Assembly (NCBI GenBank): GCA_013360215.1 | Contig: JABWCP010000007.1 | Span: forward strand, 92,159-156,158 | Length of the DNA stretch: 64,000 nucleotides | Origin: a bacterium | Lineage (GTDB): Bacteria; CLD3; SB21 | Direction: 5' to 3' | Shown here: positions 1-64,000 of the stretch, piece after piece | Layout of the letters: the number at the start of each line of letters is the position of its first letter | How positions within the stretch are numbered: position 1 is the first letter of the stretch | Notes under the pieces: generated by a model | Databases searched by the model: none | The model's input: the letters and a program-made list of their open reading frames with translations, nothing else | What the model was told of the DNA's origin: nothing | Translations under genes and position numbers: made by a program

Positions 1-99
1 ATGCCGGAAAACGATCAATTTCAGCCCATCCGCATTAACGAAGATATGGATTTCAAAATCTGGGGTGTCGTAACGTATATCATTCACAAGTCGCCGTGA
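1..99 (+). CDS. umuD: UmuD-like/S24 peptidase, C-terminal fragment (cut by window edge)
   Basis: Only the last 32 codons lie in the window. They end IWGVVTYIIHKSP, the beta-strand tail typical of LexA/UmuD S24 serine peptidases, preceded by PENDQFQPIRINED, which matches the conserved 'EN..F.PI.i' strand. UmuD is cleaved during the SOS response and then partners UmuC in translesion polymerase V. The catalytic Ser and Lys would lie upstream of the window and cannot be checked. The ATG at base 1 is an internal Met, not a start. The natural partner umuC lies 3.75 kb downstream on the same strand, separated by minus-strand genes, so the usual umuDC operon is split. The UmuD family is likely; the exact name is inferred from the tail and the nearby umuC. 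Confidence 0.72.
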   Translation: MPENDQFQPIRINEDMDFKIWGVVTYIIHKSP

Positions 100-173
100 C
101 CGTGTATGATTGTAAGGCACGCTATTCAAACAAACTCAATTTATCGGATTTATTCTTAGTAGCACTGGCAAAA

Positions 174-590
174 TTATAAACTCGGATTCAACGATATTGC
201 GACAGAGATCGAAGCGGCAACAAGAGCGATGAGGCTTAGGGTAATTAGCAACGTAGCGGTTTCAGATTCGCACAATCCTTCTTTTTGAATAATTTCAATA
301 TTTTTGATTTGTGTGCGCTTGAGCCAAATACTATCCACATTATTTCCAAGCGCTCTTTTATGACGGGGTGTAAAACGATAACCTGTATCTTCTTTTTGAA
401 TTGTACCGGTTACAGTTATAAGCTTATTTGAATCATCTGTAAAAGTTACTTTCAGCGTTTTTTTTGAGGTGATAGCGGCTTGTATTTGGGCTTCTGATAT
501 TTCGGGTGAAGCGGTTGAATCGTATGCTATTGTCGTAGTTATACCGCAACCCAAAACCGCTGTAGTTAAAATTATCAACACGTATCTCAT
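174..590 (-). CDS. Small lipoprotein of unknown function
   Basis: 138 aa. An upstream Met at 656 is possible, but the ATG at 590 is preceded by GGAG at good spacing and begins a lipoprotein signal (MRYVLIILTTAVLGCG, Cys at the lipobox). The body is about 95 residues with no family I recognise, followed by a C-terminal hydrophobic stretch (LLITLSLIALVAASISVAI) that should be a membrane helix. A lipidated protein with a C-terminal helix is unusual. It is the last of three minus-strand genes in the AT-rich segment between umuD and umuC and may be co-transcribed with the lipoprotein gene that begins at 1230. Confidence 0.55.
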   Translation of the reverse strand: MRYVLIILTTAVLGCGITTTIAYDSTASPEISEAQIQAAITSKKTLKVTFTDDSNKLITVTGTIQKEDTGYRFTPRHKRALGNNVDSIWLKRTQIKNIEIIQKEGLCESETATLLITLSLIALVAASISVAISLNPSL

Positions 591-624
591 GGTAGTCTCC
601 AAGCGATCGTAATGCTTCGCATTT

Positions 625-1230
625 TTAGAATCTAAAAACAAAGTTATCGTACTCATCCATTTCTTTTAGAGGGATTGATGAGCCGTTTTTTAACGTATAA
701 TAATCGGAATTTTCATCCATGATAAATTCTATAACCAAAACACTATCACCGTTTTTGAAATGCTTATATGGAAATCGCCCAACTTCAAACGGCCAATCGA
801 AGCGCGCGTCACTCGACGTGTCGCACCACGCCGTAACGCATATTCGGTTGCTATTCGTAAATGGGCCATTGCTCCTGGGTATCTTCAAACTGAATTTTCG
901 TACTACTGTACTATCATCCAGAATTTCAAGACCTGCATAAGGCGGATAATCTTGGATAAGAATGTATGGCTCGTACTGTGGCGGCAGTATAATGTCGGAA
1001 TAAAATACTTTAACAGTATCGGACGTATTATACGCTGAAAGTTCATTTTCAATACTGCCGGACATAATAGCACAAACCCCAAAAGAGTAGTGCTGCATGG
1101 ATGCAGGTATGATTACTTTTCCATTAACAATATCATAATCGTTTTGTTTATCCTTTTTGGCTTCGCAGGAAATCAGAAACGGTAATGCCGTAAATAAGAA
1201 ACAAGTTGTAGTATCGCACATTTTAAACAT
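625..1230 (-). CDS. Putative lipoprotein of unknown function
   Basis: 201 aa. The start at 1230 has a strong AAGGTGG ribosome-binding site about 9 nt upstream. The N-terminus is a short lipoprotein signal peptide ending LISC, so the mature protein should be lipidated and anchored in the envelope. The rest is soluble, rich in aromatic and acidic residues, with four further cysteines. I recognise no domain. It sits 34 nt upstream of the small lipoprotein at 174-590 and about 100 nt downstream of the large secreted hydrolase; all three share strand and AT-rich composition, so they were probably acquired together. Confidence 0.6.
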   Translation of the reverse strand: MFKMCDTTTCFLFTALPFLISCEAKKDKQNDYDIVNGKVIIPASMQHYSFGVCAIMSGSIENELSAYNTSDTVKVFYSDIILPPQYEPYILIQDYPPYAGLEILDDSTVVRKFSLKIPRSNGPFTNSNRICVTAWCDTSSDARFDWPFEVGRFPYKHFKNGDSVLVIEFIMDENSDYYTLKNGSSIPLKEMDEYDNFVFRF

Positions 1231-1332
1231 AAAAATAGCCCACCTTATTTTAGAATGAATGACTTGATTTTATGTATCATACATCGACTACTATCCATGT
1301 ACTCATACCCAAAATAAAGTGGGTATAGGCGT

Positions 1333-3420
1333 TTATTTGATCAATGTTAGTTTTTTACTTGAAGAAAACCCAGGTGATTCTAATCTGTATATATAAGTCC
1401 CCGATGCAAGGCGACTTGCATCAAAAGTAACCTGATAAAAACCAGGCTCCTTAGTACCATTTGCTAAAGTTGCTACTTCGCGCCCCATCACATCATATAA
1501 TTTCATAGTGATATTTGCCTTGAAGGGCACAGAATAAGCTATCGTCGTTGATGGATTAAATGGGTTAGGATAATTCTGTCCAAGTTCAAACGATACAGGA
1601 ATGGCCGTTTCACCTCTAGGGATTGTCTTTTCTATAGGTAAACTACAGCCCTGATAATTGATAATCCTTGTTGCGATCACTGATTCCTGTCCGCTTACCA
1701 CTGAAACCTGAATATTGTATTGACAATAAGAAATTGGAATAGATATGCTTTGAGTTGTGTATCCATTTTGCCAAGCGTAGCTATAGTTGCCGTTTCCTCC
1801 TGATGCCAATGCAGTATATGTTCCAATGGCTCCTTTTGAAGATACAATTGAAGGGCCGTCAATACTCACAACTAAAGGCCCTGGGGGAGCTATAGGATAT
1901 ATTTCGTCGATTATTGGGCGAACTAGTTCGCTTGAAAATTCATCGTGATATTTGTTGGTACTTGTTTGATACGTAGCATGAAATTTCGAATTTCCATTTA
2001 CAATGTCCATAGCACTATTGTAAGGGATAAATGTAGCGTTAGCATATCTAGTGAGGGTAAAAGTACCAAAGAAAACCTGTCGTCCTTGATAATCGGTAAT
2101 TGATTTAGGCAAGTAAGATCCAGCTTGTGCGGTTTCATTGGTCAAATACATATAATCTTCCGTGCCGCAGAGAGCGTCAACACCAAATATACCTGTGTAC
2201 TTTGCTTTTACCCAAAGTGAGCCCGAGGGTGAAGAATTGGGAGAGCCATTAGAGAATGATATCCCAACATTTCTAGTCAAATGAGGGTAACCATCTCCGT
2301 TTAACGAATTCAATTCAGTATAGAAGGAACTATGCATGGTTCCGTTTGCATCAAAAACATTGCTTGTTAAAAGTTCTTTGGCTGCATCACAACTAATACC
2401 ATAATGACCAAATGTACCAGTTGCACTACAGTTAGTCGGTTGTTTGACAAATATTTGGAAAAAATAATGTAAAACAGCTCCTTGTTGAGGAGAATCGATG
2501 GAAAAGAACTTTGATGCTTTTAATGGAGTGTTTGAAGCTTCAGCCTTGGCAAGCGCATATCTTGCTATAACACCACCCATGCTCATCCCAGAGACAACTA
2601 TGTTTTTGTTTGAATTGATAGAAGAAATAAATTGAACGGCTGATGCTAATACAGCTGCGTTATTTTTTATACTTTGTCCGCCAAATTTGTAATTTAAAAT
2701 ATATACTTTTGCGCCTCTGGCCACTAAGGAATCAACAAGTTGTTTACCTGCGTATCTTAATCTTTCAGAATTACCTGTATTATAAGCGTCAATTCCTTCA
2801 GACAAAAGAACGGGAGTCCCATTAGGACTACCCTCCCATACCGTAAGTCGGTTTCCGTAATTATCAAAATATAGTTTTTGCGCCACAGGCACCACGAAAA
2901 CAGTATGGGTTCTAGTATATGAAGAACCATCAACAAACCAAAACTTAACGCTTAAAGAATGTTGGCCTGGAGAATTAATAAATGAAGGGACTTTCCAACC
3001 TGTTGCGTTTGTACTATTGTTGCTAGTACTCCAAATTGTCGACCAACTTCCATTGTCGTATTTAACATCACAACGCTGAAATATTTGATTATTAAACGTG
3101 TGAAAATTGATCCATCCATTTCCTTGTTGTAAATAAATATCTGCGGGTTGGGCTGAAATTAGACTAATATGTACACCCTGTTTACGATTTGATTCTTCAT
3201 ACCAGTTGTATGAGGCACTAGTATTTGGTGTTGAACCAATATATACATAGTGAGCATTAGCATACTGCCAGTCCAAAATAGTCGTTCCCTGTGCATCACT
3301 TGACATTTCTGAAGAGTTTTCGGCTCCATAAAATACGTTTGAAACAGAGTTTGGATCCATAGCGTAAACTATGCTATGTAGATTTAATGAAACCCATATA
3401 AAGAAAAGAAATCTTTTCAT
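1333..3420 (-). CDS. Secreted alpha/beta-hydrolase (lipase/esterase-like) with T9SS sorting domain
   Basis: About 695 aa. The ATG at 3420 has GAGGA just upstream; an in-frame ATG lies at 3432. A signal peptide (KRFLFFIWVSLNLHSIVYA) leads a beta-rich region. An alpha/beta-hydrolase domain follows, with nucleophile elbow GMSMGG (Ser near residue 280) after the strand NIVVS, and the segment KFFSIDSPQQGA, as in lipases and PGAP1-like esterases. A PKD/Ig-like stretch is followed by the C-terminal type A sorting domain: GQNYPNPFNPSTT, then MKLYDVMGREV and YIYRLES...KKLTLIK. The protein should be exported by Sec and then delivered to the surface or medium by the type IX system. The substrate is unknown. 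It lies in the AT-rich island separating umuD from umuC. Confidence 0.8.
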   Translation of the reverse strand: MKRFLFFIWVSLNLHSIVYAMDPNSVSNVFYGAENSSEMSSDAQGTTILDWQYANAHYVYIGSTPNTSASYNWYEESNRKQGVHISLISAQPADIYLQQGNGWINFHTFNNQIFQRCDVKYDNGSWSTIWSTSNNSTNATGWKVPSFINSPGQHSLSVKFWFVDGSSYTRTHTVFVVPVAQKLYFDNYGNRLTVWEGSPNGTPVLLSEGIDAYNTGNSERLRYAGKQLVDSLVARGAKVYILNYKFGGQSIKNNAAVLASAVQFISSINSNKNIVVSGMSMGGVIARYALAKAEASNTPLKASKFFSIDSPQQGAVLHYFFQIFVKQPTNCSATGTFGHYGISCDAAKELLTSNVFDANGTMHSSFYTELNSLNGDGYPHLTRNVGISFSNGSPNSSPSGSLWVKAKYTGIFGVDALCGTEDYMYLTNETAQAGSYLPKSITDYQGRQVFFGTFTLTRYANATFIPYNSAMDIVNGNSKFHATYQTSTNKYHDEFSSELVRPIIDEIYPIAPPGPLVVSIDGPSIVSSKGAIGTYTALASGGNGNYSYAWQNGYTTQSISIPISYCQYNIQVSVVSGQESVIATRIINYQGCSLPIEKTIPRGETAIPVSFELGQNYPNPFNPSTTIAYSVPFKANITMKLYDVMGREVATLANGTKEPGFYQVTFDASRLASGTYIYRLESPGFSSSKKLTLIK

Positions 3421-3854
3421 AAAATTCCTCATTTTTGGGGAACAAAAATTGCAAATGTATAGTTAATAGTATACATTTGAATGGGAAGACAGTATTACAT
3501 TTTTAATTCAAAACCTCCAGTGCTGAATTAGGTAATATTGATCTTCCTTTTTTGTTCCATTGTTTAGAACTACTCTTTAATACAATCTACGAGCTGCCTT
3601 AATGTAGTATACCCAATGAATGAACTCACCTCCTTCATGCCATAAAAATATAATCATTCCCCTTCCGTGGAATTGGAATTGGAATTGGAATTGGAATTGG
3701 AATTGGAATTGTTTTATAGATATTCCCTTCCCCCGTAAAAAGATAGACAGTAAACGAGGACATGTCAAGAATTTTTTTGGCTAATTAGTAGCTTATAACA
3801 GCTTTTTTTTGTAAAATCGCTTTTATCATAGTTGATAATATCATATTGCCATCC
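3421..3854. other. Intergenic region between secreted hydrolase and umuC
   Basis: Divergent, AT-rich spacer of about 430 bp. It contains a hexanucleotide tandem repeat (3669-3710) and several T- or A-runs. It should hold the promoters of both the minus-strand hydrolase and umuC. I see no clear LexA-type operator and no convincing small gene. Confidence 0.5.
3669..3710. repeat. Hexanucleotide tandem repeat, (GGAATT)7
   Basis: Seven perfect copies of GGAATT in a row (42 bp). It lies about 250 bp upstream of the hydrolase start and about 145 bp upstream of umuC. Perfect short tandem repeats can change copy number by slippage, so this is a candidate length-variable promoter-distal element. A function is inference only. 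Confidence 0.9.
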
Positions 3855-5129
3855 ATGCTTCGCCACGAATCAATATTCGCCTTAATTGATTGCAATAATT
3901 TTTACGTTTCATGCGAACGTGCTTTCCAGCCCAAATTGGAAGGTAAACCGGTCGTGGTGCTTTCCAATAACGACGGGTGTATCGTGTCGCGATCCAATGA
4001 AGCCAAAGCACTCGGTGTGCCGATGGCCGCACCGTATTTTGAAGTCAAAGGGCTTTTGGATAAACATCATGCGCATGTTTTTTCGTCCAACTACGTGCTT
4101 TATGCCGACATGTCGCATCGTGTCATGCAGGTGCTTCAACGTTTCACGCCCGATGTGGAAGTGTATTCCATAGATGAAGCATTCATAGATCTCAGCGGTT
4201 TTACGGAAGATCTTACGACGTACGGCGTCAAGATCAAGGAAACCATCTCGCGTTGGACGGGCATTCCCGTATCCGTCGGTATAGCCCGTACCAAAACATT
4301 AGCCAAAATCGCAGCGGAAAAAGCCAAAAAATCAAAAAAACTCAAAGGGGCGTTCAGCCTGGTGGATTCTCCGTATCTGGAAAAAACGCTTGAATTGACC
4401 GAAGTCGGTGATGTATGGGGCATAGGCCGCAGTTCGACCGCGCATCTGCAGTCGCACGGCATTTACAACGCGTTGCAATTTTCGAAAGCCAACCCCGCGT
4501 GGATCAAAAAAACAATGTCTATCGTCGGTCTGCGTATCGCGCAGGAACTGCGTGAGGTATCGTGTTTGCCTTTGGAGCAGGTACGTGAACGCAAAAAAGG
4601 CATTACCACATCGCGTTCGTTTAGCCGGGCGGTCACGTCGCTGGAAGAGATGACCGAAGCTATGGCGACCTACGTGGATCGCTGTGCAGAGAAACTGCGT
4701 GAAGAGGGCGCCGCTACGAAAACGCTGGCCGTGTATCTGATGACCAATCGTTTTACGGACGATCATTATTATTATCACAAAGTCGTGACGCTGCCTGTAC
4801 CGTCGGATGACACCGGCGAACTCATCGCGTACGCGACATCTGCATTGCGCAGCATTTTCAAAGAAGGTCTTCGGTATAAAAAATGCGGCGTGATGTTTAC
4901 GGAACTTATTCCCAAAGAAACCGTACAAACGGACATGTTTGACCGCATATCACGTGAACGCTCCTCCCGACGTATGGAAGTACTGGATGCGATCAATGCG
5001 CGAATGGGCAACGGTACGCTGCGCTATGCGAGCGAGGGATGGAAAAAAGATTGGCACATGAAATGCGAAAACCGTACGCCGGAATATACAACGCAGTGGG
5101 ATCAACTATTGACGGTCAGCGCGGAATAA
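3855..5129 (+). CDS. umuC: UmuC-type Y-family DNA polymerase V subunit
   Basis: 424 aa from the ATG at 3855; a TTG three codons upstream is an alternative. Catalytic residues are visible: Asp12 in [14 protein letters not shown] and Asp107-Glu108 in [12 protein letters not shown]. The palm/finger motif [21 protein letters not shown] and the helix-hairpin-helix region around [15 protein letters not shown] are also present. The C-terminus is the UmuC-specific domain ([11 protein letters not shown]). Length matches the family (about 420 aa). The enzyme performs translesion synthesis in the SOS response with UmuD'. No good ribosome-binding site precedes the start, which fits a gene once translated by coupling from an adjacent umuD and now separated from it by the island at 174-3432. 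Confidence 0.93.
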
Positions 5130-5298
5130 ATTCATATCTGAAGCGGCGTTCATATCCATAACGCAAAAATGCTGCGAATAGCATTTGCATATCACATCCG
5201 TTGGCGTTAGTTTTTACGGTCGTACGAGAACATCATATCTTTATTTTCAAATAAAATAAAACTCAAATACCTAAAGCCAAGTAACAAAGGTCAGACTG

Positions 5299-7719
5299 AT
5301 GCGTTATCTTTTTGTATTCTTCACATTTTTATTAAGCATGTCCGCGGCGTATGGACAATATACCGAATATCCCACGGCACGTTATTATCATGAAAAAGAA
5401 ATCACACCCCGCGAGCATACGATCAATATCGAACGTATGAAACTGGACGTGCAGTTTGATCCGCCCAAAGGTCTGGTCAAAGGCAAAGTCACGCACGTTT
5501 TCAAACCGCTGCGTGCATCCTTAGATCAGCTTTATTTTGACGGAGTCAATCTTCGCGTGACCGACGTGACGATCAACGGCAAAACGGCCCAATTTGTCAA
5601 TTCCGGGCAAGGCATTACCGTTTTTGCCAAACCGGCCTTGACATGGAACGATGTCCGGGACAGTATCACTTTTACTTACGAAGCCAATCCGCGTAAAGGT
5701 ATTTATTTCGTCGGATGGAATGACAGTACCAAACGTATGCGGCGTCAGATCTGGACGCAAGGTGAGGAACGCGACCATCGCCACTGGATACCTATGTATG
5801 ATGATCCCAACGATAAAGTGATTCACGAGACCTCGATCACGTTTGATAAAGCGTACCGTGTCATTGCTAACGGTAAACTGCAAAAAGAAAAAGACAACAA
5901 AGACGGTACCAAGAGTTGGTCGTATGCCATGAGCCTACCGCATGCGCCGTATCTGCTGATGCTGGCGATCGGACAATATGAAGTTAAAAACCTCAAATCC
6001 AAAAGCGGCGTTCCGATTCAGTTGTGGTATTATCCCGATCAGGCCGATCGTATCGAACCGACGTACCGCCATACCGTTACGGCGATGGATTTTCTAGAAA
6101 AAGAAATCGGCATCCCTTATCCGTGGGGTGTTTTTGCCAATATACCCGTTGCCGACTTCGTGACGGGCGCGATGGAAAATACGACGGCTGTTTTATTCGG
6201 TGACTTTTGGTATGTAGACCGCCGTGCTTTTAATGATGATAACTATGTGGATACCGATTTTCATGAACAGGCGCATCAGTGGTTTGGCGATATGATCACG
6301 ATGTATGACTGGAAACATCTCTGGCTGCAGGAAAGTTTTGCGACGTACTACGGCAAACTCGGTATGTATCATGTGTACGGCGAAGACATGTATCAGTGGA
6401 AACGCCGTGAAGAACAAAATCAGGCAATCAATGCATCGGAAAACAATCGTCTTCCGATCACGCATACGCAAGCCGGCACGGCACGCTTTTATCCTAAAGG
6501 GTCGGCCGTCATAGATATGATGAATCATGTCTGGGGTCGTGATGCCGTACGTCGCGCTGTATATCATTTTTTGAGTCACAACCGTTATAAAAATGTGGAA
6601 ACCTACGACCTGATGCGTTCGTTTATGGATACGCTGGGCGTCGCACCGCAGTGGTTTTTTGATCAATGGATTTATCGCGGCGGTGAACCGCATTACAAAA
6701 TCAGTTATCTTGATCTGCGCCGTACTTCGGGCCGTCAGACGGAAATCACCGTGCAACAAACGCATAAGACCGATGAGCTGACGGGGCTTTTTAAAATGCC
6801 GATTGATTTTGAGGTACACTATGCTGACGGTACCAAAGATAGCGTGCGTGAATGGATCGAAAACACGGTGACCACCGTGGTGGTTCCCAATACCCATGAT
6901 AAAGAGATCGCCTTTGTGCTTTTTGATCCGGGCAGTTGGGTCACCAAGTCCTATGAATTTGAAAAACATTTTGATGAACTGGCGGCACAGGCACTACAGG
7001 CGCCTAATATGATCGATCGTTACGATGCGCTTGTCATGCTGCGTGCGTACGACCTGCCGTCCAAACGCGAACTCCTGATACGCGTTTACGATAAAGAAAC
7101 ATTTCACGCGCTCAAAGCCGAAGTCGCCGAACAACTGGTCCATGATGAAGATGAAGCCGGCAGGGCTATTATTCGTCGCGCGATCACCGATACTTGGCCG
7201 GAAGTGCGTAAGGCGGTGATCAATAATGTCGGCCGCATTCCGCAAACCATGCTGCCCGATTTCGAAAAACTATTGTCGGACAGTTCGTACAACGTCGTAC
7301 GTGTTGCGCTGGCACGCCTGATCAATCAATATCCGGTCCATGCCGATCGTTATCTGGATATGACCAAAGATCAATACGGATTATCCAATGAAATCAAAAT
7401 GGATTGGCTGGAGCAAAAAGTCAATCGCGGTGATAAAGATGCGTTGATGCAGATCGTGGACTACAGCAGCAACGCATACGAATTTGGTACACGGCGCAAT
7501 GCGATGAGTGCGCTCAAGCGGCTCAATTATTTAGACGATAAAGTCATCGGAAATCTTTTGGATGCTGCGCTCAATGCCAATGAATCGCTGAGTAACCGTG
7601 CGAAAAATATTTTGGATTATTTTACGGATCAGAGTCCGTATCGTCGCCGCATCCAAGCCTACTACCGTTCACATACATGGGAAGACTGGCAAAAGGATAT
7701 TTTACAAGCGTTGTTGTAA
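5299..7719 (+). CDS. Secreted M1-family zinc aminopeptidase
   Basis: 806 aa. The signal peptide ends near AAYGQ. The protein has the M1 exopeptidase motif GAMEN at residues 290-294 and the zinc site HEQAH at 322-326, with the third ligand Glu345 in LWLQESFATYY, giving the exact HEXXH-x18-E spacing. It should remove N-terminal residues from peptides in the periplasm or at the surface, feeding peptide catabolism. After about residue 540 the protein continues with helical, HEAT-like repeats (WPEVRKAVINNVGRIP, NVVRVALARLINQYP, RRNAMSALKRLNYL). It is a single gene between umuC and a regulator gene, with its own upstream spacer of about 170 bp. Confidence 0.93.
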   Translation: MRYLFVFFTFLLSMSAAYGQYTEYPTARYYHEKEITPREHTINIERMKLDVQFDPPKGLVKGKVTHVFKPLRASLDQLYFDGVNLRVTDVTINGKTAQFVNSGQGITVFAKPALTWNDVRDSITFTYEANPRKGIYFVGWNDSTKRMRRQIWTQGEERDHRHWIPMYDDPNDKVIHETSITFDKAYRVIANGKLQKEKDNKDGTKSWSYAMSLPHAPYLLMLAIGQYEVKNLKSKSGVPIQLWYYPDQADRIEPTYRHTVTAMDFLEKEIGIPYPWGVFANIPVADFVTGAMENTTAVLFGDFWYVDRRAFNDDNYVDTDFHEQAHQWFGDMITMYDWKHLWLQESFATYYGKLGMYHVYGEDMYQWKRREEQNQAINASENNRLPITHTQAGTARFYPKGSAVIDMMNHVWGRDAVRRAVYHFLSHNRYKNVETYDLMRSFMDTLGVAPQWFFDQWIYRGGEPHYKISYLDLRRTSGRQTEITVQQTHKTDELTGLFKMPIDFEVHYADGTKDSVREWIENTVTTVVVPNTHDKEIAFVLFDPGSWVTKSYEFEKHFDELAAQALQAPNMIDRYDALVMLRAYDLPSKRELLIRVYDKETFHALKAEVAEQLVHDEDEAGRAIIRRAITDTWPEVRKAVINNVGRIPQTMLPDFEKLLSDSSYNVVRVALARLINQYPVHADRYLDMTKDQYGLSNEIKMDWLEQKVNRGDKDALMQIVDYSSNAYEFGTRRNAMSALKRLNYLDDKVIGNLLDAALNANESLSNRAKNILDYFTDQSPYRRRIQAYYRSHTWEDWQKDILQALL

Positions 7720-7803
7720 ATGTGATCATTGGCTCGGTATGGTGAATGATGAAATCAGGAATGAGTAAATTTAAAAACGTAAATAAGGAATGAGATTCTT
7801 CCT

Positions 7804-8859
7804 ATGACCGATCAACTGAATGCCTGGCTTTTGGCTGCCGGCGGATTTCAAACCATTTTCTTGTCTGTTCTCTTGATGCGCCGAACGACAGATCGTGCTA
7901 AACCGTGGCTTGTTTTACTTATGGCAGCACTGGCAGTCCAGATTTTTTCAAAAGCCGCAGCAAAGAGCTGGATGATGCATCATGCGACTAGTTTATACCA
8001 ATTCTCATATTTGTTACCGTGGTGGGTTCCGATTTTTCTTTACGGATATGTACGGGTCGCGATGGGAGAACCTGCTTGGAGGAAATTTGATTCGCTCTTC
8101 CTTGTTTTTCCCATTGCCGGATTCTGGCTCTCATGGATGGGTTTGCGATGGGGCTACGACCTGCTTTCGAGCGTATGGATCGCAGGATCGATTCAGATCG
8201 TACATTTGGGTGTCCTGACTTGGAAAATGCTTCAACTTGTCAGGGAAAAGAACGCCGAACGGTTTGTACGTCGCTTTGTGATTGCTATTGTAGCGGCGGA
8301 ACTTCTAATAATCTTCGCCCTTCATGCCGCGACATTTTTCTTTTTGGACTCGCCCGTGATTCGACTGTTCTTTCTGTCGTTGAGTGTCTTTGTTTACTGG
8401 GCTACATTTGAAGCGCTTCGACATCGAACTGAGTCCGTACAGCCGAGTGATAAATATGCTCATTCCGGTCTGTCGGAAGCGGATGTGGGGACATTGTATG
8501 GTCGGATCCATTCCTCCATGTTGTCCCATAAACTGTTCTTGGAGCCTGATCTGACCATCGATCGTTTGGCGTCTGTCGTCAACCTTCCTCGTCACCATAT
8601 TTCACAGGCTATTAATTCTGTCGAAAAAAGAAATTTTTATGAATTTGTTCAACAATTTCGTGTCGCGGAGGCCGTTCGACTCCTGCGGAGCCCTGAACAC
8701 GATCATCTGACGATTGCCGCGATTGCCTACGAATCCGGATTCAATTCACTCTCAAGTTTCAACGACGCTTTCAAAAAAATCGTAAAAACCACACCTTCCG
8801 CATTCCGCCGGGACAGAAACACGCTTGTAATTACTACCTATACCTTCGATGCTGCTTAA
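7804..8859 (+). CDS. Membrane-anchored AraC-family transcriptional regulator
   Basis: 351 aa. The N-terminal 200 residues form about six or seven hydrophobic helices (for example FQTIFLSVLLM, FLVFPIAGFWLSWMGL, FVIAIVAAELLIIFALHAATFFFL). The C-terminal 110 residues are an AraC-type double helix-turn-helix: LTIDRLASVVNLPRHHISQAIN, then LTIAAIAYESGFNSLSSFNDAFKK and the family signature TPSAFRR. This architecture is common in FCB bacteria and senses an unknown envelope or lipid signal. The downstream hydrolase and FGE-like lipoprotein genes are co-oriented and are plausible targets. Confidence 0.88.
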   Translation: MTDQLNAWLLAAGGFQTIFLSVLLMRRTTDRAKPWLVLLMAALAVQIFSKAAAKSWMMHHATSLYQFSYLLPWWVPIFLYGYVRVAMGEPAWRKFDSLFLVFPIAGFWLSWMGLRWGYDLLSSVWIAGSIQIVHLGVLTWKMLQLVREKNAERFVRRFVIAIVAAELLIIFALHAATFFFLDSPVIRLFFLSLSVFVYWATFEALRHRTESVQPSDKYAHSGLSEADVGTLYGRIHSSMLSHKLFLEPDLTIDRLASVVNLPRHHISQAINSVEKRNFYEFVQQFRVAEAVRLLRSPEHDHLTIAAIAYESGFNSLSSFNDAFKKIVKTTPSAFRRDRNTLVITTYTFDAA

Positions 8860-8963
8860 ATCGTACAAATTTTTACCTTGATATTCTCCCGAACTTATCG
8901 GGACGGATGAATTATAGCGTTTGATGACGTATCCTTATATTAGAAACAATGAAGAAAGGATAT

Positions 8964-10472
8964 ATGTTCATGAAACGGATTGTGGCAATTTGGATGTTTC
9001 TCTATAATGGGTTTGGAGTGTGTCAAGATAAGCCATTTGTTTTTCGTCCGCCGAACACGACAGGGATTGTTGTCAAGGCGGATATTTTATTTAGTCAGGC
9101 GGACGGCAAGGAGCTTTTTTTTGATCTCTATCAGCCGCGGGAGTCACGGAATAGGCCGATTCTGATCTTCCTCAACATGGTAGGCGGCCCGCAACGAACA
9201 TGGGGAATCTACAAAGGATGGGGAATAGCCGCGGCCGCGGACGGGTTGGCGGCAATCAACTTTGACACCCGTTCCGATCGTGCGGAGGAGGTTTTTGACT
9301 CCCTGATCGAATATTTGAGAAAGAACGGACAATCGCTCGGAGTAGATCCCGATCGGATTGCTGTGTACGCAGCTTCAGCTAATATGAATCGAGGGATGAG
9401 ACTAATGATGGATTCGGCTCGCACATATCTGAAGGCGGGTTTGGCTTTTTACGGGAATTCTGAAATTAACTCCTTTCGTATGGATCTGCCTATACTGGTG
9501 ATTCGATCAGGTTTAGACAATGTTTTGACGAATTCCGCAGTTGACTTTCTGTTTAAAAAAGCCATTCACGCAAATGCTCCCTGGAGTCTGATCAACTACT
9601 CAGGCGGACACCATGGGTTTGAAGTGGAGGATCCGAACGATTACTCTGTTTACTTGATTCGAACAGTTCTTCAATTTGCAAAAAATCATTTGGAAAATCC
9701 AAAACTTCATGAATCGGGTCTCGGTGAACTTGTAACTCCACTTGCTAAACTTCTTAGAGCAGCGTCAGATTCTGTGCGAGCTACACCGCAAAAGGGGGCG
9801 GCGTGGCAAAAGTTGGCAGTTTATCAAGTTCGTTCCGGTCAATACGCGGAGTGTTTGGCGTCGTACCGAGAGGCCATTCGCCTGGGATCCTCAAATTACG
9901 GTGATATGGGACTCAAAGCTCTGGAAGCGGCGGCCATGGCGGGAAACACTGAGGAAGCGATTCTGTGGACGAGTCGCCTTCAGGAAGTGGGCTGGATTGC
10001 AAACTGGAATATCCTCGAAATTCCGCAATACTCTTCCCTGCAAAAGAATTCAGACTACGTGGCTGCCTATGATAAACTTCGGCAAAGATCAAATCGATTT
10101 TTATTGCTTCATGTTTTTTCAGAATTCGGTGTCGATTCAGCGCGGGTCGTCTTGGCCCGAGATATATCGCTTTATCCGAAGATCGCTCCCTATTCGGAAT
10201 TTTCATTGAACTGGATAGGATACCAGCTTTTGAATCGTCAAAAAACAAAAGAAGCGCTCGACGTTTTCAACTGGATGCTGCGGGAGTATTCTCCATCTCT
10301 TTACGGCATGGATGGTCTTGCCGATACGTATGAGGCAATGCAGGATCGAAAGAATTCCGAATTATGGACCAAGAAATGTCTGGACGCGCTGAAATCAAGT
10401 AACCTTTCGGAATCGGCCATCAATGGTTTTCGCAAGAGTGCGGAAGATCGCTTACAGAGATTAAAAAAGTGA
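8964..10472 (+). CDS. Exported alpha/beta-hydrolase-fold protein with C-terminal TPR-like region
   Basis: About 502 aa. The ATG at 8964 is preceded by AAAGGA; an ATG at 8949 lacks a site. A signal peptide (MKRIVAIWMFLYNGFGVCQ) precedes a dienelactone-hydrolase-like domain: strand RPILIFLNM, elbow YAASANMN, acid region IRSGLDNVL, and His in YSGGHHGFEV. The elbow is AASAN rather than G-x-S-x-G, so activity is uncertain. From about residue 255 there are tetratricopeptide-like helices (KGAAWQKLAVYQVRSGQYAECLASYREAIRLGS). The gene overlaps the next by 4 nt if the GTG at 10469 is used, so the two are coupled. Substrate unknown. Confidence 0.75.
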   Translation: MFMKRIVAIWMFLYNGFGVCQDKPFVFRPPNTTGIVVKADILFSQADGKELFFDLYQPRESRNRPILIFLNMVGGPQRTWGIYKGWGIAAAADGLAAINFDTRSDRAEEVFDSLIEYLRKNGQSLGVDPDRIAVYAASANMNRGMRLMMDSARTYLKAGLAFYGNSEINSFRMDLPILVIRSGLDNVLTNSAVDFLFKKAIHANAPWSLINYSGGHHGFEVEDPNDYSVYLIRTVLQFAKNHLENPKLHESGLGELVTPLAKLLRAASDSVRATPQKGAAWQKLAVYQVRSGQYAECLASYREAIRLGSSNYGDMGLKALEAAAMAGNTEEAILWTSRLQEVGWIANWNILEIPQYSSLQKNSDYVAAYDKLRQRSNRFLLLHVFSEFGVDSARVVLARDISLYPKIAPYSEFSLNWIGYQLLNRQKTKEALDVFNWMLREYSPSLYGMDGLADTYEAMQDRKNSELWTKKCLDALKSSNLSESAINGFRKSAEDRLQRLKK

Positions 10473-11299
10473 AACGAAATATGAAAAAAAGTTATAAATA
10501 TGTTTGCCTGATGCTGTTTGTTGCCTTGCAGTCTTGCGAGACTGATCCCAATCGAGTATTGAGCAAGCTCGGAATTCCTACCCCTCGGCTCATTAGGATT
10601 CAGGGAGGAAAATATGAAATGGGGTCGGACAGCCTTGCCGAAGCTTCACCCGTACATCGTGCAGCTGTGAATGAATTCTGGATGGGGGAGACGGAAGTGA
10701 CGGTTGAGCAATTTCAGGCCTTCGTAGCGGAGACGGGATATATCACAGAACCCGAAACCCTTGGCGGCGGTTGGATTCGCGATTCAGCCGGCTTTACGAA
10801 GAAATCTGACGCGTCGTGGAAAAATCCTTACTTTGCGCTGGTCAATGCTCAGCCGGTTGTTTTCGTCACCCGCCGGGATGCGGAGGCCTATTGTATTTGG
10901 TTGAGCCGGCGATCCGGATTAGCGATCCATTTGCCCTCGGAGGTTAAATGGGAATATGCGTGTCGTGGAGGGCAGAGGATAGAGTTTGTCAATGGTTGGA
11001 CGGCAGAAAATAGCGGGATGCGAATTCATGACGTGGCTCAGAAAGCGCCCAATCATTTCGGGTTGTATGATATTCAGGGCAATGTTTGGGAATGGACAGC
11101 CGATGATTATGCCAATTACACGAAGGAGAGTGTGGCCGATTCCGCCCGGCGAAATGATGGCTCGCGCGGCGCTGTGATGCGAGGCGGGAGTTATGCGTTT
11201 CCGGTATCATTCGCATCCGTTTTTTTCAGGCAGCCTGGCCACGGCGCAATTGCACGAGCTCAAGACCTTGGCTTTCGGGTCGTTATTTCTCCTGAGTGA
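10469..11299 (+). CDS. FGE/SUMF1-like (C-type lectin fold) lipoprotein
   Basis: 276 aa from a GTG overlapping the previous stop; an ATG at 10481 is equally possible. The lipoprotein signal ends VALQSC. The rest is the sulfatase-modifying factor fold: IRIQGGKYEMGSD, FWMGETEVTVEQFQAFV, LPSEVKWEYACRGG, LYDIQGNVWEWTADDY and GFRVV at the end. In true formylglycine-generating enzymes the segment after RGGS carries the catalytic cysteines; here it reads MRGGSYAFPVSFASVFFRQ with no Cys. This is therefore a fold homologue (SUMF1/EgtB/PvdO type) without the copper-cysteine site. It is coupled to the hydrolase gene upstream and may bind or modify its partner or substrate. Confidence 0.82.
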   Translation: MKRNMKKSYKYVCLMLFVALQSCETDPNRVLSKLGIPTPRLIRIQGGKYEMGSDSLAEASPVHRAAVNEFWMGETEVTVEQFQAFVAETGYITEPETLGGGWIRDSAGFTKKSDASWKNPYFALVNAQPVVFVTRRDAEAYCIWLSRRSGLAIHLPSEVKWEYACRGGQRIEFVNGWTAENSGMRIHDVAQKAPNHFGLYDIQGNVWEWTADDYANYTKESVADSARRNDGSRGAVMRGGSYAFPVSFASVFFRQPGHGAIARAQDLGFRVVISPE

Positions 11300-11703
11300 A
11301 TTTCCAAAAAAAACACTATGAGTTTTATAGCGCGTGATTGTATAAAACAGCCCGAATGCGGGTAACATTAGCTCGAAAAGCAATCAACTCGTAGTTAACC
11401 TTGATATAGGTATACATAAGAATGTAATTATCGATCATAACAAACCGATCTGCAGCAACTACGCCGTAGAAGTGTTTACGCTTTCAAATTCTGTGAGATG
11501 ATGCGCGCGGCGCCGTGGCGCACGTAGCCCACGCAAAGCGCCAAAGGCGCTGCGGAGGCCGACAGCCCGAAGCCAGCCCGACCCGACACGCCACAGGCGT
11601 GACGGGGCACGCCCAAGTGATCGGTCGTCGTATCGGTGTGTTTTTAGTAGAAATTCTCGTGCTATCGTATTAGATTGCGCCGCATTTGTAAAACAGCGGT
11701 GTC
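11300..11703. other. Intergenic region with GC-rich dispersed repeat
   Basis: A 404-bp spacer with no convincing gene. The first 230 bp are unremarkable. The last part holds a GC-rich repeat (11538-11613) that occurs again near 28.7 kb. The radA promoter should lie in the final 80 bp. Confidence 0.6.
11538..11613. repeat. Dispersed GC-rich palindromic repeat, copy 1
   Basis: A 76-bp segment that aligns with 28695-28771 at roughly 90% identity with one gap. It contains two short hairpins, GCGCC-AAA-GGCGC and CACGCC-ACA-GGCGTG, like REP or BIME elements. It is intergenic in both places. Neither copy is next to a transposase. Confidence 0.85.
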
Positions 11704-13122
11704 ATGGCTAAAACCAAATCTTATTTTGTCTGCCAATCGTGCGGCTACAAGTCCAGCAAATCGCTCGGACGCTGTCCGGAGTGTATGACGTGGAATTCGA
11801 TGGTCGAAGAACAATCGGCTACGGAATCGTCCTCGGCACGCACGCCGGATAATATACTCAAGCAGTTCGGCGCGGTGGACGCTTCGACGTATGCGGATTT
11901 TTCGGAAACGCCGCAAACGCTGGATCGCATCGAAGTGCGACCGGATCACCGCTTAGTTTCCGGTATCACCGAACTGGACCGCGTGCTGGGCGGCGGTATC
12001 GTCAAAGGGTCGCTTGTTTTGGTCGGTGGCGAACCGGGTATCGGCAAGTCCACGTTGCTTTTGCAGATGGCGGCCTATCAACGCGCCAAAACGCTGTACG
12101 TCTCCGGCGAAGAATCCGTGCAGCAAATCAAATCGCGTGCCGAACGCATCCAGGCTCCGCACGGCGGCATGCTGGTCGTCGCGGAAACCAATCTTCATAA
12201 AATCCTGCAGCATATTTTGCAAACCAAACCGCAGGTCGTCGTGATTGACTCCATCCAGACGCTGTACCGCGATGAAATGGAAAGCGCACCGGGCAGTGTC
12301 GGGCAAGTGCGCGAATGTACGGCCATCCTGATGCATCTAGCCAAAACGCACGGCATTTCGATATTCCTCGTCGGCCACGTGACCAAAGACGGTATGATCG
12401 CCGGCCCTAAAGTTTTGGAACATATCGTAGATACCGTGTTGCAGTTTGAAGGCGATACCAATCATCTTTTTCGCATTTTGCGCGCCGTAAAAAATCGTTT
12501 TGGTTCAACCAACGAAATCGGAATTTTTGAAATGCGGCAGGAAGGTTTGGCCGAAGTAGCCAACCCATCGGAATTATTTTTATCGGAACGCTACCTCCAT
12601 CATTCCGGTTCCGTCGTAACGCCGGTCGTCGAAGGTTCGCGCGTGCTTTTGGTCGAAGTGCAGGCGCTGGCCAGCGTGACCAACTACGGCATGCCGCAGC
12701 GCACGACATCGGGCTTTGATCTACGCCGCCTGCAACTGCTGATTGCCGTTCTCGAAAAGCGCGCACGTATACCGCTCGGGCAATACGATGTTTTTTTGAA
12801 TATCGCGGGCGGATTAAAAACGGATGAACCGGCGATCGACCTTGCTGTGGCCCTGGCCGTCGCATCAAGCCACCGCGACTTCGTCGTGGATCCGTATACG
12901 GCGGTCATCGGTGAAATCGGACTCGGCGGCGAAGTACGCGCCGTCAGTTTTGCCGAACGACGGGTGCGGGAAGCGCTCAAACTGGGATTTGAAACCGTGA
13001 TCCTGCCAAAAAGTAATATGAAAGACGTGAGTTTTGTAAGCGGCGTCAATCTGATCGGCATTCGCCGCATCGAAGAAGTTTTAGACGCGGTCACCGCACA
13101 TACCGGACGCACGGAGTCCTGA
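11704..13122 (+). CDS. radA: DNA repair protein RadA/Sms
   Basis: 472 aa, normal length. The N-terminal zinc finger has Cys10, 13, 24 and 27 (CQSCGYKSSKSLGRCPEC). The RecA-like ATPase has Walker A GEPGIGKS at 109-116, TLYVSGEES and VVIDSIQTLY (Walker B). The RadA signature KNRFG follows, then the C-terminal Lon-protease-like domain (LNIAGGLKTDEPAIDLAVALAVASS). RadA is a DnaB-like helicase that drives branch migration in homologous recombination. It begins a same-strand run with the 115-aa gene, yebC, a DUF4416 gene and an ABC ATPase. Confidence 0.96.
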   Translation: MAKTKSYFVCQSCGYKSSKSLGRCPECMTWNSMVEEQSATESSSARTPDNILKQFGAVDASTYADFSETPQTLDRIEVRPDHRLVSGITELDRVLGGGIVKGSLVLVGGEPGIGKSTLLLQMAAYQRAKTLYVSGEESVQQIKSRAERIQAPHGGMLVVAETNLHKILQHILQTKPQVVVIDSIQTLYRDEMESAPGSVGQVRECTAILMHLAKTHGISIFLVGHVTKDGMIAGPKVLEHIVDTVLQFEGDTNHLFRILRAVKNRFGSTNEIGIFEMRQEGLAEVANPSELFLSERYLHHSGSVVTPVVEGSRVLLVEVQALASVTNYGMPQRTTSGFDLRRLQLLIAVLEKRARIPLGQYDVFLNIAGGLKTDEPAIDLAVALAVASSHRDFVVDPYTAVIGEIGLGGEVRAVSFAERRVREALKLGFETVILPKSNMKDVSFVSGVNLIGIRRIEEVLDAVTAHTGRTES

Positions 13123-13123
13123 G

Positions 13124-13471
13124 ATGTATCTGCGGGATTGGATCATCGCTTTGCATGAAAAAAAACGATTTCCGGCGCATCTTTGTTTGGATACCGGATG
13201 CACGCTGGTCATCGAAAAAATCAAACCGCTGGTGATCGTGCTGAATGCGCTGGTGGATAATCTGCGTTCGGTGAGCACACAGGAAATACACATTGATCTG
13301 GATGCGCATCAAAAGAAGGATCAACTCGTATTGATCGTACATACTGATCGGGAAACCAAACCGGTTGTGAAGACAATGATCACCGATGCCATGCATGAAA
13401 TCGGCGCCGAGTTTTATGAAGAATTCATGCCGAAGCAATATTTGAAGTATCAATTGACATTTTCACGATAA
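13124..13471 (+). CDS. Conserved-looking small protein, unknown
   Basis: 115 aa, starting 1 nt after the radA stop, so it is translationally coupled. I do not recognise the family. The middle, PLVIVLNALVDNLRSVSTQE followed by IHIDLDAHQKKDQLVLIV, has the look of a shortened GHKL-type ATP-binding fold (helix with N-box, then two strands), but there is no glycine-rich lid, so this is only a resemblance. No signal peptide or membrane segment. yebC begins 17 nt downstream. Its place between radA and yebC suggests a cytoplasmic role. Confidence 0.7.
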   Translation: MYLRDWIIALHEKKRFPAHLCLDTGCTLVIEKIKPLVIVLNALVDNLRSVSTQEIHIDLDAHQKKDQLVLIVHTDRETKPVVKTMITDAMHEIGAEFYEEFMPKQYLKYQLTFSR

Positions 13472-13487
13472 ATAAAGGACGAAGACC

Positions 13488-14195
13488 ATGGGTCGTATTT
13501 TTGAAAAACGTAAATACAAAATGTTTGCCCGTTTTGACCGGATGGCAAAAACGTTTACCCGTATCGGTAAAGAAGTGGCCATTGCCGTCAAACAAGGCGG
13601 CCCCGATCCCAATACCAATCCCCGTTTGCGCGCCGCTATCGCCAATGCCAAAGCCGCCAATATGCCCAAAGACCGCGTGGATGCCGCGATCAAACGCGCT
13701 TCATCCAAAGATGAGAAAGAATTGCAGGAAATCATCTATGAAGGATACGGCCCGCACGGTATCGGCATGATCGTCGAATGCGCCACGGATAATCCCACGC
13801 GTACGGTGGCTAATATTCGCATGTACTTTACCAAACACGGCGGCACGCTCGGTTCCTCCGGTTCGGTTGCGTTTCTTTTCGAACGTAAAGGCGTTTTTAA
13901 AATCGGTAAAGAAGGCGTGGACTCCGACGAACTGGAACTGGAAATGATAGACTACGGTGCGGAAGACTTTGCCGTGGATGATGAAGATATCTATATCTAT
14001 ACGTCTTTTGGCGACTTTGTCAAAATGCAAAAAGCGCTCGAAGAGAAAAAACTCAACGTCAAATCGGCGGAATTGCAGTATATTCCATCCACGCAAACGG
14101 ATGTCAACGAAAAACAAGAAGAAGACGTCATCAAATTAGTCGAAGCCATCGAAGAAGATGACGATGTACAAAATGTTTTTCACGCCATGAAATAA
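13488..14195 (+). CDS. yebC: YebC/PmpR (TACO1) family protein
   Basis: 235 aa, normal length. It starts MGRIFEKRKYKMFARFDRM, the variant N-terminus of FCB bacteria, followed by RIGKEVAIAVKQGGPDPNTNPRLRAAIANAKAANMPKD (quoted in part, residues about 25-62). It carries the family segment YEGYGPHGIGMIVE and GSVAFLFERKGVF. AAAGGA lies 9 nt upstream of the ATG. YebC proteins bind the ribosome and relieve stalling at difficult sequences such as proline runs; some were described as transcription regulators. It sits between a radA-coupled gene and a DUF4416 gene in one operon-like run. Confidence 0.95.
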   Translation: MGRIFEKRKYKMFARFDRMAKTFTRIGKEVAIAVKQGGPDPNTNPRLRAAIANAKAANMPKDRVDAAIKRASSKDEKELQEIIYEGYGPHGIGMIVECATDNPTRTVANIRMYFTKHGGTLGSSGSVAFLFERKGVFKIGKEGVDSDELELEMIDYGAEDFAVDDEDIYIYTSFGDFVKMQKALEEKKLNVKSAELQYIPSTQTDVNEKQEEDVIKLVEAIEEDDDVQNVFHAMK

Positions 14196-14219
14196 TCGCA
14201 CGGAACGGGTTTTAAAAAA

Positions 14220-14765
14220 ATGGGCGCGATCCTCAAACAAGAACCGGTCAAACTGATCTGCGGATTATTTTGGAATCCGGAGGTCAACCCGGAAACGATC
14301 TACCGCGTGATCGAAGCGGAGTGGGGTCCTATGGATGCGCGTTCGCCGGTTTTTGATTTTGATTTTACGGCGTACTATCAAGACGAGATGGGCGCGGTGA
14401 TCCAAAAACAGTACGTGTCCTTCGAAAAACTGGTGGATATCCAAGCTATAACAGATTACAAAATTCGCTCCAATGCGCTTGAAGATCAGCACTTTACCCG
14501 GGACGGAAAACGTGCGGCCAATATAGATCCCGGCTATATCGCCGATGCCAAACTCGTCATGGCGACAACTAAAAATCTGCCGCACCGCGTGTATATCGGA
14601 AAAAATATTTATTCCGATCTGCAGATGATGTATAAAAAACCGACTTTTTTTCCGATCAGTTGGACTTTTGCCGACGTCAAACAACCGGCGTTGATCGAAT
14701 TTTTTAATCACGTGCGCGAAACGTATATCCGGCAAATCAAAACCCTACGCCAAAACGAAGTATGA
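14220..14765 (+). CDS. DUF4416 family protein
   Basis: 181 aa. It matches the DUF4416 pattern from memory: PVKLICGLFW at the start, an FDFTAYYQDEMG motif, a long ITDYKIRSNALEDQ segment, then RAANIDPGYI and ATTKNLPHRVYIGKNIYSDL, ending with a FFNHVRETY helix. The function of this family is not known to me. It has no signal peptide. Its stop overlaps the start of the ABC ATPase gene by 4 nt (ATGA), so the two are coupled. Confidence 0.85.
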   Translation: MGAILKQEPVKLICGLFWNPEVNPETIYRVIEAEWGPMDARSPVFDFDFTAYYQDEMGAVIQKQYVSFEKLVDIQAITDYKIRSNALEDQHFTRDGKRAANIDPGYIADAKLVMATTKNLPHRVYIGKNIYSDLQMMYKKPTFFPISWTFADVKQPALIEFFNHVRETYIRQIKTLRQNEV

Positions 14766-15655
14766 GCCTCGCCCTGCATCATGTCGTCAAATCCTACGCT
14801 GACACAACGGCGGTCAAAGGATTGTCTTTCGAAGTGGAGCGCGGTGAAATATTTGGCCTGATCGGGCCCAATGGCGCGGGTAAAACCACGACCATGCGTA
14901 TGATCATCGGCATGATCAAACCCGACGAAGGCCGGATCACATGGCTCGGCGAACCTTTGCAGGCGTCGTTTAATGATCGCATCGGATATATGCCGGAAGA
15001 GCGCGGGCTCTATCGCCGCAGCCGCGTGCTGGATACGATCGTTTTTTTTGCCAAACTCAAAGGTCTGTCTAAAAAAACAGCGTTGGCCGAAGCGCATCGC
15101 TGGCTTGAAAAAACGGAACTCTCCGCGTATGCCACGCATCGTCTCGAGGCACTCTCCAAAGGCATGCAACAAAAAATACAGTTTATCTGTACCGTGCTTC
15201 ACAAACCGGAACTTGTGATCTTAGATGAACCGTTTTCCGGACTCGATCCCGTCAATCAAAATCTCATGCGTGCATGGATACGCGAACTGGCGGATGCCGG
15301 TATGACCGTGATTTTTTCAGCGCACCAGATGACGCATGTCGAAAAACTCTGTCGTCGTATCTGTATGATGCATCACGGCGTACCTGTACTTCATGACACG
15401 ATCGCAGCGATACGACGTCAGCACGATGACGGACGCATACGCCTGACCGGTTCCGCAGAAGCCCTGCGCGAAGTGCTGAACACGATGGCATGGTCATCCC
15501 TGCACATTTCGGATCAGATATTGGACGGCATTCCGCCGGCCCCCATGTCATTTAATCAGATATTACAACGTATTGCAACACTCGACGGCATCGAAGGTAT
15601 CGAACGCGTTCATCCTACGTTGGAAGATATTTTTTTGAAAGTGACGAAGAACTAG
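14762..15655 (+). CDS. ABC transporter ATP-binding protein (NatA/DUF4162 type)
   Basis: 297 aa. Walker A GPNGAGKTT (about 35-43), signature LSKGMQQK in place of LSGGQ, and Walker B LVILDEPFSGLDP are present, followed by the H-loop region VIFSAHQMTHVEKL. The C-terminal 80 residues fit the DUF4162 extension of ABC-2 exporters such as NatA. Such ATPases normally precede an ABC-2 permease gene, but the next 250 bp contain no permease, only short open frames. The partner is encoded elsewhere or has been lost. Translation is coupled to the DUF4416 gene. Confidence 0.92.
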   Translation: MSLALHHVVKSYADTTAVKGLSFEVERGEIFGLIGPNGAGKTTTMRMIIGMIKPDEGRITWLGEPLQASFNDRIGYMPEERGLYRRSRVLDTIVFFAKLKGLSKKTALAEAHRWLEKTELSAYATHRLEALSKGMQQKIQFICTVLHKPELVILDEPFSGLDPVNQNLMRAWIRELADAGMTVIFSAHQMTHVEKLCRRICMMHHGVPVLHDTIAAIRRQHDDGRIRLTGSAEALREVLNTMAWSSLHISDQILDGIPPAPMSFNQILQRIATLDGIEGIERVHPTLEDIFLKVTKN

Positions 15656-15904
15656 AGCGATGGGAGGCTACATCGGAAGGCATCTGCCTTTGATTTACAG
15701 AATTTCATTGTTTGACATAAAAAATTTGCTGCGTAGCCGGGTTAATAATTACACGAATGAGCAGATTGATAACCAAGATAAAAATATAAACTTTCCCTTG
15801 GGTACACACACTCTCTTAGCAGCTAGATTCCTCTCGCTATGAAAAAAGTATGTATAGTGATCACAGTCTCAAGTTATTTGATTTCTCCCAAACCCTTTAC
15901 TGTG

Positions 15905-16315
15905 TTATAATGTCGGCTTTCGGTAAATCGTGAGCGCGTGTGTCACGCCGCCGTCGCATGCACCCATGTGAACATGACCGGCTAACGTGTCAGGGTGAGT
16001 GAGCGTCATGTCAATATCCGGTGAACAATAGGAACCATGCGCATGCCCGGTAAACTGATCACCGTCCATCGTACCTTCGATCGTACCGCTGTCGCCGCCG
16101 CCGTCACTAAACTGATCAATCACTCGAAAATAGCCCGATACGTTTTCAGCATCTTGTTCAAGCTTCATCTCAATGTATGAATCGCCTTCGCCGGTAAATA
16201 CGGTTCCCTCCCATTCACCGGCAATACTTTCGTATGAACTGTCGTCCGAGCAGGATTTGAGCATTCCTAATCCCAGAGCTACGATGATGGTTATCTTCAT
16301 TGATCTGAGCAGCAT
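15905..16315 (-). CDS. Small lipoprotein, unknown
   Basis: 136 aa from the ATG at 16315, which has TGAGG 5 nt upstream. The lipoprotein signal ends GLGMLKSC. The mature part is glycine- and aspartate-rich with beta character (IAGEWEGTVFTG, IEGTMDGDQFTGHAHG), like small lipocalin-like or 'GEWxG' envelope proteins that assess extractable compounds, but I cannot name a family. It is a single gene, convergent with the ABC ATPase gene upstream on the map and followed by no clear terminator. Confidence 0.65.
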   Translation of the reverse strand: MLLRSMKITIIVALGLGMLKSCSDDSSYESIAGEWEGTVFTGEGDSYIEMKLEQDAENVSGYFRVIDQFSDGGGDSGTIEGTMDGDQFTGHAHGSYCSPDIDMTLTHPDTLAGHVHMGACDGGVTHALTIYRKPTL

Positions 16316-16518
16316 AAAAGCCTCACAACGTGATTTGAGCCGTAGCATGATTGCTAGTGCTGGCCTGATTAAAATACGAAATCGGCGCTATTTGCGGCAT
16401 GAGCAGTGTCACTATAGATTTGCTACACGAGGGACTGAAGAAGATGGATATAAAATAAGCGACACGTACAAAATGTGCTTTATGTCATGTTGTGGAGGGG
16501 CTTGTGTGTGACGGTAGT

Positions 16519-16548
16519 AAAAAAACTCCCCTTCTTACGAAGGGGAGT
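16519..16548 (-). terminator. Intrinsic terminator of the vor operon
   Basis: On the minus strand a 10-bp stem, ACTCCCCTTC with GAAGGGGAGT around a 4-nt loop, is followed directly by seven T. It lies just past the stop of the fused beta/gamma oxidoreductase gene. Confidence 0.9.
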
Positions 16549-16570
16549 CGTCCTACCATTAACCGGCGTA

Positions 16571-18019
16571 TTACACCACGGGTTCACCGGGCTTGGCTAT
16601 TTCGCCGTGGAATGCCCGGATTCCCCAATCAAAAGCTTCTTCGTTGAGCGGGATCATGGCGCATTTGTCTTTGAGCGCCTGACGAATGGCGGTAAGGAAT
16701 GTATCTTTGGGAAACATCTGAGTCGCCGCCTGGAGTGCGCCGAGCGCGACGATATTTTTGACCATCGCCCGGCCAAGATCCATACCGATCTGAGTAAAAG
16801 GAATGCCATACATACGTACACCGTGATTAAAGTTAGGTGGATTGGGGATCACGGAGCTGTCGTATAAAATAATACCATTGGCAGCAACCTGCGGACCAAA
16901 TTTGAGAAGGCTTGGCGCATTAAATGCGATGAGGACATTGGGATGCGGTGAAGCAGGGGAAAGCACTTCCTCTTCCGCGATGTGTACATCCGCGTAGGAC
17001 GTGCCGCCGCGCGACTCGGGTCCGTAGCTTGGAATATGAGTTGCATCAAAACCTTCATTGATACCGGCGCGGGTGATCAGCATAGCTGCCGTTTGTGCGC
17101 CGTCACCGCCGGACCCTGCGAGCTTCAGCGCGATATCGTGCGGTGCGATGTGGTGCGGGAACGCCGTACAAAAACGTTTTTCCTTTTGCGATGAAGCGTT
17201 GATCTTTTCCATCATCTTGGCTGCATCAAAATTCGGTTCCTCCAGCATAAACCACGGTTCGCGCGGCACGTCTTTTTTTACGCCCAGCGGAAATACAGCC
17301 GTCATTTCTTTTTCTACCCAGGCTTCCGCTTCCGAAGGTGTCATCTTGAGATGCGTGGGGCATTCCGATAAAATCTCGACGAACGCAAATCCGCGGCCTT
17401 CGACCTGAAGCTGCAAAGCTTTTTTGATGGCTTTTTTGGCATGCACGCGCTGTTTGCTGTCGTACAAAGCGACACGTTCGATATAGACAGGCCCGTCCAT
17501 CTGCGCGAGGATTTCTGACATGCGCAGCGGCATACCCATCATCGTATCGCGGCCGTGCGGTGAGGTGGATGTTTTTTGTCCCATCAGCGTGGTGGGCGCC
17601 ATTTGGCCGCCGGTCATACCGTAGATTGCATTATTCACAAAAATCACGGTGATGGGAATGCCCAGTTGCGCGGCCTGCATGATTTCTGCCAAGCCTATGG
17701 ATGCAAGATCGCCGTCACCCTGATAACTGATGACGATCGAATTGGGATTGGCCATCTTATGAGCGATCGCTACCGACGGAGCGCGTCCGTGTGCGGCTTG
17801 GGTATTACCTACATCCAGATAATAATACATAAATACGCTGCATCCGACGGGTGAAATCGCGATGGTACGATCCTGTATACCCAGTTCGTCTATCGTCTCG
17901 GCTAAAAACTTATGTGCCAAGCCGTGGCCACATCCCGGGCAGTAGTGGGTCGAATGACCTTTGAGTCCTTCACCGTGGGCGTGCCGCTCAAAATTTTCAT
18001 AAAATACGCTCGTTTTCAT
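16571..18019 (-). CDS. 2-oxoacid:ferredoxin oxidoreductase, fused beta and gamma subunits (Vor-type)
   Basis: 482 aa. Residues 1-270 are the thiamine-diphosphate beta subunit: HYCPGCGHG near the start, GDGDLASIG for Mg-TPP binding, then NNAIYGMTGGQ. Residues from about 305 are the gamma subunit (LKLAGSGGDGAQTAAMLITRAG, SYGPESRGGTSYADV). In most bacteria and archaea these are separate VorA and VorC chains; here they are one. With the upstream alpha subunit the enzyme would oxidise a 2-oxoacid, probably a branched-chain one, with CoA to acyl-CoA, CO2 and reduced ferredoxin. The start overlaps the alpha gene stop by 4 nt. Substrate assignment is inferred from subunit type and from the CoA-transferase gene upstream. 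Confidence 0.88.
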   Translation of the reverse strand: MKTSVFYENFERHAHGEGLKGHSTHYCPGCGHGLAHKFLAETIDELGIQDRTIAISPVGCSVFMYYYLDVGNTQAAHGRAPSVAIAHKMANPNSIVISYQGDGDLASIGLAEIMQAAQLGIPITVIFVNNAIYGMTGGQMAPTTLMGQKTSTSPHGRDTMMGMPLRMSEILAQMDGPVYIERVALYDSKQRVHAKKAIKKALQLQVEGRGFAFVEILSECPTHLKMTPSEAEAWVEKEMTAVFPLGVKKDVPREPWFMLEEPNFDAAKMMEKINASSQKEKRFCTAFPHHIAPHDIALKLAGSGGDGAQTAAMLITRAGINEGFDATHIPSYGPESRGGTSYADVHIAEEEVLSPASPHPNVLIAFNAPSLLKFGPQVAANGIILYDSSVIPNPPNFNHGVRMYGIPFTQIGMDLGRAMVKNIVALGALQAATQMFPKDTFLTAIRQALKDKCAMIPLNEEAFDWGIRAFHGEIAKPGEPVV

Positions 18020-19404
18020 GCGATCACCTCTTCCATCGATAAAACTTTTTCAACGATTTCGTGCGTTTGCGGAAGTACGCCGCCAAAATGACGGACATGT
18101 TCTACCCGCGGCATCGGCAGTTCGGCTTTGCTCATCGCTAAACGCAATTCGTCCTCCAGTTGTCCGTTGCCGGCTTCGACGCAGATGATCTGTTTGACGT
18201 GATACAAGAGCGGCTTGAGCCGATCTATCGGGAAAGGCCACAATGTGATCGGCCTGAAGAGTCCGACGCGCATACCCTGACGGCGCAATTCCTGTACAGC
18301 GCCTTTGGCCATGCGTGCGGGTGTATTGGCGGCTACGATGAGTACATCCGCATCTTCGCACCGGAAAAGATCGGCCTGCTGTTCATGATGCGTCATCTGC
18401 GCATACTTTTGATTGATCATCAGATTATGTTTTTCGAGATCCTGTTCGCTGAGTTGAATGGACGAAATCAGATTGCCGCGGTGCGCTTCGTCGCCCCATA
18501 CGGCCCATGCCGGCAACCCGGGTTTGATCATGTGATCCGGCAATTCCACTTTACCGGTCATCTGGCCCATATAGCCGTCACCGACGACGATCACGGGATT
18601 GCGGTATTTGAAGGCAAGCTGAAACGCCTGCATCGTAAGATCCATCATCTCCTGCGGAGAAGACGGTGCCAGTACGATCGCATGCGTATTACCGTGACCG
18701 AGTCCGCGGCACACGAGTTTGATGTCTGCTTGTTCCGGGCCGATATTGCCCAGTCCCGGGCCACCGCGCATGACATTGACAAACACAGCGGGTAATTCTG
18801 CGCCGATCATGTAAGAAATACCTTCGAGCATGAGGCTAAATCCGGGTGACGAAGTAAACGTCATACACGGTAAACCGGCCGATGCACAGCCGTACAGATA
18901 GTTGACCGCCGCCACTTCGCTCACGGCCTGCACAAAAACGCCGTTGAGTTCGGGCAATAATTTCGCCATGAGTTCCGAACCTTCGGTAGACGGCGTGATA
19001 GGATAACCGTAAAAATGACGGCATCCTGCGAGCAGCGCGCCGATCGCGGAAGCGTACGTACCTTTGATGACAAGCGGTTCGCTCGGTGGCAATGCGATCA
19101 GGCGTGCCGCGATATCTTCGGCAGGTTGCGAGGAAGTGGGGCGCGGACCGTTGAGCGAAAACGGATCCACCATTTCGACAAAAGGTTCGTTTTCCAGCGG
19201 TCGTAACCCAAAAGGTTCGGGACAGGCGCTGATACAGAGCCCGCAGCCGGAGCATTCTTCGAGATGCAATTCGATCGGTATCATCCCGCTGACGGGATGC
19301 ACTTCGTGCCCGGGTGTGATGCAGCCTTTGGCGCAGGCTTCGACGCAACGTTCGCAGCCTTTACAAAATTCGGGCATTACAAATGGTTTAGGTCTGGCTT
19401 TCAT
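18016..19404 (-). CDS. 2-oxoacid:ferredoxin oxidoreductase, fused ferredoxin-alpha subunit (VorDB-like)
   Basis: 462 aa from the ATG at 19404, preceded by AAGGA; a longer frame to 19458 would overlap the upstream gene. Residues about 10-65 are a 2[4Fe-4S] ferredoxin domain (CKGCERCVEAC; CSGCGLCISACP), equivalent to the delta subunit. The rest is the alpha subunit (FYGYPITPSTEGSELMA, ASAGLPCMTFTSSPGFSLM, GGPGLGNIGPEQAD), with the WAVWGDEAHRGNLISSI segment that is usual in VorB. It forms one complex with the beta-gamma fusion encoded next. Only 10 nt separate it from the CoA-transferase gene, so all three genes form one operon. Confidence 0.9.
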   Translation of the reverse strand: MKARPKPFVMPEFCKGCERCVEACAKGCITPGHEVHPVSGMIPIELHLEECSGCGLCISACPEPFGLRPLENEPFVEMVDPFSLNGPRPTSSQPAEDIAARLIALPPSEPLVIKGTYASAIGALLAGCRHFYGYPITPSTEGSELMAKLLPELNGVFVQAVSEVAAVNYLYGCASAGLPCMTFTSSPGFSLMLEGISYMIGAELPAVFVNVMRGGPGLGNIGPEQADIKLVCRGLGHGNTHAIVLAPSSPQEMMDLTMQAFQLAFKYRNPVIVVGDGYMGQMTGKVELPDHMIKPGLPAWAVWGDEAHRGNLISSIQLSEQDLEKHNLMINQKYAQMTHHEQQADLFRCEDADVLIVAANTPARMAKGAVQELRRQGMRVGLFRPITLWPFPIDRLKPLLYHVKQIICVEAGNGQLEDELRLAMSKAELPMPRVEHVRHFGGVLPQTHEIVEKVLSMEEVIA

Positions 19405-19414
19405 CGCCGTGTCC

Positions 19415-20719
19415 TTACTTAGAATTATATTTGAATCGTTCGTGCGCCGCGCGCGCAAGTTCTTCCCGGAAATCCGGGTGCGCGATGGCGATCAGCGCGT
19501 CGGCACGTTCGCGTAGATTTTTGCCATGAAGATAAGCTATACCAAATTCCGTAACGATATAGTGTACATCGGCCCGCGTCGTGACTACACCTGCCCCCGA
19601 TTTAAGAGCCGGTGCGATGCGGGATGTTTTCCCGCCTTGTGCCGTAGCCGGCAGCGCGATGATCGGTTTGCCGCCTTTGGCGTAAGCGGCGCCGCGAATA
19701 AAATCCACCTGACCGCCGAATCCGGAGAAAATTTTAGTGCCGATGGAGTCAGCACAAATCTGTCCGGTGATATCCACTTCGATGGCGGAATTAACCGCGA
19801 CCATATTTTCATTACGCGAAATGATGAACGGATCGTTGGTATAATCCGAAGGACGAAATTCGAACATCGGATTATTATCGATATAATTGTAGAGGTGTTT
19901 GGAACCGAGTGCGAACGTACCGATCACTTTTCCGGGATGCAGTGTTTTTTTGGAACCCGTAACGATACCGGATTCGATAGCTTGTATCACACCGTCGGAA
20001 ACCATCTCCGTATGAATACCCAAATCACGTTTGTCGGCGAGCGATGCCAATACGGCATCCGGAATACCGCCGATACCAAGCTGGAGCGTAGCACCGTTGT
20101 CTACAAGTTGAGCCACGTATTGACCGATGCGTTTTTCCGTGTCGGTGATTTGCGGGCGCGGTAACTCCGGCAAATCTTCATGCACTTCGACAAGTTTGTG
20201 AATTTTGGAAACGTGCACAAAACAATCGCCGAGCGTGCGCGGCATGTTTTCATTGACCTGAGCAAGTACGATTTTAGCGGCACGTATCGCGGCCATCGTA
20301 GCCAGCGTTTCCACCCCGAGACTCATGTAACCGTGATCATCCGGCATGGAGGTCTGAATGATAGCTACGTCGAGTTTCTTTTCGCCCGAAGCAAAAAGTT
20401 TGGGAATTTCGTAGAGGAAAACGGGGATATAGTCGGCGCGTCCGTCATTGACGGCATCACGATCGGCCGGGCCTACAAATAATGAATTATGACGAAAATG
20501 CCCGGCCATTTCCGGTTTGGAAAGCGGGTCATCGCCGAGTAAAAGCACGTGGGTTACTTCGACATCGGTAAGTTCGTCTTTACGTTTTGCAAGCGCACTG
20601 AGCAGGACATACGATGTGGCGGCATTACCGCTCGTAAATACACGATCGCCGGGTTTGATGGCCAATACGGCCTCTTCCGCAGTTACCGTTTTGCGTTTAT
20701 AATCTTCACGCCATCCCAT
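19415..20719 (-). CDS. Acetyl-CoA hydrolase/CoA-transferase family protein
   Basis: 434 aa, normal length for the 4-hydroxybutyrate/butyryl-CoA:acetate CoA-transferase family. It has the CoA loop QLGIGGIPDAV (about 213-223), catalytic Glu238 in GIHTEMVSDG, and the C-terminal GGKTSRIAPAL and VVTTRADVHYIVTEFGIAYLHGK. It moves CoA between acyl groups through a glutamyl-CoA intermediate. As first gene of the vor operon it probably converts the acyl-CoA product to free acid while conserving the thioester as acetyl-CoA or succinyl-CoA. Donor and acceptor cannot be read from the sequence. Confidence 0.9.
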   Translation of the reverse strand: MGWREDYKRKTVTAEEAVLAIKPGDRVFTSGNAATSYVLLSALAKRKDELTDVEVTHVLLLGDDPLSKPEMAGHFRHNSLFVGPADRDAVNDGRADYIPVFLYEIPKLFASGEKKLDVAIIQTSMPDDHGYMSLGVETLATMAAIRAAKIVLAQVNENMPRTLGDCFVHVSKIHKLVEVHEDLPELPRPQITDTEKRIGQYVAQLVDNGATLQLGIGGIPDAVLASLADKRDLGIHTEMVSDGVIQAIESGIVTGSKKTLHPGKVIGTFALGSKHLYNYIDNNPMFEFRPSDYTNDPFIISRNENMVAVNSAIEVDITGQICADSIGTKIFSGFGGQVDFIRGAAYAKGGKPIIALPATAQGGKTSRIAPALKSGAGVVTTRADVHYIVTEFGIAYLHGKNLRERADALIAIAHPDFREELARAAHERFKYNSK

Positions 20720-20913
20720 ATAGGTGTAAACTCCATAAAATCATTGTCAAATAGCAGGACTGATATAAGGTACAGTATTTGTTTACGGTGCGTTAGGATG
20801 GGAATCAAATGATCGGGTGATATTTATCAGGTGCGGAAATGAGAAATGCTAAAAAGTAGGAACTTAGTTGAAAATAGGAGCGAAATACACCATCGGAAGT
20901 ATAAAAAAGTCGC

Positions 20914-22323
20914 TTATGACGATGCTGCGGGCAATAAAATCGAAATTGTAGTTCCGTGGCCTTGTTTGCTCTCCAGCTCGATTTTTCCGTCATGCAGTTC
21001 GACGATCATGCGTACGATGGCAAGCCCAAGCCCGGTCCCGCCGCTTTCCCGTGCACGGTCTTTATTGACGCGATAGAACCGTTCAAAAATTTTCGGTACA
21101 TCTTCAGAGGGAATGCCCATGCCGTGATCCTGTACGGTGATTTTTGCATATGAATTCGTTGAAAGCGTAACACCCCGGGTTTCGATTTCGATCACGGAAT
21201 CCGGTGGCGAATATTTGGAGGCATTGGTGATAATATTGAGAAATAACTGGCTCAGCAGATTTTTATCACCTTGGACATACAAGGGCGGGCATGGGCTCAA
21301 TTTTATCGTCTGATGCCGCAAAGAAGCGATGGCTTCCCAGTCTTTAGAAAATTCACTGATGATGTCACCGACAAACCAGCGTTGTTTTTCGGTTACGATC
21401 TGACGTGCATCACCGCGCGCCAGCAGTAACAAACCGTCCACGATCTGAATGACGGATAACACTTCTTCCAAAAGATCAGACAGTACTTCGACGTAGGCTT
21501 CGGGTGTTCGTTCACGGGAGAGCGCCACTTCGATATTACCGCGCAAAATAGTCAGCGGTGTTCGCAATTCGTGAGAGACATTGGACGAAAATTCGTTGAT
21601 CTGATTAAAAGAGCGATGAAGACGATCCAATAGTTGATTGAGCGTCGTAACGAGGTTTTGTATTTCTTCGTCGGGGCTTTCCAGGGTGATGCGTTGATCC
21701 AGATGTTCCAAATTGATGGTATCAGCCACACGGATGATTTCGATCATCGGCTTAGTGATCCGCCGTACAAAAAAATACGCTACGATGGTGCCCAATAAAA
21801 TGACCACCGCCATTGAAAAAATCATGGTGTTTTCGAAAACGTCAATATAGCGGTCGGCAATTCTGAAATTATGCGCGGCTAAAACATACGCGGCCGGGCG
21901 TCCTTTGCGGTGGATCGGATAAATCACACATACGTATTTTTCATTTTCGACATCCAGTAAGACCGCATTCGCTTCCGGCGTGGGTTTGAATGGGTAATAC
22001 GATTGAAACTCCACATCGGCTAGGTTTCGCGTTTTGCGTACCGTTTTAAATTGATTATCCGTGATAATGATATAGCGTGCGTACGGCGAGATTTTGATGT
22101 GTTCGAGTTCTTTCCATTCATCGGAATCTTCTACAGTGATCGAATCATCGGTAAAAGAAACAAACTCAGAGAACCGTTGTGATTCGGAAATAAGATCGGT
22201 TTCGATTTTTCCGGTGATAGCCGTACGATAGGCGATATAAAAAACCGTCGAAGTCGTAGCCACCAGAAAAGCACCGAAAGCAATAAAGCCGAGTATGAAT
22301 TTCCATCGAAGCGATACGCGCAT
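20914..22323 (-). CDS. OmpR-system sensor histidine kinase
   Basis: 469 aa. TM1 is about 10-32, followed by a periplasmic sensor of about 130 residues, TM2 about 165-187, HAMP (RRITKPMIEIIRVADTINLE), and a HisKA domain with His251 in SNVSHELRTPL. The HATPase domain has N-box FLNIITNASKYS, and G-boxes HGMGI and GGTGLGLAI. The overall layout resembles CusS/heavy-metal sensor kinases, but the signal is unknown. The start directly abuts the stop of the response regulator gene (TAG-ATG), so the pair is one operon. Downstream on the minus strand lies the vor operon with its own 190-bp spacer. Confidence 0.95.
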   Translation of the reverse strand: MRVSLRWKFILGFIAFGAFLVATTSTVFYIAYRTAITGKIETDLISESQRFSEFVSFTDDSITVEDSDEWKELEHIKISPYARYIIITDNQFKTVRKTRNLADVEFQSYYPFKPTPEANAVLLDVENEKYVCVIYPIHRKGRPAAYVLAAHNFRIADRYIDVFENTMIFSMAVVILLGTIVAYFFVRRITKPMIEIIRVADTINLEHLDQRITLESPDEEIQNLVTTLNQLLDRLHRSFNQINEFSSNVSHELRTPLTILRGNIEVALSRERTPEAYVEVLSDLLEEVLSVIQIVDGLLLLARGDARQIVTEKQRWFVGDIISEFSKDWEAIASLRHQTIKLSPCPPLYVQGDKNLLSQLFLNIITNASKYSPPDSVIEIETRGVTLSTNSYAKITVQDHGMGIPSEDVPKIFERFYRVNKDRARESGGTGLGLAIVRMIVELHDGKIELESKQGHGTTISILLPAASS

Positions 22324-22995
22324 CTAATCCGGCTCCTTGAGCATATATCCGGCACCGCGAATGGTGTGAATCAAAGGCTTACGGGTTCCCGTATCAATTT
22401 TTTTGCGAAGATAGTTGATATAGACGTCCACGATATTGGTTCCCCGGTCAAAGTGGATATCCCATACGTGCTCGGTCAGTGAAGTGCGGGTCACAAGGCG
22501 ATTTTTGTTACGCAGTAGATACTCAAGTATCGAAAATTCACGATTGGATAATTCGATCCATTGTCCGCCGCGGGTAACGCGCCGTTCGGAAAGATTCATT
22601 TCCAGATCATCCACGGTAAAAAGATCCAGCGTACGCGATCCACGGCGCATGAGCGCGCGTGTGCGTGCAAGAAGTTCGTTGAACGCAAACGGTTTGGTCA
22701 GGTAGTCATCGGCGCCGGCATCCAGTCCGGTGACACGATCGTTGACGGTTTCACGTGCTGTAAGCAGGAGTATGGGCAACGTGTAACCATTGGCGCGTAA
22801 GTCGCGGCAAACGGAAACGCCGTCTTTATTAGGTAACATCCAATCCACGATCAGCAAATCGTAATTTTCGACTTCGGCCTGTGTCTGACCGGAGCGGCCG
22901 TCATATACGATATCCACGGCATTTCCGGCCTCGCTCAATCCGCGCTGAATGAAGGATGCCACTTTGCGGTCATCTTCGATCAATAAAATGCGCAT
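22324..22995 (-). CDS. OmpR-family response regulator
   Basis: 223 aa from the ATG at 22995, which has AAAGG upstream; a frame to 23052 is longer but lacks a site. The receiver domain has acidic pocket Asp8-Asp9 (LLIEDD), phosphoacceptor Asp51 (LLIVDWMLP) and Lys near 100 in DDYLTKPFAFNELLAR. The C-terminal winged helix is Trans_reg_C (ELSNREFSILEYLLRN, VTRTSLTEHVWD, NIVDVYINYLRKKID). It is cotranscribed with the sensor kinase. The divergent DUF2231-porin-cyclase genes, whose promoter shares the same 276-bp spacer, are possible targets. Confidence 0.96.
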   Translation of the reverse strand: MRILLIEDDRKVASFIQRGLSEAGNAVDIVYDGRSGQTQAEVENYDLLIVDWMLPNKDGVSVCRDLRANGYTLPILLLTARETVNDRVTGLDAGADDYLTKPFAFNELLARTRALMRRGSRTLDLFTVDDLEMNLSERRVTRGGQWIELSNREFSILEYLLRNKNRLVTRTSLTEHVWDIHFDRGTNIVDVYINYLRKKIDTGTRKPLIHTIRGAGYMLKEPD

Positions 22996-23271
22996 AACAA
23001 TACCTTTTCGATTGGAAAAATTTACATCTAAAACAGACGTAATGCAACGCATTGTGAATTAAAAAACATTAATGCGCATGCAAGGATGATATGCTTTGCG
23101 CCGCCTCCCCCTCGTAAAGTAGAACGTGTTGAAACGAAAAAAGGATTATACCGTCGTCCAATAGATTAAAAAACTTAGGGCTCATTCTTAAAACTATTTA
23201 ATGCTTCATTAATCTGGTTTTAATGCGAGGTATGTACATTGGGATCAATCTTATCAAAGGAGAAGCGGCTT

Positions 23272-23751
23272 ATGAATCCGGCGCATATGCATCTTTTATT
23301 AAACCACATTCCGGTATTGGCTTTAGCGGCGGCGACAATCTTATTGATCGCAGCGCGATGGCGATCGCAAATAGAATGGACACGATTGAGTATGTACTTT
23401 TTTGTAATCGCGGGTGCGGTATCCGTGCCGGTTTTTATGACCGGTGAGCCGGCGGAAAAAATCATTGAAAACATCGGCGGTATATCCATGATGCATTTGG
23501 AGTCTCACGAAGATTCAGCGGTAGCGAGTTTGATCGGGGCTTGTATTTTGGGGGTACTGGCCGTGATAGGGCTTTTTTTTATTGAACGGGTACACGCCCA
23601 TCGCTTGATATGGGCGACCTTTTTGATCGTTGCATTGACGGCCAACGGTTTGATGGCATGGACAGCCAGTCTCGGTGGCAAAATTCATCATACGGAAATT
23701 CATAACGGCTACGCTCCGTCGCAAACACAAAAAAAGTATGATGATGATTAA
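23272..23751 (+). CDS. DUF2231-like four-helix membrane protein
   Basis: 159 aa from the ATG at 23272, chosen because AAAGGAG lies about 9 nt upstream. It starts MNPAHMHLLLNHIPVLALA, typical of a FCB membrane family related to DUF2231, and contains TGEPAEKIIEN and HLESHEDSAV, followed by four membrane helices in all. The conserved histidines suggest metal or heme binding, but that is inference. It is first in a same-strand group with a porin gene (26 nt downstream) and a cyclase-like gene. Confidence 0.75.
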   Translation: MNPAHMHLLLNHIPVLALAAATILLIAARWRSQIEWTRLSMYFFVIAGAVSVPVFMTGEPAEKIIENIGGISMMHLESHEDSAVASLIGACILGVLAVIGLFFIERVHAHRLIWATFLIVALTANGLMAWTASLGGKIHHTEIHNGYAPSQTQKKYDDD

Positions 23752-23776
23752 AATATTTTTTCAGGAGAACTAAATT

Positions 23777-24748
23777 ATGAAACGATGGATTGTTTACTTA
23801 CTGCTCTGTGCTGGCTTTTATTTTTGGCCTGTGTACGGGCAAGAGAATAATGAAAAAGACGATGCCCGTCCTTCGGTTTCCGGTTACGCCCAGATCATAT
23901 ATTCTCAATACCTCAAAAATCAGGAACATGATCGCCAGAGCGGGTTTGATATAAATCGTGTGCGTTTTGCTTTTGAAGGAAGCGTCCTTCCTGATCGTGT
24001 ACATTATGCCGTGGAGTTTGATCCGCAAGGGTCGCCGATCCTAGACGACACGTATCTTGATTTCATGATCTCTAAAAATTCAAAAGTCCGGCTAGGTCGG
24101 TATAAAATTCCTTTCGGCGCTGAGAACCCGACCGGTGAAGACGAACTACATTTCATCGAAAAAAGTAAAGTGGTCGAATCTGTCTTTTCCGCACGCGAAG
24201 TAGGTATTGGTACATATTATGAGCAGAATTGGATTGTCGGTGATGTCGGATATTTTCAAAAATCGGAAGACGAGCATATCGAACGCGACGTCATCGGGCG
24301 AATCGGTTTTAAACCATTCGGAAAATATATTGAAACCGGCGGTTCGGGGTATTACGAAAAAATTCATACCGATTCGACCAATTTTGCCATTCATCGCATC
24401 GGCGCCGATCTGACGTGTGAAGTCGGACCGATCAAAATACAGGGCGAATACATACGCTCCAAAGGTACGATGGAAGACAAACACCTTTCCGGATACGGGT
24501 ATTATGGATACGGGCAATACACCCACCATATCGGTGATACCCAAATTTCGTGGGGCGTGCGGTATGAATTTTATCAACCGGATAAAAACAACAAATCCGA
24601 TCAGGAAAGAAAGTATGTCGTAGGTTCTACGATCGCATTCCATCCGAGAATGCGGGCACAGGTCAATTTCCAACATATCCGTGAGAATATTGAAACCAAT
24701 AATCAGGGACAAAATAAACTGATTGTCCAATACCAATTTAGTTTCTGA
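23777..24748 (+). CDS. O/P-type outer-membrane porin
   Basis: 323 aa. A signal peptide ends at VYGQ. Alternating beta-strands follow, with the porin O/P features VSGYAQIIYS, FDINRVRFAFEGSVLPDRVHYAVEF (residues about 50-75), LDFMISKNSKVRLGRYKIPFG and the C-terminal Phe of outer-membrane beta-barrels (QYQFSF). AGGAG lies upstream of the start. It should form a diffusion channel, possibly for phosphate or other anions as in the OprP family. It lies between a DUF2231-like gene and a membrane cyclase-like gene. Confidence 0.85.
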   Translation: MKRWIVYLLLCAGFYFWPVYGQENNEKDDARPSVSGYAQIIYSQYLKNQEHDRQSGFDINRVRFAFEGSVLPDRVHYAVEFDPQGSPILDDTYLDFMISKNSKVRLGRYKIPFGAENPTGEDELHFIEKSKVVESVFSAREVGIGTYYEQNWIVGDVGYFQKSEDEHIERDVIGRIGFKPFGKYIETGGSGYYEKIHTDSTNFAIHRIGADLTCEVGPIKIQGEYIRSKGTMEDKHLSGYGYYGYGQYTHHIGDTQISWGVRYEFYQPDKNNKSDQERKYVVGSTIAFHPRMRAQVNFQHIRENIETNNQGQNKLIVQYQFSF

Positions 24749-24762
24749 TCAGAGGGCATTGC

Positions 24763-25854
24763 ATGTTTAAAAAGTACGGCGTACTCACAGCGGCTTGTAT
24801 TTTCGGTATAGGCACGTTCTCAGTTTATCTTTTCGGAGAATGGCATGAAATACAAGATGAAGGTCTGCGTTGGTTTTTAGAATTGCCGCACATGACCTTA
24901 TCTTTTTTTCTGATCATCATGCTTCCTTTAGCGGTCCATCAGATGGCTATTCTGATTGAGCGTAAGAATGAGACGCGGATGTTGTGGACACGATTTATGG
25001 TGGTCGTCGTGCTGCCGTATATCGTCGTGGCGACCTATCTGGCCGCCGAATGGGATGAGATCGAGGAGGAGTGGTTGCCGTGGTTGATCAAACCGTCTCA
25101 TTTTCTGATTGTACTGATCAATGGGATTATGATTCCGGGCATTCTGTGGCTGATCATCAATAAATTCATACAGCTTTGGGATGAACGCGAGCGTTTCTTA
25201 AAACGCATTGTCGAGTTAGAAAATGAGTTGCGTTCATTTGTACATCCCGAGGTGTACAAGCGTATTTATGAAAAAACTTCGCTGGAAGCTACCGGCGCAT
25301 TTAAAATTATCATGGCGGACATGCAGGGATTCACAAAGTTTTGTGAAGCTCATTCGGCTGCAGAGGTTGCCAATCTGGCTAATGAATTCTGTAACTTGAT
25401 GGACGAACGTATTCGGCAAGTCGGAGGAATCACATTATCCTATGCCGGTGATTTGGTGTTTGCGCTTTTTGATGAACACATTGCAAGTGACGATATCGTA
25501 GGGGTGGCTAAAAAAATGCAGGAAACGTTTCGCGCGTTTGCACAAGCCAAATTTCCGGATTGGGATACGAACCTCAATATCGGCATTCATTATAGCCGGG
25601 ATATCGTACTAGGAACAATAGGCGGCGGAAGTGCACAGAAACATTTTACGGCCAATGGATTTGGCATCTGCGAAGTGTCGCGTATGTGTTCAGAAGCCGA
25701 TCATGGGCAGATTCTCGTTTCGGAAGCATTTGCAGAAACCGTCACGAGTGACCCAATACGATCACGTCTCATAGGAATTGCATGGAGTAAACAGCCCAAA
25801 AATATTACAGTGCCTCCGGTTATGTTTGAATACCGTTTAGTTGAAATGAAATAA
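24763..25854 (+). CDS. Membrane protein with class III adenylate/guanylate cyclase-like domain
   Basis: 363 aa. Four hydrophobic helices (about 7-25, 45-62, 78-96, 112-133) lead through a short coiled coil (ELENELRSF) to a class III cyclase domain at 175-360. The metal aspartates are present: Asp186 in IIMADMQGFT and Asp230 in AGDLVFALF. The lysine that usually precedes the second (DKFIGD) is Ser226, and the Asn of the NxxxR pair is Cys303, although Arg307 is kept (GICEVSRM). Substrate choice and activity are therefore doubtful. It starts 14 nt after the porin stop. Confidence 0.82.
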   Translation: MFKKYGVLTAACIFGIGTFSVYLFGEWHEIQDEGLRWFLELPHMTLSFFLIIMLPLAVHQMAILIERKNETRMLWTRFMVVVVLPYIVVATYLAAEWDEIEEEWLPWLIKPSHFLIVLINGIMIPGILWLIINKFIQLWDERERFLKRIVELENELRSFVHPEVYKRIYEKTSLEATGAFKIIMADMQGFTKFCEAHSAAEVANLANEFCNLMDERIRQVGGITLSYAGDLVFALFDEHIASDDIVGVAKKMQETFRAFAQAKFPDWDTNLNIGIHYSRDIVLGTIGGGSAQKHFTANGFGICEVSRMCSEADHGQILVSEAFAETVTSDPIRSRLIGIAWSKQPKNITVPPVMFEYRLVEMK

Positions 25855-25896
25855 CTTAAACGGTAAAGGTGGGACTTAAAATTTTTTAATACCTGA

Positions 25897-26403
25897 TTAC
25901 GCCGATACCGGAGACTCCTGCATAATGCGCTCGATATCCTGGCACACGCGTGTGATGAGGTCGCCGATTTTTTCGCGAACATTGGGTGTGAGCTCTTCGC
26001 CAAATTCAAAATTGGCGCCCTCTATGCCGTAAATAATGACTTCCGGAACGGGATGGTGTAATGCTTTGGCCAATTCGATAGCCTCGGAAATACTATAGGC
26101 ATGCGAAGAGTAATTGAAAAAATTACCGGGTATAATATCGGCATTAGCCCGAAGCCTGTAGATGGTCCCCGGTATGTTATCCGAACACACTGTATCTATG
26201 ATGATAACCCATCGTGCATCGGACCATACATCTTGCAGCGACGAGCCGTCGCCGTTATGTTCGATGACGCACACATCCGGTAAACACATGTCCGCTATGG
26301 CGCGCGCCACTTCGATACCGGCGCGATCATCCCGCCGGTATTCATTGCCGATGCCGATCACGACGACCGATGCCGGCGTTGTGATAACATTATATTCTTT
26401 CAT
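25897..26403 (-). CDS. [NiFe]-hydrogenase maturation protease (HyaD/HycI family)
   Basis: 168 aa from the ATG at 26403, with AAAGGAA upstream. The three nickel-sensing residues of the family are in place: Glu21 (GIGNEYRRDD), Asp70 (VIIIDTV) and His101 (SSHAYSI). This endopeptidase trims the C-terminus of the hydrogenase large subunit after nickel insertion. No hydrogenase structural gene lies in this window, so the substrate must be encoded elsewhere. It lies 40 nt downstream of a cyclic-nucleotide-binding protein gene; such a pair is often part of a group 3 hydrogenase operon. Confidence 0.88.
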   Translation of the reverse strand: MKEYNVITTPASVVVIGIGNEYRRDDRAGIEVARAIADMCLPDVCVIEHNGDGSSLQDVWSDARWVIIIDTVCSDNIPGTIYRLRANADIIPGNFFNYSSHAYSISEAIELAKALHHPVPEVIIYGIEGANFEFGEELTPNVREKIGDLITRVCQDIERIMQESPVSA

Positions 26404-26443
26404 AAGCCGTTCCTTTAATGGTGAATAAAACGAACGGTGCATT

Positions 26444-26902
26444 TTATACGTGTTCGATCATGTCCAAAATCTGGAGCCGTGTGGATTCCAGGCGCTGGGT
26501 CACGATATGCGAAAACCGTTTGAGCAATTGGTATCCGAGTTCATGATCGGATTCGCATTTGTTGCGCAGGCATCGTCCATCCAGTGCTATAGCTAATGTC
26601 AAATCCAAAGCCCGCGCATCAAATTGCCAATGGTACGGCGGGATGAGCCATGACCATCCGAGGATATCGCCTTCGGTCAACGTATGTATGCCGATGTGAC
26701 CGCGACCGGGCGATCCGATTTCTAATGCAATCTTGCCTTGGCGGATCAGATAAAATTCGTTAGCCTCCTGCCCTTCGCGAAAAATAATTTGTCCCGTATC
26801 AAACCGCACATTGGATGCACAACCGATGATCAATTCAACGTGCTCGGCTGACATATCAATCAGTAACGGGTGCTGCATCAGAAAAAACTTCAAATCTTTC
26901 AT
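26444..26902 (-). CDS. Cyclic-nucleotide-binding domain protein
   Basis: 152 aa from the ATG at 26902. The whole protein is one CNB/CAP-like effector domain: IIFREGQEANEFYLIRQGKIALE, then HTLTEGDILGWSWLIPPY. There is no helix-turn-helix; the C-terminal helices (LGYQLLKRFSHIVTQRLESTRLQILDMI) resemble the coiled C-helix of Crp. It is probably a non-DNA-binding sensor. Such proteins are encoded in group 3 [NiFe]-hydrogenase operons, which fits the hydrogenase protease gene directly downstream. The ribosome-binding site is weak. Confidence 0.85.
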   Translation of the reverse strand: MKDLKFFLMQHPLLIDMSAEHVELIIGCASNVRFDTGQIIFREGQEANEFYLIRQGKIALEIGSPGRGHIGIHTLTEGDILGWSWLIPPYHWQFDARALDLTLAIALDGRCLRNKCESDHELGYQLLKRFSHIVTQRLESTRLQILDMIEHV

Positions 26903-27218
26903 AGTGGTTTTCCGTCTTAAAAATAAGCGCCGGCATAACAGACACACCCGGACATCAAACGATACAGCCGTAAGCTGTATGTAAACGAATCGTACACGTA
27001 CTCGGGTCCTGGATATCGGGGGAAGGCGGGAACGTTATGCCGGCAAAAGTTTTCATACACCGGACTCCTATAGTCCTGTAACTTAAGATAAGGCTAATGA
27101 CTCGACTGCGCGACGACGTAGGTCATCACGATGTGTGATATGCGTCAGCGGTTTAAGTTAAATGGCCCTAAGTTGTTGAGATTTATAGAAGTTCAAAGTA
27201 TGAGGGGGGAGGGGATGC

Positions 27219-27569
27219 TCAAGGCTGAATTTTTATACGTTCTTTTTTAGGGAGTTTTTTGACGACTTCGTCGTAGGAATGATCAATCATTAGAAAAATT
27301 TCTTTATCCGGCACGGATCCGTCCAAATACACGCTATTCCACAATTTTTTATTCATGTGGTATCCCGGTTGAACGCCTTCGTAACGCTCGCGCCATTCGA
27401 TGGCTTTTTCAGGATCGGCTTTGAGATTGATAAATTCGGCAATATGGGTATTGATGAGAGCGAAAATTTTTCCACTGACCCGGAATACCAATGTTTCGTG
27501 ATCAAACGGAAAATCCTCATCGGTTGATTTTTTCTTAAGACAATATGTGCGGATCGTTTCGAGATTCAT
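27219..27569 (-). CDS. YjbR/MmcQ family protein
   Basis: 116 aa, the normal length of the family. It starts MNLETIRTYCLKKKSTDEDFPFDHETLVFRV and continues KIFALI, INLKADPEKAIEWRERY, GYHMNKKLWNSVYLDGSVPD and IDHSYDEVVKKLPK, all standard for YjbR (MmcQ, DUF419), a CyaY-like fold sometimes called DNA-binding. Its role is not established. It lies 30 nt beyond the terminator of a candidate structured RNA on the same strand, so it may be expressed by read-through or from its own promoter. Confidence 0.92.
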   Translation of the reverse strand: MNLETIRTYCLKKKSTDEDFPFDHETLVFRVSGKIFALINTHIAEFINLKADPEKAIEWRERYEGVQPGYHMNKKLWNSVYLDGSVPDKEIFLMIDHSYDEVVKKLPKKERIKIQP

Positions 27570-27603
27570 GATGCGTGAGTAATTTTAGTTTGAATTCACT
27601 TCG

Positions 27604-27634
27604 TAAAAAACAGAACCCCGCTTTTCAGCGGGGC
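27604..27634 (-). terminator. Intrinsic terminator of the candidate RNA
   Basis: On the minus strand the stem AGCGGGG/CCCCGCT is read as AGCCCCGCT-GAAA-AGCGGGG, followed within a few bases by six T. Plus-strand positions of the arms are 27615-27621 and 27626-27632. It separates the candidate RNA from the YjbR gene. Confidence 0.9.
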
Positions 27635-27785
27635 TCAACGATTTCCGGGAACCCCCGTAGCACGTCGCTAGCGGGCATCACCGGAGGTTCCCATTAAGTT
27701 ATGCTTAATACGGATCACCTCCTATCCCCAGGGTTGAAACTTCTCGCCTGAAATCGCCCTGAACAATTTCACGCGAAGCGTTAAT
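27604..27785 (-). ncRNA. Candidate structured non-coding RNA (about 180 nt)
   Basis: On the minus strand a promoter-like pair of boxes, a folded core and an intrinsic terminator line up. Core helices (plus-strand coordinates): P1 27636-27644 with 27749-27757; P2 27644-27650 with 27724-27731; P3 27682-27687 with 27716-27721, capped by 27692-27697 with 27703-27708; P4 27653-27660 with 27666-27674. Together they form a three-way junction. The 5' strand of P3 includes AGGAGGTGATCC (27722-27711), the exact complement of the usual 16S rRNA 3' tail. An alternative 11-bp helix pairs 27680-27690 with 27646-27656. No family I know (SRP, 6S, tmRNA, RNase P, common riboswitches) fits its conserved signatures. 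Confidence 0.6.
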
Positions 27786-27791
27786 TACGTA

Positions 27792-27822
27792 TTAAACTTA
27801 CAAGCTATCCTTTCCATTGTCA
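27792..27822 (-). promoter_or_regulatory. Promoter upstream of the candidate RNA
   Basis: On the minus strand TTGACA (27822-27817) is followed after 17 nt by TAAGTTTA (27799-27792), seven of eight positions of the Bacteroidetes -7 box TAnnTTTG. Transcription would start near 27785. Confidence 0.65.
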
Positions 27823-27901
27823 ATACTCATTTTTGCAGATGACGCTCCTGTTGAAGTATTGTTCTGAAAACATCAGTACATACGGCTTGCAAAAAAACAA
27901 G

Positions 27902-28600
27902 TTCTCGCTAAGACGCTAAGTTTTTAATTACAATCGAAACATTTTTTATCTTTGCGGCTCTGCGAGAGGTTATTATTGATGGTAGCTTCAGTAGGTGCAC
28001 GACACCTCGGTACGTCGCTTCGCTCCTACTCGGTGTCAGATAGCATGCGCCGAGTTGAGGGTTCTGTAAAGACAGAAAACATATTCTCGCTAAGACGCTA
28101 AGTTTTTAATTACAATCGAAACATTTTTTATCTTTGCGACTCTGCGAGAGAATTTTATTGATGCTATCTTCAGTAGGCGCACGACACTTCGGTACGTCGC
28201 TTCGCTCCTACTCGGTGTCAGATAGCATGCGTCTAGTTGAGGGTGCTATATATATAATAATATAGACAGAAAACATGTTCTCGCTAAGACGCTAAGCCTC
28301 GAAGTGCAATCGAAGCGTTTTTTATCTTTGCGACTCTGCGAGAGGTTATGATTGATGGTAGCTTCAGTAGGCGTACGGCACCTCGATACGTCGCTTCGCT
28401 CCTACTCGGTGTCAGATAGCATGCGCCGAGTTGAGGGTTCTGTAAAGACAGAAAACAAGTTCTCGCCAAGGTGCTAAGTTTTAAATTACGATCGAAACAT
28501 TTTTTATCTTTGCGACTCCGCGAGAGGTTATTATTGATGGTAGCTTCAGTAGGCGCACGACACTTCGATACGTCGTTTTGTTCCTACTTGGTGTCAGATG
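27902..28600. repeat. Tandem array of about 182-bp repeats (four units)
   Basis: Units start at 27902, 28084, 28278 and 28460 with TTCTCGCTAAGACGCTAAG or a variant (periods 182, 194, 182). In each unit this 19-mer is matched about 50 bp later by CTTTGCGACTCTGCGAGAG, an imperfect inverted copy. A second hairpin follows, framed by GACACC and GGTGTC, and then a GCATGC-containing tail. Unit 3 carries an extra TA-rich 12 bp at its front end; unit 4 is more diverged and ends early. No open frame runs through the units, and the repeat spacing is far too long for CRISPR. A further partial copy lies at 49269-49467. Confidence 0.92.
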
Positions 28601-28694
28601 GTTGTTGATGAAGAAATGATGGGAGAAGCGGTGTCCCGCGTGAGGGATGTGGAGGGTGAGCTCGCGTACAGGCGCGAGCGAAGACCCCGTAAAC

Positions 28695-28771
28695 GCGCCA
28701 AAGGCGCGTGCGGAGGCCGATAGCCCGGAGCAAGCCCGACCCGTCACGCCGCGCGCGTGACGGGGCACGCC
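28695..28771. repeat. Dispersed GC-rich palindromic repeat, copy 2
   Basis: A 77-bp relative of 11538-11613. It keeps the hairpins GCGCC-AAA-GGCGC and GTCACGC...GCGTGAC. It ends 24 bp before the stop of the CBS-domain gene on the minus strand, so its hairpins may lie in the 3' end of that transcript. Confidence 0.85.
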
Positions 28772-28795
28772 TAAAAAATGAATATCTATAATTTA

Positions 28796-29734
28796 TTATG
28801 CGCCGGCTTCGTCGCGTAAACCGAAACGCATCGGATGCGGCGGAAGATTGATGATTTCATCCGGATAAAACGATACGATATAATCAATCACGCCGCGTAC
28901 GGACGTAAACGCAACCGGTTCGCCGTTTTCATTGACGATCGGGATATGGCGTACATCGTGCAGTGCAAGGATACGAATCGCCGCGCTAATAGGGTCGTGC
29001 ATTTGCAGACACTGCGGTGCGACACGCATATAGTCATCCACTTTAGCGGTATCAAAATCCGGCGTCTCGTGTGCGATCTTGTACAATAAAAAACGCTCCG
29101 TCACGGTACCGATCAATTTTTTGTCACGCACAACCATGACGCAGCCGATATTGCGATCGGCCATCTGCCGCACCGCATCTTTGAGCAGGCCGCCGGACTC
29201 CACACACAAAGCCGCGGGCGGATCCAGGACACCGATCGGACGATCAAAATCTTCGGGATCAATGCCTTGCTTTTCACGGGCTCGTTTTTTTTCGGATGAA
29301 CGCGGTTTTTTTTCTTCGGTATCAAGCCGGACATGCATTTTGGCTAAAATGTGATCCAAGATGTCTTCGAACGTGAGAATGCCGCTCGGATCTCCGACCT
29401 GGCTGAGTACGGTGATATTGCGAAATCCGCCGAACGTCATTTCATTGAGCGCGTACTCCGCCGAATCGTCGGCATACAAACAATGCGTATCAGTGCTCAT
29501 CAGGCGCGTAACCGGCGTATGTGAAAACTCCATATGCATCGCGATCAGATTGCGAAGAATGGTCCGCTCGGACAGCGTTCCTATCAATGCGCCTTTGTCA
29601 CGCACCAAAATACATCCGCTTTTGGTTTGCTCCATCATCGCGACCACATCGGCCACGGTCGCATCTTTTTCTACATAGAGCGGTTTGCGGGGATTGAGTG
29701 AATCCACACGGGCTTTGGTAATTCCTGCATTCAT
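28796..29734 (-). CDS. Protein with four CBS domains
   Basis: 312 aa. Two Bateman pairs are visible. The first holds LYVEKDATVADVVAMMEQTKSGCILV followed by LIGTLSERTILRNLI and THCLYADDSAEYALNEMTFGGFRNITVL. The second holds LCVESGGLLKDAVRQMADRNIGCVMVV followed by LIGTVTERFLLYKI and HDPISAAIRILALHDVRHIPIV (each 26 residues or fewer per stretch, given here only in part). A charged linker (about 140-165) joins them. CBS pairs bind adenine nucleotides and act as energy or redox sensors. GAGG lies upstream of the ATG. The gene is 80 bp downstream of apbE on the same strand, so it may be the last gene of the rnf operon. Confidence 0.88.
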   Translation of the reverse strand: MNAGITKARVDSLNPRKPLYVEKDATVADVVAMMEQTKSGCILVRDKGALIGTLSERTILRNLIAMHMEFSHTPVTRLMSTDTHCLYADDSAEYALNEMTFGGFRNITVLSQVGDPSGILTFEDILDHILAKMHVRLDTEEKKPRSSEKKRAREKQGIDPEDFDRPIGVLDPPAALCVESGGLLKDAVRQMADRNIGCVMVVRDKKLIGTVTERFLLYKIAHETPDFDTAKVDDYMRVAPQCLQMHDPISAAIRILALHDVRHIPIVNENGEPVAFTSVRGVIDYIVSFYPDEIINLPPHPMRFGLRDEAGA

Positions 29735-29814
29735 GGTAACCTCGCCGTTAAAATGTCCGTTGAACGGACCGTTGATCTATCGCTTTTCCAGTTCTCGCAT
29801 CCATTCTTTTTCGA

Positions 29815-30789
29815 TCATGCGCCCCACGTCATGCATTGAAATCGGTCGGTATGATCGGCGAGAATTTTCTTTTTATTTTCATCCGTGCTAAAAAACAAAC
29901 CCGTAGCCAGCGCATCCGTGTCGCGTCCATTGGTCCCGACGATAGTCAGGCTTTGGAACTGTGCCCGTTTGGGTTCGGCTAGTTTGGGATCGATCAAATG
30001 ATGGTACACGCGTCCGCCGGAACGGAAATACTGTTCATACGTACCCGACGTCGCGATCGCCTGATCATGCAGTGTCACGATAGTCGCCATCACATCGGCA
30101 CGTTCGGGATCGCGCACACCGACACGCCAGCCTTCGCCGTCGGCTCGCTGGCCCAGTGCGACGATATCTCCTCCCAGATTGATCAGCGCCTGCGTGATCC
30201 CTTCTTTTTTCAAAACTTCGGCGGCACGATCAGCGGCATACCCTTTGGCGATACCGCCAAGATCAAGCCGTACGTCGGGTGATAAAATTTTTACCGACGC
30301 CTCGGAGCCACTCGTCACATGAATAAAACGATGCAGGGACAGTCCGGCGAACCGCTGCCATACGTCTTGCGCGGGCGGCTCCGTGCGATGCTTCACATCC
30401 CAGGTATCGCTCACTTTTCCCAGCCCGGGCTCAAATCCGCCGTCGGTCACTTTGGACCAATGCAGCGCCCGTTCGATCAGATCGGCCGTTTCCGGTGCAA
30501 CGCGAATTTCCGCGCCCGTCACCGCCGCATTGATACGTCCGACATCGCTGGCCGGCGAAAAATATGTCAATAGACTTTCAAGTCTCTGTAATTCCTCAAA
30601 CGCCGCTTCCATGGCGCGATCGGCCCAGCGCGCATCGTCCGACACGACATGGATTTCGCCGATCGTTCCCATCAGAGGGCGCGTCATCGTGTACACACGG
30701 CGTCTTGATAAAAGCAATGGTCCCAGGCCGGCTCCGGCACATACCAGCAGCATGGCGCCGCTTGTTTTGAGAAATTGTCTTCGGTGCAT
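29815..30789 (-). CDS. apbE: FAD:protein FMN transferase ApbE
   Basis: 324 aa from the ATG at 30789, with CGGAG upstream; a longer frame to 30930 overlaps the preceding gene and lacks a site. The N-terminus RRQFLKTSGAMLLVCAGAGL looks like a Tat or lipoprotein export signal. ApbE features follow: RPLMGTIGEIHV, LDLGGIAKGYAADRAAEVL, LINLGGDIVALGQ, and the C-terminal ATSGTYEQYF with YHHLIDPK. It attaches FMN from FAD to a Thr in flavoproteins. Here it ends the rnf gene set, and both RnfG (TGAT) and RnfD (SSAT) carry target sites. Confidence 0.94.
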   Translation of the reverse strand: MHRRQFLKTSGAMLLVCAGAGLGPLLLSRRRVYTMTRPLMGTIGEIHVVSDDARWADRAMEAAFEELQRLESLLTYFSPASDVGRINAAVTGAEIRVAPETADLIERALHWSKVTDGGFEPGLGKVSDTWDVKHRTEPPAQDVWQRFAGLSLHRFIHVTSGSEASVKILSPDVRLDLGGIAKGYAADRAAEVLKKEGITQALINLGGDIVALGQRADGEGWRVGVRDPERADVMATIVTLHDQAIATSGTYEQYFRSGGRVYHHLIDPKLAEPKRAQFQSLTIVGTNGRDTDALATGLFFSTDENKKKILADHTDRFQCMTWGA

Positions 30790-30805
30790 AAAAAAAACTC
30801 CGTTC

Positions 30806-31036
30806 TTATTTCGTCGGTGCAGCCGATCCGGCCCACGGCATTTTTTTGCGAAAGGCTTCCCGCGCTTCGCAATGACCGCCGCCGCAGCTTCCGTCTTCAT
30901 CGCAGTGGCCGCACGACGGCTTATGGTCAAAAAGATTTTTAGTTTTCATACGGCGTGCGATCATCTGAACGATAATCCAGAACGCGCACAAAAATGCCGA
31001 TGCAAAAACGGGCAAGATGTATTTGGCTAATTCCAT
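30806..31036 (-). CDS. Small membrane protein with four-cysteine motif, possible Rnf assembly factor (NqrM-like)
   Basis: 76 aa. The ATG at 31036 lies 4 nt after the rnfA stop. One N-terminal membrane helix (ILPVFASAFLCAFWIIVQMI) is followed by SCGHCDEDGSCGGGHCEA with Cys42, 45, 51 and 56. Size, topology, Cys pattern and position next to apbE resemble NqrM, which matures the membrane [2Fe-2S] centre of Na+-NQR. RnfA and RnfE are the homologues of the NQR subunits that hold this centre. Direct sequence similarity to NqrM is not clear to me, so the role is inference from layout. FeoB-associated Cys-rich proteins are another possible relative. Confidence 0.7.
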   Translation of the reverse strand: MELAKYILPVFASAFLCAFWIIVQMIARRMKTKNLFDHKPSCGHCDEDGSCGGGHCEAREAFRKKMPWAGSAAPTK

Positions 31037-31040
31037 AATT

Positions 31041-31619
31041 TTAATTTGAGCTGAATAATCCGGCGAATCCCATAAACGCCATGGATAAAATACCGGCAAT
31101 AATCAAACTGAGCGCCGTACCCTGCAGTGTTTTAGGAATATCCATAATGCGTGTTTCTTCACGAATACCGGCCATAATCACCAGAGCGAGCGTCATGCCG
31201 CCGCCACCGCCGAGCGCATAAAACAACGCTTGCACCAATCCGTATTCTTTGGACGTCTGGAATAACGCAATGCCGAGAATCGCACAATTGGTCGTGATCA
31301 GCGGAAGATAAATGCCGAGCGCACGAAAAAGTTCCGGGCTTAGTTTTTTGATAACCATTTCCAAAAACTGCACGGTGCTGGCAATCACCACGATAAAACT
31401 GATGAGCCGCAAATACGGCGCATACACAAGTACATAGGTATTAAGAGCCCATGCGCAAATCGCCGTAATGAGCATTACAAAAATATTGGCCAAACCCATA
31501 CGGAATGCCGTCTCAATTTTATTAGACACGCCGAGAAACGGGCAAATGCCGAGAAAATTGGCCAAAGTAAAATTATTGATCAGCAGCGCCGAAATAAATA
31601 TCCAGAGGTATTCGCCCAT
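31041..31619 (-). CDS. rnfA: Rnf complex membrane subunit RnfA
   Basis: 192 aa with six membrane helices. It shows the RnfA/NqrE pattern: LLINNFTLANFLGICPFLGVSNKI, where the Cys in GICPFLGV ligates the membrane [2Fe-2S] cluster, and later ITTNCAILGIALF with the second Cys. GMGLANIFVM-like and GGGGGMTLALVIMAGIREE stretches are also present. Together with RnfE it carries electrons across the membrane in the ferredoxin:NAD+ oxidoreductase. It starts 6 nt after the rnfE stop. Confidence 0.96.
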   Translation of the reverse strand: MGEYLWIFISALLINNFTLANFLGICPFLGVSNKIETAFRMGLANIFVMLITAICAWALNTYVLVYAPYLRLISFIVVIASTVQFLEMVIKKLSPELFRALGIYLPLITTNCAILGIALFQTSKEYGLVQALFYALGGGGGMTLALVIMAGIREETRIMDIPKTLQGTALSLIIAGILSMAFMGFAGLFSSN

Positions 31620-31625
31620 ATACGC

Positions 31626-32252
31626 CTACACTTTCGCCGTTTGACGGCCAAACTTGATCCAATTGATCACAACCAACAGCGAGCCGAGCAATAAAAACCC
31701 GCCCGGCGGTAATATCATAATAACCCACGGTTCGAACGCGTCACCGAAAAGTGATACGCCAAAAAGCGAACCATTGCCTAAAACCTCACGGATGCATGAA
31801 AGCGTCATCAATGCGCCGAGAAAGCCGAGTCCCATACCGAGTGCATCCATTACGGCAAGCCACGGCGGATTTTTGTATGAAAAAGCTTCCTGCCGCCCGA
31901 GTATGATGCAGTTAACCACAATCAAGGCGATGAACGCGCCAAGTTCTTTATGAATTTTAGGGAAAAAAGCTTCGAGCGATTGATCAACTGCCGTCACAAA
32001 TGTGGCGATGATCACAATAAAAGTCGTGATGCGTACTTGTTTAGGTATCCAATGACGCAACATGGACACCAAAAGGCATGAGCCTACAAGAACAAATGTA
32101 GTGGCCAGTCCCATAGCCAGTCCGTTGATCGCCGAATTGGTAACGGCGAGGGTAGGGCACATGCCCAGTACGGCAACAAATGTCGGATTTTCTTTCCACA
32201 GGCCTTTGATCAATTCGTGTGTTGCGCGTCCGCTTTTTTCAATCGCGTTCAT
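31626..32252 (-). CDS. rnfE: Rnf complex membrane subunit RnfE
   Basis: 208 aa, six membrane helices, paralogous to RnfA. The Cys-containing motifs are LGMCPTLAVTNSAINGLAMGLA and IVVNCIILGRQEAFS. These supply the other half of the membrane [2Fe-2S] site. The C-terminus has LPPGGFLLLGSLLVVINW. Its start overlaps the rnfG stop by 4 nt, so synthesis is coupled. Confidence 0.96.
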   Translation of the reverse strand: MNAIEKSGRATHELIKGLWKENPTFVAVLGMCPTLAVTNSAINGLAMGLATTFVLVGSCLLVSMLRHWIPKQVRITTFIVIIATFVTAVDQSLEAFFPKIHKELGAFIALIVVNCIILGRQEAFSYKNPPWLAVMDALGMGLGFLGALMTLSCIREVLGNGSLFGVSLFGDAFEPWVIMILPPGGFLLLGSLLVVINWIKFGRQTAKV

Positions 32253-32938
32253 GGTTGTTTCGGATTATAAGTAAGATTGTTCTGCTGCATGTAATCATCA
32301 ATGGCGGTTTGCCATCGTGTCATGGCCTTTTGTAAAGCACGAATAACAGCTTTCGACGATATGGTCGCGCCGGTGATCGTTTCGACCTGATTGGGTTTGG
32401 TTTTTTTTCCGGTCTTTGCGGCCTCGATCTCCGGTTCGACCGACAGCGCTTTAAAATTGGCGACGAAGTTTTTGTCTTTGATGATTTTATCGCCGAGCCC
32501 GGGCGTTTCTTTATTTTCGAGCACTTCAAATCCGACGATGATTTTTCCGTCGGCCTGATACCCGTAAATGATTTTGATCACATCCGCAAAACCGGGTTCC
32601 GATGCAGGGATCGCAAAACCGACGACCGATTTTTTTTCATCGTACCCGAGAAATATACGATCGCCCTTTTTGGCTTCTTCGCCCTGCGCTTTTTCAAGAC
32701 GGTCGTTTTTTAAAACCAATACTTCATAACTGCGGCAACCCGGTACGACGCGATAGATGGCTTCCTGCAGCGCTTCTTCCTTATTCTGCTCGATGATCGG
32801 CAGCGTCGAAAAATAAGCGACCACTAAAATCAGTCCTGAAAAAAATCCGGCCACGGCCAGCGTCAGGATCAAAATCAATGAGCTGGGTTCGGCTTCTTGC
32901 GGCGCTACGGGTGTTGCGGGTATATGTTGATGTTCCAT
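32249..32938 (-). CDS. rnfG: Rnf complex FMN-binding subunit RnfG
   Basis: 229 aa. A single N-terminal helix (LILILTLAVAGFFSGLILVVAYF) anchors a periplasmic FMN-binding domain. The flavinylation site is ETITGATISS with Thr192 as the expected FMN acceptor, the form read by ApbE (D/E-x-x-T-G-A-T). GFEVLENKETPGLGDKI is also typical. It lies 3 nt after the rnfD stop and overlaps rnfE. RnfG passes electrons between the membrane [2Fe-2S] centre and RnfD. Confidence 0.95.
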   Translation of the reverse strand: MEHQHIPATPVAPQEAEPSSLILILTLAVAGFFSGLILVVAYFSTLPIIEQNKEEALQEAIYRVVPGCRSYEVLVLKNDRLEKAQGEEAKKGDRIFLGYDEKKSVVGFAIPASEPGFADVIKIIYGYQADGKIIVGFEVLENKETPGLGDKIIKDKNFVANFKALSVEPEIEAAKTGKKTKPNQVETITGATISSKAVIRALQKAMTRWQTAIDDYMQQNNLTYNPKQP

Positions 32939-32941
32939 AAT

Positions 32942-33901
32942 TTATTTCGTTCCGTAAACGCGATGGCGCGTAACGCGGTTGATCAACGGCGTTACGGCAT
33001 TCATCAGCAATATGGCATACATCACGCCCTCCGGTAAACCGCCGAAGATGCGGATGAGAACTACTAAAATTCCGATTCCGCTTCCGAAAATCCACATGCC
33101 GCGCACTGTCATAGGCGACGTCACAGGGTCGGTGGCCATAAAGACGGCGCCCAGCATCAAACCGCCGGAGAAAAGCATGTGCATCGGTGAAGGATATAAA
33201 ACCGGGTTGACGATATATAATATACCCGACAGTACGACGGTAGCAGTCATGATAGAAACCGGGATGTGCCAATTGAAAATTTTTCGATAGGCCAGATATA
33301 CGCCGGCTAAAAGTATAATCACGCCGCAGGTTTCGCCAAGCGACCCGGAGGTATGGCCCAGCATAAGCTGTGATAATTCGGTGGCTTCGTGCTGAAACTT
33401 CATACTCGAAAGGGGTGTGGCGCTGGAGATTGCATCTAACGGTTCGCCGTGAAAAAAAGGCCATGCCAGATTAGTACCCCGCGCGGAAAAATATCGTCCG
33501 TCCGGCACCGACCACGTCGTGATCGCCGTGGGAAATGCGGCTTGCAGAAAAGCACGGCCTACCAATGCAGGATTAAAAATATTTTGTCCGAGCCCGCCCC
33601 ATATATACTTACCGATCATGATCGCGATCAGTCCGCCGAGAAATGCCATCCACATCGGAAAGCCCGGCGGTAAGGTCAATGCCAGCAAAAGTCCGGTCAA
33701 TAAAGCACTGCCGTCGAAGAGCGATTGGTGACGCGGATTCGATCCGGACAAAAGCCATTCGGCAAACATGCATCCGCTCACGGCGGCAACCGACAGTAAA
33801 ATCACACTCAGTCCGAAAAAATAATACGCGGCTGCCGCGACCGGCACCAAAGCGTAAATCACTTGACGCATGATCCAAGGCGTCGTCGCTTCGTCATGCA
33901 A
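32942..33901 (-). CDS. rnfD: Rnf complex membrane flavoprotein subunit RnfD
   Basis: 319 aa with about ten membrane helices. It has LLTGLLLALTLPPGFPMWMA, GGLGQNIFNPALVGRAFL and the site DAISSATPLS, with Thr162 as probable FMN acceptor. The usual RnfD site is SGAT; here the Gly is Ser. The C-terminal half has MATDPVTSPMTVRGMWIFGSGIG. RnfD is a core ion-pumping subunit homologous to NqrB. The gene lies 20 nt after the rnfC stop. Confidence 0.95.
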   Translation of the reverse strand: MHDEATTPWIMRQVIYALVPVAAAAYYFFGLSVILLSVAAVSGCMFAEWLLSGSNPRHQSLFDGSALLTGLLLALTLPPGFPMWMAFLGGLIAIMIGKYIWGGLGQNIFNPALVGRAFLQAAFPTAITTWSVPDGRYFSARGTNLAWPFFHGEPLDAISSATPLSSMKFQHEATELSQLMLGHTSGSLGETCGVIILLAGVYLAYRKIFNWHIPVSIMTATVVLSGILYIVNPVLYPSPMHMLFSGGLMLGAVFMATDPVTSPMTVRGMWIFGSGIGILVVLIRIFGGLPEGVMYAILLMNAVTPLINRVTRHRVYGTK

Positions 33902-33921
33902 AAACGGCGACGTGGATAGTG

Positions 33922-35280
33922 TTAATTTGGATTGGGTTTCGATGACGCTTTCGCCTTTCTTTCACGTATAGCATTTTTGGCAACCCGAAAACTCTGTACT
34001 AAAGGAATTCCCGAAGGACAGACAAACGAACACGACGCGCATTCAAAACAATCCATCACGTGCTGTTCTTCCAGTTCATCATACAAATCTTTACGTGAGA
34101 GCAGCCCCATGAGGGAAGGATTGAGAAACATCGGGCACACATCTATGCAGCGCCCGCACTTGATACATTGGTATGTGGAAAGTTCCTGCACTTCGTTATC
34201 TGTCAGGACAAGTACGCCCGAAATGCCTTTGGTTACGGGTACATCCAACGTTTTTTGCGCGATGCCCATCATCGGCCCGCCGAGCAAAATTCGAACGGCA
34301 TCTTGCGTAACGCCGCCGCACCAATCGATCAGATGGCGAATCGGTGTACCGATCGGCACCATAAGGTTAGCCGGTTTGCGAATAGCCGGACCGGTCACGG
34401 TCACTACGCGCTCAATCAGCGGTACGGCATTTTCAAAATATTGCGCCAGTGCTACCAACGTACCGACATTGGACACAAGTGCGCCGACATCCAGCGGTAA
34501 TTTGCCCGACGGCACTTCCGTTCCCAGTACCGCTTTGATCAACATTTTTTCTGCGCCCTGAGGATATTTGACCCGGAGCGCTACCACTTCATAATCGCAA
34601 TTTTGTTTTTTGATTTCTTCTTGCAACGCTGCGATCGCATCCGGTTTGTTATCTTCCACGCCGATTACGACCCGCTGTGCGGGAACAAAATGTCTGAGTA
34701 TCGTGAGACCATGGACCAAGTCGGCCGCAAACTCTACCATGATGCGATGATCGGATGTAAGAAAAGGTTCGCATTCGCAGCCATTGGCAATGATCGTCGT
34801 ACAGGTTTTTCCTTCGGGGATGGAAAACTTCACATGCGCGGGAAATCCGGCGCCGCCAAGGCCTACCAAACCGGCGCTCTGTACAGCGGCGATAAATTCT
34901 TTGTGCCCCATATTTTTCCAATCCAGCGGTGGTCGCTGCGGTACGGTCTGTGCGCTGTACGGATCGGCTTTGATACGAATAGAGTACACCAGCAATCCGT
35001 TGGGATGCTCGCCGAGTTCGATACCCGTGACGGTACCCGTGACGGGCGCGTGCTGCGCTACGGATACGAAAGCATCCGGCCTCGCGATCACATCGCCGCG
35101 CGTGACGTGTTGGCCTTTTTGTACAAGCGGCACCGACGGTGCGCCCGCATGCTGCGCAACCGGAACGGCGTATTCTTCAACGAAGGGCATGCGTTCGATC
35201 GCAAGATCGGCGGTCTGATCTTTATAAGCTTCGGGATGAATCCCGTGGCGAAACGTCAATCGTGACGACATGTTTTCCAT
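33922..35280 (-). CDS. rnfC: Rnf complex subunit RnfC
   Basis: 452 aa. The N-terminus is the RnfC barrel-sandwich domain. A Complex1_51K-like flavin/NADH domain follows (GLGGAGFPAHVKFSIP, NGCECEPFLTSDHRIM). Two [4Fe-4S] motifs close the protein: CIKCGRCIDVCP from residue 372 and CFECASCSFVCP from residue 411. RnfC is the cytoplasmic NAD+-reacting subunit. Its ATG shares one base with the stop of the large PFOR-like gene upstream (TAATG), which makes that gene a translationally coupled member of the rnf operon. Confidence 0.95.
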   Translation of the reverse strand: MENMSSRLTFRHGIHPEAYKDQTADLAIERMPFVEEYAVPVAQHAGAPSVPLVQKGQHVTRGDVIARPDAFVSVAQHAPVTGTVTGIELGEHPNGLLVYSIRIKADPYSAQTVPQRPPLDWKNMGHKEFIAAVQSAGLVGLGGAGFPAHVKFSIPEGKTCTTIIANGCECEPFLTSDHRIMVEFAADLVHGLTILRHFVPAQRVVIGVEDNKPDAIAALQEEIKKQNCDYEVVALRVKYPQGAEKMLIKAVLGTEVPSGKLPLDVGALVSNVGTLVALAQYFENAVPLIERVVTVTGPAIRKPANLMVPIGTPIRHLIDWCGGVTQDAVRILLGGPMMGIAQKTLDVPVTKGISGVLVLTDNEVQELSTYQCIKCGRCIDVCPMFLNPSLMGLLSRKDLYDELEEQHVMDCFECASCSFVCPSGIPLVQSFRVAKNAIRERKAKASSKPNPN

Positions 35281-38200
35281 TATTGTTTTCCGCTCGCTTG
35301 ATATCCGGAAAGCGCTAATAACTTATCCCGCAACTTGATGCGAGTGGATTCCAGATGATTTGATTCCTGTTGTTTCAGTTTGGTCTCATATTCACTACGC
35401 AGTGTATCGATGGCCGAATTATGTTTTTCGGACCATTCGGCATCCCAATGCGCACGTAATTTGACCGGGTGGGACGAAAGAAGGCCGGCCATTTCGCGAA
35501 GTTGTAACCACGCATCATAGACGACCGCACACGTTTCAGCCAAGATGCCCGATAGTAAATAGAACACGCCTTCGCGTTCATAATACGCGGTATGTTTAGC
35601 ACGCTCTTCAGCGGAAGCCAACCATGTACGAATATCCAAACTTCCGGAAGAGGGTTTGCTTACCGGTGAAAAATGCGATTTCCACATCGGCTGAAGCCAG
35701 GCCCAGTCGGCAAAGGTCACGTTCTTTTCGGTTACAAAATCCAATTGATAATCGGGATTGTGATCAAGGTGTAATAATTCAGCCGCTAATTTTTTCTTCG
35801 CGTCGGGGATGTAGCGCAACAAAGGAAATACACGGGATTCTACGGACATGGCGTACATGTCTTGCAGTTTGAATTTTTCTATCATCATCGGTGTATGCAC
35901 GCACATCATGGCCGGCGTTTGACTGCGCAGACAAGCTGTAATACTGCGGTACATGTCGGCCGGATAGCCGGGGGATACATGAGCCCACGCTGTTTGACGT
36001 TGCGCAAAAAGCATGGCGTTCAATCCCATACGATCGTACATATTTTGTTTGCCACCGGTGGCGGGCTCAGTGACGATCCATTTGATCGGCAAGCCGCTAT
36101 TCATAAGCGCGATGATGTCACCCGCCGGCATGGCATCCAATACGGTCGCATCCGTCACTAAAAGCAAAGGCGGTGTAAGATTCTTTTCTTCTTCCGTAAG
36201 ATCATTCCAAGTGATGGCCGCAATTTGTATATCGTGTTGGGACGGCAAATACGCATTTTGTAATTCGAGATCGGCACGCCGTAAAAGTTTGATATTATCA
36301 ATGATGTGGCGCATTTGCCCGAGGCCGATACCGCGGACGAAGTCCGGAGCGATGGCTTCTGAAAAAACCATGACCGGCACGAGGAACGGATTATCCGGAA
36401 ATTGCCGTGCCCATGCCAGAGTATCATTGCCGCTGATTACCGCCGAATACCGCGCACGTCCGATACCCGTAGGTCCTTTTGTCAAAAGCCAATACAGTTG
36501 TTTCAAGTCACGCAGAAGATACACGGCGCGTTCGATCCACACCGTATCGACGACGCCAAATCGTTGCGAGGAACCAAGTTTTCCGATCAGGGCATCAAGC
36601 GACATGCGTTCCGTGCCGTGTTCGGAAACGGCGGCCAGTAGATGTTCGGTACTTTGTGTCGGTAAAGCGTCGCGCAAAATATTTTGCAATTTATCCGTAA
36701 GATTTTGGATGCGCTTTTCTATCGCGGACGTGTGCGTAAGCATACGTGCCTGTGCCGTCGCTTCGACAGCGGCCGTGATCAGGTGCAACGCGATTTTTTC
36801 CGCCGGTTGGTCCGTGCGTCGGTTGCCGAGTTGCGTCATATAATAATGACGGCTCAGAAATAAGGCGGCCAGCGGATTGTAACTTTCGTTATCTAAATAT
36901 TGTTTGACCGTGGCTCCGGGCGTATCCGGCAGCGCTTCCCAAATCCGGTACGAAGCTTGTAACTGCGCTTCCGACGCCGGATTCACGGGCTGCATGCTAA
37001 GGGCTTGTTCTGAACACGATGCAGCACAAATGCCGCATCCATTGCAAGCATGCGGATCTACGGCCAATGAAAAAATCAAGCCGCTGCCTTTAGCATACTG
37101 TTCCGGTGTTTTGAAAAATGTTTTGGTAATCACAGCCGGAAGCGGGGCAAGATATTGAGCGACGTCGTTCGCTTGCGCGATCAAATTTTCTTTTTTGGAT
37201 GAATCCATTTTCATCTGCACGGCCAGTTTTTCGGCGGCCACAGGAAGCAGGTCGCATAACGATGGGTTGTTCTCTGATACCATCGGATGCAACAGTTTGG
37301 CGAGATTTTTGATTACCGGCGGAGTCATTTCTGTCAGCGATTTTCCGGCCCGTATCGTTTGTTCGACTGCCGACTGTACGAGCGTCTCTGTCGAAAGAGC
37401 TACCATCGGCAGAGCGGATTCAGGGCAATATACGGCACATTGGCCGCAACCGGTGCATGACTCCGATTTTAACACCGGATACATCGCCCGTTGTGCTGTG
37501 GCATTGTGAAACGCCGACGTCGCCGAGGGTATGACCGGTAAGGCATGAAACGGATCGGCCGTCATGGCTTTAGTTTGACCGGACTCTGTAAAAAATCCGA
37601 CACGATCATAAAATGAAGCCACACGTGAATACGGTGCGCCACGATCTTCGTAACGGCGTACGATACCGGGAATGTCAGGCGAAGTCGCAATCATTGTTTT
37701 GGCTGATTCGTCGAGTCCTATCGAACGCGCATTCAAATCCGGAAATTCGCGATGCAGGTTTTGAAAATGAATTTGTTGTTTCGGATACGAGGACTTGGTT
37801 CCGGTAAAATCAAGTTGTATAAAAAACTGACGGCGTCCGCCCGTGCGCATGTGTTCATAAATATTCGCGACTGTTTTTTCCGGCATGTCATAAACGTCCG
37901 TGCCAAATTGACCGGAAAACAAAACAGGTTTTTCACGTTCATTGATTGACGGATATTCCGGGTACGGCGGCGATTTTTTTTGCCCGGCATTTTCGCCGGC
38001 TTTTTGTAATGCCGATATCGTTTCGCGATATAACGGTCCCTCCTGAACAAATCCTCCGGACAGAGGTTCAAGTACGGCCACATTTTTTTTACCACTGATG
38101 GCCTCGCAAACTGCGGTACCGGGAAAAGGCTGCCACACGCGGATATTCGCTACACCGGCTTTTATTTTGGCTATTTTGAGTTGTTCTGCGCCGGACCGAA

Positions 38201-39062
38201 GTGCGGCAATGACAGCGCCTCCGGAGAGGATGAGCTGTTCGGCTTTTTCTGAACCTAAAGTTTCGACGCTTTTATATGGACGACCAAACTGTGTTTGAAA
38301 TTGGTCCCACGCGGCATCGATGATCGGTGCGGCCGCTTCGGAGAAATACACGCCGCCGGCCGCCGCTTCAAACGCATGCATCAGACCGGATTTATCGGCG
38401 CCCAACATAACCGGATAGTCGCTATGAAACCAGTTGGTGATACGCCGCCGCATTTTTCCGAAAATTATTTTTTGTCCGGATGTCGGTGTTTCGATCATAT
38501 CATCGGGATCGCCAAGATAAGTGCGTAAGGCTTCTTCATTTGGAAAAGTAACATGGCCCGCCGATGAGTTTGTCATATCGGCTAAAACCATTACCGGAAT
38601 CATCGTCAGTTCGGCTATACGATGCGCCGCTATGATCATATCGGCCAATTCCTGATGGTTTGCCGCTATCAATTGTATCCATCCGGCTTCACGGGCCAAA
38701 CGACGTACTCGTGTATCGCAAAACGATCCTTCTCCGTTTTCATTTTGTTCACGTTCAAATGCCACGAGTACTACGGGCAAATGACGACGAACGCAGGCGT
38801 GCATCATTTCTGTATCTTGAAGGAGCGCCTGAAGTGTAACTGTTGCAGAGGCGCGAATACCCGAAGAAGCCAATCCCATCGCCTGCCCAAGATTGCGGGC
38901 CGATACGTGCAGTAGCGGTCTTCCGAAAATATTTTGCCCGCTTTCGTCGTGACCGGAAGCCGTCTCCGTCAAAGCCGATGCGATGATATCAAAACACGCC
39001 GCCGCCGTCGTGGTGTTGGTCAAACCGGCGTAAAGAGTATAATTGTTCTTATTGTGCATCAT
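35280..39062 (-). CDS. Large PFOR-like iron-sulfur protein inside the rnf operon
   Basis: 1260 aa. The layout follows pyruvate:ferredoxin oxidoreductase (NifJ): a divergent domain I, a transketolase-C-like region near 260-350 (LILSGGAVIAALRSGAEQL), two ferredoxin motifs at Cys536/539/542/546 and Cys673/676/679/683, and a C-terminal region resembling the TPP domain. However, domain I lacks YPITPS, and the C-terminal region reads LLLVTDATVLDAMPAGDIIA where an active enzyme has GDGWAYDIG. It ends in a coiled coil (about 1205-1255). The start overlaps rnfB by 4 nt and the stop overlaps rnfC. It probably binds clusters and carries electrons to or from Rnf rather than decarboxylating pyruvate; this is inference. 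Confidence 0.85.
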   Translation of the reverse strand: MMHNKNNYTLYAGLTNTTTAAACFDIIASALTETASGHDESGQNIFGRPLLHVSARNLGQAMGLASSGIRASATVTLQALLQDTEMMHACVRRHLPVVLVAFEREQNENGEGSFCDTRVRRLAREAGWIQLIAANHQELADMIIAAHRIAELTMIPVMVLADMTNSSAGHVTFPNEEALRTYLGDPDDMIETPTSGQKIIFGKMRRRITNWFHSDYPVMLGADKSGLMHAFEAAAGGVYFSEAAAPIIDAAWDQFQTQFGRPYKSVETLGSEKAEQLILSGGAVIAALRSGAEQLKIAKIKAGVANIRVWQPFPGTAVCEAISGKKNVAVLEPLSGGFVQEGPLYRETISALQKAGENAGQKKSPPYPEYPSINEREKPVLFSGQFGTDVYDMPEKTVANIYEHMRTGGRRQFFIQLDFTGTKSSYPKQQIHFQNLHREFPDLNARSIGLDESAKTMIATSPDIPGIVRRYEDRGAPYSRVASFYDRVGFFTESGQTKAMTADPFHALPVIPSATSAFHNATAQRAMYPVLKSESCTGCGQCAVYCPESALPMVALSTETLVQSAVEQTIRAGKSLTEMTPPVIKNLAKLLHPMVSENNPSLCDLLPVAAEKLAVQMKMDSSKKENLIAQANDVAQYLAPLPAVITKTFFKTPEQYAKGSGLIFSLAVDPHACNGCGICAASCSEQALSMQPVNPASEAQLQASYRIWEALPDTPGATVKQYLDNESYNPLAALFLSRHYYMTQLGNRRTDQPAEKIALHLITAAVEATAQARMLTHTSAIEKRIQNLTDKLQNILRDALPTQSTEHLLAAVSEHGTERMSLDALIGKLGSSQRFGVVDTVWIERAVYLLRDLKQLYWLLTKGPTGIGRARYSAVISGNDTLAWARQFPDNPFLVPVMVFSEAIAPDFVRGIGLGQMRHIIDNIKLLRRADLELQNAYLPSQHDIQIAAITWNDLTEEEKNLTPPLLLVTDATVLDAMPAGDIIALMNSGLPIKWIVTEPATGGKQNMYDRMGLNAMLFAQRQTAWAHVSPGYPADMYRSITACLRSQTPAMMCVHTPMMIEKFKLQDMYAMSVESRVFPLLRYIPDAKKKLAAELLHLDHNPDYQLDFVTEKNVTFADWAWLQPMWKSHFSPVSKPSSGSLDIRTWLASAEERAKHTAYYEREGVFYLLSGILAETCAVVYDAWLQLREMAGLLSSHPVKLRAHWDAEWSEKHNSAIDTLRSEYETKLKQQESNHLESTRIKLRDKLLALSGYQASGKQ

Positions 39063-39931
39063 AGTTCCTCAGGTAAAACTTCCACACGCCCTATCGGTAG
39101 CGGCGTTGCAGGCGCTTTTTCAAATTGACGGCCTTCCACCCACACGATGGCTCGTGTCGGGCAACGGCGCGTCGCGTCGGGGCGCGCTAATACATTTTGA
39201 CTATAATCAATCACGGGCAAATTATTCTTCATCTGGATCAAACCCGGCGCTGCATCGGCCACACACCGGGAGCACGCATTGCAAGCTACCGAACACCGTT
39301 CCAATGCGGCATCGCCCTCAAGCAGTGAACGGCACTGTACGATCAGTTTCTGACTGACGGGCATGATGGTAAAAAGTTTTTTGGGGCATACATCCACACA
39401 ATCGTTGCACGCCGTGCACTGGATGGGATCGACGACCGGTAGACCGTCGCTATTCATCGTGATCGCGTCAAAATCGCAGACCGATTCGCAATCTCCGAGA
39501 CCTAAACATCCCCATACACAATCTTTCGTTCCGCCGGTAACCATCGCTACACTGCGGCAGGTGCGTTTTCCATAATAGTCGGCCTGGTTGTGGCTTTCTT
39601 GTTTTCCACCGGCACATAAAAGACGTGCTACGCGTTTTTCTTCAAAGCCGGCGGCCACACCGAGGAATTCCGCGATTGATGCTACCGCCGAAGGTGAACT
39701 GACGGTACACTTGCCCGGTTTATTGATGCCGCCGACGACACTTTCTGCAAATGCACGGCAACCCGGGCGACCGCATGCGCCGCAGTTGGAACCCGGTAAC
39801 ATAGATTCGACCTGATCAATGCGCGGATCTTCTTCGACACGCAGCTTTTTATACGCGAACGCCAGTACCGATGCGAAAAGCAGCCCGAGCCCGACCATGA
39901 TCGTTACAGCTATGATGATTTCGGAAAACAC
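39059..39931 (-). CDS. rnfB: Rnf complex ferredoxin-like subunit RnfB
   Basis: 290 aa from a GTG start. One N-terminal membrane helix (about 5-27) precedes the Fe-S domain with Cys50, 53, 58 and 75 (GSNCGACGRPGCRAF...GKC). Ferredoxin-type motifs follow: CVWGCLGLGDCESVC, CTACNDCVDVCP and CSVACNACSRCV. RnfB is the entry point for electrons from ferredoxin. It is longer than the E. coli form because of the extra C-terminal cluster motif and a tail. It lies 29 nt after the smaller PFOR-like gene and overlaps the larger one by 4 nt. Confidence 0.95.
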   Translation of the reverse strand: MFSEIIIAVTIMVGLGLLFASVLAFAYKKLRVEEDPRIDQVESMLPGSNCGACGRPGCRAFAESVVGGINKPGKCTVSSPSAVASIAEFLGVAAGFEEKRVARLLCAGGKQESHNQADYYGKRTCRSVAMVTGGTKDCVWGCLGLGDCESVCDFDAITMNSDGLPVVDPIQCTACNDCVDVCPKKLFTIMPVSQKLIVQCRSLLEGDAALERCSVACNACSRCVADAAPGLIQMKNNLPVIDYSQNVLARPDATRRCPTRAIVWVEGRQFEKAPATPLPIGRVEVLPEEL

Positions 39932-39960
39932 GATAAATTCTTCTTACGTAACAAAAGTTG

Positions 39961-42471
39961 TTAGTTAAAAACGGCAGCCCGCTGGATCAACGCATCCAAT
40001 CCGTCTTCCGAAAGATTGAGCGGTAATCCGGGGTGAATACATTTAGCCGGACATTTCTCAGCCGCTTGCACGATATGCAAATAACTTCCGGCACGGGCGT
40101 CGCCGATATACGCTTGTTTAGCGCTGTTATACTTAAAAATATTCGGATTCAGGTTGATGCATTCATTACAACTTGTACAACGTATCGTTTCAAGCCAAGC
40201 TTCGTTGGATATGACCGGTTCTTCCTCCACCGGTGCAGAAACCGTCGGTGTATCGGACACCGTAGCCGATGTTTCAGCTTTGGACACACTTAAAGAGGGT
40301 ACGGATGAAGGCGTGTTGTGCACAGGCAAAGTATCCAGATCCAACAGCACCGCTGATAATTTTTCCATCGCACTGCGCGCGGTTTCTTCACGCACTTTTT
40401 CAATTTCACTTTGATGAAGCGCATGCAGCGCGTCCAGTGCCCGTTCTTTTTCAGCCGTCATTTCAGTTCGGGTTTTTGCAATCGCCCGCGCAACGTGATA
40501 ACTGTTGATGCCGCCGAATTCCTGAATAAAATGCCATGCATCCAGACGATCCTGCGCCATCAATACGAGCGCATGATCAACCGCCGTTTTGTGTAAAATC
40601 CCGTCTTTATCGGCGGTCCACACATAAGGGATTTTGGTATATGCTTCCGATGGAGGCAGCGCGAGATAATCCGCGAGTAAAACAAGATCCGGTGTCCAGT
40701 GCGAAGGCGGCACATCCATGAAGTGATGCGTCATCGTGTCATCCAACACAAGATGATCGGCAAACGTGAAAGGCAATCGCAGCAAGGTTTCGGTTTTATC
40801 ATATTGCGTGGCGGTCAATTCATACACCGGCCAGTCGCTGTCAGCTTGGGGATTGGCTTCCACACTAAATCGGCTGCCCCATTGAACGCCGCGTTGCGGA
40901 TCGTAGGAATATTCGGGGAAAGCGCGGCTTTCTAATGCGGAACCCGATGCCAGCAGTGCGTGTTCCGATACCGGTGCCAACATATAAAACAACGATGGTG
41001 CCGATTGAGACAATCCGGTGCGGATACCGTGAAACACTTGCTCGGGATGAACCATCGCGGCCTGATACACATACGCCTGGCGATGTGCGACCGCCATCGC
41101 GGCCAGATCATGAGCAAATGAGATAACACCTGTCGGCGCCGCTTGGTCACTGTGGTATCGTGATTGCATGACAAAAAATTTGATCGGACGCCGCGAAGCT
41201 AAGGCTGTCGAAAAATCATGAAGATGGTCACGCAGGATTTCTTCATCCGAAGCTAAAACGACGACCGGCGCACACAAAGCCACCTCCTCATCGCTCAATG
41301 CACGCCAGTCAAATTTTTCAAAATACACATCGTGTACGTCGGCCTCATAACGATCTTGCGATTCAAGTTGCGCGATGCGTTTGGCACGAACCCACGAGGT
41401 CATCGTTTGCATGTACGCATCAAACTGCGCTTCGGCCAATCGCAGCGCCTCTGCACTGGGTGCTATGGATATCCGTGCGGAGGTCATGGTGTCGGTCCAT
41501 GTCATACCGTAACGCGCTTCGATGTCCGGCGTGACGATAAGTAATGCCGATTCTTTGAAAACAGTATCAGGCTGGCTGAGTATCGCCAAAGCTTCAGTTA
41601 TCCGCTTGCGGCGTGCCGGTGCCATCGGCAAGGTCGGTGATGCCGGCAAAACGCGTGATACCGCGGTAAAATCAACAAACGCACTGCCGTAACCATGATT
41701 GCGGGATGCGGCCGATGAATTTTTTGCTTCAGGATTTCTGTGGTCTTCGATGAGAATCATTTCTTGCAACCGCTGACGCAAAACAGCGGCGTCTTTGAGA
41801 AGCCGGGTACGTGCATCCGCGACACGATGACGGAGCGCCGATGAAAGCAATGTAAGCGCCATAGCTTTCGAAAAATCATACAAGTGCCCGTCCTTGGGCA
41901 AATGATCTTTCAGATGCTTTGCGTCCGATAAAAAAGATTTTTCTGTTTCGCCTTTGAGATGCAATTGTTCGGTAAGTCGCGTGACCGCTGTTTCCCAGAT
42001 CGCAGTACATGCTGCGGTGCCGCCGTTTTCACTCAGATATTGGCGAATCATTTGTTCTAACCGCAGCCGGTTGTCTTTGAGTATTTTGGCATCGTCCGCA
42101 CCCGGTGCAAAGGATACTATCGCGTCCTCCAAAAGTTGATTTAGCGTGCGAACGGATTTCGCGTCATCCGATGAAACGGCAATCCAAACGGGATAATCAA
42201 ACCGAATGCGATCGGTATCGCGGAATGGTAAGAGCAATGCCGGCAACCGGTTTTTGGCGATCGCGCCGGAGGCGTCACCGCGATAAAACGCACGGAGATT
42301 TTTCCAGAACAGTGACGTCTGCGAAGGGTCTGCCGCTTTGGATTCCGGGATAAATGGTTTCGCCGCTTTTTCGGATTTTTGTTCCGCACGGGTATGGTCT
42401 TGCGTACCGTGCGTCGACGTGTTTCGCAACACGTGATCGAGATGGGCAAACATAGGATCAGGGCTCGTCAT
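39961..42471 (-). CDS. Second PFOR-like protein with C-terminal ferredoxin, rnf operon
   Basis: 836 aa from the ATG at 42471, which has GAGGA 6 nt upstream. It is a shorter relative of the C-terminal half of the 1260-aa protein. Matching parts are PVVVLASDEEILRD with LLLVTDATVLDAM, the AFPEYSYDP segment with VFPLLRYIP, FTFADHLVLDD with VTFADWAWLQP, and a following coiled coil (about 680-730). A Pro/Ser/Thr-rich linker leads to a ferredoxin with CTSCNECINLN and the distal CPAKC, enough for one [4Fe-4S] cluster. It has no TPP motif and no domain I. It lies between korB and rnfB, so it may shuttle electrons between Kor and Rnf. I know no name for this family. Confidence 0.82.
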   Translation of the reverse strand: MTSPDPMFAHLDHVLRNTSTHGTQDHTRAEQKSEKAAKPFIPESKAADPSQTSLFWKNLRAFYRGDASGAIAKNRLPALLLPFRDTDRIRFDYPVWIAVSSDDAKSVRTLNQLLEDAIVSFAPGADDAKILKDNRLRLEQMIRQYLSENGGTAACTAIWETAVTRLTEQLHLKGETEKSFLSDAKHLKDHLPKDGHLYDFSKAMALTLLSSALRHRVADARTRLLKDAAVLRQRLQEMILIEDHRNPEAKNSSAASRNHGYGSAFVDFTAVSRVLPASPTLPMAPARRKRITEALAILSQPDTVFKESALLIVTPDIEARYGMTWTDTMTSARISIAPSAEALRLAEAQFDAYMQTMTSWVRAKRIAQLESQDRYEADVHDVYFEKFDWRALSDEEVALCAPVVVLASDEEILRDHLHDFSTALASRRPIKFFVMQSRYHSDQAAPTGVISFAHDLAAMAVAHRQAYVYQAAMVHPEQVFHGIRTGLSQSAPSLFYMLAPVSEHALLASGSALESRAFPEYSYDPQRGVQWGSRFSVEANPQADSDWPVYELTATQYDKTETLLRLPFTFADHLVLDDTMTHHFMDVPPSHWTPDLVLLADYLALPPSEAYTKIPYVWTADKDGILHKTAVDHALVLMAQDRLDAWHFIQEFGGINSYHVARAIAKTRTEMTAEKERALDALHALHQSEIEKVREETARSAMEKLSAVLLDLDTLPVHNTPSSVPSLSVSKAETSATVSDTPTVSAPVEEEPVISNEAWLETIRCTSCNECINLNPNIFKYNSAKQAYIGDARAGSYLHIVQAAEKCPAKCIHPGLPLNLSEDGLDALIQRAAVFN

Positions 42472-42502
42472 GGGAGCTTCCTCATTTTTCATAAAATTTC
42501 AA

Positions 42503-42521
42503 ACCGCAAATTTGTCTAATT
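42503..42521. repeat. Direct repeat flanking the island, right copy in transcription order
   Basis: The 19-mer ACCGCAAATTTGTCTAATT (plus strand) is identical to 46145-46163, which lies inside the 3' end of korB. Read on the minus strand this copy would encode LDKFAV followed by TGA, as in korB (ELDKFAV, stop), although it is no longer attached to a korB gene. Confidence 0.95.
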
Positions 42522-42560
42522 TTCTGCTAATGATTTTTTCTTGTTGTTTAACACTTGAAT

Positions 42561-45257
42561 TTATTTTATGAGGGTCATTTTTTTTGACTGAACGAAATTA
42601 CCAGCTTGTATTCTATAAATATAAATTCCGCTAGCAACCTGCATACCTACATCATCTTTACCATCCCAAAAGGAATCATAATATCCTGCTTCAAGAAAGT
42701 GACCAAACACCGTACGCACCTCTTGCCCTTGCATATTATAAATTTTAAGAGTCACGTTAGACGCCCCGGGTATTCCAAATGAAATAGTTGTCGAAGGGTT
42801 GAAAGGATTAGGATAATTTTGGTCTAATTCAAACTTTGAAGGAGTGAAGTTTACTTTTGTTTTTGATTTTGCTAAGCAAGGTAACGCGTTGGAGTTATTT
42901 GCAATAGCCAAAGGTTCATCGCATCCACCGCCGCCGCCTGAACATACAGAAACTGGTGTGCTTGTTGAAATGGTTTGTGAGCCGCTGGACATGGTTAATG
43001 TCAAAGTAAAATCATAACTAACCTGTAAAGAAATAGATGCACTTGTACCAAGAATAGCACCATTGCGAGTCCATTGATACGAATTCGTTCCAGTACCGCC
43101 GGAAACAACAGCCGAGAAACTCCCTATCTGACCTTTGTTTACACAGGAAGGGCCTTCGATATAAGTAGACAAAGGAAGGTAATACTCACCTGAGTATTCA
43201 ACTTGTGGTCTTGAATTCCCCGCTGTATTAAACGCAACTACTACATAACTTTGCTTACCAACTAGATAAGTACTGTCAGTCCAAGACGTCACATTTGTAC
43301 CAACCGACCCGATTAAGCTGTAGCCATTTAGAGTACCATCCCATACTGAATTTGTGGCTTTTCTATAAATACGAAACCCTTGTTCTTGATTCTCTATTAT
43401 ATCAAACCAATATATACCATAAGTATATTCGCTCGGGCAAGTATTATCATTCCAACTCAAAGTACGCGAATTAGGAGAGCCTGATACTGATAGTGAAGTT
43501 GGGGTTGACGGGAGTGCAGAACCGGATTTCAGGATCAATGAATTATATAATGCATTTATGGATGGGTGATACTTTGATTCCGTTGAATTAATTAGTGCAT
43601 TCCTATATGCCTCAATGTGAGTGTCCCCAATTAATTGGCCTAAGACATTGTAACGACTGATAAATTTACTAATTAAAAACGCAGCAGACAATGATATATC
43701 ATCATTATCCCCTGTGTAATTGGGTGCTCTTAGTCCATTACCATCCCAAAGACTATAAAAAAAGCAAGCAACAGCGCCCTCGACTTTTTTATTGTTTCTA
43801 TCTGGAAATAGTATTCCTTGAGAATAATCCATAAATTGATAAGTCGGTGACGGTCCTGCTTCTACATCGTAACTGCCCCGTTCAGGAAGTGATGGCTGTT
43901 CGACTGAATACCAGTACATGTGGGTGGCAGCAGCATAAAACTCAGCCCAGCCTTCATTCCAGGCTAATGTATTGTTTGTCTCTTTTGAGAACCAGTGTGA
44001 ACTGGAATAATTGGCATCAGCTATAAAGCCGACACGGTCATATTCTATAAAATGCCCATATTCATGATAAGCGGTTTCCGTCCTTGGCGATACATCAAAA
44101 ACAATGCGCGGTGCATTGATGTTTTGACCGCCGCAATTTCCTGGTTGACAGAAAAACGCGCCATCAACATTCCTAAAGTAATAACGAACCTGATGTGGCG
44201 TATAATTTAACTGAGCTATGCTAAATTGGCGAGCTCTGTATAAATGACGAAGAGCGCTACCTTGTTTATCATTAGTTTCGAGATCACGAGCAGCAATGAC
44301 CGACGTAGTCGCACCGGAGATGTCAATCTTGACAGAATTTGAAATAAGTGGTACCATTTTAGCGCCGTTTCCAAGATCGGCATCATAACCTGCTGCGTTC
44401 GCGTTGTTTGCGTAAACACGTATTCTTTGAGAATAGTAGTTGGCCGGCTGTGAACTTGCAAACGTAAAGCTGAAATAGTAGTAGCCATTGTTATCACTGA
44501 TATCGTAGTCAACGTGCAGCGTGTTTCCTCCATAATATGGCGTATAACCGGTTGTTAGATTATCATCATAGTCCCAATCCAGATAGACTCCGACCGCTGG
44601 AATTCCTTTCATGCCATAAGGGTAATAAGGATGGTTGTATTTTATTTGCCCGGAAATCTGAACGGTGATATAATATGTTGATTCGGTCATCTCTTGGTTT
44701 TGAATTTTTTGACCAATACCTCCGTTTTTAAATGTGGTATCCATTGGAATATACGAAGCAGTAGCTTTCTGTTCATTCTCAGACCTATTAACTTCTATAG
44801 GCCATTGGGTATACTTGATACTTGGCTTAGTATCATAATTTGTAACTTCGCCATTTAAGATTTCAATGTAGATTTCAAAACTCTGATATTCAGAGAGTCT
44901 ATTTTTTTCAGATTCATCATTAGCCGGTTTGAAATGTAATTTGATTTGAAGGGTGAAATAGCCGTCCTCTGCAAAACTGAATTCCCATTTCTTAATAAAT
45001 TGTTCAAATTTGTTTTTTCGACCTTCACTTGATTTCATGATGCCGCTTTTCAAAATAAAAGATTCAGGTATACTAAAATCGACGCCTACGTCACCGCTTG
45101 CTTCCATATTGAGCGACAGGTCAATCGAAGCTTGTTTTTTGTTATGAGAAAGTTTCAAATCGTTAAGTTTAAATGGGCTTTTAGTGTCTTCAGATGCGTA
45201 GGTTAGTTTGAATCCAAATAATGCAATAAGAAAAATTAATTTCATAATTCGGGACAT
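42561..45257 (-). CDS. Secreted zinc metalloprotease with T9SS sorting domain
   Basis: 898 aa. AAGGAG lies 7 nt upstream of the ATG. After the signal peptide (MKLIFLIALFGFKLTYA) comes a beta-rich propeptide-like region. The gluzincin site HEYGH is at 398-402 and is followed by NEGWAEF at 434-440, which supplies the third zinc ligand. A fibronectin-III-like domain (about 590-690), a PKD/Ig-like stretch (PSCVNKGQIGSFSAVVSGG) and the C-terminal sorting domain (DQNYPNPFNPSTT...KKMTLIK) follow. It should be delivered to the cell surface or medium by type IX secretion. It is the main gene of the AT-rich island inserted between korB and the rnf genes. Confidence 0.85.
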   Translation of the reverse strand: MSRIMKLIFLIALFGFKLTYASEDTKSPFKLNDLKLSHNKKQASIDLSLNMEASGDVGVDFSIPESFILKSGIMKSSEGRKNKFEQFIKKWEFSFAEDGYFTLQIKLHFKPANDESEKNRLSEYQSFEIYIEILNGEVTNYDTKPSIKYTQWPIEVNRSENEQKATASYIPMDTTFKNGGIGQKIQNQEMTESTYYITVQISGQIKYNHPYYPYGMKGIPAVGVYLDWDYDDNLTTGYTPYYGGNTLHVDYDISDNNGYYYFSFTFASSQPANYYSQRIRVYANNANAAGYDADLGNGAKMVPLISNSVKIDISGATTSVIAARDLETNDKQGSALRHLYRARQFSIAQLNYTPHQVRYYFRNVDGAFFCQPGNCGGQNINAPRIVFDVSPRTETAYHEYGHFIEYDRVGFIADANYSSSHWFSKETNNTLAWNEGWAEFYAAATHMYWYSVEQPSLPERGSYDVEAGPSPTYQFMDYSQGILFPDRNNKKVEGAVACFFYSLWDGNGLRAPNYTGDNDDISLSAAFLISKFISRYNVLGQLIGDTHIEAYRNALINSTESKYHPSINALYNSLILKSGSALPSTPTSLSVSGSPNSRTLSWNDNTCPSEYTYGIYWFDIIENQEQGFRIYRKATNSVWDGTLNGYSLIGSVGTNVTSWTDSTYLVGKQSYVVVAFNTAGNSRPQVEYSGEYYLPLSTYIEGPSCVNKGQIGSFSAVVSGGTGTNSYQWTRNGAILGTSASISLQVSYDFTLTLTMSSGSQTISTSTPVSVCSGGGGGCDEPLAIANNSNALPCLAKSKTKVNFTPSKFELDQNYPNPFNPSTTISFGIPGASNVTLKIYNMQGQEVRTVFGHFLEAGYYDSFWDGKDDVGMQVASGIYIYRIQAGNFVQSKKMTLIK

Positions 45258-45274
45258 AATGAATCTCCTTAATC

Positions 45275-45787
45275 CTATTTATATGGTTTAACAAGACAAT
45301 CACTAGGCACTCCGTCATCGACAGGTCCAAACTTTGAACGGGTTTCCACCGAATTGACGAGATAGTATTGCAGACTGTCTATAACATACAGCGAATCCAT
45401 TCGGAATAGAAAACATGCCAAGATTCGTAAATTGGTAGCATCGCCTAGGTCTATGATTTTCCACATCTGTTCATATACAGAATCCTTTTCAAAGACAACT
45501 TCTCCGTACGTAATATGACTTACAGAGTCGGAACCCAAAGTATCTAAGAACGGGGAAGTAATAATAATACTTCCTGCTGAAAGCATAATTATTCCTTTTC
45601 CATCAAAAGCGGGCTTGATGCGCGTTTTAACTGTAATTGTGTCGCCAACTTTAATGCTATCGACATTGCAGTTTATTTGTAGGCTCCCGGTTTCAAACAC
45701 ACTAGGACCTGAATAGGGTTCCGGTTCATCTTTATGATTACATGAAATAATCGCATAAGAAAATAAGAAAAGAATTAGCGTTTTCAT
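45275..45787 (-). CDS. Lipoprotein, unknown
   Basis: 170 aa. A strong AAGGGGG site precedes the ATG. The lipoprotein signal ends AIISC. The mature part has an Ig-like beta look (VDSIKVGDTITVKTRIKPAFDGKG) but I cannot name a family. It is 17 nt upstream of the metalloprotease gene and 12 nt downstream of a small exported-protein gene, so the three form one operon in the island. Confidence 0.65.
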   Translation of the reverse strand: MKTLILFLFSYAIISCNHKDEPEPYSGPSVFETGSLQINCNVDSIKVGDTITVKTRIKPAFDGKGIIMLSAGSIIITSPFLDTLGSDSVSHITYGEVVFEKDSVYEQMWKIIDLGDATNLRILACFLFRMDSLYVIDSLQYYLVNSVETRSKFGPVDDGVPSDCLVKPYK

Positions 45788-45799
45788 TTTCCCCCTTTT

Positions 45800-46060
45800 C
45801 TATTGGTTGATTGATTCGGTTTTTTTTGTATTACTCCATTTCATATCTCGTTGTAGCGCTTTGGCCGAGGTTTGATTTTGCTCATTGGGAGGTACGTGAT
45901 ACCAATCTAAGTTCTCTACTCTTGCTGATTCAGCAGTGCTATCTGGAAAGCCCCCACAATCCAAACAATCTTCTTCTGTACATGAGAAGTTTGGTGAAAA
46001 TACGAACAAAAATGAAAGCAAAACAAAAAAACATAGCATAAAACCTTTATACGTCATCAT
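45800..46060 (-). CDS. Small exported protein, unknown
   Basis: 86 aa. GGAG lies about 9 nt upstream of the ATG. A hydrophobic signal segment (GFMLCFFVLLSFLFVFSP) leads to NFSCTEEDCLDCGG, so it may be a lipoprotein with the Cys in FSC as the lipid site. The rest is polar. It is first of the three island genes and starts 80 bp from the korB stop on the same strand. Confidence 0.5.
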   Translation of the reverse strand: MMTYKGFMLCFFVLLSFLFVFSPNFSCTEEDCLDCGGFPDSTAESARVENLDWYHVPPNEQNQTSAKALQRDMKWSNTKKTESINQ

Positions 46061-46140
46061 AAAATTTACTCCAAATTTTCTTACGCTATTTATATCGAAT
46101 CAAATATATTCTAACTGAAGAATTTGAAATAACATTTCAT

Positions 46141-47094
46141 TTACACCGCAAATTTGTCTAATTCCTTGTGGATCGCGCGCATTTTGTCCTCCGGTGAAAT
46201 GCCGAGATTGTGCGCACCGTAATCATCATACCGTTCGGCGTTCTTATTCTGATACAAAAGGCCGATCACTTCGCGGTCATGATTGCCCGCCAAAGTTCTG
46301 GCCTGATTGATATCCGACGGATCATGCTCGACCACGTTTTTATATATTTTTGTGATCGCGGGGTCAACTTGAATTCCGTTTTTATGCGTCAAAAGTGTGA
46401 TCGCATCGGGACTGCTCATGGTTGTCTGAAAAAGATCTTTTTGGAAAACCGGGCAACGTTGTAAAACGCGGATAAACGACAAACCGGGATGATTGTAACC
46501 GGCTTCGATCGTAGCGTACAGATGCGCCGGATTCCAATCTACCGTCTGTGCGACGAAGGAAACATTGGAGACGCCGAGCGTGGTTTGTATCGGATTGATC
46601 GGAGGTAATTGCGATCCGCGCGGTGAGGTATTGGAAACTGTACCTTTATTGGAAGTCGGTGAAGCTTGTCCTTTGGTCAATCCATAAATTTCGTTGTCCA
46701 GAAGCAGCACGGTGATATTCATATTATAGCGAATGGCGTGAATCCAATGCGCCGTACCGATGGAGCAACAATCGCCGTCGCCGGTGGCGACAAACACATG
46801 CAGATCCGGACGGCGAAATTTGATACCATTGGCTACGGGAAGTGCACGGCCGTGCAAACCGTGAAATCCGTAGGTTTTCATATAATGCGGCAGACGGCTC
46901 GAACAGCCGATGCCGGACACAAATACTGTTTTTTCGGGCGGTAATTGTTTTTCGCTGCACAGTCTTTGTACAGCGGTCAAAATGCCGTGATCGCCGCATC
47001 CCGGACACCAGCGTGCCGTTGCGCTTTCATAGTCGGCTAACGTGTAATAATCCTCAGGTATATCGAGGACGCAATCGGATTTTAATCCAAACAC
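46141..47094 (-). CDS. korB: 2-oxoglutarate:ferredoxin oxidoreductase beta subunit
   Basis: 317 aa. TPP-binding beta subunit: WCPGCGDHGILTAVQRL near residue 30, VSGIGCSSRLPHYM, ATGDGDCCSIGTAHWIHAIRYN (Mg-TPP motif GDGD) and LLDNEIYGLTKGQASPTS. The family includes KorB and PorB; KorB is favoured by length and by the gamma-alpha fusion partner. Its last codons (ELDKFAV) form one copy of the 19-bp repeat that brackets the adjacent island. It is 43 nt downstream of korA. Confidence 0.92.
   Translation of the reverse strand: MFGLKSDCVLDIPEDYYTLADYESATARWCPGCGDHGILTAVQRLCSEKQLPPEKTVFVSGIGCSSRLPHYMKTYGFHGLHGRALPVANGIKFRRPDLHVFVATGDGDCCSIGTAHWIHAIRYNMNITVLLLDNEIYGLTKGQASPTSNKGTVSNTSPRGSQLPPINPIQTTLGVSNVSFVAQTVDWNPAHLYATIEAGYNHPGLSFIRVLQRCPVFQKDLFQTTMSSPDAITLLTHKNGIQVDPAITKIYKNVVEHDPSDINQARTLAGNHDREVIGLLYQNKNAERYDDYGAHNLGISPEDKMRAIHKELDKFAV
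46145..46163. repeat. Direct repeat flanking the island, copy inside korB 3' end
   Basis: Identical 19-mer to 42503-42521. It covers the last six codons of korB. The two copies are 3.6 kb apart and enclose exactly the three AT-rich island genes. Confidence 0.95.
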
Positions 47095-47137
47095 GGGAGT
47101 GCTCCTTTATATGATTTTATTATTATAGTTGACATGG

Positions 47138-49045
47138 TCAGGCCATAACCGGTTCGTCGTTTTCGACCAGGGATAATTCCTTTTTGATCATATCCAAGAT
47201 CATGCCCGGACGTATCGGTTGGCCGTGCACATTGGAGAAACAATCCACATCGGTCAATGTGTGAGCGCGCAAGTACCAGGCCAGTTGCGACATCCGGCGG
47301 TTTTCCGGCGTGATCAGCGGATCATTCAGATTATCCGAATAGTTGATTTCCACCGTCATGACTTTTTTGAACCGTTTGAAAATATCTTTGAGACCCGGTT
47401 CTATCGGCGAGAGGAAACGCAGATGCAGAGACGATACGCGACCGCCCAATGCACGGGCACGATGGACGGCTTCTTCGATCGCACCGAGGGTCGAACCCCA
47501 GCCGACGATCAGCAGATCACCTTCGGGATCGCCGTTGACGACCGGCGGTTTGAGTGATTGGAGAAATGCGGCCAGCTTACGGCTGCGCATATCGCAACCG
47601 ACCTGATTGGTTGCCGCTTCGTACGCGACTTTGCTGCGCTGGTCATGAGCCAATCCGGTGAGAGTGTACATCCCGTTTTTCTGGCCGGGTATCGGGCGGC
47701 GGCTGAGGCCAGTTTCTTCATCCCAATCAAACGCCGGAACGCCTTCGCGCCACGGGCTTTGATCAATCGGCGGAGCAAACCATTCCTGATTGATTTGCGG
47801 ACGCGGGTACGGCTGTACGCCGGTTGCGAGATTGGCATCGCTGAGCAAAATGACCGGCATGCGGAAAGCCTCCGCAAGACGCCGGGCGAGAATGACGAAG
47901 TGAAAACATTCTTCGATCGTTGCAGCGGCTAAAACTATTTTTGGGGCATCGCCGGGTTGGCCGTATAGCGCATAGAGTAAATCACCTTGTTCGACTTTGG
48001 TCGGTAAACCGGTCGAAGGTCCGCCGCGCTGGACATTGACGATCACGAGGGGAACTTCCGCCATGACCGCAAGGCCGATGAATTCGGTTTTGAGCGCCAT
48101 GCCGGGTCCGGAGGTGATCGTGATGGCCGTTTTACCGGCATACGATGCGCCGATGGCAAAACCGATTGCGGCGATTTCATCTTCCGCTTGATGGATCAGC
48201 CCGCCCGCTGCTTCAAAACATTCAGCCAAATGATGCGATGCCGATGTCGCCGGGGTGATGGGATACATGGAACACAATTCGATGCCTGCGGCCAATGTGC
48301 CGAGACTGATCGCTTCATTACCATTCATCACGACAAATTGTTCATCGGTCGCCATCGCCGGTATGTCATATTGAAATTTGAGATTTTGTTCGGCCCAGGC
48401 GTATCCCGCACGGAACAGTTTGAGGTTGACGTCCACGACGTCTTGCTTTTTTTTGCGGAAAGTATGACGAATCTGATTTTCGGCTTTGGCCGTATCGCGC
48501 TGATAGATGCAGCACAACATGCCGAAAACCCACATGTTTTTGCCCTTGCGCGGATCAGCGATATGCTTCATGGATTCTTGTTCGATCGGTATCTCGATCA
48601 CGTCATATCCGCGCGATTTCAGATCGTTGAGACCTTCGGTATATTCGTCCTGTATTTTTTTGACATCATGTTTGGCCCACTTGTTATCCAGAAGGATTTT
48701 TGTACCCGGGCGAAACGCTTTTTGATCAATGCGCCCATAAAGCACCTGTTCATTCAACGCAACGACCAGGTCGGCTTCGTCGCCCATATTGGTTATTTTT
48801 TTGGAGCCAATGCGGATACGAATACCCGACGCACCGGCTTTGGAACGTGCCGGCGGTTGGATTTCGGCGGGAATGATCTCGACGGTCCAAACCCCATTGC
48901 CCATTTTGGCGGACAGCATACCGAGCGATTGACCGGCCTTTTGTGCGCCTTCACCGGAATCGCTGACAATTTCTACAATATGTTCGTGAATTAAGGTTTT
49001 TTGGACTGAGGCATGATTTCCCCCGGAAGAAGTGGATTCTTTCAT
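47138..49045 (-). CDS. korA: 2-oxoglutarate:ferredoxin oxidoreductase, fused gamma-alpha subunit
   Basis: 635 aa. Residues about 20-200 are the gamma (POR) domain: IVSDSGEGAQKAGQSLGMLSAKMG, VALNEQVL. Residues from about 215 are the alpha subunit: ELCSMYPITPATSASHHLAE, AIGASYAGKTAITITSGPGMALKTE, VNVQRGGPSTGLPTKVEQGDLL. This two-gene KorAB form is common in FCB bacteria. With korB it converts 2-oxoglutarate and CoA to succinyl-CoA, CO2 and reduced ferredoxin, or the reverse. GAGGA precedes the ATG. It is the first gene of the kor-rnf locus. Confidence 0.93.
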   Translation of the reverse strand: MKESTSSGGNHASVQKTLIHEHIVEIVSDSGEGAQKAGQSLGMLSAKMGNGVWTVEIIPAEIQPPARSKAGASGIRIRIGSKKITNMGDEADLVVALNEQVLYGRIDQKAFRPGTKILLDNKWAKHDVKKIQDEYTEGLNDLKSRGYDVIEIPIEQESMKHIADPRKGKNMWVFGMLCCIYQRDTAKAENQIRHTFRKKKQDVVDVNLKLFRAGYAWAEQNLKFQYDIPAMATDEQFVVMNGNEAISLGTLAAGIELCSMYPITPATSASHHLAECFEAAGGLIHQAEDEIAAIGFAIGASYAGKTAITITSGPGMALKTEFIGLAVMAEVPLVIVNVQRGGPSTGLPTKVEQGDLLYALYGQPGDAPKIVLAAATIEECFHFVILARRLAEAFRMPVILLSDANLATGVQPYPRPQINQEWFAPPIDQSPWREGVPAFDWDEETGLSRRPIPGQKNGMYTLTGLAHDQRSKVAYEAATNQVGCDMRSRKLAAFLQSLKPPVVNGDPEGDLLIVGWGSTLGAIEEAVHRARALGGRVSSLHLRFLSPIEPGLKDIFKRFKKVMTVEINYSDNLNDPLITPENRRMSQLAWYLRAHTLTDVDCFSNVHGQPIRPGMILDMIKKELSLVENDEPVMA

Positions 49046-49660
49046 GATTTCCTCGTTGATATCGGTTAATAAAGGACTTAAAAAGACTATATCATTACTT
49101 TTGTCAGGATAAATGTCGTTTCGGAATTCTCATGAAACAATGACATTAGTCTTGAATCAGCATGACCTTTATAAGGCGAAGTATCAATAGAAAGAAGGGA
49201 TGAACCGCGTATAATGGAAAAAAATACCCATAACCAATGATGCGAATATTGGAGTTCCAAAAACATAGTTTAGATTTCTCTTTGCGGCTTTGCGAGAGGT
49301 TATTACTGATAATTATTTCGGTAGGTACAAGACACTTCGGTACGTCGCTTTGCTCCTACTTGATATCTGATAGCGTGCGCCGAGTTGAGACGCTTATAGT
49401 AACAGAATACATATTCTCGCCAAGACGCCAAGTACCCAGAGTACAATCGAAATATGGTTATTGCGGCGTTGTACAAAAACATGTACACATCAAGACGTCA
49501 GATGCGCTAAGAATACGCCCACGCCAAAAACACTTTATCCATTCTTTGGCGGGTCTTGCTTTTGTCTCGTTTATTTAATTAAATAAACGCACCTGCCTGT
49601 ACGATTACTTTATATAGTTGAAAAAATACGTCCGTAAAATAATAAAAGGAGTCCCATCCA
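49046..49660. other. Intergenic region with a partial copy of the array repeat
   Basis: 615 bp between the divergent korA and cax genes, with no credible gene. It should hold both promoters. Its middle (49269-49467) is a diverged copy of the repeat arrayed at 27.9-28.6 kb. Confidence 0.7.
49269..49467. repeat. Distant partial copy of the 182-bp repeat
   Basis: Begins with TCTTTGCGGCTTTGCGAGAG and the GACACTTCGGTACGTCGC hairpin, continues to GCGTGCGCCGAGTTGAG, then TTCTCGCCAAGACGCCAAG at 49414, the head of a following unit. The order matches the main array, but the sequence is more diverged. Confidence 0.85.
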
Positions 49661-50746
49661 ATGAGCGTCGGAAAATTTAAAATCGAACCGTTGATGCTAT
49701 TGTTGGTTTTTGTGCCGATCAGTATTGTATTGGAAGTGATGCATGCCGATCCGGTTTGGATTTTTGTGTCAGCGTGCGGAGCGATTATTCCTTTGGCGGG
49801 TCTTATGGGAAAAGCCACGGAGCATCTTTCGCATAGTCTCGGCGCCGGGTTGGGTGGCCTGCTCAATGCGACGTTTGGCAATGCGGCGGAATTGATCATC
49901 GCGCTTTTTGCACTCAAAGCTGGTTTGCACGATGTAGTCAAAGCGTCGCTGACGGGATCCATTATTGGAAATATTTTGCTTGTGCTCGGTTTGAGTATTA
50001 CAGTGGGCGGGCTTAAATTTGACAAACAAACGTTTAATCGTACCGCTTCCAGTAACGGCGCTACGCTTTTGGCCCTGAGTGCAATTGCGCTGGTAGTACC
50101 GGCCATTTTTCATATGCTCGTCAAAGGTCATCCCGATGCACATGAACAGGAATTGAGTCTGGAAATCGCCATCGTACTTTTTGTGATTTATATTTTGAGT
50201 TTGATTTTTTCACTGCGCACGCACAAACATTTGTACGCCGGCGACAGCGCCGAGGTGCCGCATGAACATGACGGTCCTATTTGGTCAAAAAACAAAGCGA
50301 TCGGCGTTCTGCTGGCTGCAACGGCATTCGTAGCCCTGATGAGTGAATTCCTTGTGGGCGCCGTCGAACATACGGCTAAAACCTTCGGCATGACGGATGT
50401 TTTTGTCGGTGTGATTTTAGTGGCGATCATCGGTAATGCGGCAGAACACAGTACGGCTATTTTAGTGTCGGCTAAAAATCAAATGGATCTTGCGATGAAT
50501 ATTGCTATCGGATCAAGTATTCAGATTGCGTTATTCGTTGCCCCGGTACTGGTGTTTGCGAGCTATTTTTTTGGTCAACCGATGGATTTGATTTTTACGA
50601 CATTCGAAGTTCTGGCGGTAGCGTTATCGGTTGCCGTACTGGCTTTGGTGACAATAGACGGTGAGTCCAACTGGATGGAAGGCGTTCAACTTTTGGCGGT
50701 GTATGTGATATTAGGTATCGCGTTTTATTATTTGCCCGCGCATTAA
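49661..50746 (+). CDS. cax: Ca2+/H+ antiporter (CaCA/Cax family)
   Basis: 361 aa with about eleven membrane helices. The two inverted alpha-repeats are clear: [20 protein letters not shown] followed by [14 protein letters not shown], and [20 protein letters not shown] followed by [16 protein letters not shown]. These glutamate-containing motifs are the cation sites. It exports calcium in exchange for protons across the inner membrane. AAAGGAG lies upstream of the ATG. It is a single gene with its own terminator. Confidence 0.95.
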
Positions 50747-50768
50747 AAAAACCTAGGATAATTTTGGA

Positions 50769-50821
50769 GGACGTCGAGCGTTGTGTTTAACACGATACGC
50801 CGAGACGTCCTTATTTTTTTT
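50769..50821 (+). terminator. Intrinsic terminator after cax
   Basis: GGACGTC (50769-50775) pairs with GACGTCC (50804-50810), with an inner GTGT/ACAC helix, and is followed by TTATTTTTTTT. Confidence 0.85.
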
Positions 50822-50913
50822 ACGCATCGCGATAAAACAGTTATCGGTCATTTCGGCGGGATTACGCAACGACTTAGAAATGACAGACTCTTAGAAAATT
50901 TATCAGCGGTGGA

Positions 50914-51588
50914 TTATCCCACTTTCGCGTGTACGGTCAATAAATCATTTCCGAGTATGGCGTGAAGTTGATCGCCTGTCACGACCGGACCGACGCCTTT
51001 CGGCGTTCCCGTATAGATCAGATCGCCGCGCTCCAGTGTAAAAAATTGTGAAACGTAACTTACGATAGCGGCGATATCAAATATCATATCCGATGTATTG
51101 CCGTTTTGACGGATCGTACCGTTGACAAGAAGTTTGATATCTTGCTGCATGATATTTCCGGTCTGTTCTTTAGGCATAACCTGAGAAATGCACGCCGAGG
51201 TGTCAAAGCCTTTAGCGATCGTCCAGGGCCGTCCTTTTCTCTTGGCTTCGCTTTGCAGATCGCGCAATGTCATGTCTAGTCCGACAGCGTAACCGAGTAC
51301 GTGATGCATTGCATCGGCCGGTGATATTTGTTTTCCGGTTTTTCCGATCACGATGATGAGTTCGACCTCATGATGCATATCGTTGGAAACGGACGGACGT
51401 AGGATCGTACCGCCGTCGTATATCAGCGCGGAAGGCGGTTTCATAAAAATCACCGGTTCGGTAGGAAAATCGGGTTCTTTGCCCGCCGGCGTCAATTCGA
51501 TGATGTGTTCGCGGTAGTTTTGGCCGACGCATAAAATTTTTGAAACGGGTATTTTTTCTCCCGATGTGTGCATAGTGACATGTGCCAT
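50914..51588 (-). CDS. Fumarylacetoacetate hydrolase family protein
   Basis: 224 aa, the short FAH (acylpyruvase/YcgM) form. It has KILCVGQNYREHI, the metal-binding HHEVELIIVIG, GYAVGLDMTLRDLQ, AKGFDTSA and GDLIYTGTPKGVGPV. Members hydrolyse acylpyruvates or decarboxylate oxaloacetate. AAGGAAA precedes the ATG. It is divergent from thiC and convergent with cax. The substrate is not evident from context. Confidence 0.92.
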   Translation of the reverse strand: MAHVTMHTSGEKIPVSKILCVGQNYREHIIELTPAGKEPDFPTEPVIFMKPPSALIYDGGTILRPSVSNDMHHEVELIIVIGKTGKQISPADAMHHVLGYAVGLDMTLRDLQSEAKRKGRPWTIAKGFDTSACISQVMPKEQTGNIMQQDIKLLVNGTIRQNGNTSDMIFDIAAIVSYVSQFFTLERGDLIYTGTPKGVGPVVTGDQLHAILGNDLLTVHAKVG

Positions 51589-51680
51589 GATATTTTCCTT
51601 GGGCTTGAATTGTGTGCAATAACTTAGTAAGTTTTTACGCGATCAGGAAGAGATAATTTCTAATCGCACCGTCTGTCTAA

Positions 51681-53588
<1,908 letters not shown>

Positions 53589-53807
53589 CACGGCTAGCGG
53601 CCTGAATAAAAAACGGCGGCTTCTAAAATGCGTATGAAACGATACGTTGGGCGTGAAGTAATCACGGTATAAATTTTGTAGTTTAAACCGAGTTCCTAGG
53701 CATGCTGTTGAGATTTAAGAGTATAACAACATGTGTTACAAAATCTCTAACAGTCGTTAATATATACCGGCATTATTCCAAAAGTCGGCACGATCATTTT
53801 AATACCC

Positions 53808-54896
53808 ATGAATAAACCCGATCGCAAATTCTGGATCATAGTAGCCGCGGCTTGGTTGCTTTTGGGTTTGCTCTACAGCATACAATCCTACCATTATCGC
53901 GTCACCATCGGTCGTCCCGGTGATTTGCTACCGTTACTTATCAACGATATAGGCTTTTTTTTCCTATGGGCGTTGTTTAGCGTTCCCGTCATTCGATGGA
54001 TTTTGCACTGGCCGATTCTTCGGAGCAACTGGCAACGTCGGTTACCCGTTTTTTTAATGGCCGGTTTAGTCATCGCCTTTTCTCAAAAGGGATTGTATGA
54101 TGCTTTTTTGCTGGTTGCATACAGTGAAACGACACAGGGTTTTCCTTGGGAACGTTGGTACCGCTCGGTGATCGGTTCTTTTGAACTCGGTTTTTTCATT
54201 TACGTATCCATGATCTTTGTTGTGCATACGTGGATTTATCATGTCAACCTACAGCGTGAGCAACTGGATGCCGCCGCTTTGCGCGAACGATTATCACAGA
54301 TCCGTTTGCAGGTTTTACAAAGTCAACTGCAGCCGCATTTTCTTTTTAATACGCTAAATACGATTTCCGGACTTATTGACGTTCGTCCTGCGGATGCAAA
54401 ACTGACGCTTGGCCGACTGGGAGAATTGCTTCGCATGTCGCTGGAATCGGATCAGTTAACCGAAGTAACACTTCAACGTGAATTAGATTTTTCGCAAGTG
54501 TATATGGCTATCCAGACAACCCGTTTCGGCGATCGTCTGACTTATAAATGTACCGTAGATTCCGCGATGCACGGGGTGTTGGTTCCGACGATGATGTTAC
54601 AGCCTTTGCTGGAAAATGCCGTGACGCACGGTGTGTCGAAAGTTCCCGGCGCCCATACGATTGAGTTGAAATCATGGCGTGATGGGGATACGTTGTGTTT
54701 GGACATAAATAATAGCTTTGAAGCTACGGCCAATCCGGAACAAACACCGGGACTGGGCATCGGTCTTACCAATATCCGTGAACGTCTCCGGCAATTGTAC
54801 GGTGAGAAGGCTAAGTGTGAACTGGCGGTGCATGCACACGGTGCGCACGTTACGATCAGGATGCCGTGGCGCACCTCCGACGGGAACCAAGGATAA
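53808..54896 (+). CDS. LytS/YehU-type sensor histidine kinase
   Basis: 362 aa. Four membrane helices (about 9-27, 44-67, 80-103, 122-145) are followed by a His_kinase domain with the LytS motif LQSQLQPHFLFNTLNTI (His177) and an HATPase domain (PTMMLQPLLENAVTHG, GLGIGLTNIRERL). Such kinases lack a classical HisKA domain. It is paired with the LytTR regulator gene 5 nt downstream. The signal is unknown. Confidence 0.94.
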   Translation: MNKPDRKFWIIVAAAWLLLGLLYSIQSYHYRVTIGRPGDLLPLLINDIGFFFLWALFSVPVIRWILHWPILRSNWQRRLPVFLMAGLVIAFSQKGLYDAFLLVAYSETTQGFPWERWYRSVIGSFELGFFIYVSMIFVVHTWIYHVNLQREQLDAAALRERLSQIRLQVLQSQLQPHFLFNTLNTISGLIDVRPADAKLTLGRLGELLRMSLESDQLTEVTLQRELDFSQVYMAIQTTRFGDRLTYKCTVDSAMHGVLVPTMMLQPLLENAVTHGVSKVPGAHTIELKSWRDGDTLCLDINNSFEATANPEQTPGLGIGLTNIRERLRQLYGEKAKCELAVHAHGAHVTIRMPWRTSDGNQG

Positions 54897-54901
54897 TATC
54901 T

Positions 54902-55636
54902 ATGCGCGTACTCATCGTAGATGACGAGATGCCCGGGCGTCAAGCCATCAAAGATCTCCTGCGTAACGAATCGGACATGCACATTATCGGTGAAGCAGGC
55001 GACGGCCACGAAGCGGTGCGTCAGATAACCGAGCAAAATCCGGATCTCGTTTTTTTGGACATTCAAATGCCCGGTTTGGACGGATTTGGTATTGTTCGCC
55101 AGATCGGTATCGAACGCATGCCGATGACGGTATTTGTAACGGCCTACAGCATGCATGCACTCAATGCCTTTGATGTGCATGCTATGGACTATGTGCTCAA
55201 GCCTATCCATCCGGAGCGGTTTGCGGCGTGTTTGAAACGCATTCGCCAGCTGAAAATACCGAATGTACCGGCCATGGTCGGTGCGATGACGATGGTTCAA
55301 CAAAAGTATCCTTCACAAATACTCATTCGCTCCACCGGAAAAATGGACGTGATAAAAACTGACGATATTCGCTGGGTGGAAGCGCAGGGTGACTATGTGC
55401 AAATCCATACCCGATCGCAAAAACAACTGATGCGAAGCACGATGAGTGGGTTTGAAACGCTTCTTGACCCTTCCGTTTTTCAACGTATCCACCGATCCGT
55501 CATTGTTCGGGTCAGCCTGATCAAAGAGCTCCAACCGATGTTTAACGGTGATTATAAAATCAAATTAGACGACGGTACGTCACTTTCGCTAAGCCGTACT
55601 TACCACGAAAAAGTATTACACTGCCTCAACGGTTGA
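54902..55636 (+). CDS. LytTR-family response regulator
   Basis: 244 aa from the ATG at 54902, with AAGGA about 8 nt upstream. The receiver has Asp7-Asp8 (LIVDDE), phosphoacceptor Asp53 (LVFLDIQMPG) and Lys near 103 (MDYVLKPIHP). The LytTR DNA-binding domain covers about 140-240 (DDIRWVEAQGDYVQIHT, FQRIHRSVIVRVSLIKEL, LSLSRTYHEKV). The T9SS-sorted VCBS protein and lipoprotein genes that follow on the same strand are possible targets. Confidence 0.95.
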   Translation: MRVLIVDDEMPGRQAIKDLLRNESDMHIIGEAGDGHEAVRQITEQNPDLVFLDIQMPGLDGFGIVRQIGIERMPMTVFVTAYSMHALNAFDVHAMDYVLKPIHPERFAACLKRIRQLKIPNVPAMVGAMTMVQQKYPSQILIRSTGKMDVIKTDDIRWVEAQGDYVQIHTRSQKQLMRSTMSGFETLLDPSVFQRIHRSVIVRVSLIKELQPMFNGDYKIKLDDGTSLSLSRTYHEKVLHCLNG

Positions 55637-55780
55637 TCTCCGAACCAACCTGACCTTTCAATTTCTCATCGCAGGATCCTCACGGTTCAACCTGTTTTTC
55701 TAACGTATTATCGCGTTTGGATAGGACGGCGCGGTTTCATCGCGTAGGTTGGCCATGAATAGATATAATAGGAGACGCGT

Positions 55781-58537
55781 ATGAAACGATGGTTGTTACT
55801 ATGGATTTCAACGGTATTTGTATCGGTCACGGCTCAGCAATTTACCAAAATTACTACCGGGCCGGCCGTTAGCGACGGCGGCGCTTCGCGCAGTGTAAAC
55901 TGGTTTGATTATAACAATGACGGGTACTTGGATTTATTTGTCAGTAACAGTGGCGGCGCTAAGGGAACATCGGACTTTTTGTATCGCAATCTCGGTGCTT
56001 CAGGAAACTACGGCTTCAGTAAAATTATCCGTGGTCCTGTGGTTACAGACTTCGGGCAATCCGACGGGGCGAGCTTCGGCGACTATGACAACGACGGTGA
56101 TGAAGATGTTTTTGTGGTCAACTGGTACAATGAAAATAATATGTTTTATGAAAATGGAGGTGCCCCGTATTTCCGCTATTCAGCTGTTACGACCGGTGCT
56201 CCGGTGACCGATGGCGGCTTATCGGAGACATGTGTATGGGGCGACTATAATAATGACGGGTATCTGGATTTGTACGTAACCAATAGCGGCAATGCCGGTC
56301 TCGCGCAGGCTAATTTTCTGTACAAGAATAACGGCAATAAAACATTTACAAAAATTACGACAGGCTCACCGGTTACCGATGTCACATTTACTCGGGGCGC
56401 TAACTGGATTGATTATGACCGGGACGGAGATCAGGATTTATTTGTAGTTAATGAGAATGGGCAGGATAACGCACTGTATAAAAATACGTTGATCGAAAAC
56501 GGCACAGAAAGCTTTTTGAAAGTGATTGGGGTACCTATTGTGTCGGATGGAGGAAGTTCCATGAGTGCCAGTTGGGGAGATTTAAACAATGATGGAAACC
56601 TTGACGTATTAGTTGTCAACGGCATCGGAGAACATGAGTTTTTGTATCTTCAGAATAACGATCATACCTTTACCAAAGTCACAACCGGTGATCTCGTAAA
56701 CAGCGGCGGCTCGTCCATGGGCAGCGCACTGGGTGACTTTGATAATGATGGTGATCTCGATGTGTATATTACGAATTCTTACGCCGGGACACCATCCGTC
56801 GATTTTTTATTCAAGAACATGCTGATCGAAAACGGTTCTCTTTCTTTTCAAAAAATTACGACAGGCAGTATCGTAACGGATCAGGGTGACGGCTACGGTT
56901 GCGCATGGGGCGATTATGATAGAGACGGTGATTTGGATTTGTTTGTTGCCAAAACAGCGGGCGAAGATCAGAATAACGCGTTGTACCGCAATGATAATAC
57001 GACCGGTTATCACAGCGTACAATTTCGATGTGTTGGCACGATGTCCAATCGCAGTGCAATAGGAACTATCATCCGCGTAAAAGCGGTTATCGGTGGTCAA
57101 GGCCGGTGGCAAACACGCGTCGTCGAAGGTCAGAGCGGTTATTGCGGGCAGTCACAGATAGCCCATTTTGGATTGCATAATGCGACGACAATTGATTCGG
57201 TAGAAATTACCTGGCCGCGCGGGGATGTGGATATTTATACCGGCTTGTCTTCGGATAGTATTTACGTGTTGACGGAAAATACCGGTTATGGGACGTTAGG
57301 CTTTTCTTATAATACGGAACCGATTCAATCGCAAACGCTTCGTGATACTACGGTGTTAGAAGACTTTGGGCGTATATCTTTTATTTCACTCACGGATTAT
57401 TTTTACGATCCCGATTATACCGATCTCAAGTTTTCGGTATCCGCGATTACATCGGGGATTACGGTGAGCCTAACCGGCGACAGCCTGATATGTAATAGCG
57501 TAAAAGATTTTTTCGGTTCGGTCAAAATCGCCGTACGTGCTACCGACGATGTCGTAACTCTCTATGACACGCTGACCATAACAATCGAGGATGTCGCCGA
57601 ACCCATACTCCGACCGGCTGTGACAGTGTCCGTATTTCAGAATCCGGTACTGTCATCGTATGCGGATATTATCGTGGTGAGCACACTAGATCTGGATACC
57701 GCACCATCGCTTCAAATACAGATACCCGGCGGATCCGGCGACGTATCGCTTTCATTGCAGGCTATTTCGGAGTCGGCGCGTATTTTCAAAACATCGTATA
57801 AACTGCAGACCAACGGTACGTACACGTTATCGGCGGGCATTCGTACCTATCAGTTGTTTGATACTACGATTAGCCGAAGCTTTACAGCATCGCTTGCAAA
57901 AGTCGGCCAAACTCAGATTGCATTTTCACCGGACGAACGTTCACATCTGACTGTACCCGCGGGGCAATCCTATGGTTTGGATTGGATTTTGGCTACGATC
58001 GAAGAAGCTGCCGACGAAATAGTATATAACTATCAGGCAAAATCATTGCCGCCGCATACCCGATTTGAATATGTTGCTGATATGAGCCAAATGCCGGCGG
58101 GAATGCGTCCGGTGATTTCACGTTGGGACGGTGTTCAATGGGTAGTTCGGCCTTCGATCTATAATGAACGCACACATATCGTTTCAACAGAAATTTCCGA
58201 GGCAGGTCAATTCAAAATTTTATTTGTAAACTACGATACCCCATCGGCTATCATACCGGAAGATTTGCAGCTTGAACAAAATTATCCGAATCCATTTAAC
58301 CCTTCTACGCATATCCGATTTGCTGTTCCGGAGGCGTCGAACGTCCGGCTTACTGTATTTAATTTGCTGGGTCAAAAAGTGAGAACGCTCATCGAAGACT
58401 ACCGTTCATCCGGTTCGTACGGGGTTGTCTGGGACGGGCGTAATGATGCCGGATTGGGCGTTGCCTCCGGAATCTATGTATATCGTCTGGAAGCAGCCGG
58501 CCGAATCGTTTCTCGAAAAATGATGTTGATCAAATAA
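55781..58537 (+). CDS. Secreted VCBS/FG-GAP repeat protein with ASPIC/UnbV domain and T9SS signal
   Basis: 918 aa. After a signal peptide (LLLWISTVFVSVTAQ) come about seven repeats with acidic loops such as DYNNDGYLDLFVSNS, DYDNDGDEDVFVVN and DYDRDGDLDLFVA, typical of calcium-binding beta-propellers (CRTAC1-like). An ASPIC/UnbV domain follows near 420-500 (VRVKAVIGGQGRWQTRVVEG-like, IDSVEITWPRGDV). A cadherin-like region comes next, and the type A sorting domain (EQNYPNPFNPSTH...RKMMLIK) ends the protein. It should be a large surface or released protein, perhaps in adhesion. It is 20 nt upstream of a TPR lipoprotein gene. Confidence 0.9.
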   Translation: MKRWLLLWISTVFVSVTAQQFTKITTGPAVSDGGASRSVNWFDYNNDGYLDLFVSNSGGAKGTSDFLYRNLGASGNYGFSKIIRGPVVTDFGQSDGASFGDYDNDGDEDVFVVNWYNENNMFYENGGAPYFRYSAVTTGAPVTDGGLSETCVWGDYNNDGYLDLYVTNSGNAGLAQANFLYKNNGNKTFTKITTGSPVTDVTFTRGANWIDYDRDGDQDLFVVNENGQDNALYKNTLIENGTESFLKVIGVPIVSDGGSSMSASWGDLNNDGNLDVLVVNGIGEHEFLYLQNNDHTFTKVTTGDLVNSGGSSMGSALGDFDNDGDLDVYITNSYAGTPSVDFLFKNMLIENGSLSFQKITTGSIVTDQGDGYGCAWGDYDRDGDLDLFVAKTAGEDQNNALYRNDNTTGYHSVQFRCVGTMSNRSAIGTIIRVKAVIGGQGRWQTRVVEGQSGYCGQSQIAHFGLHNATTIDSVEITWPRGDVDIYTGLSSDSIYVLTENTGYGTLGFSYNTEPIQSQTLRDTTVLEDFGRISFISLTDYFYDPDYTDLKFSVSAITSGITVSLTGDSLICNSVKDFFGSVKIAVRATDDVVTLYDTLTITIEDVAEPILRPAVTVSVFQNPVLSSYADIIVVSTLDLDTAPSLQIQIPGGSGDVSLSLQAISESARIFKTSYKLQTNGTYTLSAGIRTYQLFDTTISRSFTASLAKVGQTQIAFSPDERSHLTVPAGQSYGLDWILATIEEAADEIVYNYQAKSLPPHTRFEYVADMSQMPAGMRPVISRWDGVQWVVRPSIYNERTHIVSTEISEAGQFKILFVNYDTPSAIIPEDLQLEQNYPNPFNPSTHIRFAVPEASNVRLTVFNLLGQKVRTLIEDYRSSGSYGVVWDGRNDAGLGVASGIYVYRLEAAGRIVSRKMMLIK

Positions 58538-58557
58538 CCCAAATTACCGGAGACGTT

Positions 58558-59163
58558 ATGAAAAAATATATTTTATGCTTTCTTACGCTATGGGTGCTGT
58601 CCTGCGGCGGAGATTCCGGCAGTTCTGTTTCGTATAGTGAAACGGTTGAACGCGGTGCAACGGCCTTAAACGAAGGTTCTTATGCGGAAGCGATCAAGCA
58701 TTTTTCAGAAGCTGTCGCGATGCATGCCGATCGGCCTGAAGCCTTTGCGGGTTTGGGGTGGGCATACCTGTTTTCGGATAGCGTGGAGGCCTCCGAAGCG
58801 GCATTCTCTGATGGCAGCATGCTTGCCAATCCCGGAGCGGATTTGCAGGCCGGATATGCGTTTTTATTGGGCGTTCAAAAAAATCACGAAACTTCCAACG
58901 CGCGTATCGTTAGCGTATTGGCCGCCGAGCCACAGTGGTCTTTGAGCTACGGCTTGAATATTGATTACAAGGATTTGTACCTGCTTAAAGCGGAAAATCA
59001 TTTTCTCCTTGGTGAGTATAGCCAAAGTGTATTGGCTGTCAAACAGATCCAATCGTCGTTTATCGCCAATACCAATACAGCGGAAGGCATTGCCCAACTG
59101 GCTGCCAAAATAGAGTCCCTCAAGCTAACTACGGAAGCGACACCGCGGAGCATACTTTGGTGA
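58558..59163 (+). CDS. TPR-repeat lipoprotein
   Basis: 201 aa. The lipoprotein signal ends LWVLSC. Two tetratricopeptide repeats are clear: VERGATALNEGSYAEAIKHFSEAVAMHADRPEAFAGLGWAYLFSD (residues about 30-75, quoted in part) and the next with SVEASEAAFSDGSML. A later helical part (LYLLKAENHFLLGEYSQSVLAVKQI) is a third. It should sit in the periplasm, bound to a membrane, as a protein scaffold. It is probably co-expressed with the VCBS protein. Confidence 0.8.
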   Translation: MKKYILCFLTLWVLSCGGDSGSSVSYSETVERGATALNEGSYAEAIKHFSEAVAMHADRPEAFAGLGWAYLFSDSVEASEAAFSDGSMLANPGADLQAGYAFLLGVQKNHETSNARIVSVLAAEPQWSLSYGLNIDYKDLYLLKAENHFLLGEYSQSVLAVKQIQSSFIANTNTAEGIAQLAAKIESLKLTTEATPRSILW

Positions 59164-59204
59164 CAAGGGTATCCATCGTAATATAGTTTTCCGACCTTTC
59201 AAGA

Positions 59205-59236
59205 ACGCCCGCCTCAATTGAAGCGGGCGTTTTTTA
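59205..59236 (+). terminator. Intrinsic terminator after the TPR lipoprotein gene
   Basis: ACGCCCGC (59205-59212) pairs with GCGGGCGT (59223-59230), followed by TTTTT. Confidence 0.92.
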
Positions 59237-59579
59237 TGTCCTAAAACACCTTGTTCATCAAACAAATTGCCGTTTTCGTCAAGTGGGGTCCCCCAATTAC
59301 TTGTTTTGACCTTATGTTAGTGGCGTGTTTACAAACTTATGGGAGAACAAGTATGCCAAACACAATATCTGCATTATTGCACAACCGCTTCATTCGGTCG
59401 ACTTCTGCATTGTATCGTCTTTCTTTATCAGCGGGCAAAAGTTTTATCACATAACCGCGCAAGTACCTCCCATAAGTTGGCCGGCGAAGACGTTCACCGG
59501 TCGGCTTGCGCGGAGTTTTTTGCGTTTATTCACGTAGGTTCGGTTCTCATTATCATATATAACAAGAAAGGAAAAACAC
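59237..59579. other. Intergenic region before the propeller-protein gene
   Basis: About 340 bp. It has a possible 33-codon open frame at 59353-59454 (starts MPNTISALLHNRFIRS) with GGGAGAA upstream. It has no recognisable motif and may not be real. The rest should hold the promoter of the gene at 59580. Confidence 0.4.
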
Positions 59580-60803
59580 ATGAAACGAATTCTGTTCACG
59601 TTTGGCGCGCTGATCGTCCTCGGTGGATCGGCATTTGCAGGAATCCATAGCGTTCCTGCATCCGCAGAGGATATTCAAGCTACGTATCCCAATCTGGTTA
59701 TGCCGGAGGATATGATTAGCGGTGAAGTTAATTGTATGCTTGTAGCGGGCGATGTATTGTACGTCGGCGGACGATTTGAAAAGATGGATCGCCGCGTAGT
59801 CAATAACGTCGTCAAATGGGATGGCACCAAATGGTCCGGTCTTAATAAAGGCGTGGACGGTGTAGTATATTCGATGGCCATGATCGGTACCGATTTGTAT
59901 GTAGCCGGTGATTTTAGTTATGTCGATGTCAATATCGAAGCCGGAAAAATTGCCCGATGGGATGGTACTAAATGGAATGCGCTGTCACCTCAGACCGTAG
60001 ATCGCCAGATTTATGCCTTGGCCGTGTTGGGCAATGATCTCATCATCGGTGGAAATTTCCAAAAAGTCGGCGGTACGATCGAAACCAAAGGTGTTGCCAA
60101 ATGGAACGGCAAAGCTTGGAGCGATGTGGGTATGGCCAAATTTGACAGAACGGTTTTGACTCTGACAGTGATGAATAATGAAATCTATGCCGGCGGTTTT
60201 TTTACGCTTGTAGGTGACGAGCCGGCTACTTCCGTGGCTAAATGGGATGGTAAAGCATGGACGGAAGTCGGCAATAAAGGTATCAACGGCACGGTGACAT
60301 TCATGACCAATGACGGGAAAAATGTGTATGCCGGTGGAAAATTTATCAATGCCGGCGACGGTACGGTGCTTAACCGCGTAGCTATGTTTGACGGGCAAAA
60401 ATGGCAACCTCTCGGCGAAGGTGTGGATGGTGATGTAAAATCAATTCATATCTCCGGAACGGATGTGTATGTGTCGGGCACTTATGGAGAAGCCAAAGGC
60501 GGTACCGCCGCTGCTCCGGCAAAAGAAGAAACCGCTAAAGGCAAAGATAAGAAAAAAGGCAGCAAAGAAGATAAAGGTAAAGCCAAAGCCAAAGGCCCGG
60601 TACAAACTCAGGGCATCGCTAAATGGGACGGCAATGGTTGGACCGGATATCCCGTGATCGGCAAATATGCTGTTGGTACATTTGCTTCCGCTATGTTTAA
60701 AGGAACATTGTATGTCGGCGGAAACTTTATGGCCAATGAAGGCGCCGTCAGCACGGGTACCGCCAAACTTGAAAATGGCGCTTGGGGGCCGGTTTCTAAA
60801 TAG
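59580..60803 (+). CDS. Exported beta-propeller-like repeat protein
   Basis: 407 aa. A signal peptide ends ALIVLGGSAFA. The protein is built from six or seven repeats of about 45 residues with the pattern 'V..M...G..LYVGG.F.......VAKWDG..W...G' (for example DVLYVGGRFEKMD, DLYVAGDFSYVD, DLIIGGNFQKVGG, EIYAGGFFTLVGD, NVYAGGKFINAGD). These resemble delta-60 or Kelch-like propeller blades. A Lys/Glu/Ala-rich insert at about 310-340 (KGKDKKKGSKEDKGKAKAKG) splits the last blades. Function unknown; it has no T9SS signal. Confidence 0.82.
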   Translation: MKRILFTFGALIVLGGSAFAGIHSVPASAEDIQATYPNLVMPEDMISGEVNCMLVAGDVLYVGGRFEKMDRRVVNNVVKWDGTKWSGLNKGVDGVVYSMAMIGTDLYVAGDFSYVDVNIEAGKIARWDGTKWNALSPQTVDRQIYALAVLGNDLIIGGNFQKVGGTIETKGVAKWNGKAWSDVGMAKFDRTVLTLTVMNNEIYAGGFFTLVGDEPATSVAKWDGKAWTEVGNKGINGTVTFMTNDGKNVYAGGKFINAGDGTVLNRVAMFDGQKWQPLGEGVDGDVKSIHISGTDVYVSGTYGEAKGGTAAAPAKEETAKGKDKKKGSKEDKGKAKAKGPVQTQGIAKWDGNGWTGYPVIGKYAVGTFASAMFKGTLYVGGNFMANEGAVSTGTAKLENGAWGPVSK

Positions 60804-60837
60804 TTGAGACTGATTGAGTACATCGTATGAATAACTT

Positions 60838-60870
60838 GAAGGAGCTATGTTGCTATAGCTCCTTCATATT
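60838..60870 (+). terminator. Probable terminator (weak U-tract)
   Basis: GAAGGAGCTAT (60838-60848) pairs with ATAGCTCCTTC (60855-60865). The stem is perfect over 11 bp, but only a short AT-rich tail follows. Confidence 0.55.
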
Positions 60871-60901
60871 TAATAAAACATGAGGACGGAGATTTAAATA
60901 C

Positions 60902-61696
60902 ATGAAATGGATATATTTTTTTCTGATTTCTACTATGGCGCTTATGATAGGGTGCGACACTAAAAAGTCTAACGATCTGACGATACCGGATGTGACCAAT
61001 GTTTTGATCATGTCGCCTGTGGTTGATTTTACAGAAGTGGCCAATACCTTTCCGACTTACACGAAAGGCATTCAATACACGACGTGGAATTGTAATGATT
61101 CCGTGCCTTCACCGGCTTATATGAAAACATTTGACGCCGTGCTGTTATTCAGTAATTATGGCAGCAGCCGCTCCGTTGCTGTCGGCGATAGTTTGTATGC
61201 ATATGTGATGGATGGCGGTGCCTTAACCTTGGGTGTGTTTTATAATTACCATCGTAGCGATACGACGATTACGCAGTACTGGGGCGAGCTGGAGACCATC
61301 GATCCTTTTATCGGTAATGGAAACTATTATGGTTACGATACGTTGTCTTTGGAGGGCAATCACGATTTATTAAATGGTCTTGATACACTAGTGACGTATT
61401 ATCATGCAAATAATCTTCGTATTCGCAGCGGTGCGAAAGTGGTAGCTTCCTATGGCTCGGGCAATCCGGCTATTGCGTTTAATAAACCTAACGGGAGAAT
61501 CGTTGCAGTGAATGCCTTTCCGGCTGAATTTAAATACAATGCTGTAACGCGGACGGAATTTTACCGTATATGGGAAAATGCGTTATTATATGCCGCATGG
61601 GGAACTACGGATGATCGTCCAAATGATCATATGCCGATAGAGACTACAAAAACGAACTTGATGGAACGTCAAACCGAAAGTAGTGCAGTACGATAA
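60902..61696 (+). CDS. Lipoprotein, paralogue 1
   Basis: 264 aa. The lipoprotein signal ends ALMIGC. The fold looks like a glutamine-amidotransferase-like/ThuA-like flavodoxin domain without a catalytic Cys: NVLIMSPVVDF, FDAVLLFSNYGSS, LYAYVMDGGALTLGVFYN, GELETIDPF, and the ending NGRIVAVNAFPAE, then WENALLYAAWG. It is about 35-40% like the protein encoded next by eye. I cannot name the family. The pair shares a strand and is ended by the terminator near 62.8 kb. Confidence 0.75.
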   Translation: MKWIYFFLISTMALMIGCDTKKSNDLTIPDVTNVLIMSPVVDFTEVANTFPTYTKGIQYTTWNCNDSVPSPAYMKTFDAVLLFSNYGSSRSVAVGDSLYAYVMDGGALTLGVFYNYHRSDTTITQYWGELETIDPFIGNGNYYGYDTLSLEGNHDLLNGLDTLVTYYHANNLRIRSGAKVVASYGSGNPAIAFNKPNGRIVAVNAFPAEFKYNAVTRTEFYRIWENALLYAAWGTTDDRPNDHMPIETTKTNLMERQTESSAVR

Positions 61697-61876
61697 AGCG
61701 TATCCGATCAATCTAGTCAAGACGAACTTATGTTGAGGTCATAACGTGTGTCTACGTGTTTTTACGTATCCTGCGTTTTGAGAGAATACGCTCTTGCTTT
61801 CATGCCGTTTAAAGTACATTTTGATATTGGTTCGCATTATATCAACTGTATTACATGTATTACAAAAGGAGTGGCC

Positions 61877-62752
61877 ATGATAAATTTATTTGCTCACACG
61901 GGGCGAGCGACGTTCGTATCATGTTTGATCGCTTTTTTTAGTATCTATGTTTTTACCGGTTGCGATCCGAAGGCATCCGACTCTGATATCGGTGATCAGA
62001 CGATGGTACTGGTTATGTCCAACGACGGTACTGAAAATGATTCCATTGCTGCGGTGTATCCTCGTTATATGAGCGGCATAACATTCACTACATGGACCAT
62101 ACCGGACTCTGTGCCGACGCTTTCACAATTAAAAGAATACGATGTTGTACTTTTATATGAAGATGGTACGTTCGGAACATATTCCGATTCGATCGGCGGT
62201 GTGTTGCACGATTATGTGATGGATGGTGGCAATCTGGTAATAGGTACTTTTTATTGGCAGGAAAGTTCCGATGGAGGGTATGAAGAAGTCGGATGGGGTA
62301 AACTCGAAACGATTGACCCTATCATAGCCAATGATGGCAATGCTTATTATTATGACTCGACGGGTACCTGGATTAATCATCCTCTTACGCGCGGATTGGA
62401 TACGATATATTGCCATTACGGTGGCGGTTATGATTCTGTTCGACATACAGCCAATGATTCGGCACATACTAATGCAACGGCTGTGGCTTGGTGGAAAAAT
62501 GGCGATGTGCTGATGGCTTATAATAAACCCAATGGTCGTATAGTAGCTGTGACTTTATGGCCTTTTGAAGCCATTGATCGTGCCGGCAAATATGACGGAT
62601 TTTACCGCGCATGGGAAAATGCATTGCTCTATGCGGCGTGGGGCGATACTCGCAACGAAAAATCAGTGAAGGTATTTTCTAAGGCCTCCAACACACAAAA
62701 TCAAACACCGCGAATGAAACGAAGTGCATATAGTAAAGGTGGTAGTCATTAA
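61877..62752 (+). CDS. Lipoprotein, paralogue 2
   Basis: 291 aa from the ATG at 61877, which has AAAGGAG upstream; an earlier frame to 61748 lacks a site. The lipoprotein signal ends VFTGC. It keeps the order of its neighbour: MVLVMSNDGT, YDVVLLYEDGTF, LHDYVMDGGNLVIGTFYW, KLETIDPI, then KPNGRIVAV and WENALLYAAWGD. Both start with a conserved 'FTTW/YTTW' strand. This is a tandem duplication that has diverged. The C-terminal tail is basic and of low complexity. Confidence 0.75.
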   Translation: MINLFAHTGRATFVSCLIAFFSIYVFTGCDPKASDSDIGDQTMVLVMSNDGTENDSIAAVYPRYMSGITFTTWTIPDSVPTLSQLKEYDVVLLYEDGTFGTYSDSIGGVLHDYVMDGGNLVIGTFYWQESSDGGYEEVGWGKLETIDPIIANDGNAYYYDSTGTWINHPLTRGLDTIYCHYGGGYDSVRHTANDSAHTNATAVAWWKNGDVLMAYNKPNGRIVAVTLWPFEAIDRAGKYDGFYRAWENALLYAAWGDTRNEKSVKVFSKASNTQNQTPRMKRSAYSKGGSH

Positions 62753-62771
62753 AATTTTACCCTCGTATAAT

Positions 62772-62806
62772 AAAAAAACCGCAGATCATCACTGCGGTTT
62801 TTTTAT
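62772..62806 (+). terminator. Intrinsic terminator, probably bidirectional
   Basis: AAACCGCAG (62776-62784) pairs with CTGCGGTTT (62792-62800), flanked by A-run and T-run. It ends the lipoprotein pair just before the insertion sequence. Confidence 0.9.
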
Positions 62807-62817
62807 TTTATATACAT

Positions 62818-62839
62818 TGTCTCGTCCTTCAATACGTCC
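62818..62839 (+). repeat. Left terminal inverted repeat of the IS
   Basis: Imperfect 22-bp match to the other IS end at 63979-64000, starting TGT and sharing TCGTCCT. Terminal TGT/ACA is typical of IS3-family elements. Confidence 0.8.
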
Positions 62840-62855
62840 ACAGGAGGAGTAACAG

Positions 62856-63284
62856 ATGCAAGAAGGACAAGGGTCTAGGTTGTATGTGAAGCGGACGCAA
62901 CGGGATTACAGTTTAGGGACGCAACGGGATTACAGTTTAGCGTTCAAATTACAGGTTGTTGATGCCATAGAAAAAGGCGATCTTACACGAAAGGAGGCTT
63001 TGGCGAGGTACGGAATTCAAGCCAAATCAACACTGTATGTATGGCTTTGTAAACACGGACGATTAGATTGGAGTTCAACTATGCAGAAGAAAGCACCCCC
63101 CGGTAAACGGATTCGGGAATTGGAGAAAGCCTTGGAACGCGCCCGTGAGGATAAGGAGATTTTGCAGCGTGCCATAGATATAGCTGAAGCGCAGCTAGGC
63201 ATCGACATACGAAAAAAGTACTTAGCCCAACTGTCCGAAGCTATAGCGAGCAAGCGAGCCGGCGATACGGCGTTGGGCGAATAG
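62856..63284 (+). CDS. IS3-family transposase OrfA
   Basis: 142 aa. Helix-turn-helix_38-like N-terminal part: YSLAFKLQVVDAIEKGDLTRKEALARYGIQAKSTLYVWLCKHG (residues about 27-69, quoted in part), then a leucine-zipper coiled coil (RIRELEKALERAREDKEIL). It binds the IS ends. An 8-codon segment near the start (TQRDYSLG) is duplicated because of a 24-bp repeat in the DNA at 62894-62940. A -1 shift at GCGAATAG just before its stop would join it to the orfB frame (ALGE then IAGLLGYSRS), as in programmed frameshifting of IS3 elements. GGAGG lies upstream of the ATG. Confidence 0.9.
   Translation: MQEGQGSRLYVKRTQRDYSLGTQRDYSLAFKLQVVDAIEKGDLTRKEALARYGIQAKSTLYVWLCKHGRLDWSSTMQKKAPPGKRIRELEKALERAREDKEILQRAIDIAEAQLGIDIRKKYLAQLSEAIASKRAGDTALGE
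62894..62940 (+). repeat. 24-bp tandem duplication in orfA
   Basis: A 23-bp segment (62894-62916) is repeated exactly at 62918-62940, one base apart. The reading frame is kept, adding eight residues. Confidence 0.92.
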
Positions 63285-63292
63285 CCGGTCTT

Positions 63293-63958
63293 TTGGGTTA
63301 CAGCCGTTCGGCATACTATAAACAAGCCAAGCGGCGGTATGTACAAACTACGGATTCACGTCATTGGATGCGAAAATATCCTAATTTAATCAGCGAACTC
63401 CCGCTACCAACCCGTAGTGAGCAGATATGGGTGAGTGATATTACTTATGTGGCTAGTGACGAAGGGTTTGGATACTTGAGTCTGATAACGGACGCTTATT
63501 CTAAGAGGATTATGGGCTATGCGTTCCGCTCTGATTTAACCAAAGAAGGCCCGCTCTGGGCATTGCGCATGGCGTTAAAAGGGCGTCGGTACACGGATCA
63601 AGCGCTTATTCATCACTCCGATAGAGGGTATCAGTACTGCAGCAAGGATTATGTTACGCTATTGAAAATCAACAGAATAAATATCAGTATGACGGAGAGG
63701 GGCAGTCCATATGAGAATGCCATCGCTGAACGAATCAATGGCATCCTCAAACAGGAGTTCTTGTTACAAGAATCCTTTGTCGATAGAAACACGGCAAAAC
63801 AAGTGATTGATCAAAGCGTTATGATCTACAATTCCAAACGCCCTCATTTATCGTTGGATATGCAAACGCCCGATCAAGCGCATAAGGCCAATCAGCATCG
63901 CAGAATTTTATGGACAAAAAATCGGTGTAGGCATGCCTACACCGATTTAACGGAATAA
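63293..63958 (+). pseudogene. IS3-family transposase OrfB with internal deletion
   Basis: 221 aa instead of about 285. The DDE residues remain: Asp in WVSDITYV, Asp in HHSDRGYQY and Glu in ENAIAERINGILKQEF. The N-terminal start (GYSRSAYYKQAKR) runs straight into RRYVQTTDSRHWMRKYPNL; relatives have about 65-70 residues of HTH_21 (the segment before 'GRKL...L...RRRKR') between them. The catalytic core should be intact, but the DNA-binding part is missing, so the transposase is probably inactive. Translation would depend on frameshifting from orfA. Confidence 0.85.
63919..63948. repeat. Perfect 30-bp palindrome in the 3' end of orfB
   Basis: The halves AAATCGGTGTAGGCA and TGCCTACACCGATTT are exact inverted copies with no loop, within the last codons of orfB. 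As RNA it would form a strong hairpin, possibly a barrier to transcription from outside or part of the IS end structure. Confidence 0.92.
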
Positions 63959-64000
63959 ATCACTAACTAAAAAACTGTGTACTTTTTCTAGGACGACACA

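Follow-up and report, generated by a model that had tools for sequence, protein, structure and literature searches.

Two genes in the window, the whole 64,000-nucleotide stretch of bacterial DNA analysed here, encode proteins A and B, which, judging from sequence comparison and predicted structure, appear to be complementary descendants of an Rnf-linked PFOR that have lost catalysis. Both are inherited with KorAB and Rnf in several phyla, and this suggests a dedicated, undescribed wiring of a central-metabolism enzyme to a membrane pump.

Genetic organization of the locus

All genes described here lie on the minus strand. Protein A (P1260; 1260 aa) is encoded at positions 35280..39062, as identified by ORF, Pfam, fold and a residue table, and protein B (836 aa) at 39961..42471, as identified by ORF and a structure model (pLDDT 80; Z 24.0 to 6cin). 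The B gene starts at ATG 42471 or at an upstream ATG at 42492, which gives 843 aa, and stops at 39961. These ORF calls match the positions claimed in the first-pass annotation. The rnfB gene (39059..39931; NCBIfam) overlaps the A gene by 4 nt at ATGA, and one base is common to the TAA of A and the ATG of rnfC (33922..35280; TIGR01945, 520 bits), so that the overlap and shared base reported earlier were both confirmed. The ORFs at 31041..33901, with orthology across loci, were named rnfD, rnfG, rnfE and rnfA by gene order and homology across loci rather than by family search. Together with the apbE flavin transferase gene (29815..30930; NCBIfam), which is conserved in loci L031, L033 and L034 and probably starts downstream of its listed TTG, all six Rnf subunit genes are present in the window.

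Upstream lie korB (46141..47094; TIGR02177, 245 bits, slightly below its cut-off), with an intact GDG motif, and korA (47138..49045; TIGR03710), with an intact YPITPA. A motif scan found the TPP motifs of KorAB intact, and the best solved relative of KorA is the Magnetococcus marinus OGOR (6n2n, E 6.5e-83). KorAB is probably a 2-oxoglutarate:ferredoxin oxidoreductase. The putative specificity for 2-oxoglutarate has support only from the gene neighbourhood, in which some clusters carry sucCD or mdh and some are adjoined by sucAB, and from the absence of SucA from five genomes (G001, G003, G005, G006 and G073).

Domain architecture of proteins A and B

Protein A comprises a degenerate POR_N domain (aa 61–180, 38523..38882; Pfam E 1.9e-14, fold Z 32 to PorA 9bt4), a PFOR_II domain (aa 274–355, 37998..38243; Pfam E 1.6e-8), a split ferredoxin domain (aa 533–698, 36969..37466; Pfam) with two CxxCxxCxxxC [4Fe-4S] motifs about 130 aa apart, and a TPP-type C-terminal domain (aa 737–1150, 35613..36854) without GDG, NTGG or proximal-cluster cysteines. 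A long C-terminal helix (aa 1198–1251, 35310..35471) is common to B and the intact Rnf-linked PFORs. The POR gamma domain was missing from A in the Pfam search. Structure comparison of the predicted model, which is of mediocre quality (pLDDT 69, pTM 0.48), returned a PFOR fold (Foldseek E 2e-20; Z ~32). The NifJ-like layout with two four-cysteine motifs that had been read from the 1260-aa sequence is thus borne out by the POR_N, PFOR_II and two 4Fe-4S matches in Pfam.

The sole Pfam match in protein B is Fer4_13, a single [4Fe-4S] ferredoxin (aa 759–813, 40033..40197). The TPP-like part of B carries no NCBIfam or Pfam name and was recognised by structure only: structure alignment places aa 103–654 (40510..42165) on the PFOR C-terminal (domain VI) fold, with Z 24.0 to Moorella PFOR (6cin_B). 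In the structure model, this region is followed by a 55-residue C-terminal helix (aa 658–712, 40336..40500). Residues 361–719 of B align with residues 917–1251 of A (24% identity, E 8e-10). The earlier description of B as the C-terminal half of A plus one [4Fe-4S] ferredoxin agrees with this alignment and with Fer4_13, and can be refined: B represents most of the PFOR C-terminal half, with the cysteines of the two-cluster ferredoxin domain lost.

Loss of catalytic motifs and retention of ferredoxin cysteines

A motif scan found none of YPITPS, GGDG and NTGG in A or B, and aligning the two proteins with intact PFORs shows substitutions or gaps at the TPP-motif columns. The same scan recovered the motifs in the NifJ of the same genome (L040) and in KorA and KorB of the window. 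The catalytic motifs are gone from all 23 A and all 25 B proteins tested, and the four proximal [4Fe-4S] cluster cysteines are all replaced in both. In every homologue tested, the TPP site and the proximal-cluster ligands have been lost, and the catalytic motifs have given way to varied residues with no new conserved motif. GGDG matches in four A proteins (L108, L111, L117 and L118) are attributed to chance because they fall outside the aligned site. With no intact TPP site found elsewhere in either protein and the fold kept, the claim of former oxidoreductases without a TPP motif is strongly supported.

The eight ferredoxin cysteines, by comparison, are retained in 22 of the 23 A proteins, and the four C-terminal cysteines in 24 of the 25 B proteins. 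The two-cluster ferredoxin domain keeps its cysteines in A and has lost them in B. One A protein (L055) has lost most of its ferredoxin cysteines; either the putative electron relay is dispensable there or the L055 MAG is faulty.

Among three relatives, Ka/Ks of A and B is 0.14–0.17, compared with 0–0.06 for neighbouring genes. The Ka/Ks values indicate that A and B are under purifying selection and not decaying. The two proteins diverge fast, with an identity of 40–45% compared with 75–85% for most Rnf and Kor subunits.

Ancestry

The nearest intact homologues of A and B are PFORs of ~1650 aa encoded in rnf operons, not NifJ, the relative named in the first-pass annotation. These giant PFORs bear both modules, the two-cluster domain and a Fer4_13 tail, and have all catalytic motifs. 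The intact enzyme occupies the position of A, before rnfC, in 18 of 20 gammaproteobacterial genomes, as counted by manual reading of gene neighbourhoods, and also precedes rnfC in Persicobacter. The first-pass annotation had missed this intact counterpart. Giant PFOR loci comprise L119, L123–L126, L128 (Persicobacter), L129 (Gemmatirosa) and L053 (Acidobacteriota), the last with no rnf neighbour seen. Two of the enzymes were found in a plasmid collection in cultured species; the cultured relatives are Persicobacter psychrovividus and Gemmatirosa kalamazoonensis.

In the tree, A and B are each monophyletic (100% bootstrap) and lie next to the tail-bearing giant PFORs, and these three group apart from other PFORs with a support of 97 (NifJ outgroup), so that an origin from the NifJ of the same genome is unsupported. 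A two-gene PFOR (650 + 517 aa; L035–L038), also considered as ancestor, falls outside the tail-bearing clade. On whether A and B are sisters, support is 73/86 and the AU values are 0.16 and 0.47. One joint loss of catalysis is favoured over separate derivatives, but is not proven.

Distribution and gene order

The gene order KorA-KorB-B-RnfB-A-RnfC-D-G-E-A is repeated in genomes of the window's phylum, of Bacteroidota and Gammaproteobacteria, and of one deltaproteobacterium; in several phyla A is flanked by rnfB and rnfC. RnfC scores above its cut-off in exactly five of nine genomes of the window's phylum, the same five that carry A. Overall, of 32 genomes that carry A, B or a giant PFOR, 30 have RnfC; the other two contain B and KorAB but neither A nor a giant PFOR.

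B goes with KorAB, also where Rnf is missing, and A goes with Rnf. In G680 and G237, which lack Rnf, B adjoins KorAB, in one case with three tandem Fer4_13 domains. In three gammaproteobacterial genomes of sulphur-oxidiser type, A lies away from Kor and B, while B and KorA lie together on another contig; A follows rnfB/rnfC even there. The first pass had not noticed that it is KorAB, not Rnf, with which B is associated. The pair's presence in rnf operons of several phyla, its conserved order and its co-occurrence even when unlinked sustain one part of the first-pass reading at the genome level, that of an Rnf accessory module; the conduit or scaffold function ascribed to it, and any contact with RnfB, RnfC or Kor, belong to the proposal below. 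No description of the module, or of the intact giant PFOR in rnf operons, was found in the largely open-access literature searched.

Proposed electron relay and alternative explanations

Rnf is thought to draw electrons from diffusible ferredoxin. It is proposed here, with moderate confidence, that the dead PFOR derivatives A and B instead relay electrons between KorAB and Rnf. The ancestor would have been a PFOR with a TPP site, proximal cluster, two-cluster ferredoxin domain, long helix and C-terminal one-cluster ferredoxin, encoded directly before rnfC and now represented by the intact ~1650-aa enzymes. A would have retained the two-cluster domain and B the one-cluster ferredoxin, while the TPP site and proximal cluster would have disappeared from both. 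KorAB would pass electrons to the ferredoxin of B, while A, translated between RnfB and RnfC, would dock B and KorAB on RnfB, and the three [4Fe-4S] clusters of A and B would form a path for electrons into or out of Rnf that needs no free ferredoxin. Cluster assembly in A and B, the A–B and A–RnfB contacts, and the path and direction of electron flow are all predictions of this scheme. The cysteine-poor A protein of L055 and the two genomes with B but no Rnf speak against a relay.

Electrons might also be exchanged by diffusion without any stable assembly, B serving as a large carrier or acceptor ferredoxin of KorAB and A as a ferredoxin-docking subunit of Rnf. Such an arrangement, which is considered unlikely, would suit the independent association of B with KorAB, including the triple Fer4_13 form, and of A with rnfB/rnfC in assemblies that place Kor and B on other contigs; however, it leaves unexplained the regular A–B co-occurrence and why both proteins still carry a bulky PFOR-like domain and the long helix that they share. 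Pseudoenzymes often turn into scaffolds, and A and B could have a role in assembly, protection or regulation, for example by shielding KorAB or RnfB, which are oxygen-sensitive, or by sensing CoA/acyl-CoA, with clusters that stabilise or sense instead of relaying electrons. Constraint on A and B is relaxed relative to enzyme subunits (Ka/Ks) and one A lacks ferredoxin cysteines, as this would allow, but a pure scaffold would not be expected to keep precisely the redox cysteines in nearly every homologue, which makes such a role improbable. The kept TPP-domain fold is compatible with altered catalysis by A or B, using a different cofactor or substrate where TPP once bound. This is very improbable, as no conserved motif replaces GDG, NTGG, YPIT or the proximal cysteines and A has lost the POR gamma domain. 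Finally, fast divergence is what decaying PFOR remnants would display, but pseudogene decay is ruled out by the Ka/Ks values and also conflicts with the intact frames, translational coupling and cross-phylum conservation, which leave it next to no probability.

The relay through A and B admits an extension that is rather doubtful: KorAB, B, A and Rnf may form one membrane-attached, ion-pumping 2-oxoglutarate:NAD+ oxidoreductase without free ferredoxin, or its reverse in reductive carboxylation, evolved from a direct pyruvate:NAD+ PFOR–Rnf machine that survives in other bacteria. If so, a TCA-cycle step would be a direct energy-coupling site. A conserved gene block that sets a PFOR, or the dead pair with KorAB, among the Rnf genes of one transcription unit points to an enzyme of central carbon metabolism being connected directly to an ion pump, an idea that could be tested in cultured P. 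psychrovividus and G. kalamazoonensis, which have the intact enzyme. The pair would also illustrate clearly how a redox enzyme can split into two complementary pseudoenzymes.

Comparison with known systems

Compared with PFOR (NifJ, TIGR02176; Moorella 6CIN, Desulfovibrio africanus 1B0P), A has the same order of POR_N, PFOR_II, 2[4Fe-4S] and TPP fold, and B the same C-terminal (domain VI) fold. In contrast, A and B have neither the TPP site nor the ligands of the proximal cluster, A lacks the POR gamma domain, both have an extra long helix and B adds Fer4_13. The TIGR02176 score is 98.6 against a cut-off of 911. The two-subunit OGOR KorAB of Magnetococcus (6N2N) is the best PDB match of KorA; KorAB of the window likewise lacks a ferredoxin subunit of its own, but is genetically tied to B and Rnf.

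In tubeworm symbionts, korAB lies near TCA genes and Rnf is clustered with rTCA genes (excerpts of PMC6315080), and an unnamed 'PFOR-like' gene is co-regulated with dimeric korAB (excerpts of PMC11636981). The descriptions in these excerpts include no active-site loss, B or rnfB-A-rnfC position. A term search of a recent Rnf review found mention of neither a PFOR nor an accessory subunit (PMC12174285). The locus has the six subunit genes and apbE of the Rnf complex (RnfABCDGE, Na+/H+ ferredoxin:NAD+ oxidoreductase), but with A inserted and KorAB-B upstream in order.

The closest intact clade is that of the giant PFORs, which differ in their full set of catalytic motifs and ~1650-aa length and are adjoined by Kor and B in only some cases. 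They share the pre-rnfC position with A, the Fer4_13 tail with B and the tail helix with both, and the intact PFOR carrying both modules at this position is newly described here.

PFOR-derived proteins of the rnf operon

Two genes for PFOR-like proteins, one matching part of the other, had been placed in the rnf operon of the window by the first-pass annotation, and both points were confirmed. Gene A lies on the minus strand at 35280–39062 and encodes 1260 aa. Its overlap with rnfB is ATGA, and one base is common to its stop and the start of rnfC; gene B (836 aa) starts at 42471. Pfam places POR_N, PFOR_II and a pair of 4Fe-4S motifs in A, whereas for B it reports Fer4_13 alone; A scores 98.6 bits against NifJ profile TIGR02176, far below its cut-off of 911. 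The two proteins have ~360 residues in common, at 24% identity. In the window's genome only, two genes separate korB from B (42561–45787): the product of one, of 898 aa, has a sorting-type domain at its C terminus (peptidase-like by eye), and that of the other is lipoprotein-like and 170 aa long. Related loci lack both.

In structure comparison, the model of B (pLDDT 80, pTM 0.70) scores Z 24.0 against the C-terminal region of solved PFORs (6cin_B, 296 residues) and about 13.6 against other TPP enzymes. The model of A, which covers residues 61–1260 (pLDDT 69, pTM 0.48), gave a Foldseek match to PFOR across nearly its whole length (E 2e-20) and matched a PorA domain with Z 32. As the models match solved PFOR folds, A and B are both PFOR derivatives. 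Profile alignment pairs the B segment N-terminal to the TPP-like domain with the ferredoxin-domain region of A; in B, the cysteines of this region are gone.

Residues were compared in an alignment of 58 proteins, including 23 A and 25 B. No TPP motif is left in any of these A or B proteins, and all four proximal-cluster cysteines are likewise gone from every one; fold and motif loss thus bear out the earlier description of A and B as former oxidoreductases. All eight ferredoxin cysteines persist in 22 of 23 A, and the four Fer4_13 cysteines in 24 of 25 B. As the losses are complementary, with the tail ferredoxin gone from A and the two-cluster-domain cysteines from B, the pair would jointly retain the ancestor's full wire and none of its chemistry. 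Across three same-genus genomes, A has a Ka/Ks of 0.17 and B one of 0.14, compared with 0–0.06 for Kor and Rnf genes, which indicates that A and B are functional, yet several times less constrained than the surrounding enzymes. The A protein of a Flavobacteriales MAG (L055, 9950–13627) has lost most ferredoxin cysteines, a real loss or a MAG error.

Intact relatives and ancestry

The putative ancestor is represented by intact proteins of ~1650 aa. These have YPITP, GGDG, NTGG and every proximal-cluster cysteine, together with the two-cluster ferredoxin domain and, in the tail, a long helix and a final Fer4_13. Their genes directly precede rnfC, and lie between rnfB and rnfC in L124, L125 and L126. 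Genome scans placed rnfC directly after the intact PFOR in 18 of 20 gammaproteobacterial genomes, adjacency not being established in the other two. Persicobacter has PFOR-rnfCDGEA with rnfB downstream, and Gemmatirosa has korAB upstream of PFOR-rnfC. Intact PFORs with built-in Fer4_13 occur in rnf operons at L124–L126, L128 and L129, the cultured carriers being Persicobacter psychrovividus and Gemmatirosa kalamazoonensis; this enzyme is itself apparently undescribed.

B and the live enzyme can occur together: in genome G184 (L119) the genes run intact PFOR-RnfC-D-G-E-A, RnfB, KorA-KorB-B. An Acidobacteriota locus (L053) has intact PFOR with no rnf nearby, and B elsewhere in the genome. One B (L058) still contains PFOR_II, which suggests that a full-length enzyme gave rise to B. 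A and B each form one clade (bootstrap 100); their sister grouping has support of 73/86, with alternatives not rejected.

Distribution and gene order

Among nine genomes of the window's phylum, the five with RnfC above the family cut-off are the same five that have A. Same-family genomes keep KorA-KorB-B-RnfB-A-RnfC-D-G-E-A-apbE as far as contigs extend. Absence of the pair from other rnf operons, which the first-pass annotation had named as evidence against its proposal, is countered by gene neighbourhoods elsewhere: a genome-collection scan found the same order in Cyclobacteriaceae, Phaeodactylibacter, Flavobacteriales, one gammaproteobacterium and one deltaproteobacterium. Among 369 evenly sampled Gammaproteobacteria, about a dozen carry B, and some twenty encode a protein of ~1650 aa whose tail resembles that of B; B occurs in four of 395 Bacteroidota. 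RnfC exceeds its cut-off in 210 of these 369 gammaproteobacterial genomes, so the module is confined to a minority of rnf operons. In Thiotrichaceae, Thiomargarita and Sedimenticola genomes, A was not seen beside Kor/B, and B adjoins KorA on another contig: co-occurrence without visible linkage.

Many gammaproteobacteria have two RnfC genes, and in most cases the open frame is shorter in the one beside PFOR/A (about 450–520 aa) than in the other (about 500–680 aa). This difference suggests two rnf operon types.

Metabolic context and proposed electron path

Among proteins of solved structure, the best relative of KorA is the 2-oxoglutarate:ferredoxin oxidoreductase of Magnetococcus. In some gammaproteobacterial operons, genes for succinyl-CoA ligase separate A from rnfC, a malate dehydrogenase gene is found near rnfA, and TfrA/NuoF-like genes lie upstream of korA; sucAB flanks the cluster in L051 and L055. 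2-Oxoglutarate dehydrogenase E1 is absent from G001, G003, G005, G006 and the deltaproteobacterium G073, weak evidence in draft genomes; the window's own genome does have it. Upstream of korA in L109 (1281–4801), with counterparts in L112–L115, lie genes for three proteins, one small and [2Fe-2S]-like, one a TfrA-like flavoprotein and one NuoF-like, which may make up an NADH-linked fumarate reductase/succinate dehydrogenase. A reductive direction, in sulphur oxidisers, would also be compatible with the TfrA/NuoF-like genes.

B adjoins KorAB in two genomes without Rnf (G680 and G237), and A travels with rnfB/rnfC; this fits B as the Kor-side part and A as the Rnf-side part. KorAB would pass electrons to the ferredoxin of B, and RnfB may be the docking site of A, which would add two more clusters; electrons would arrive at Rnf, or come from it. 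The G680 homologue of B (L122, 7152–10070; 972 aa) has three tandem Fer4_13 domains, in a genome with no RnfC above cut-off. In G237, two different KorAB pairs flank B (L121, 5793–14086), with no Rnf nearby.

Comparison with described systems

A term search of a recent Rnf review (PMC12174285) returned no mention of PFOR or of accessory or additional subunits. No description of the A/B pair, its rnf position or the intact Rnf-linked PFOR was found in the open-access papers searched, which supports the earlier suggestion that the module may be undescribed. Related accounts concern sulphur-oxidising symbionts, for which clustered Rnf genes and dimeric korAB near TCA genes (PMC6315080), as well as a 'PFOR-like' gene whose role is unknown (PMC11636981), have been reported.
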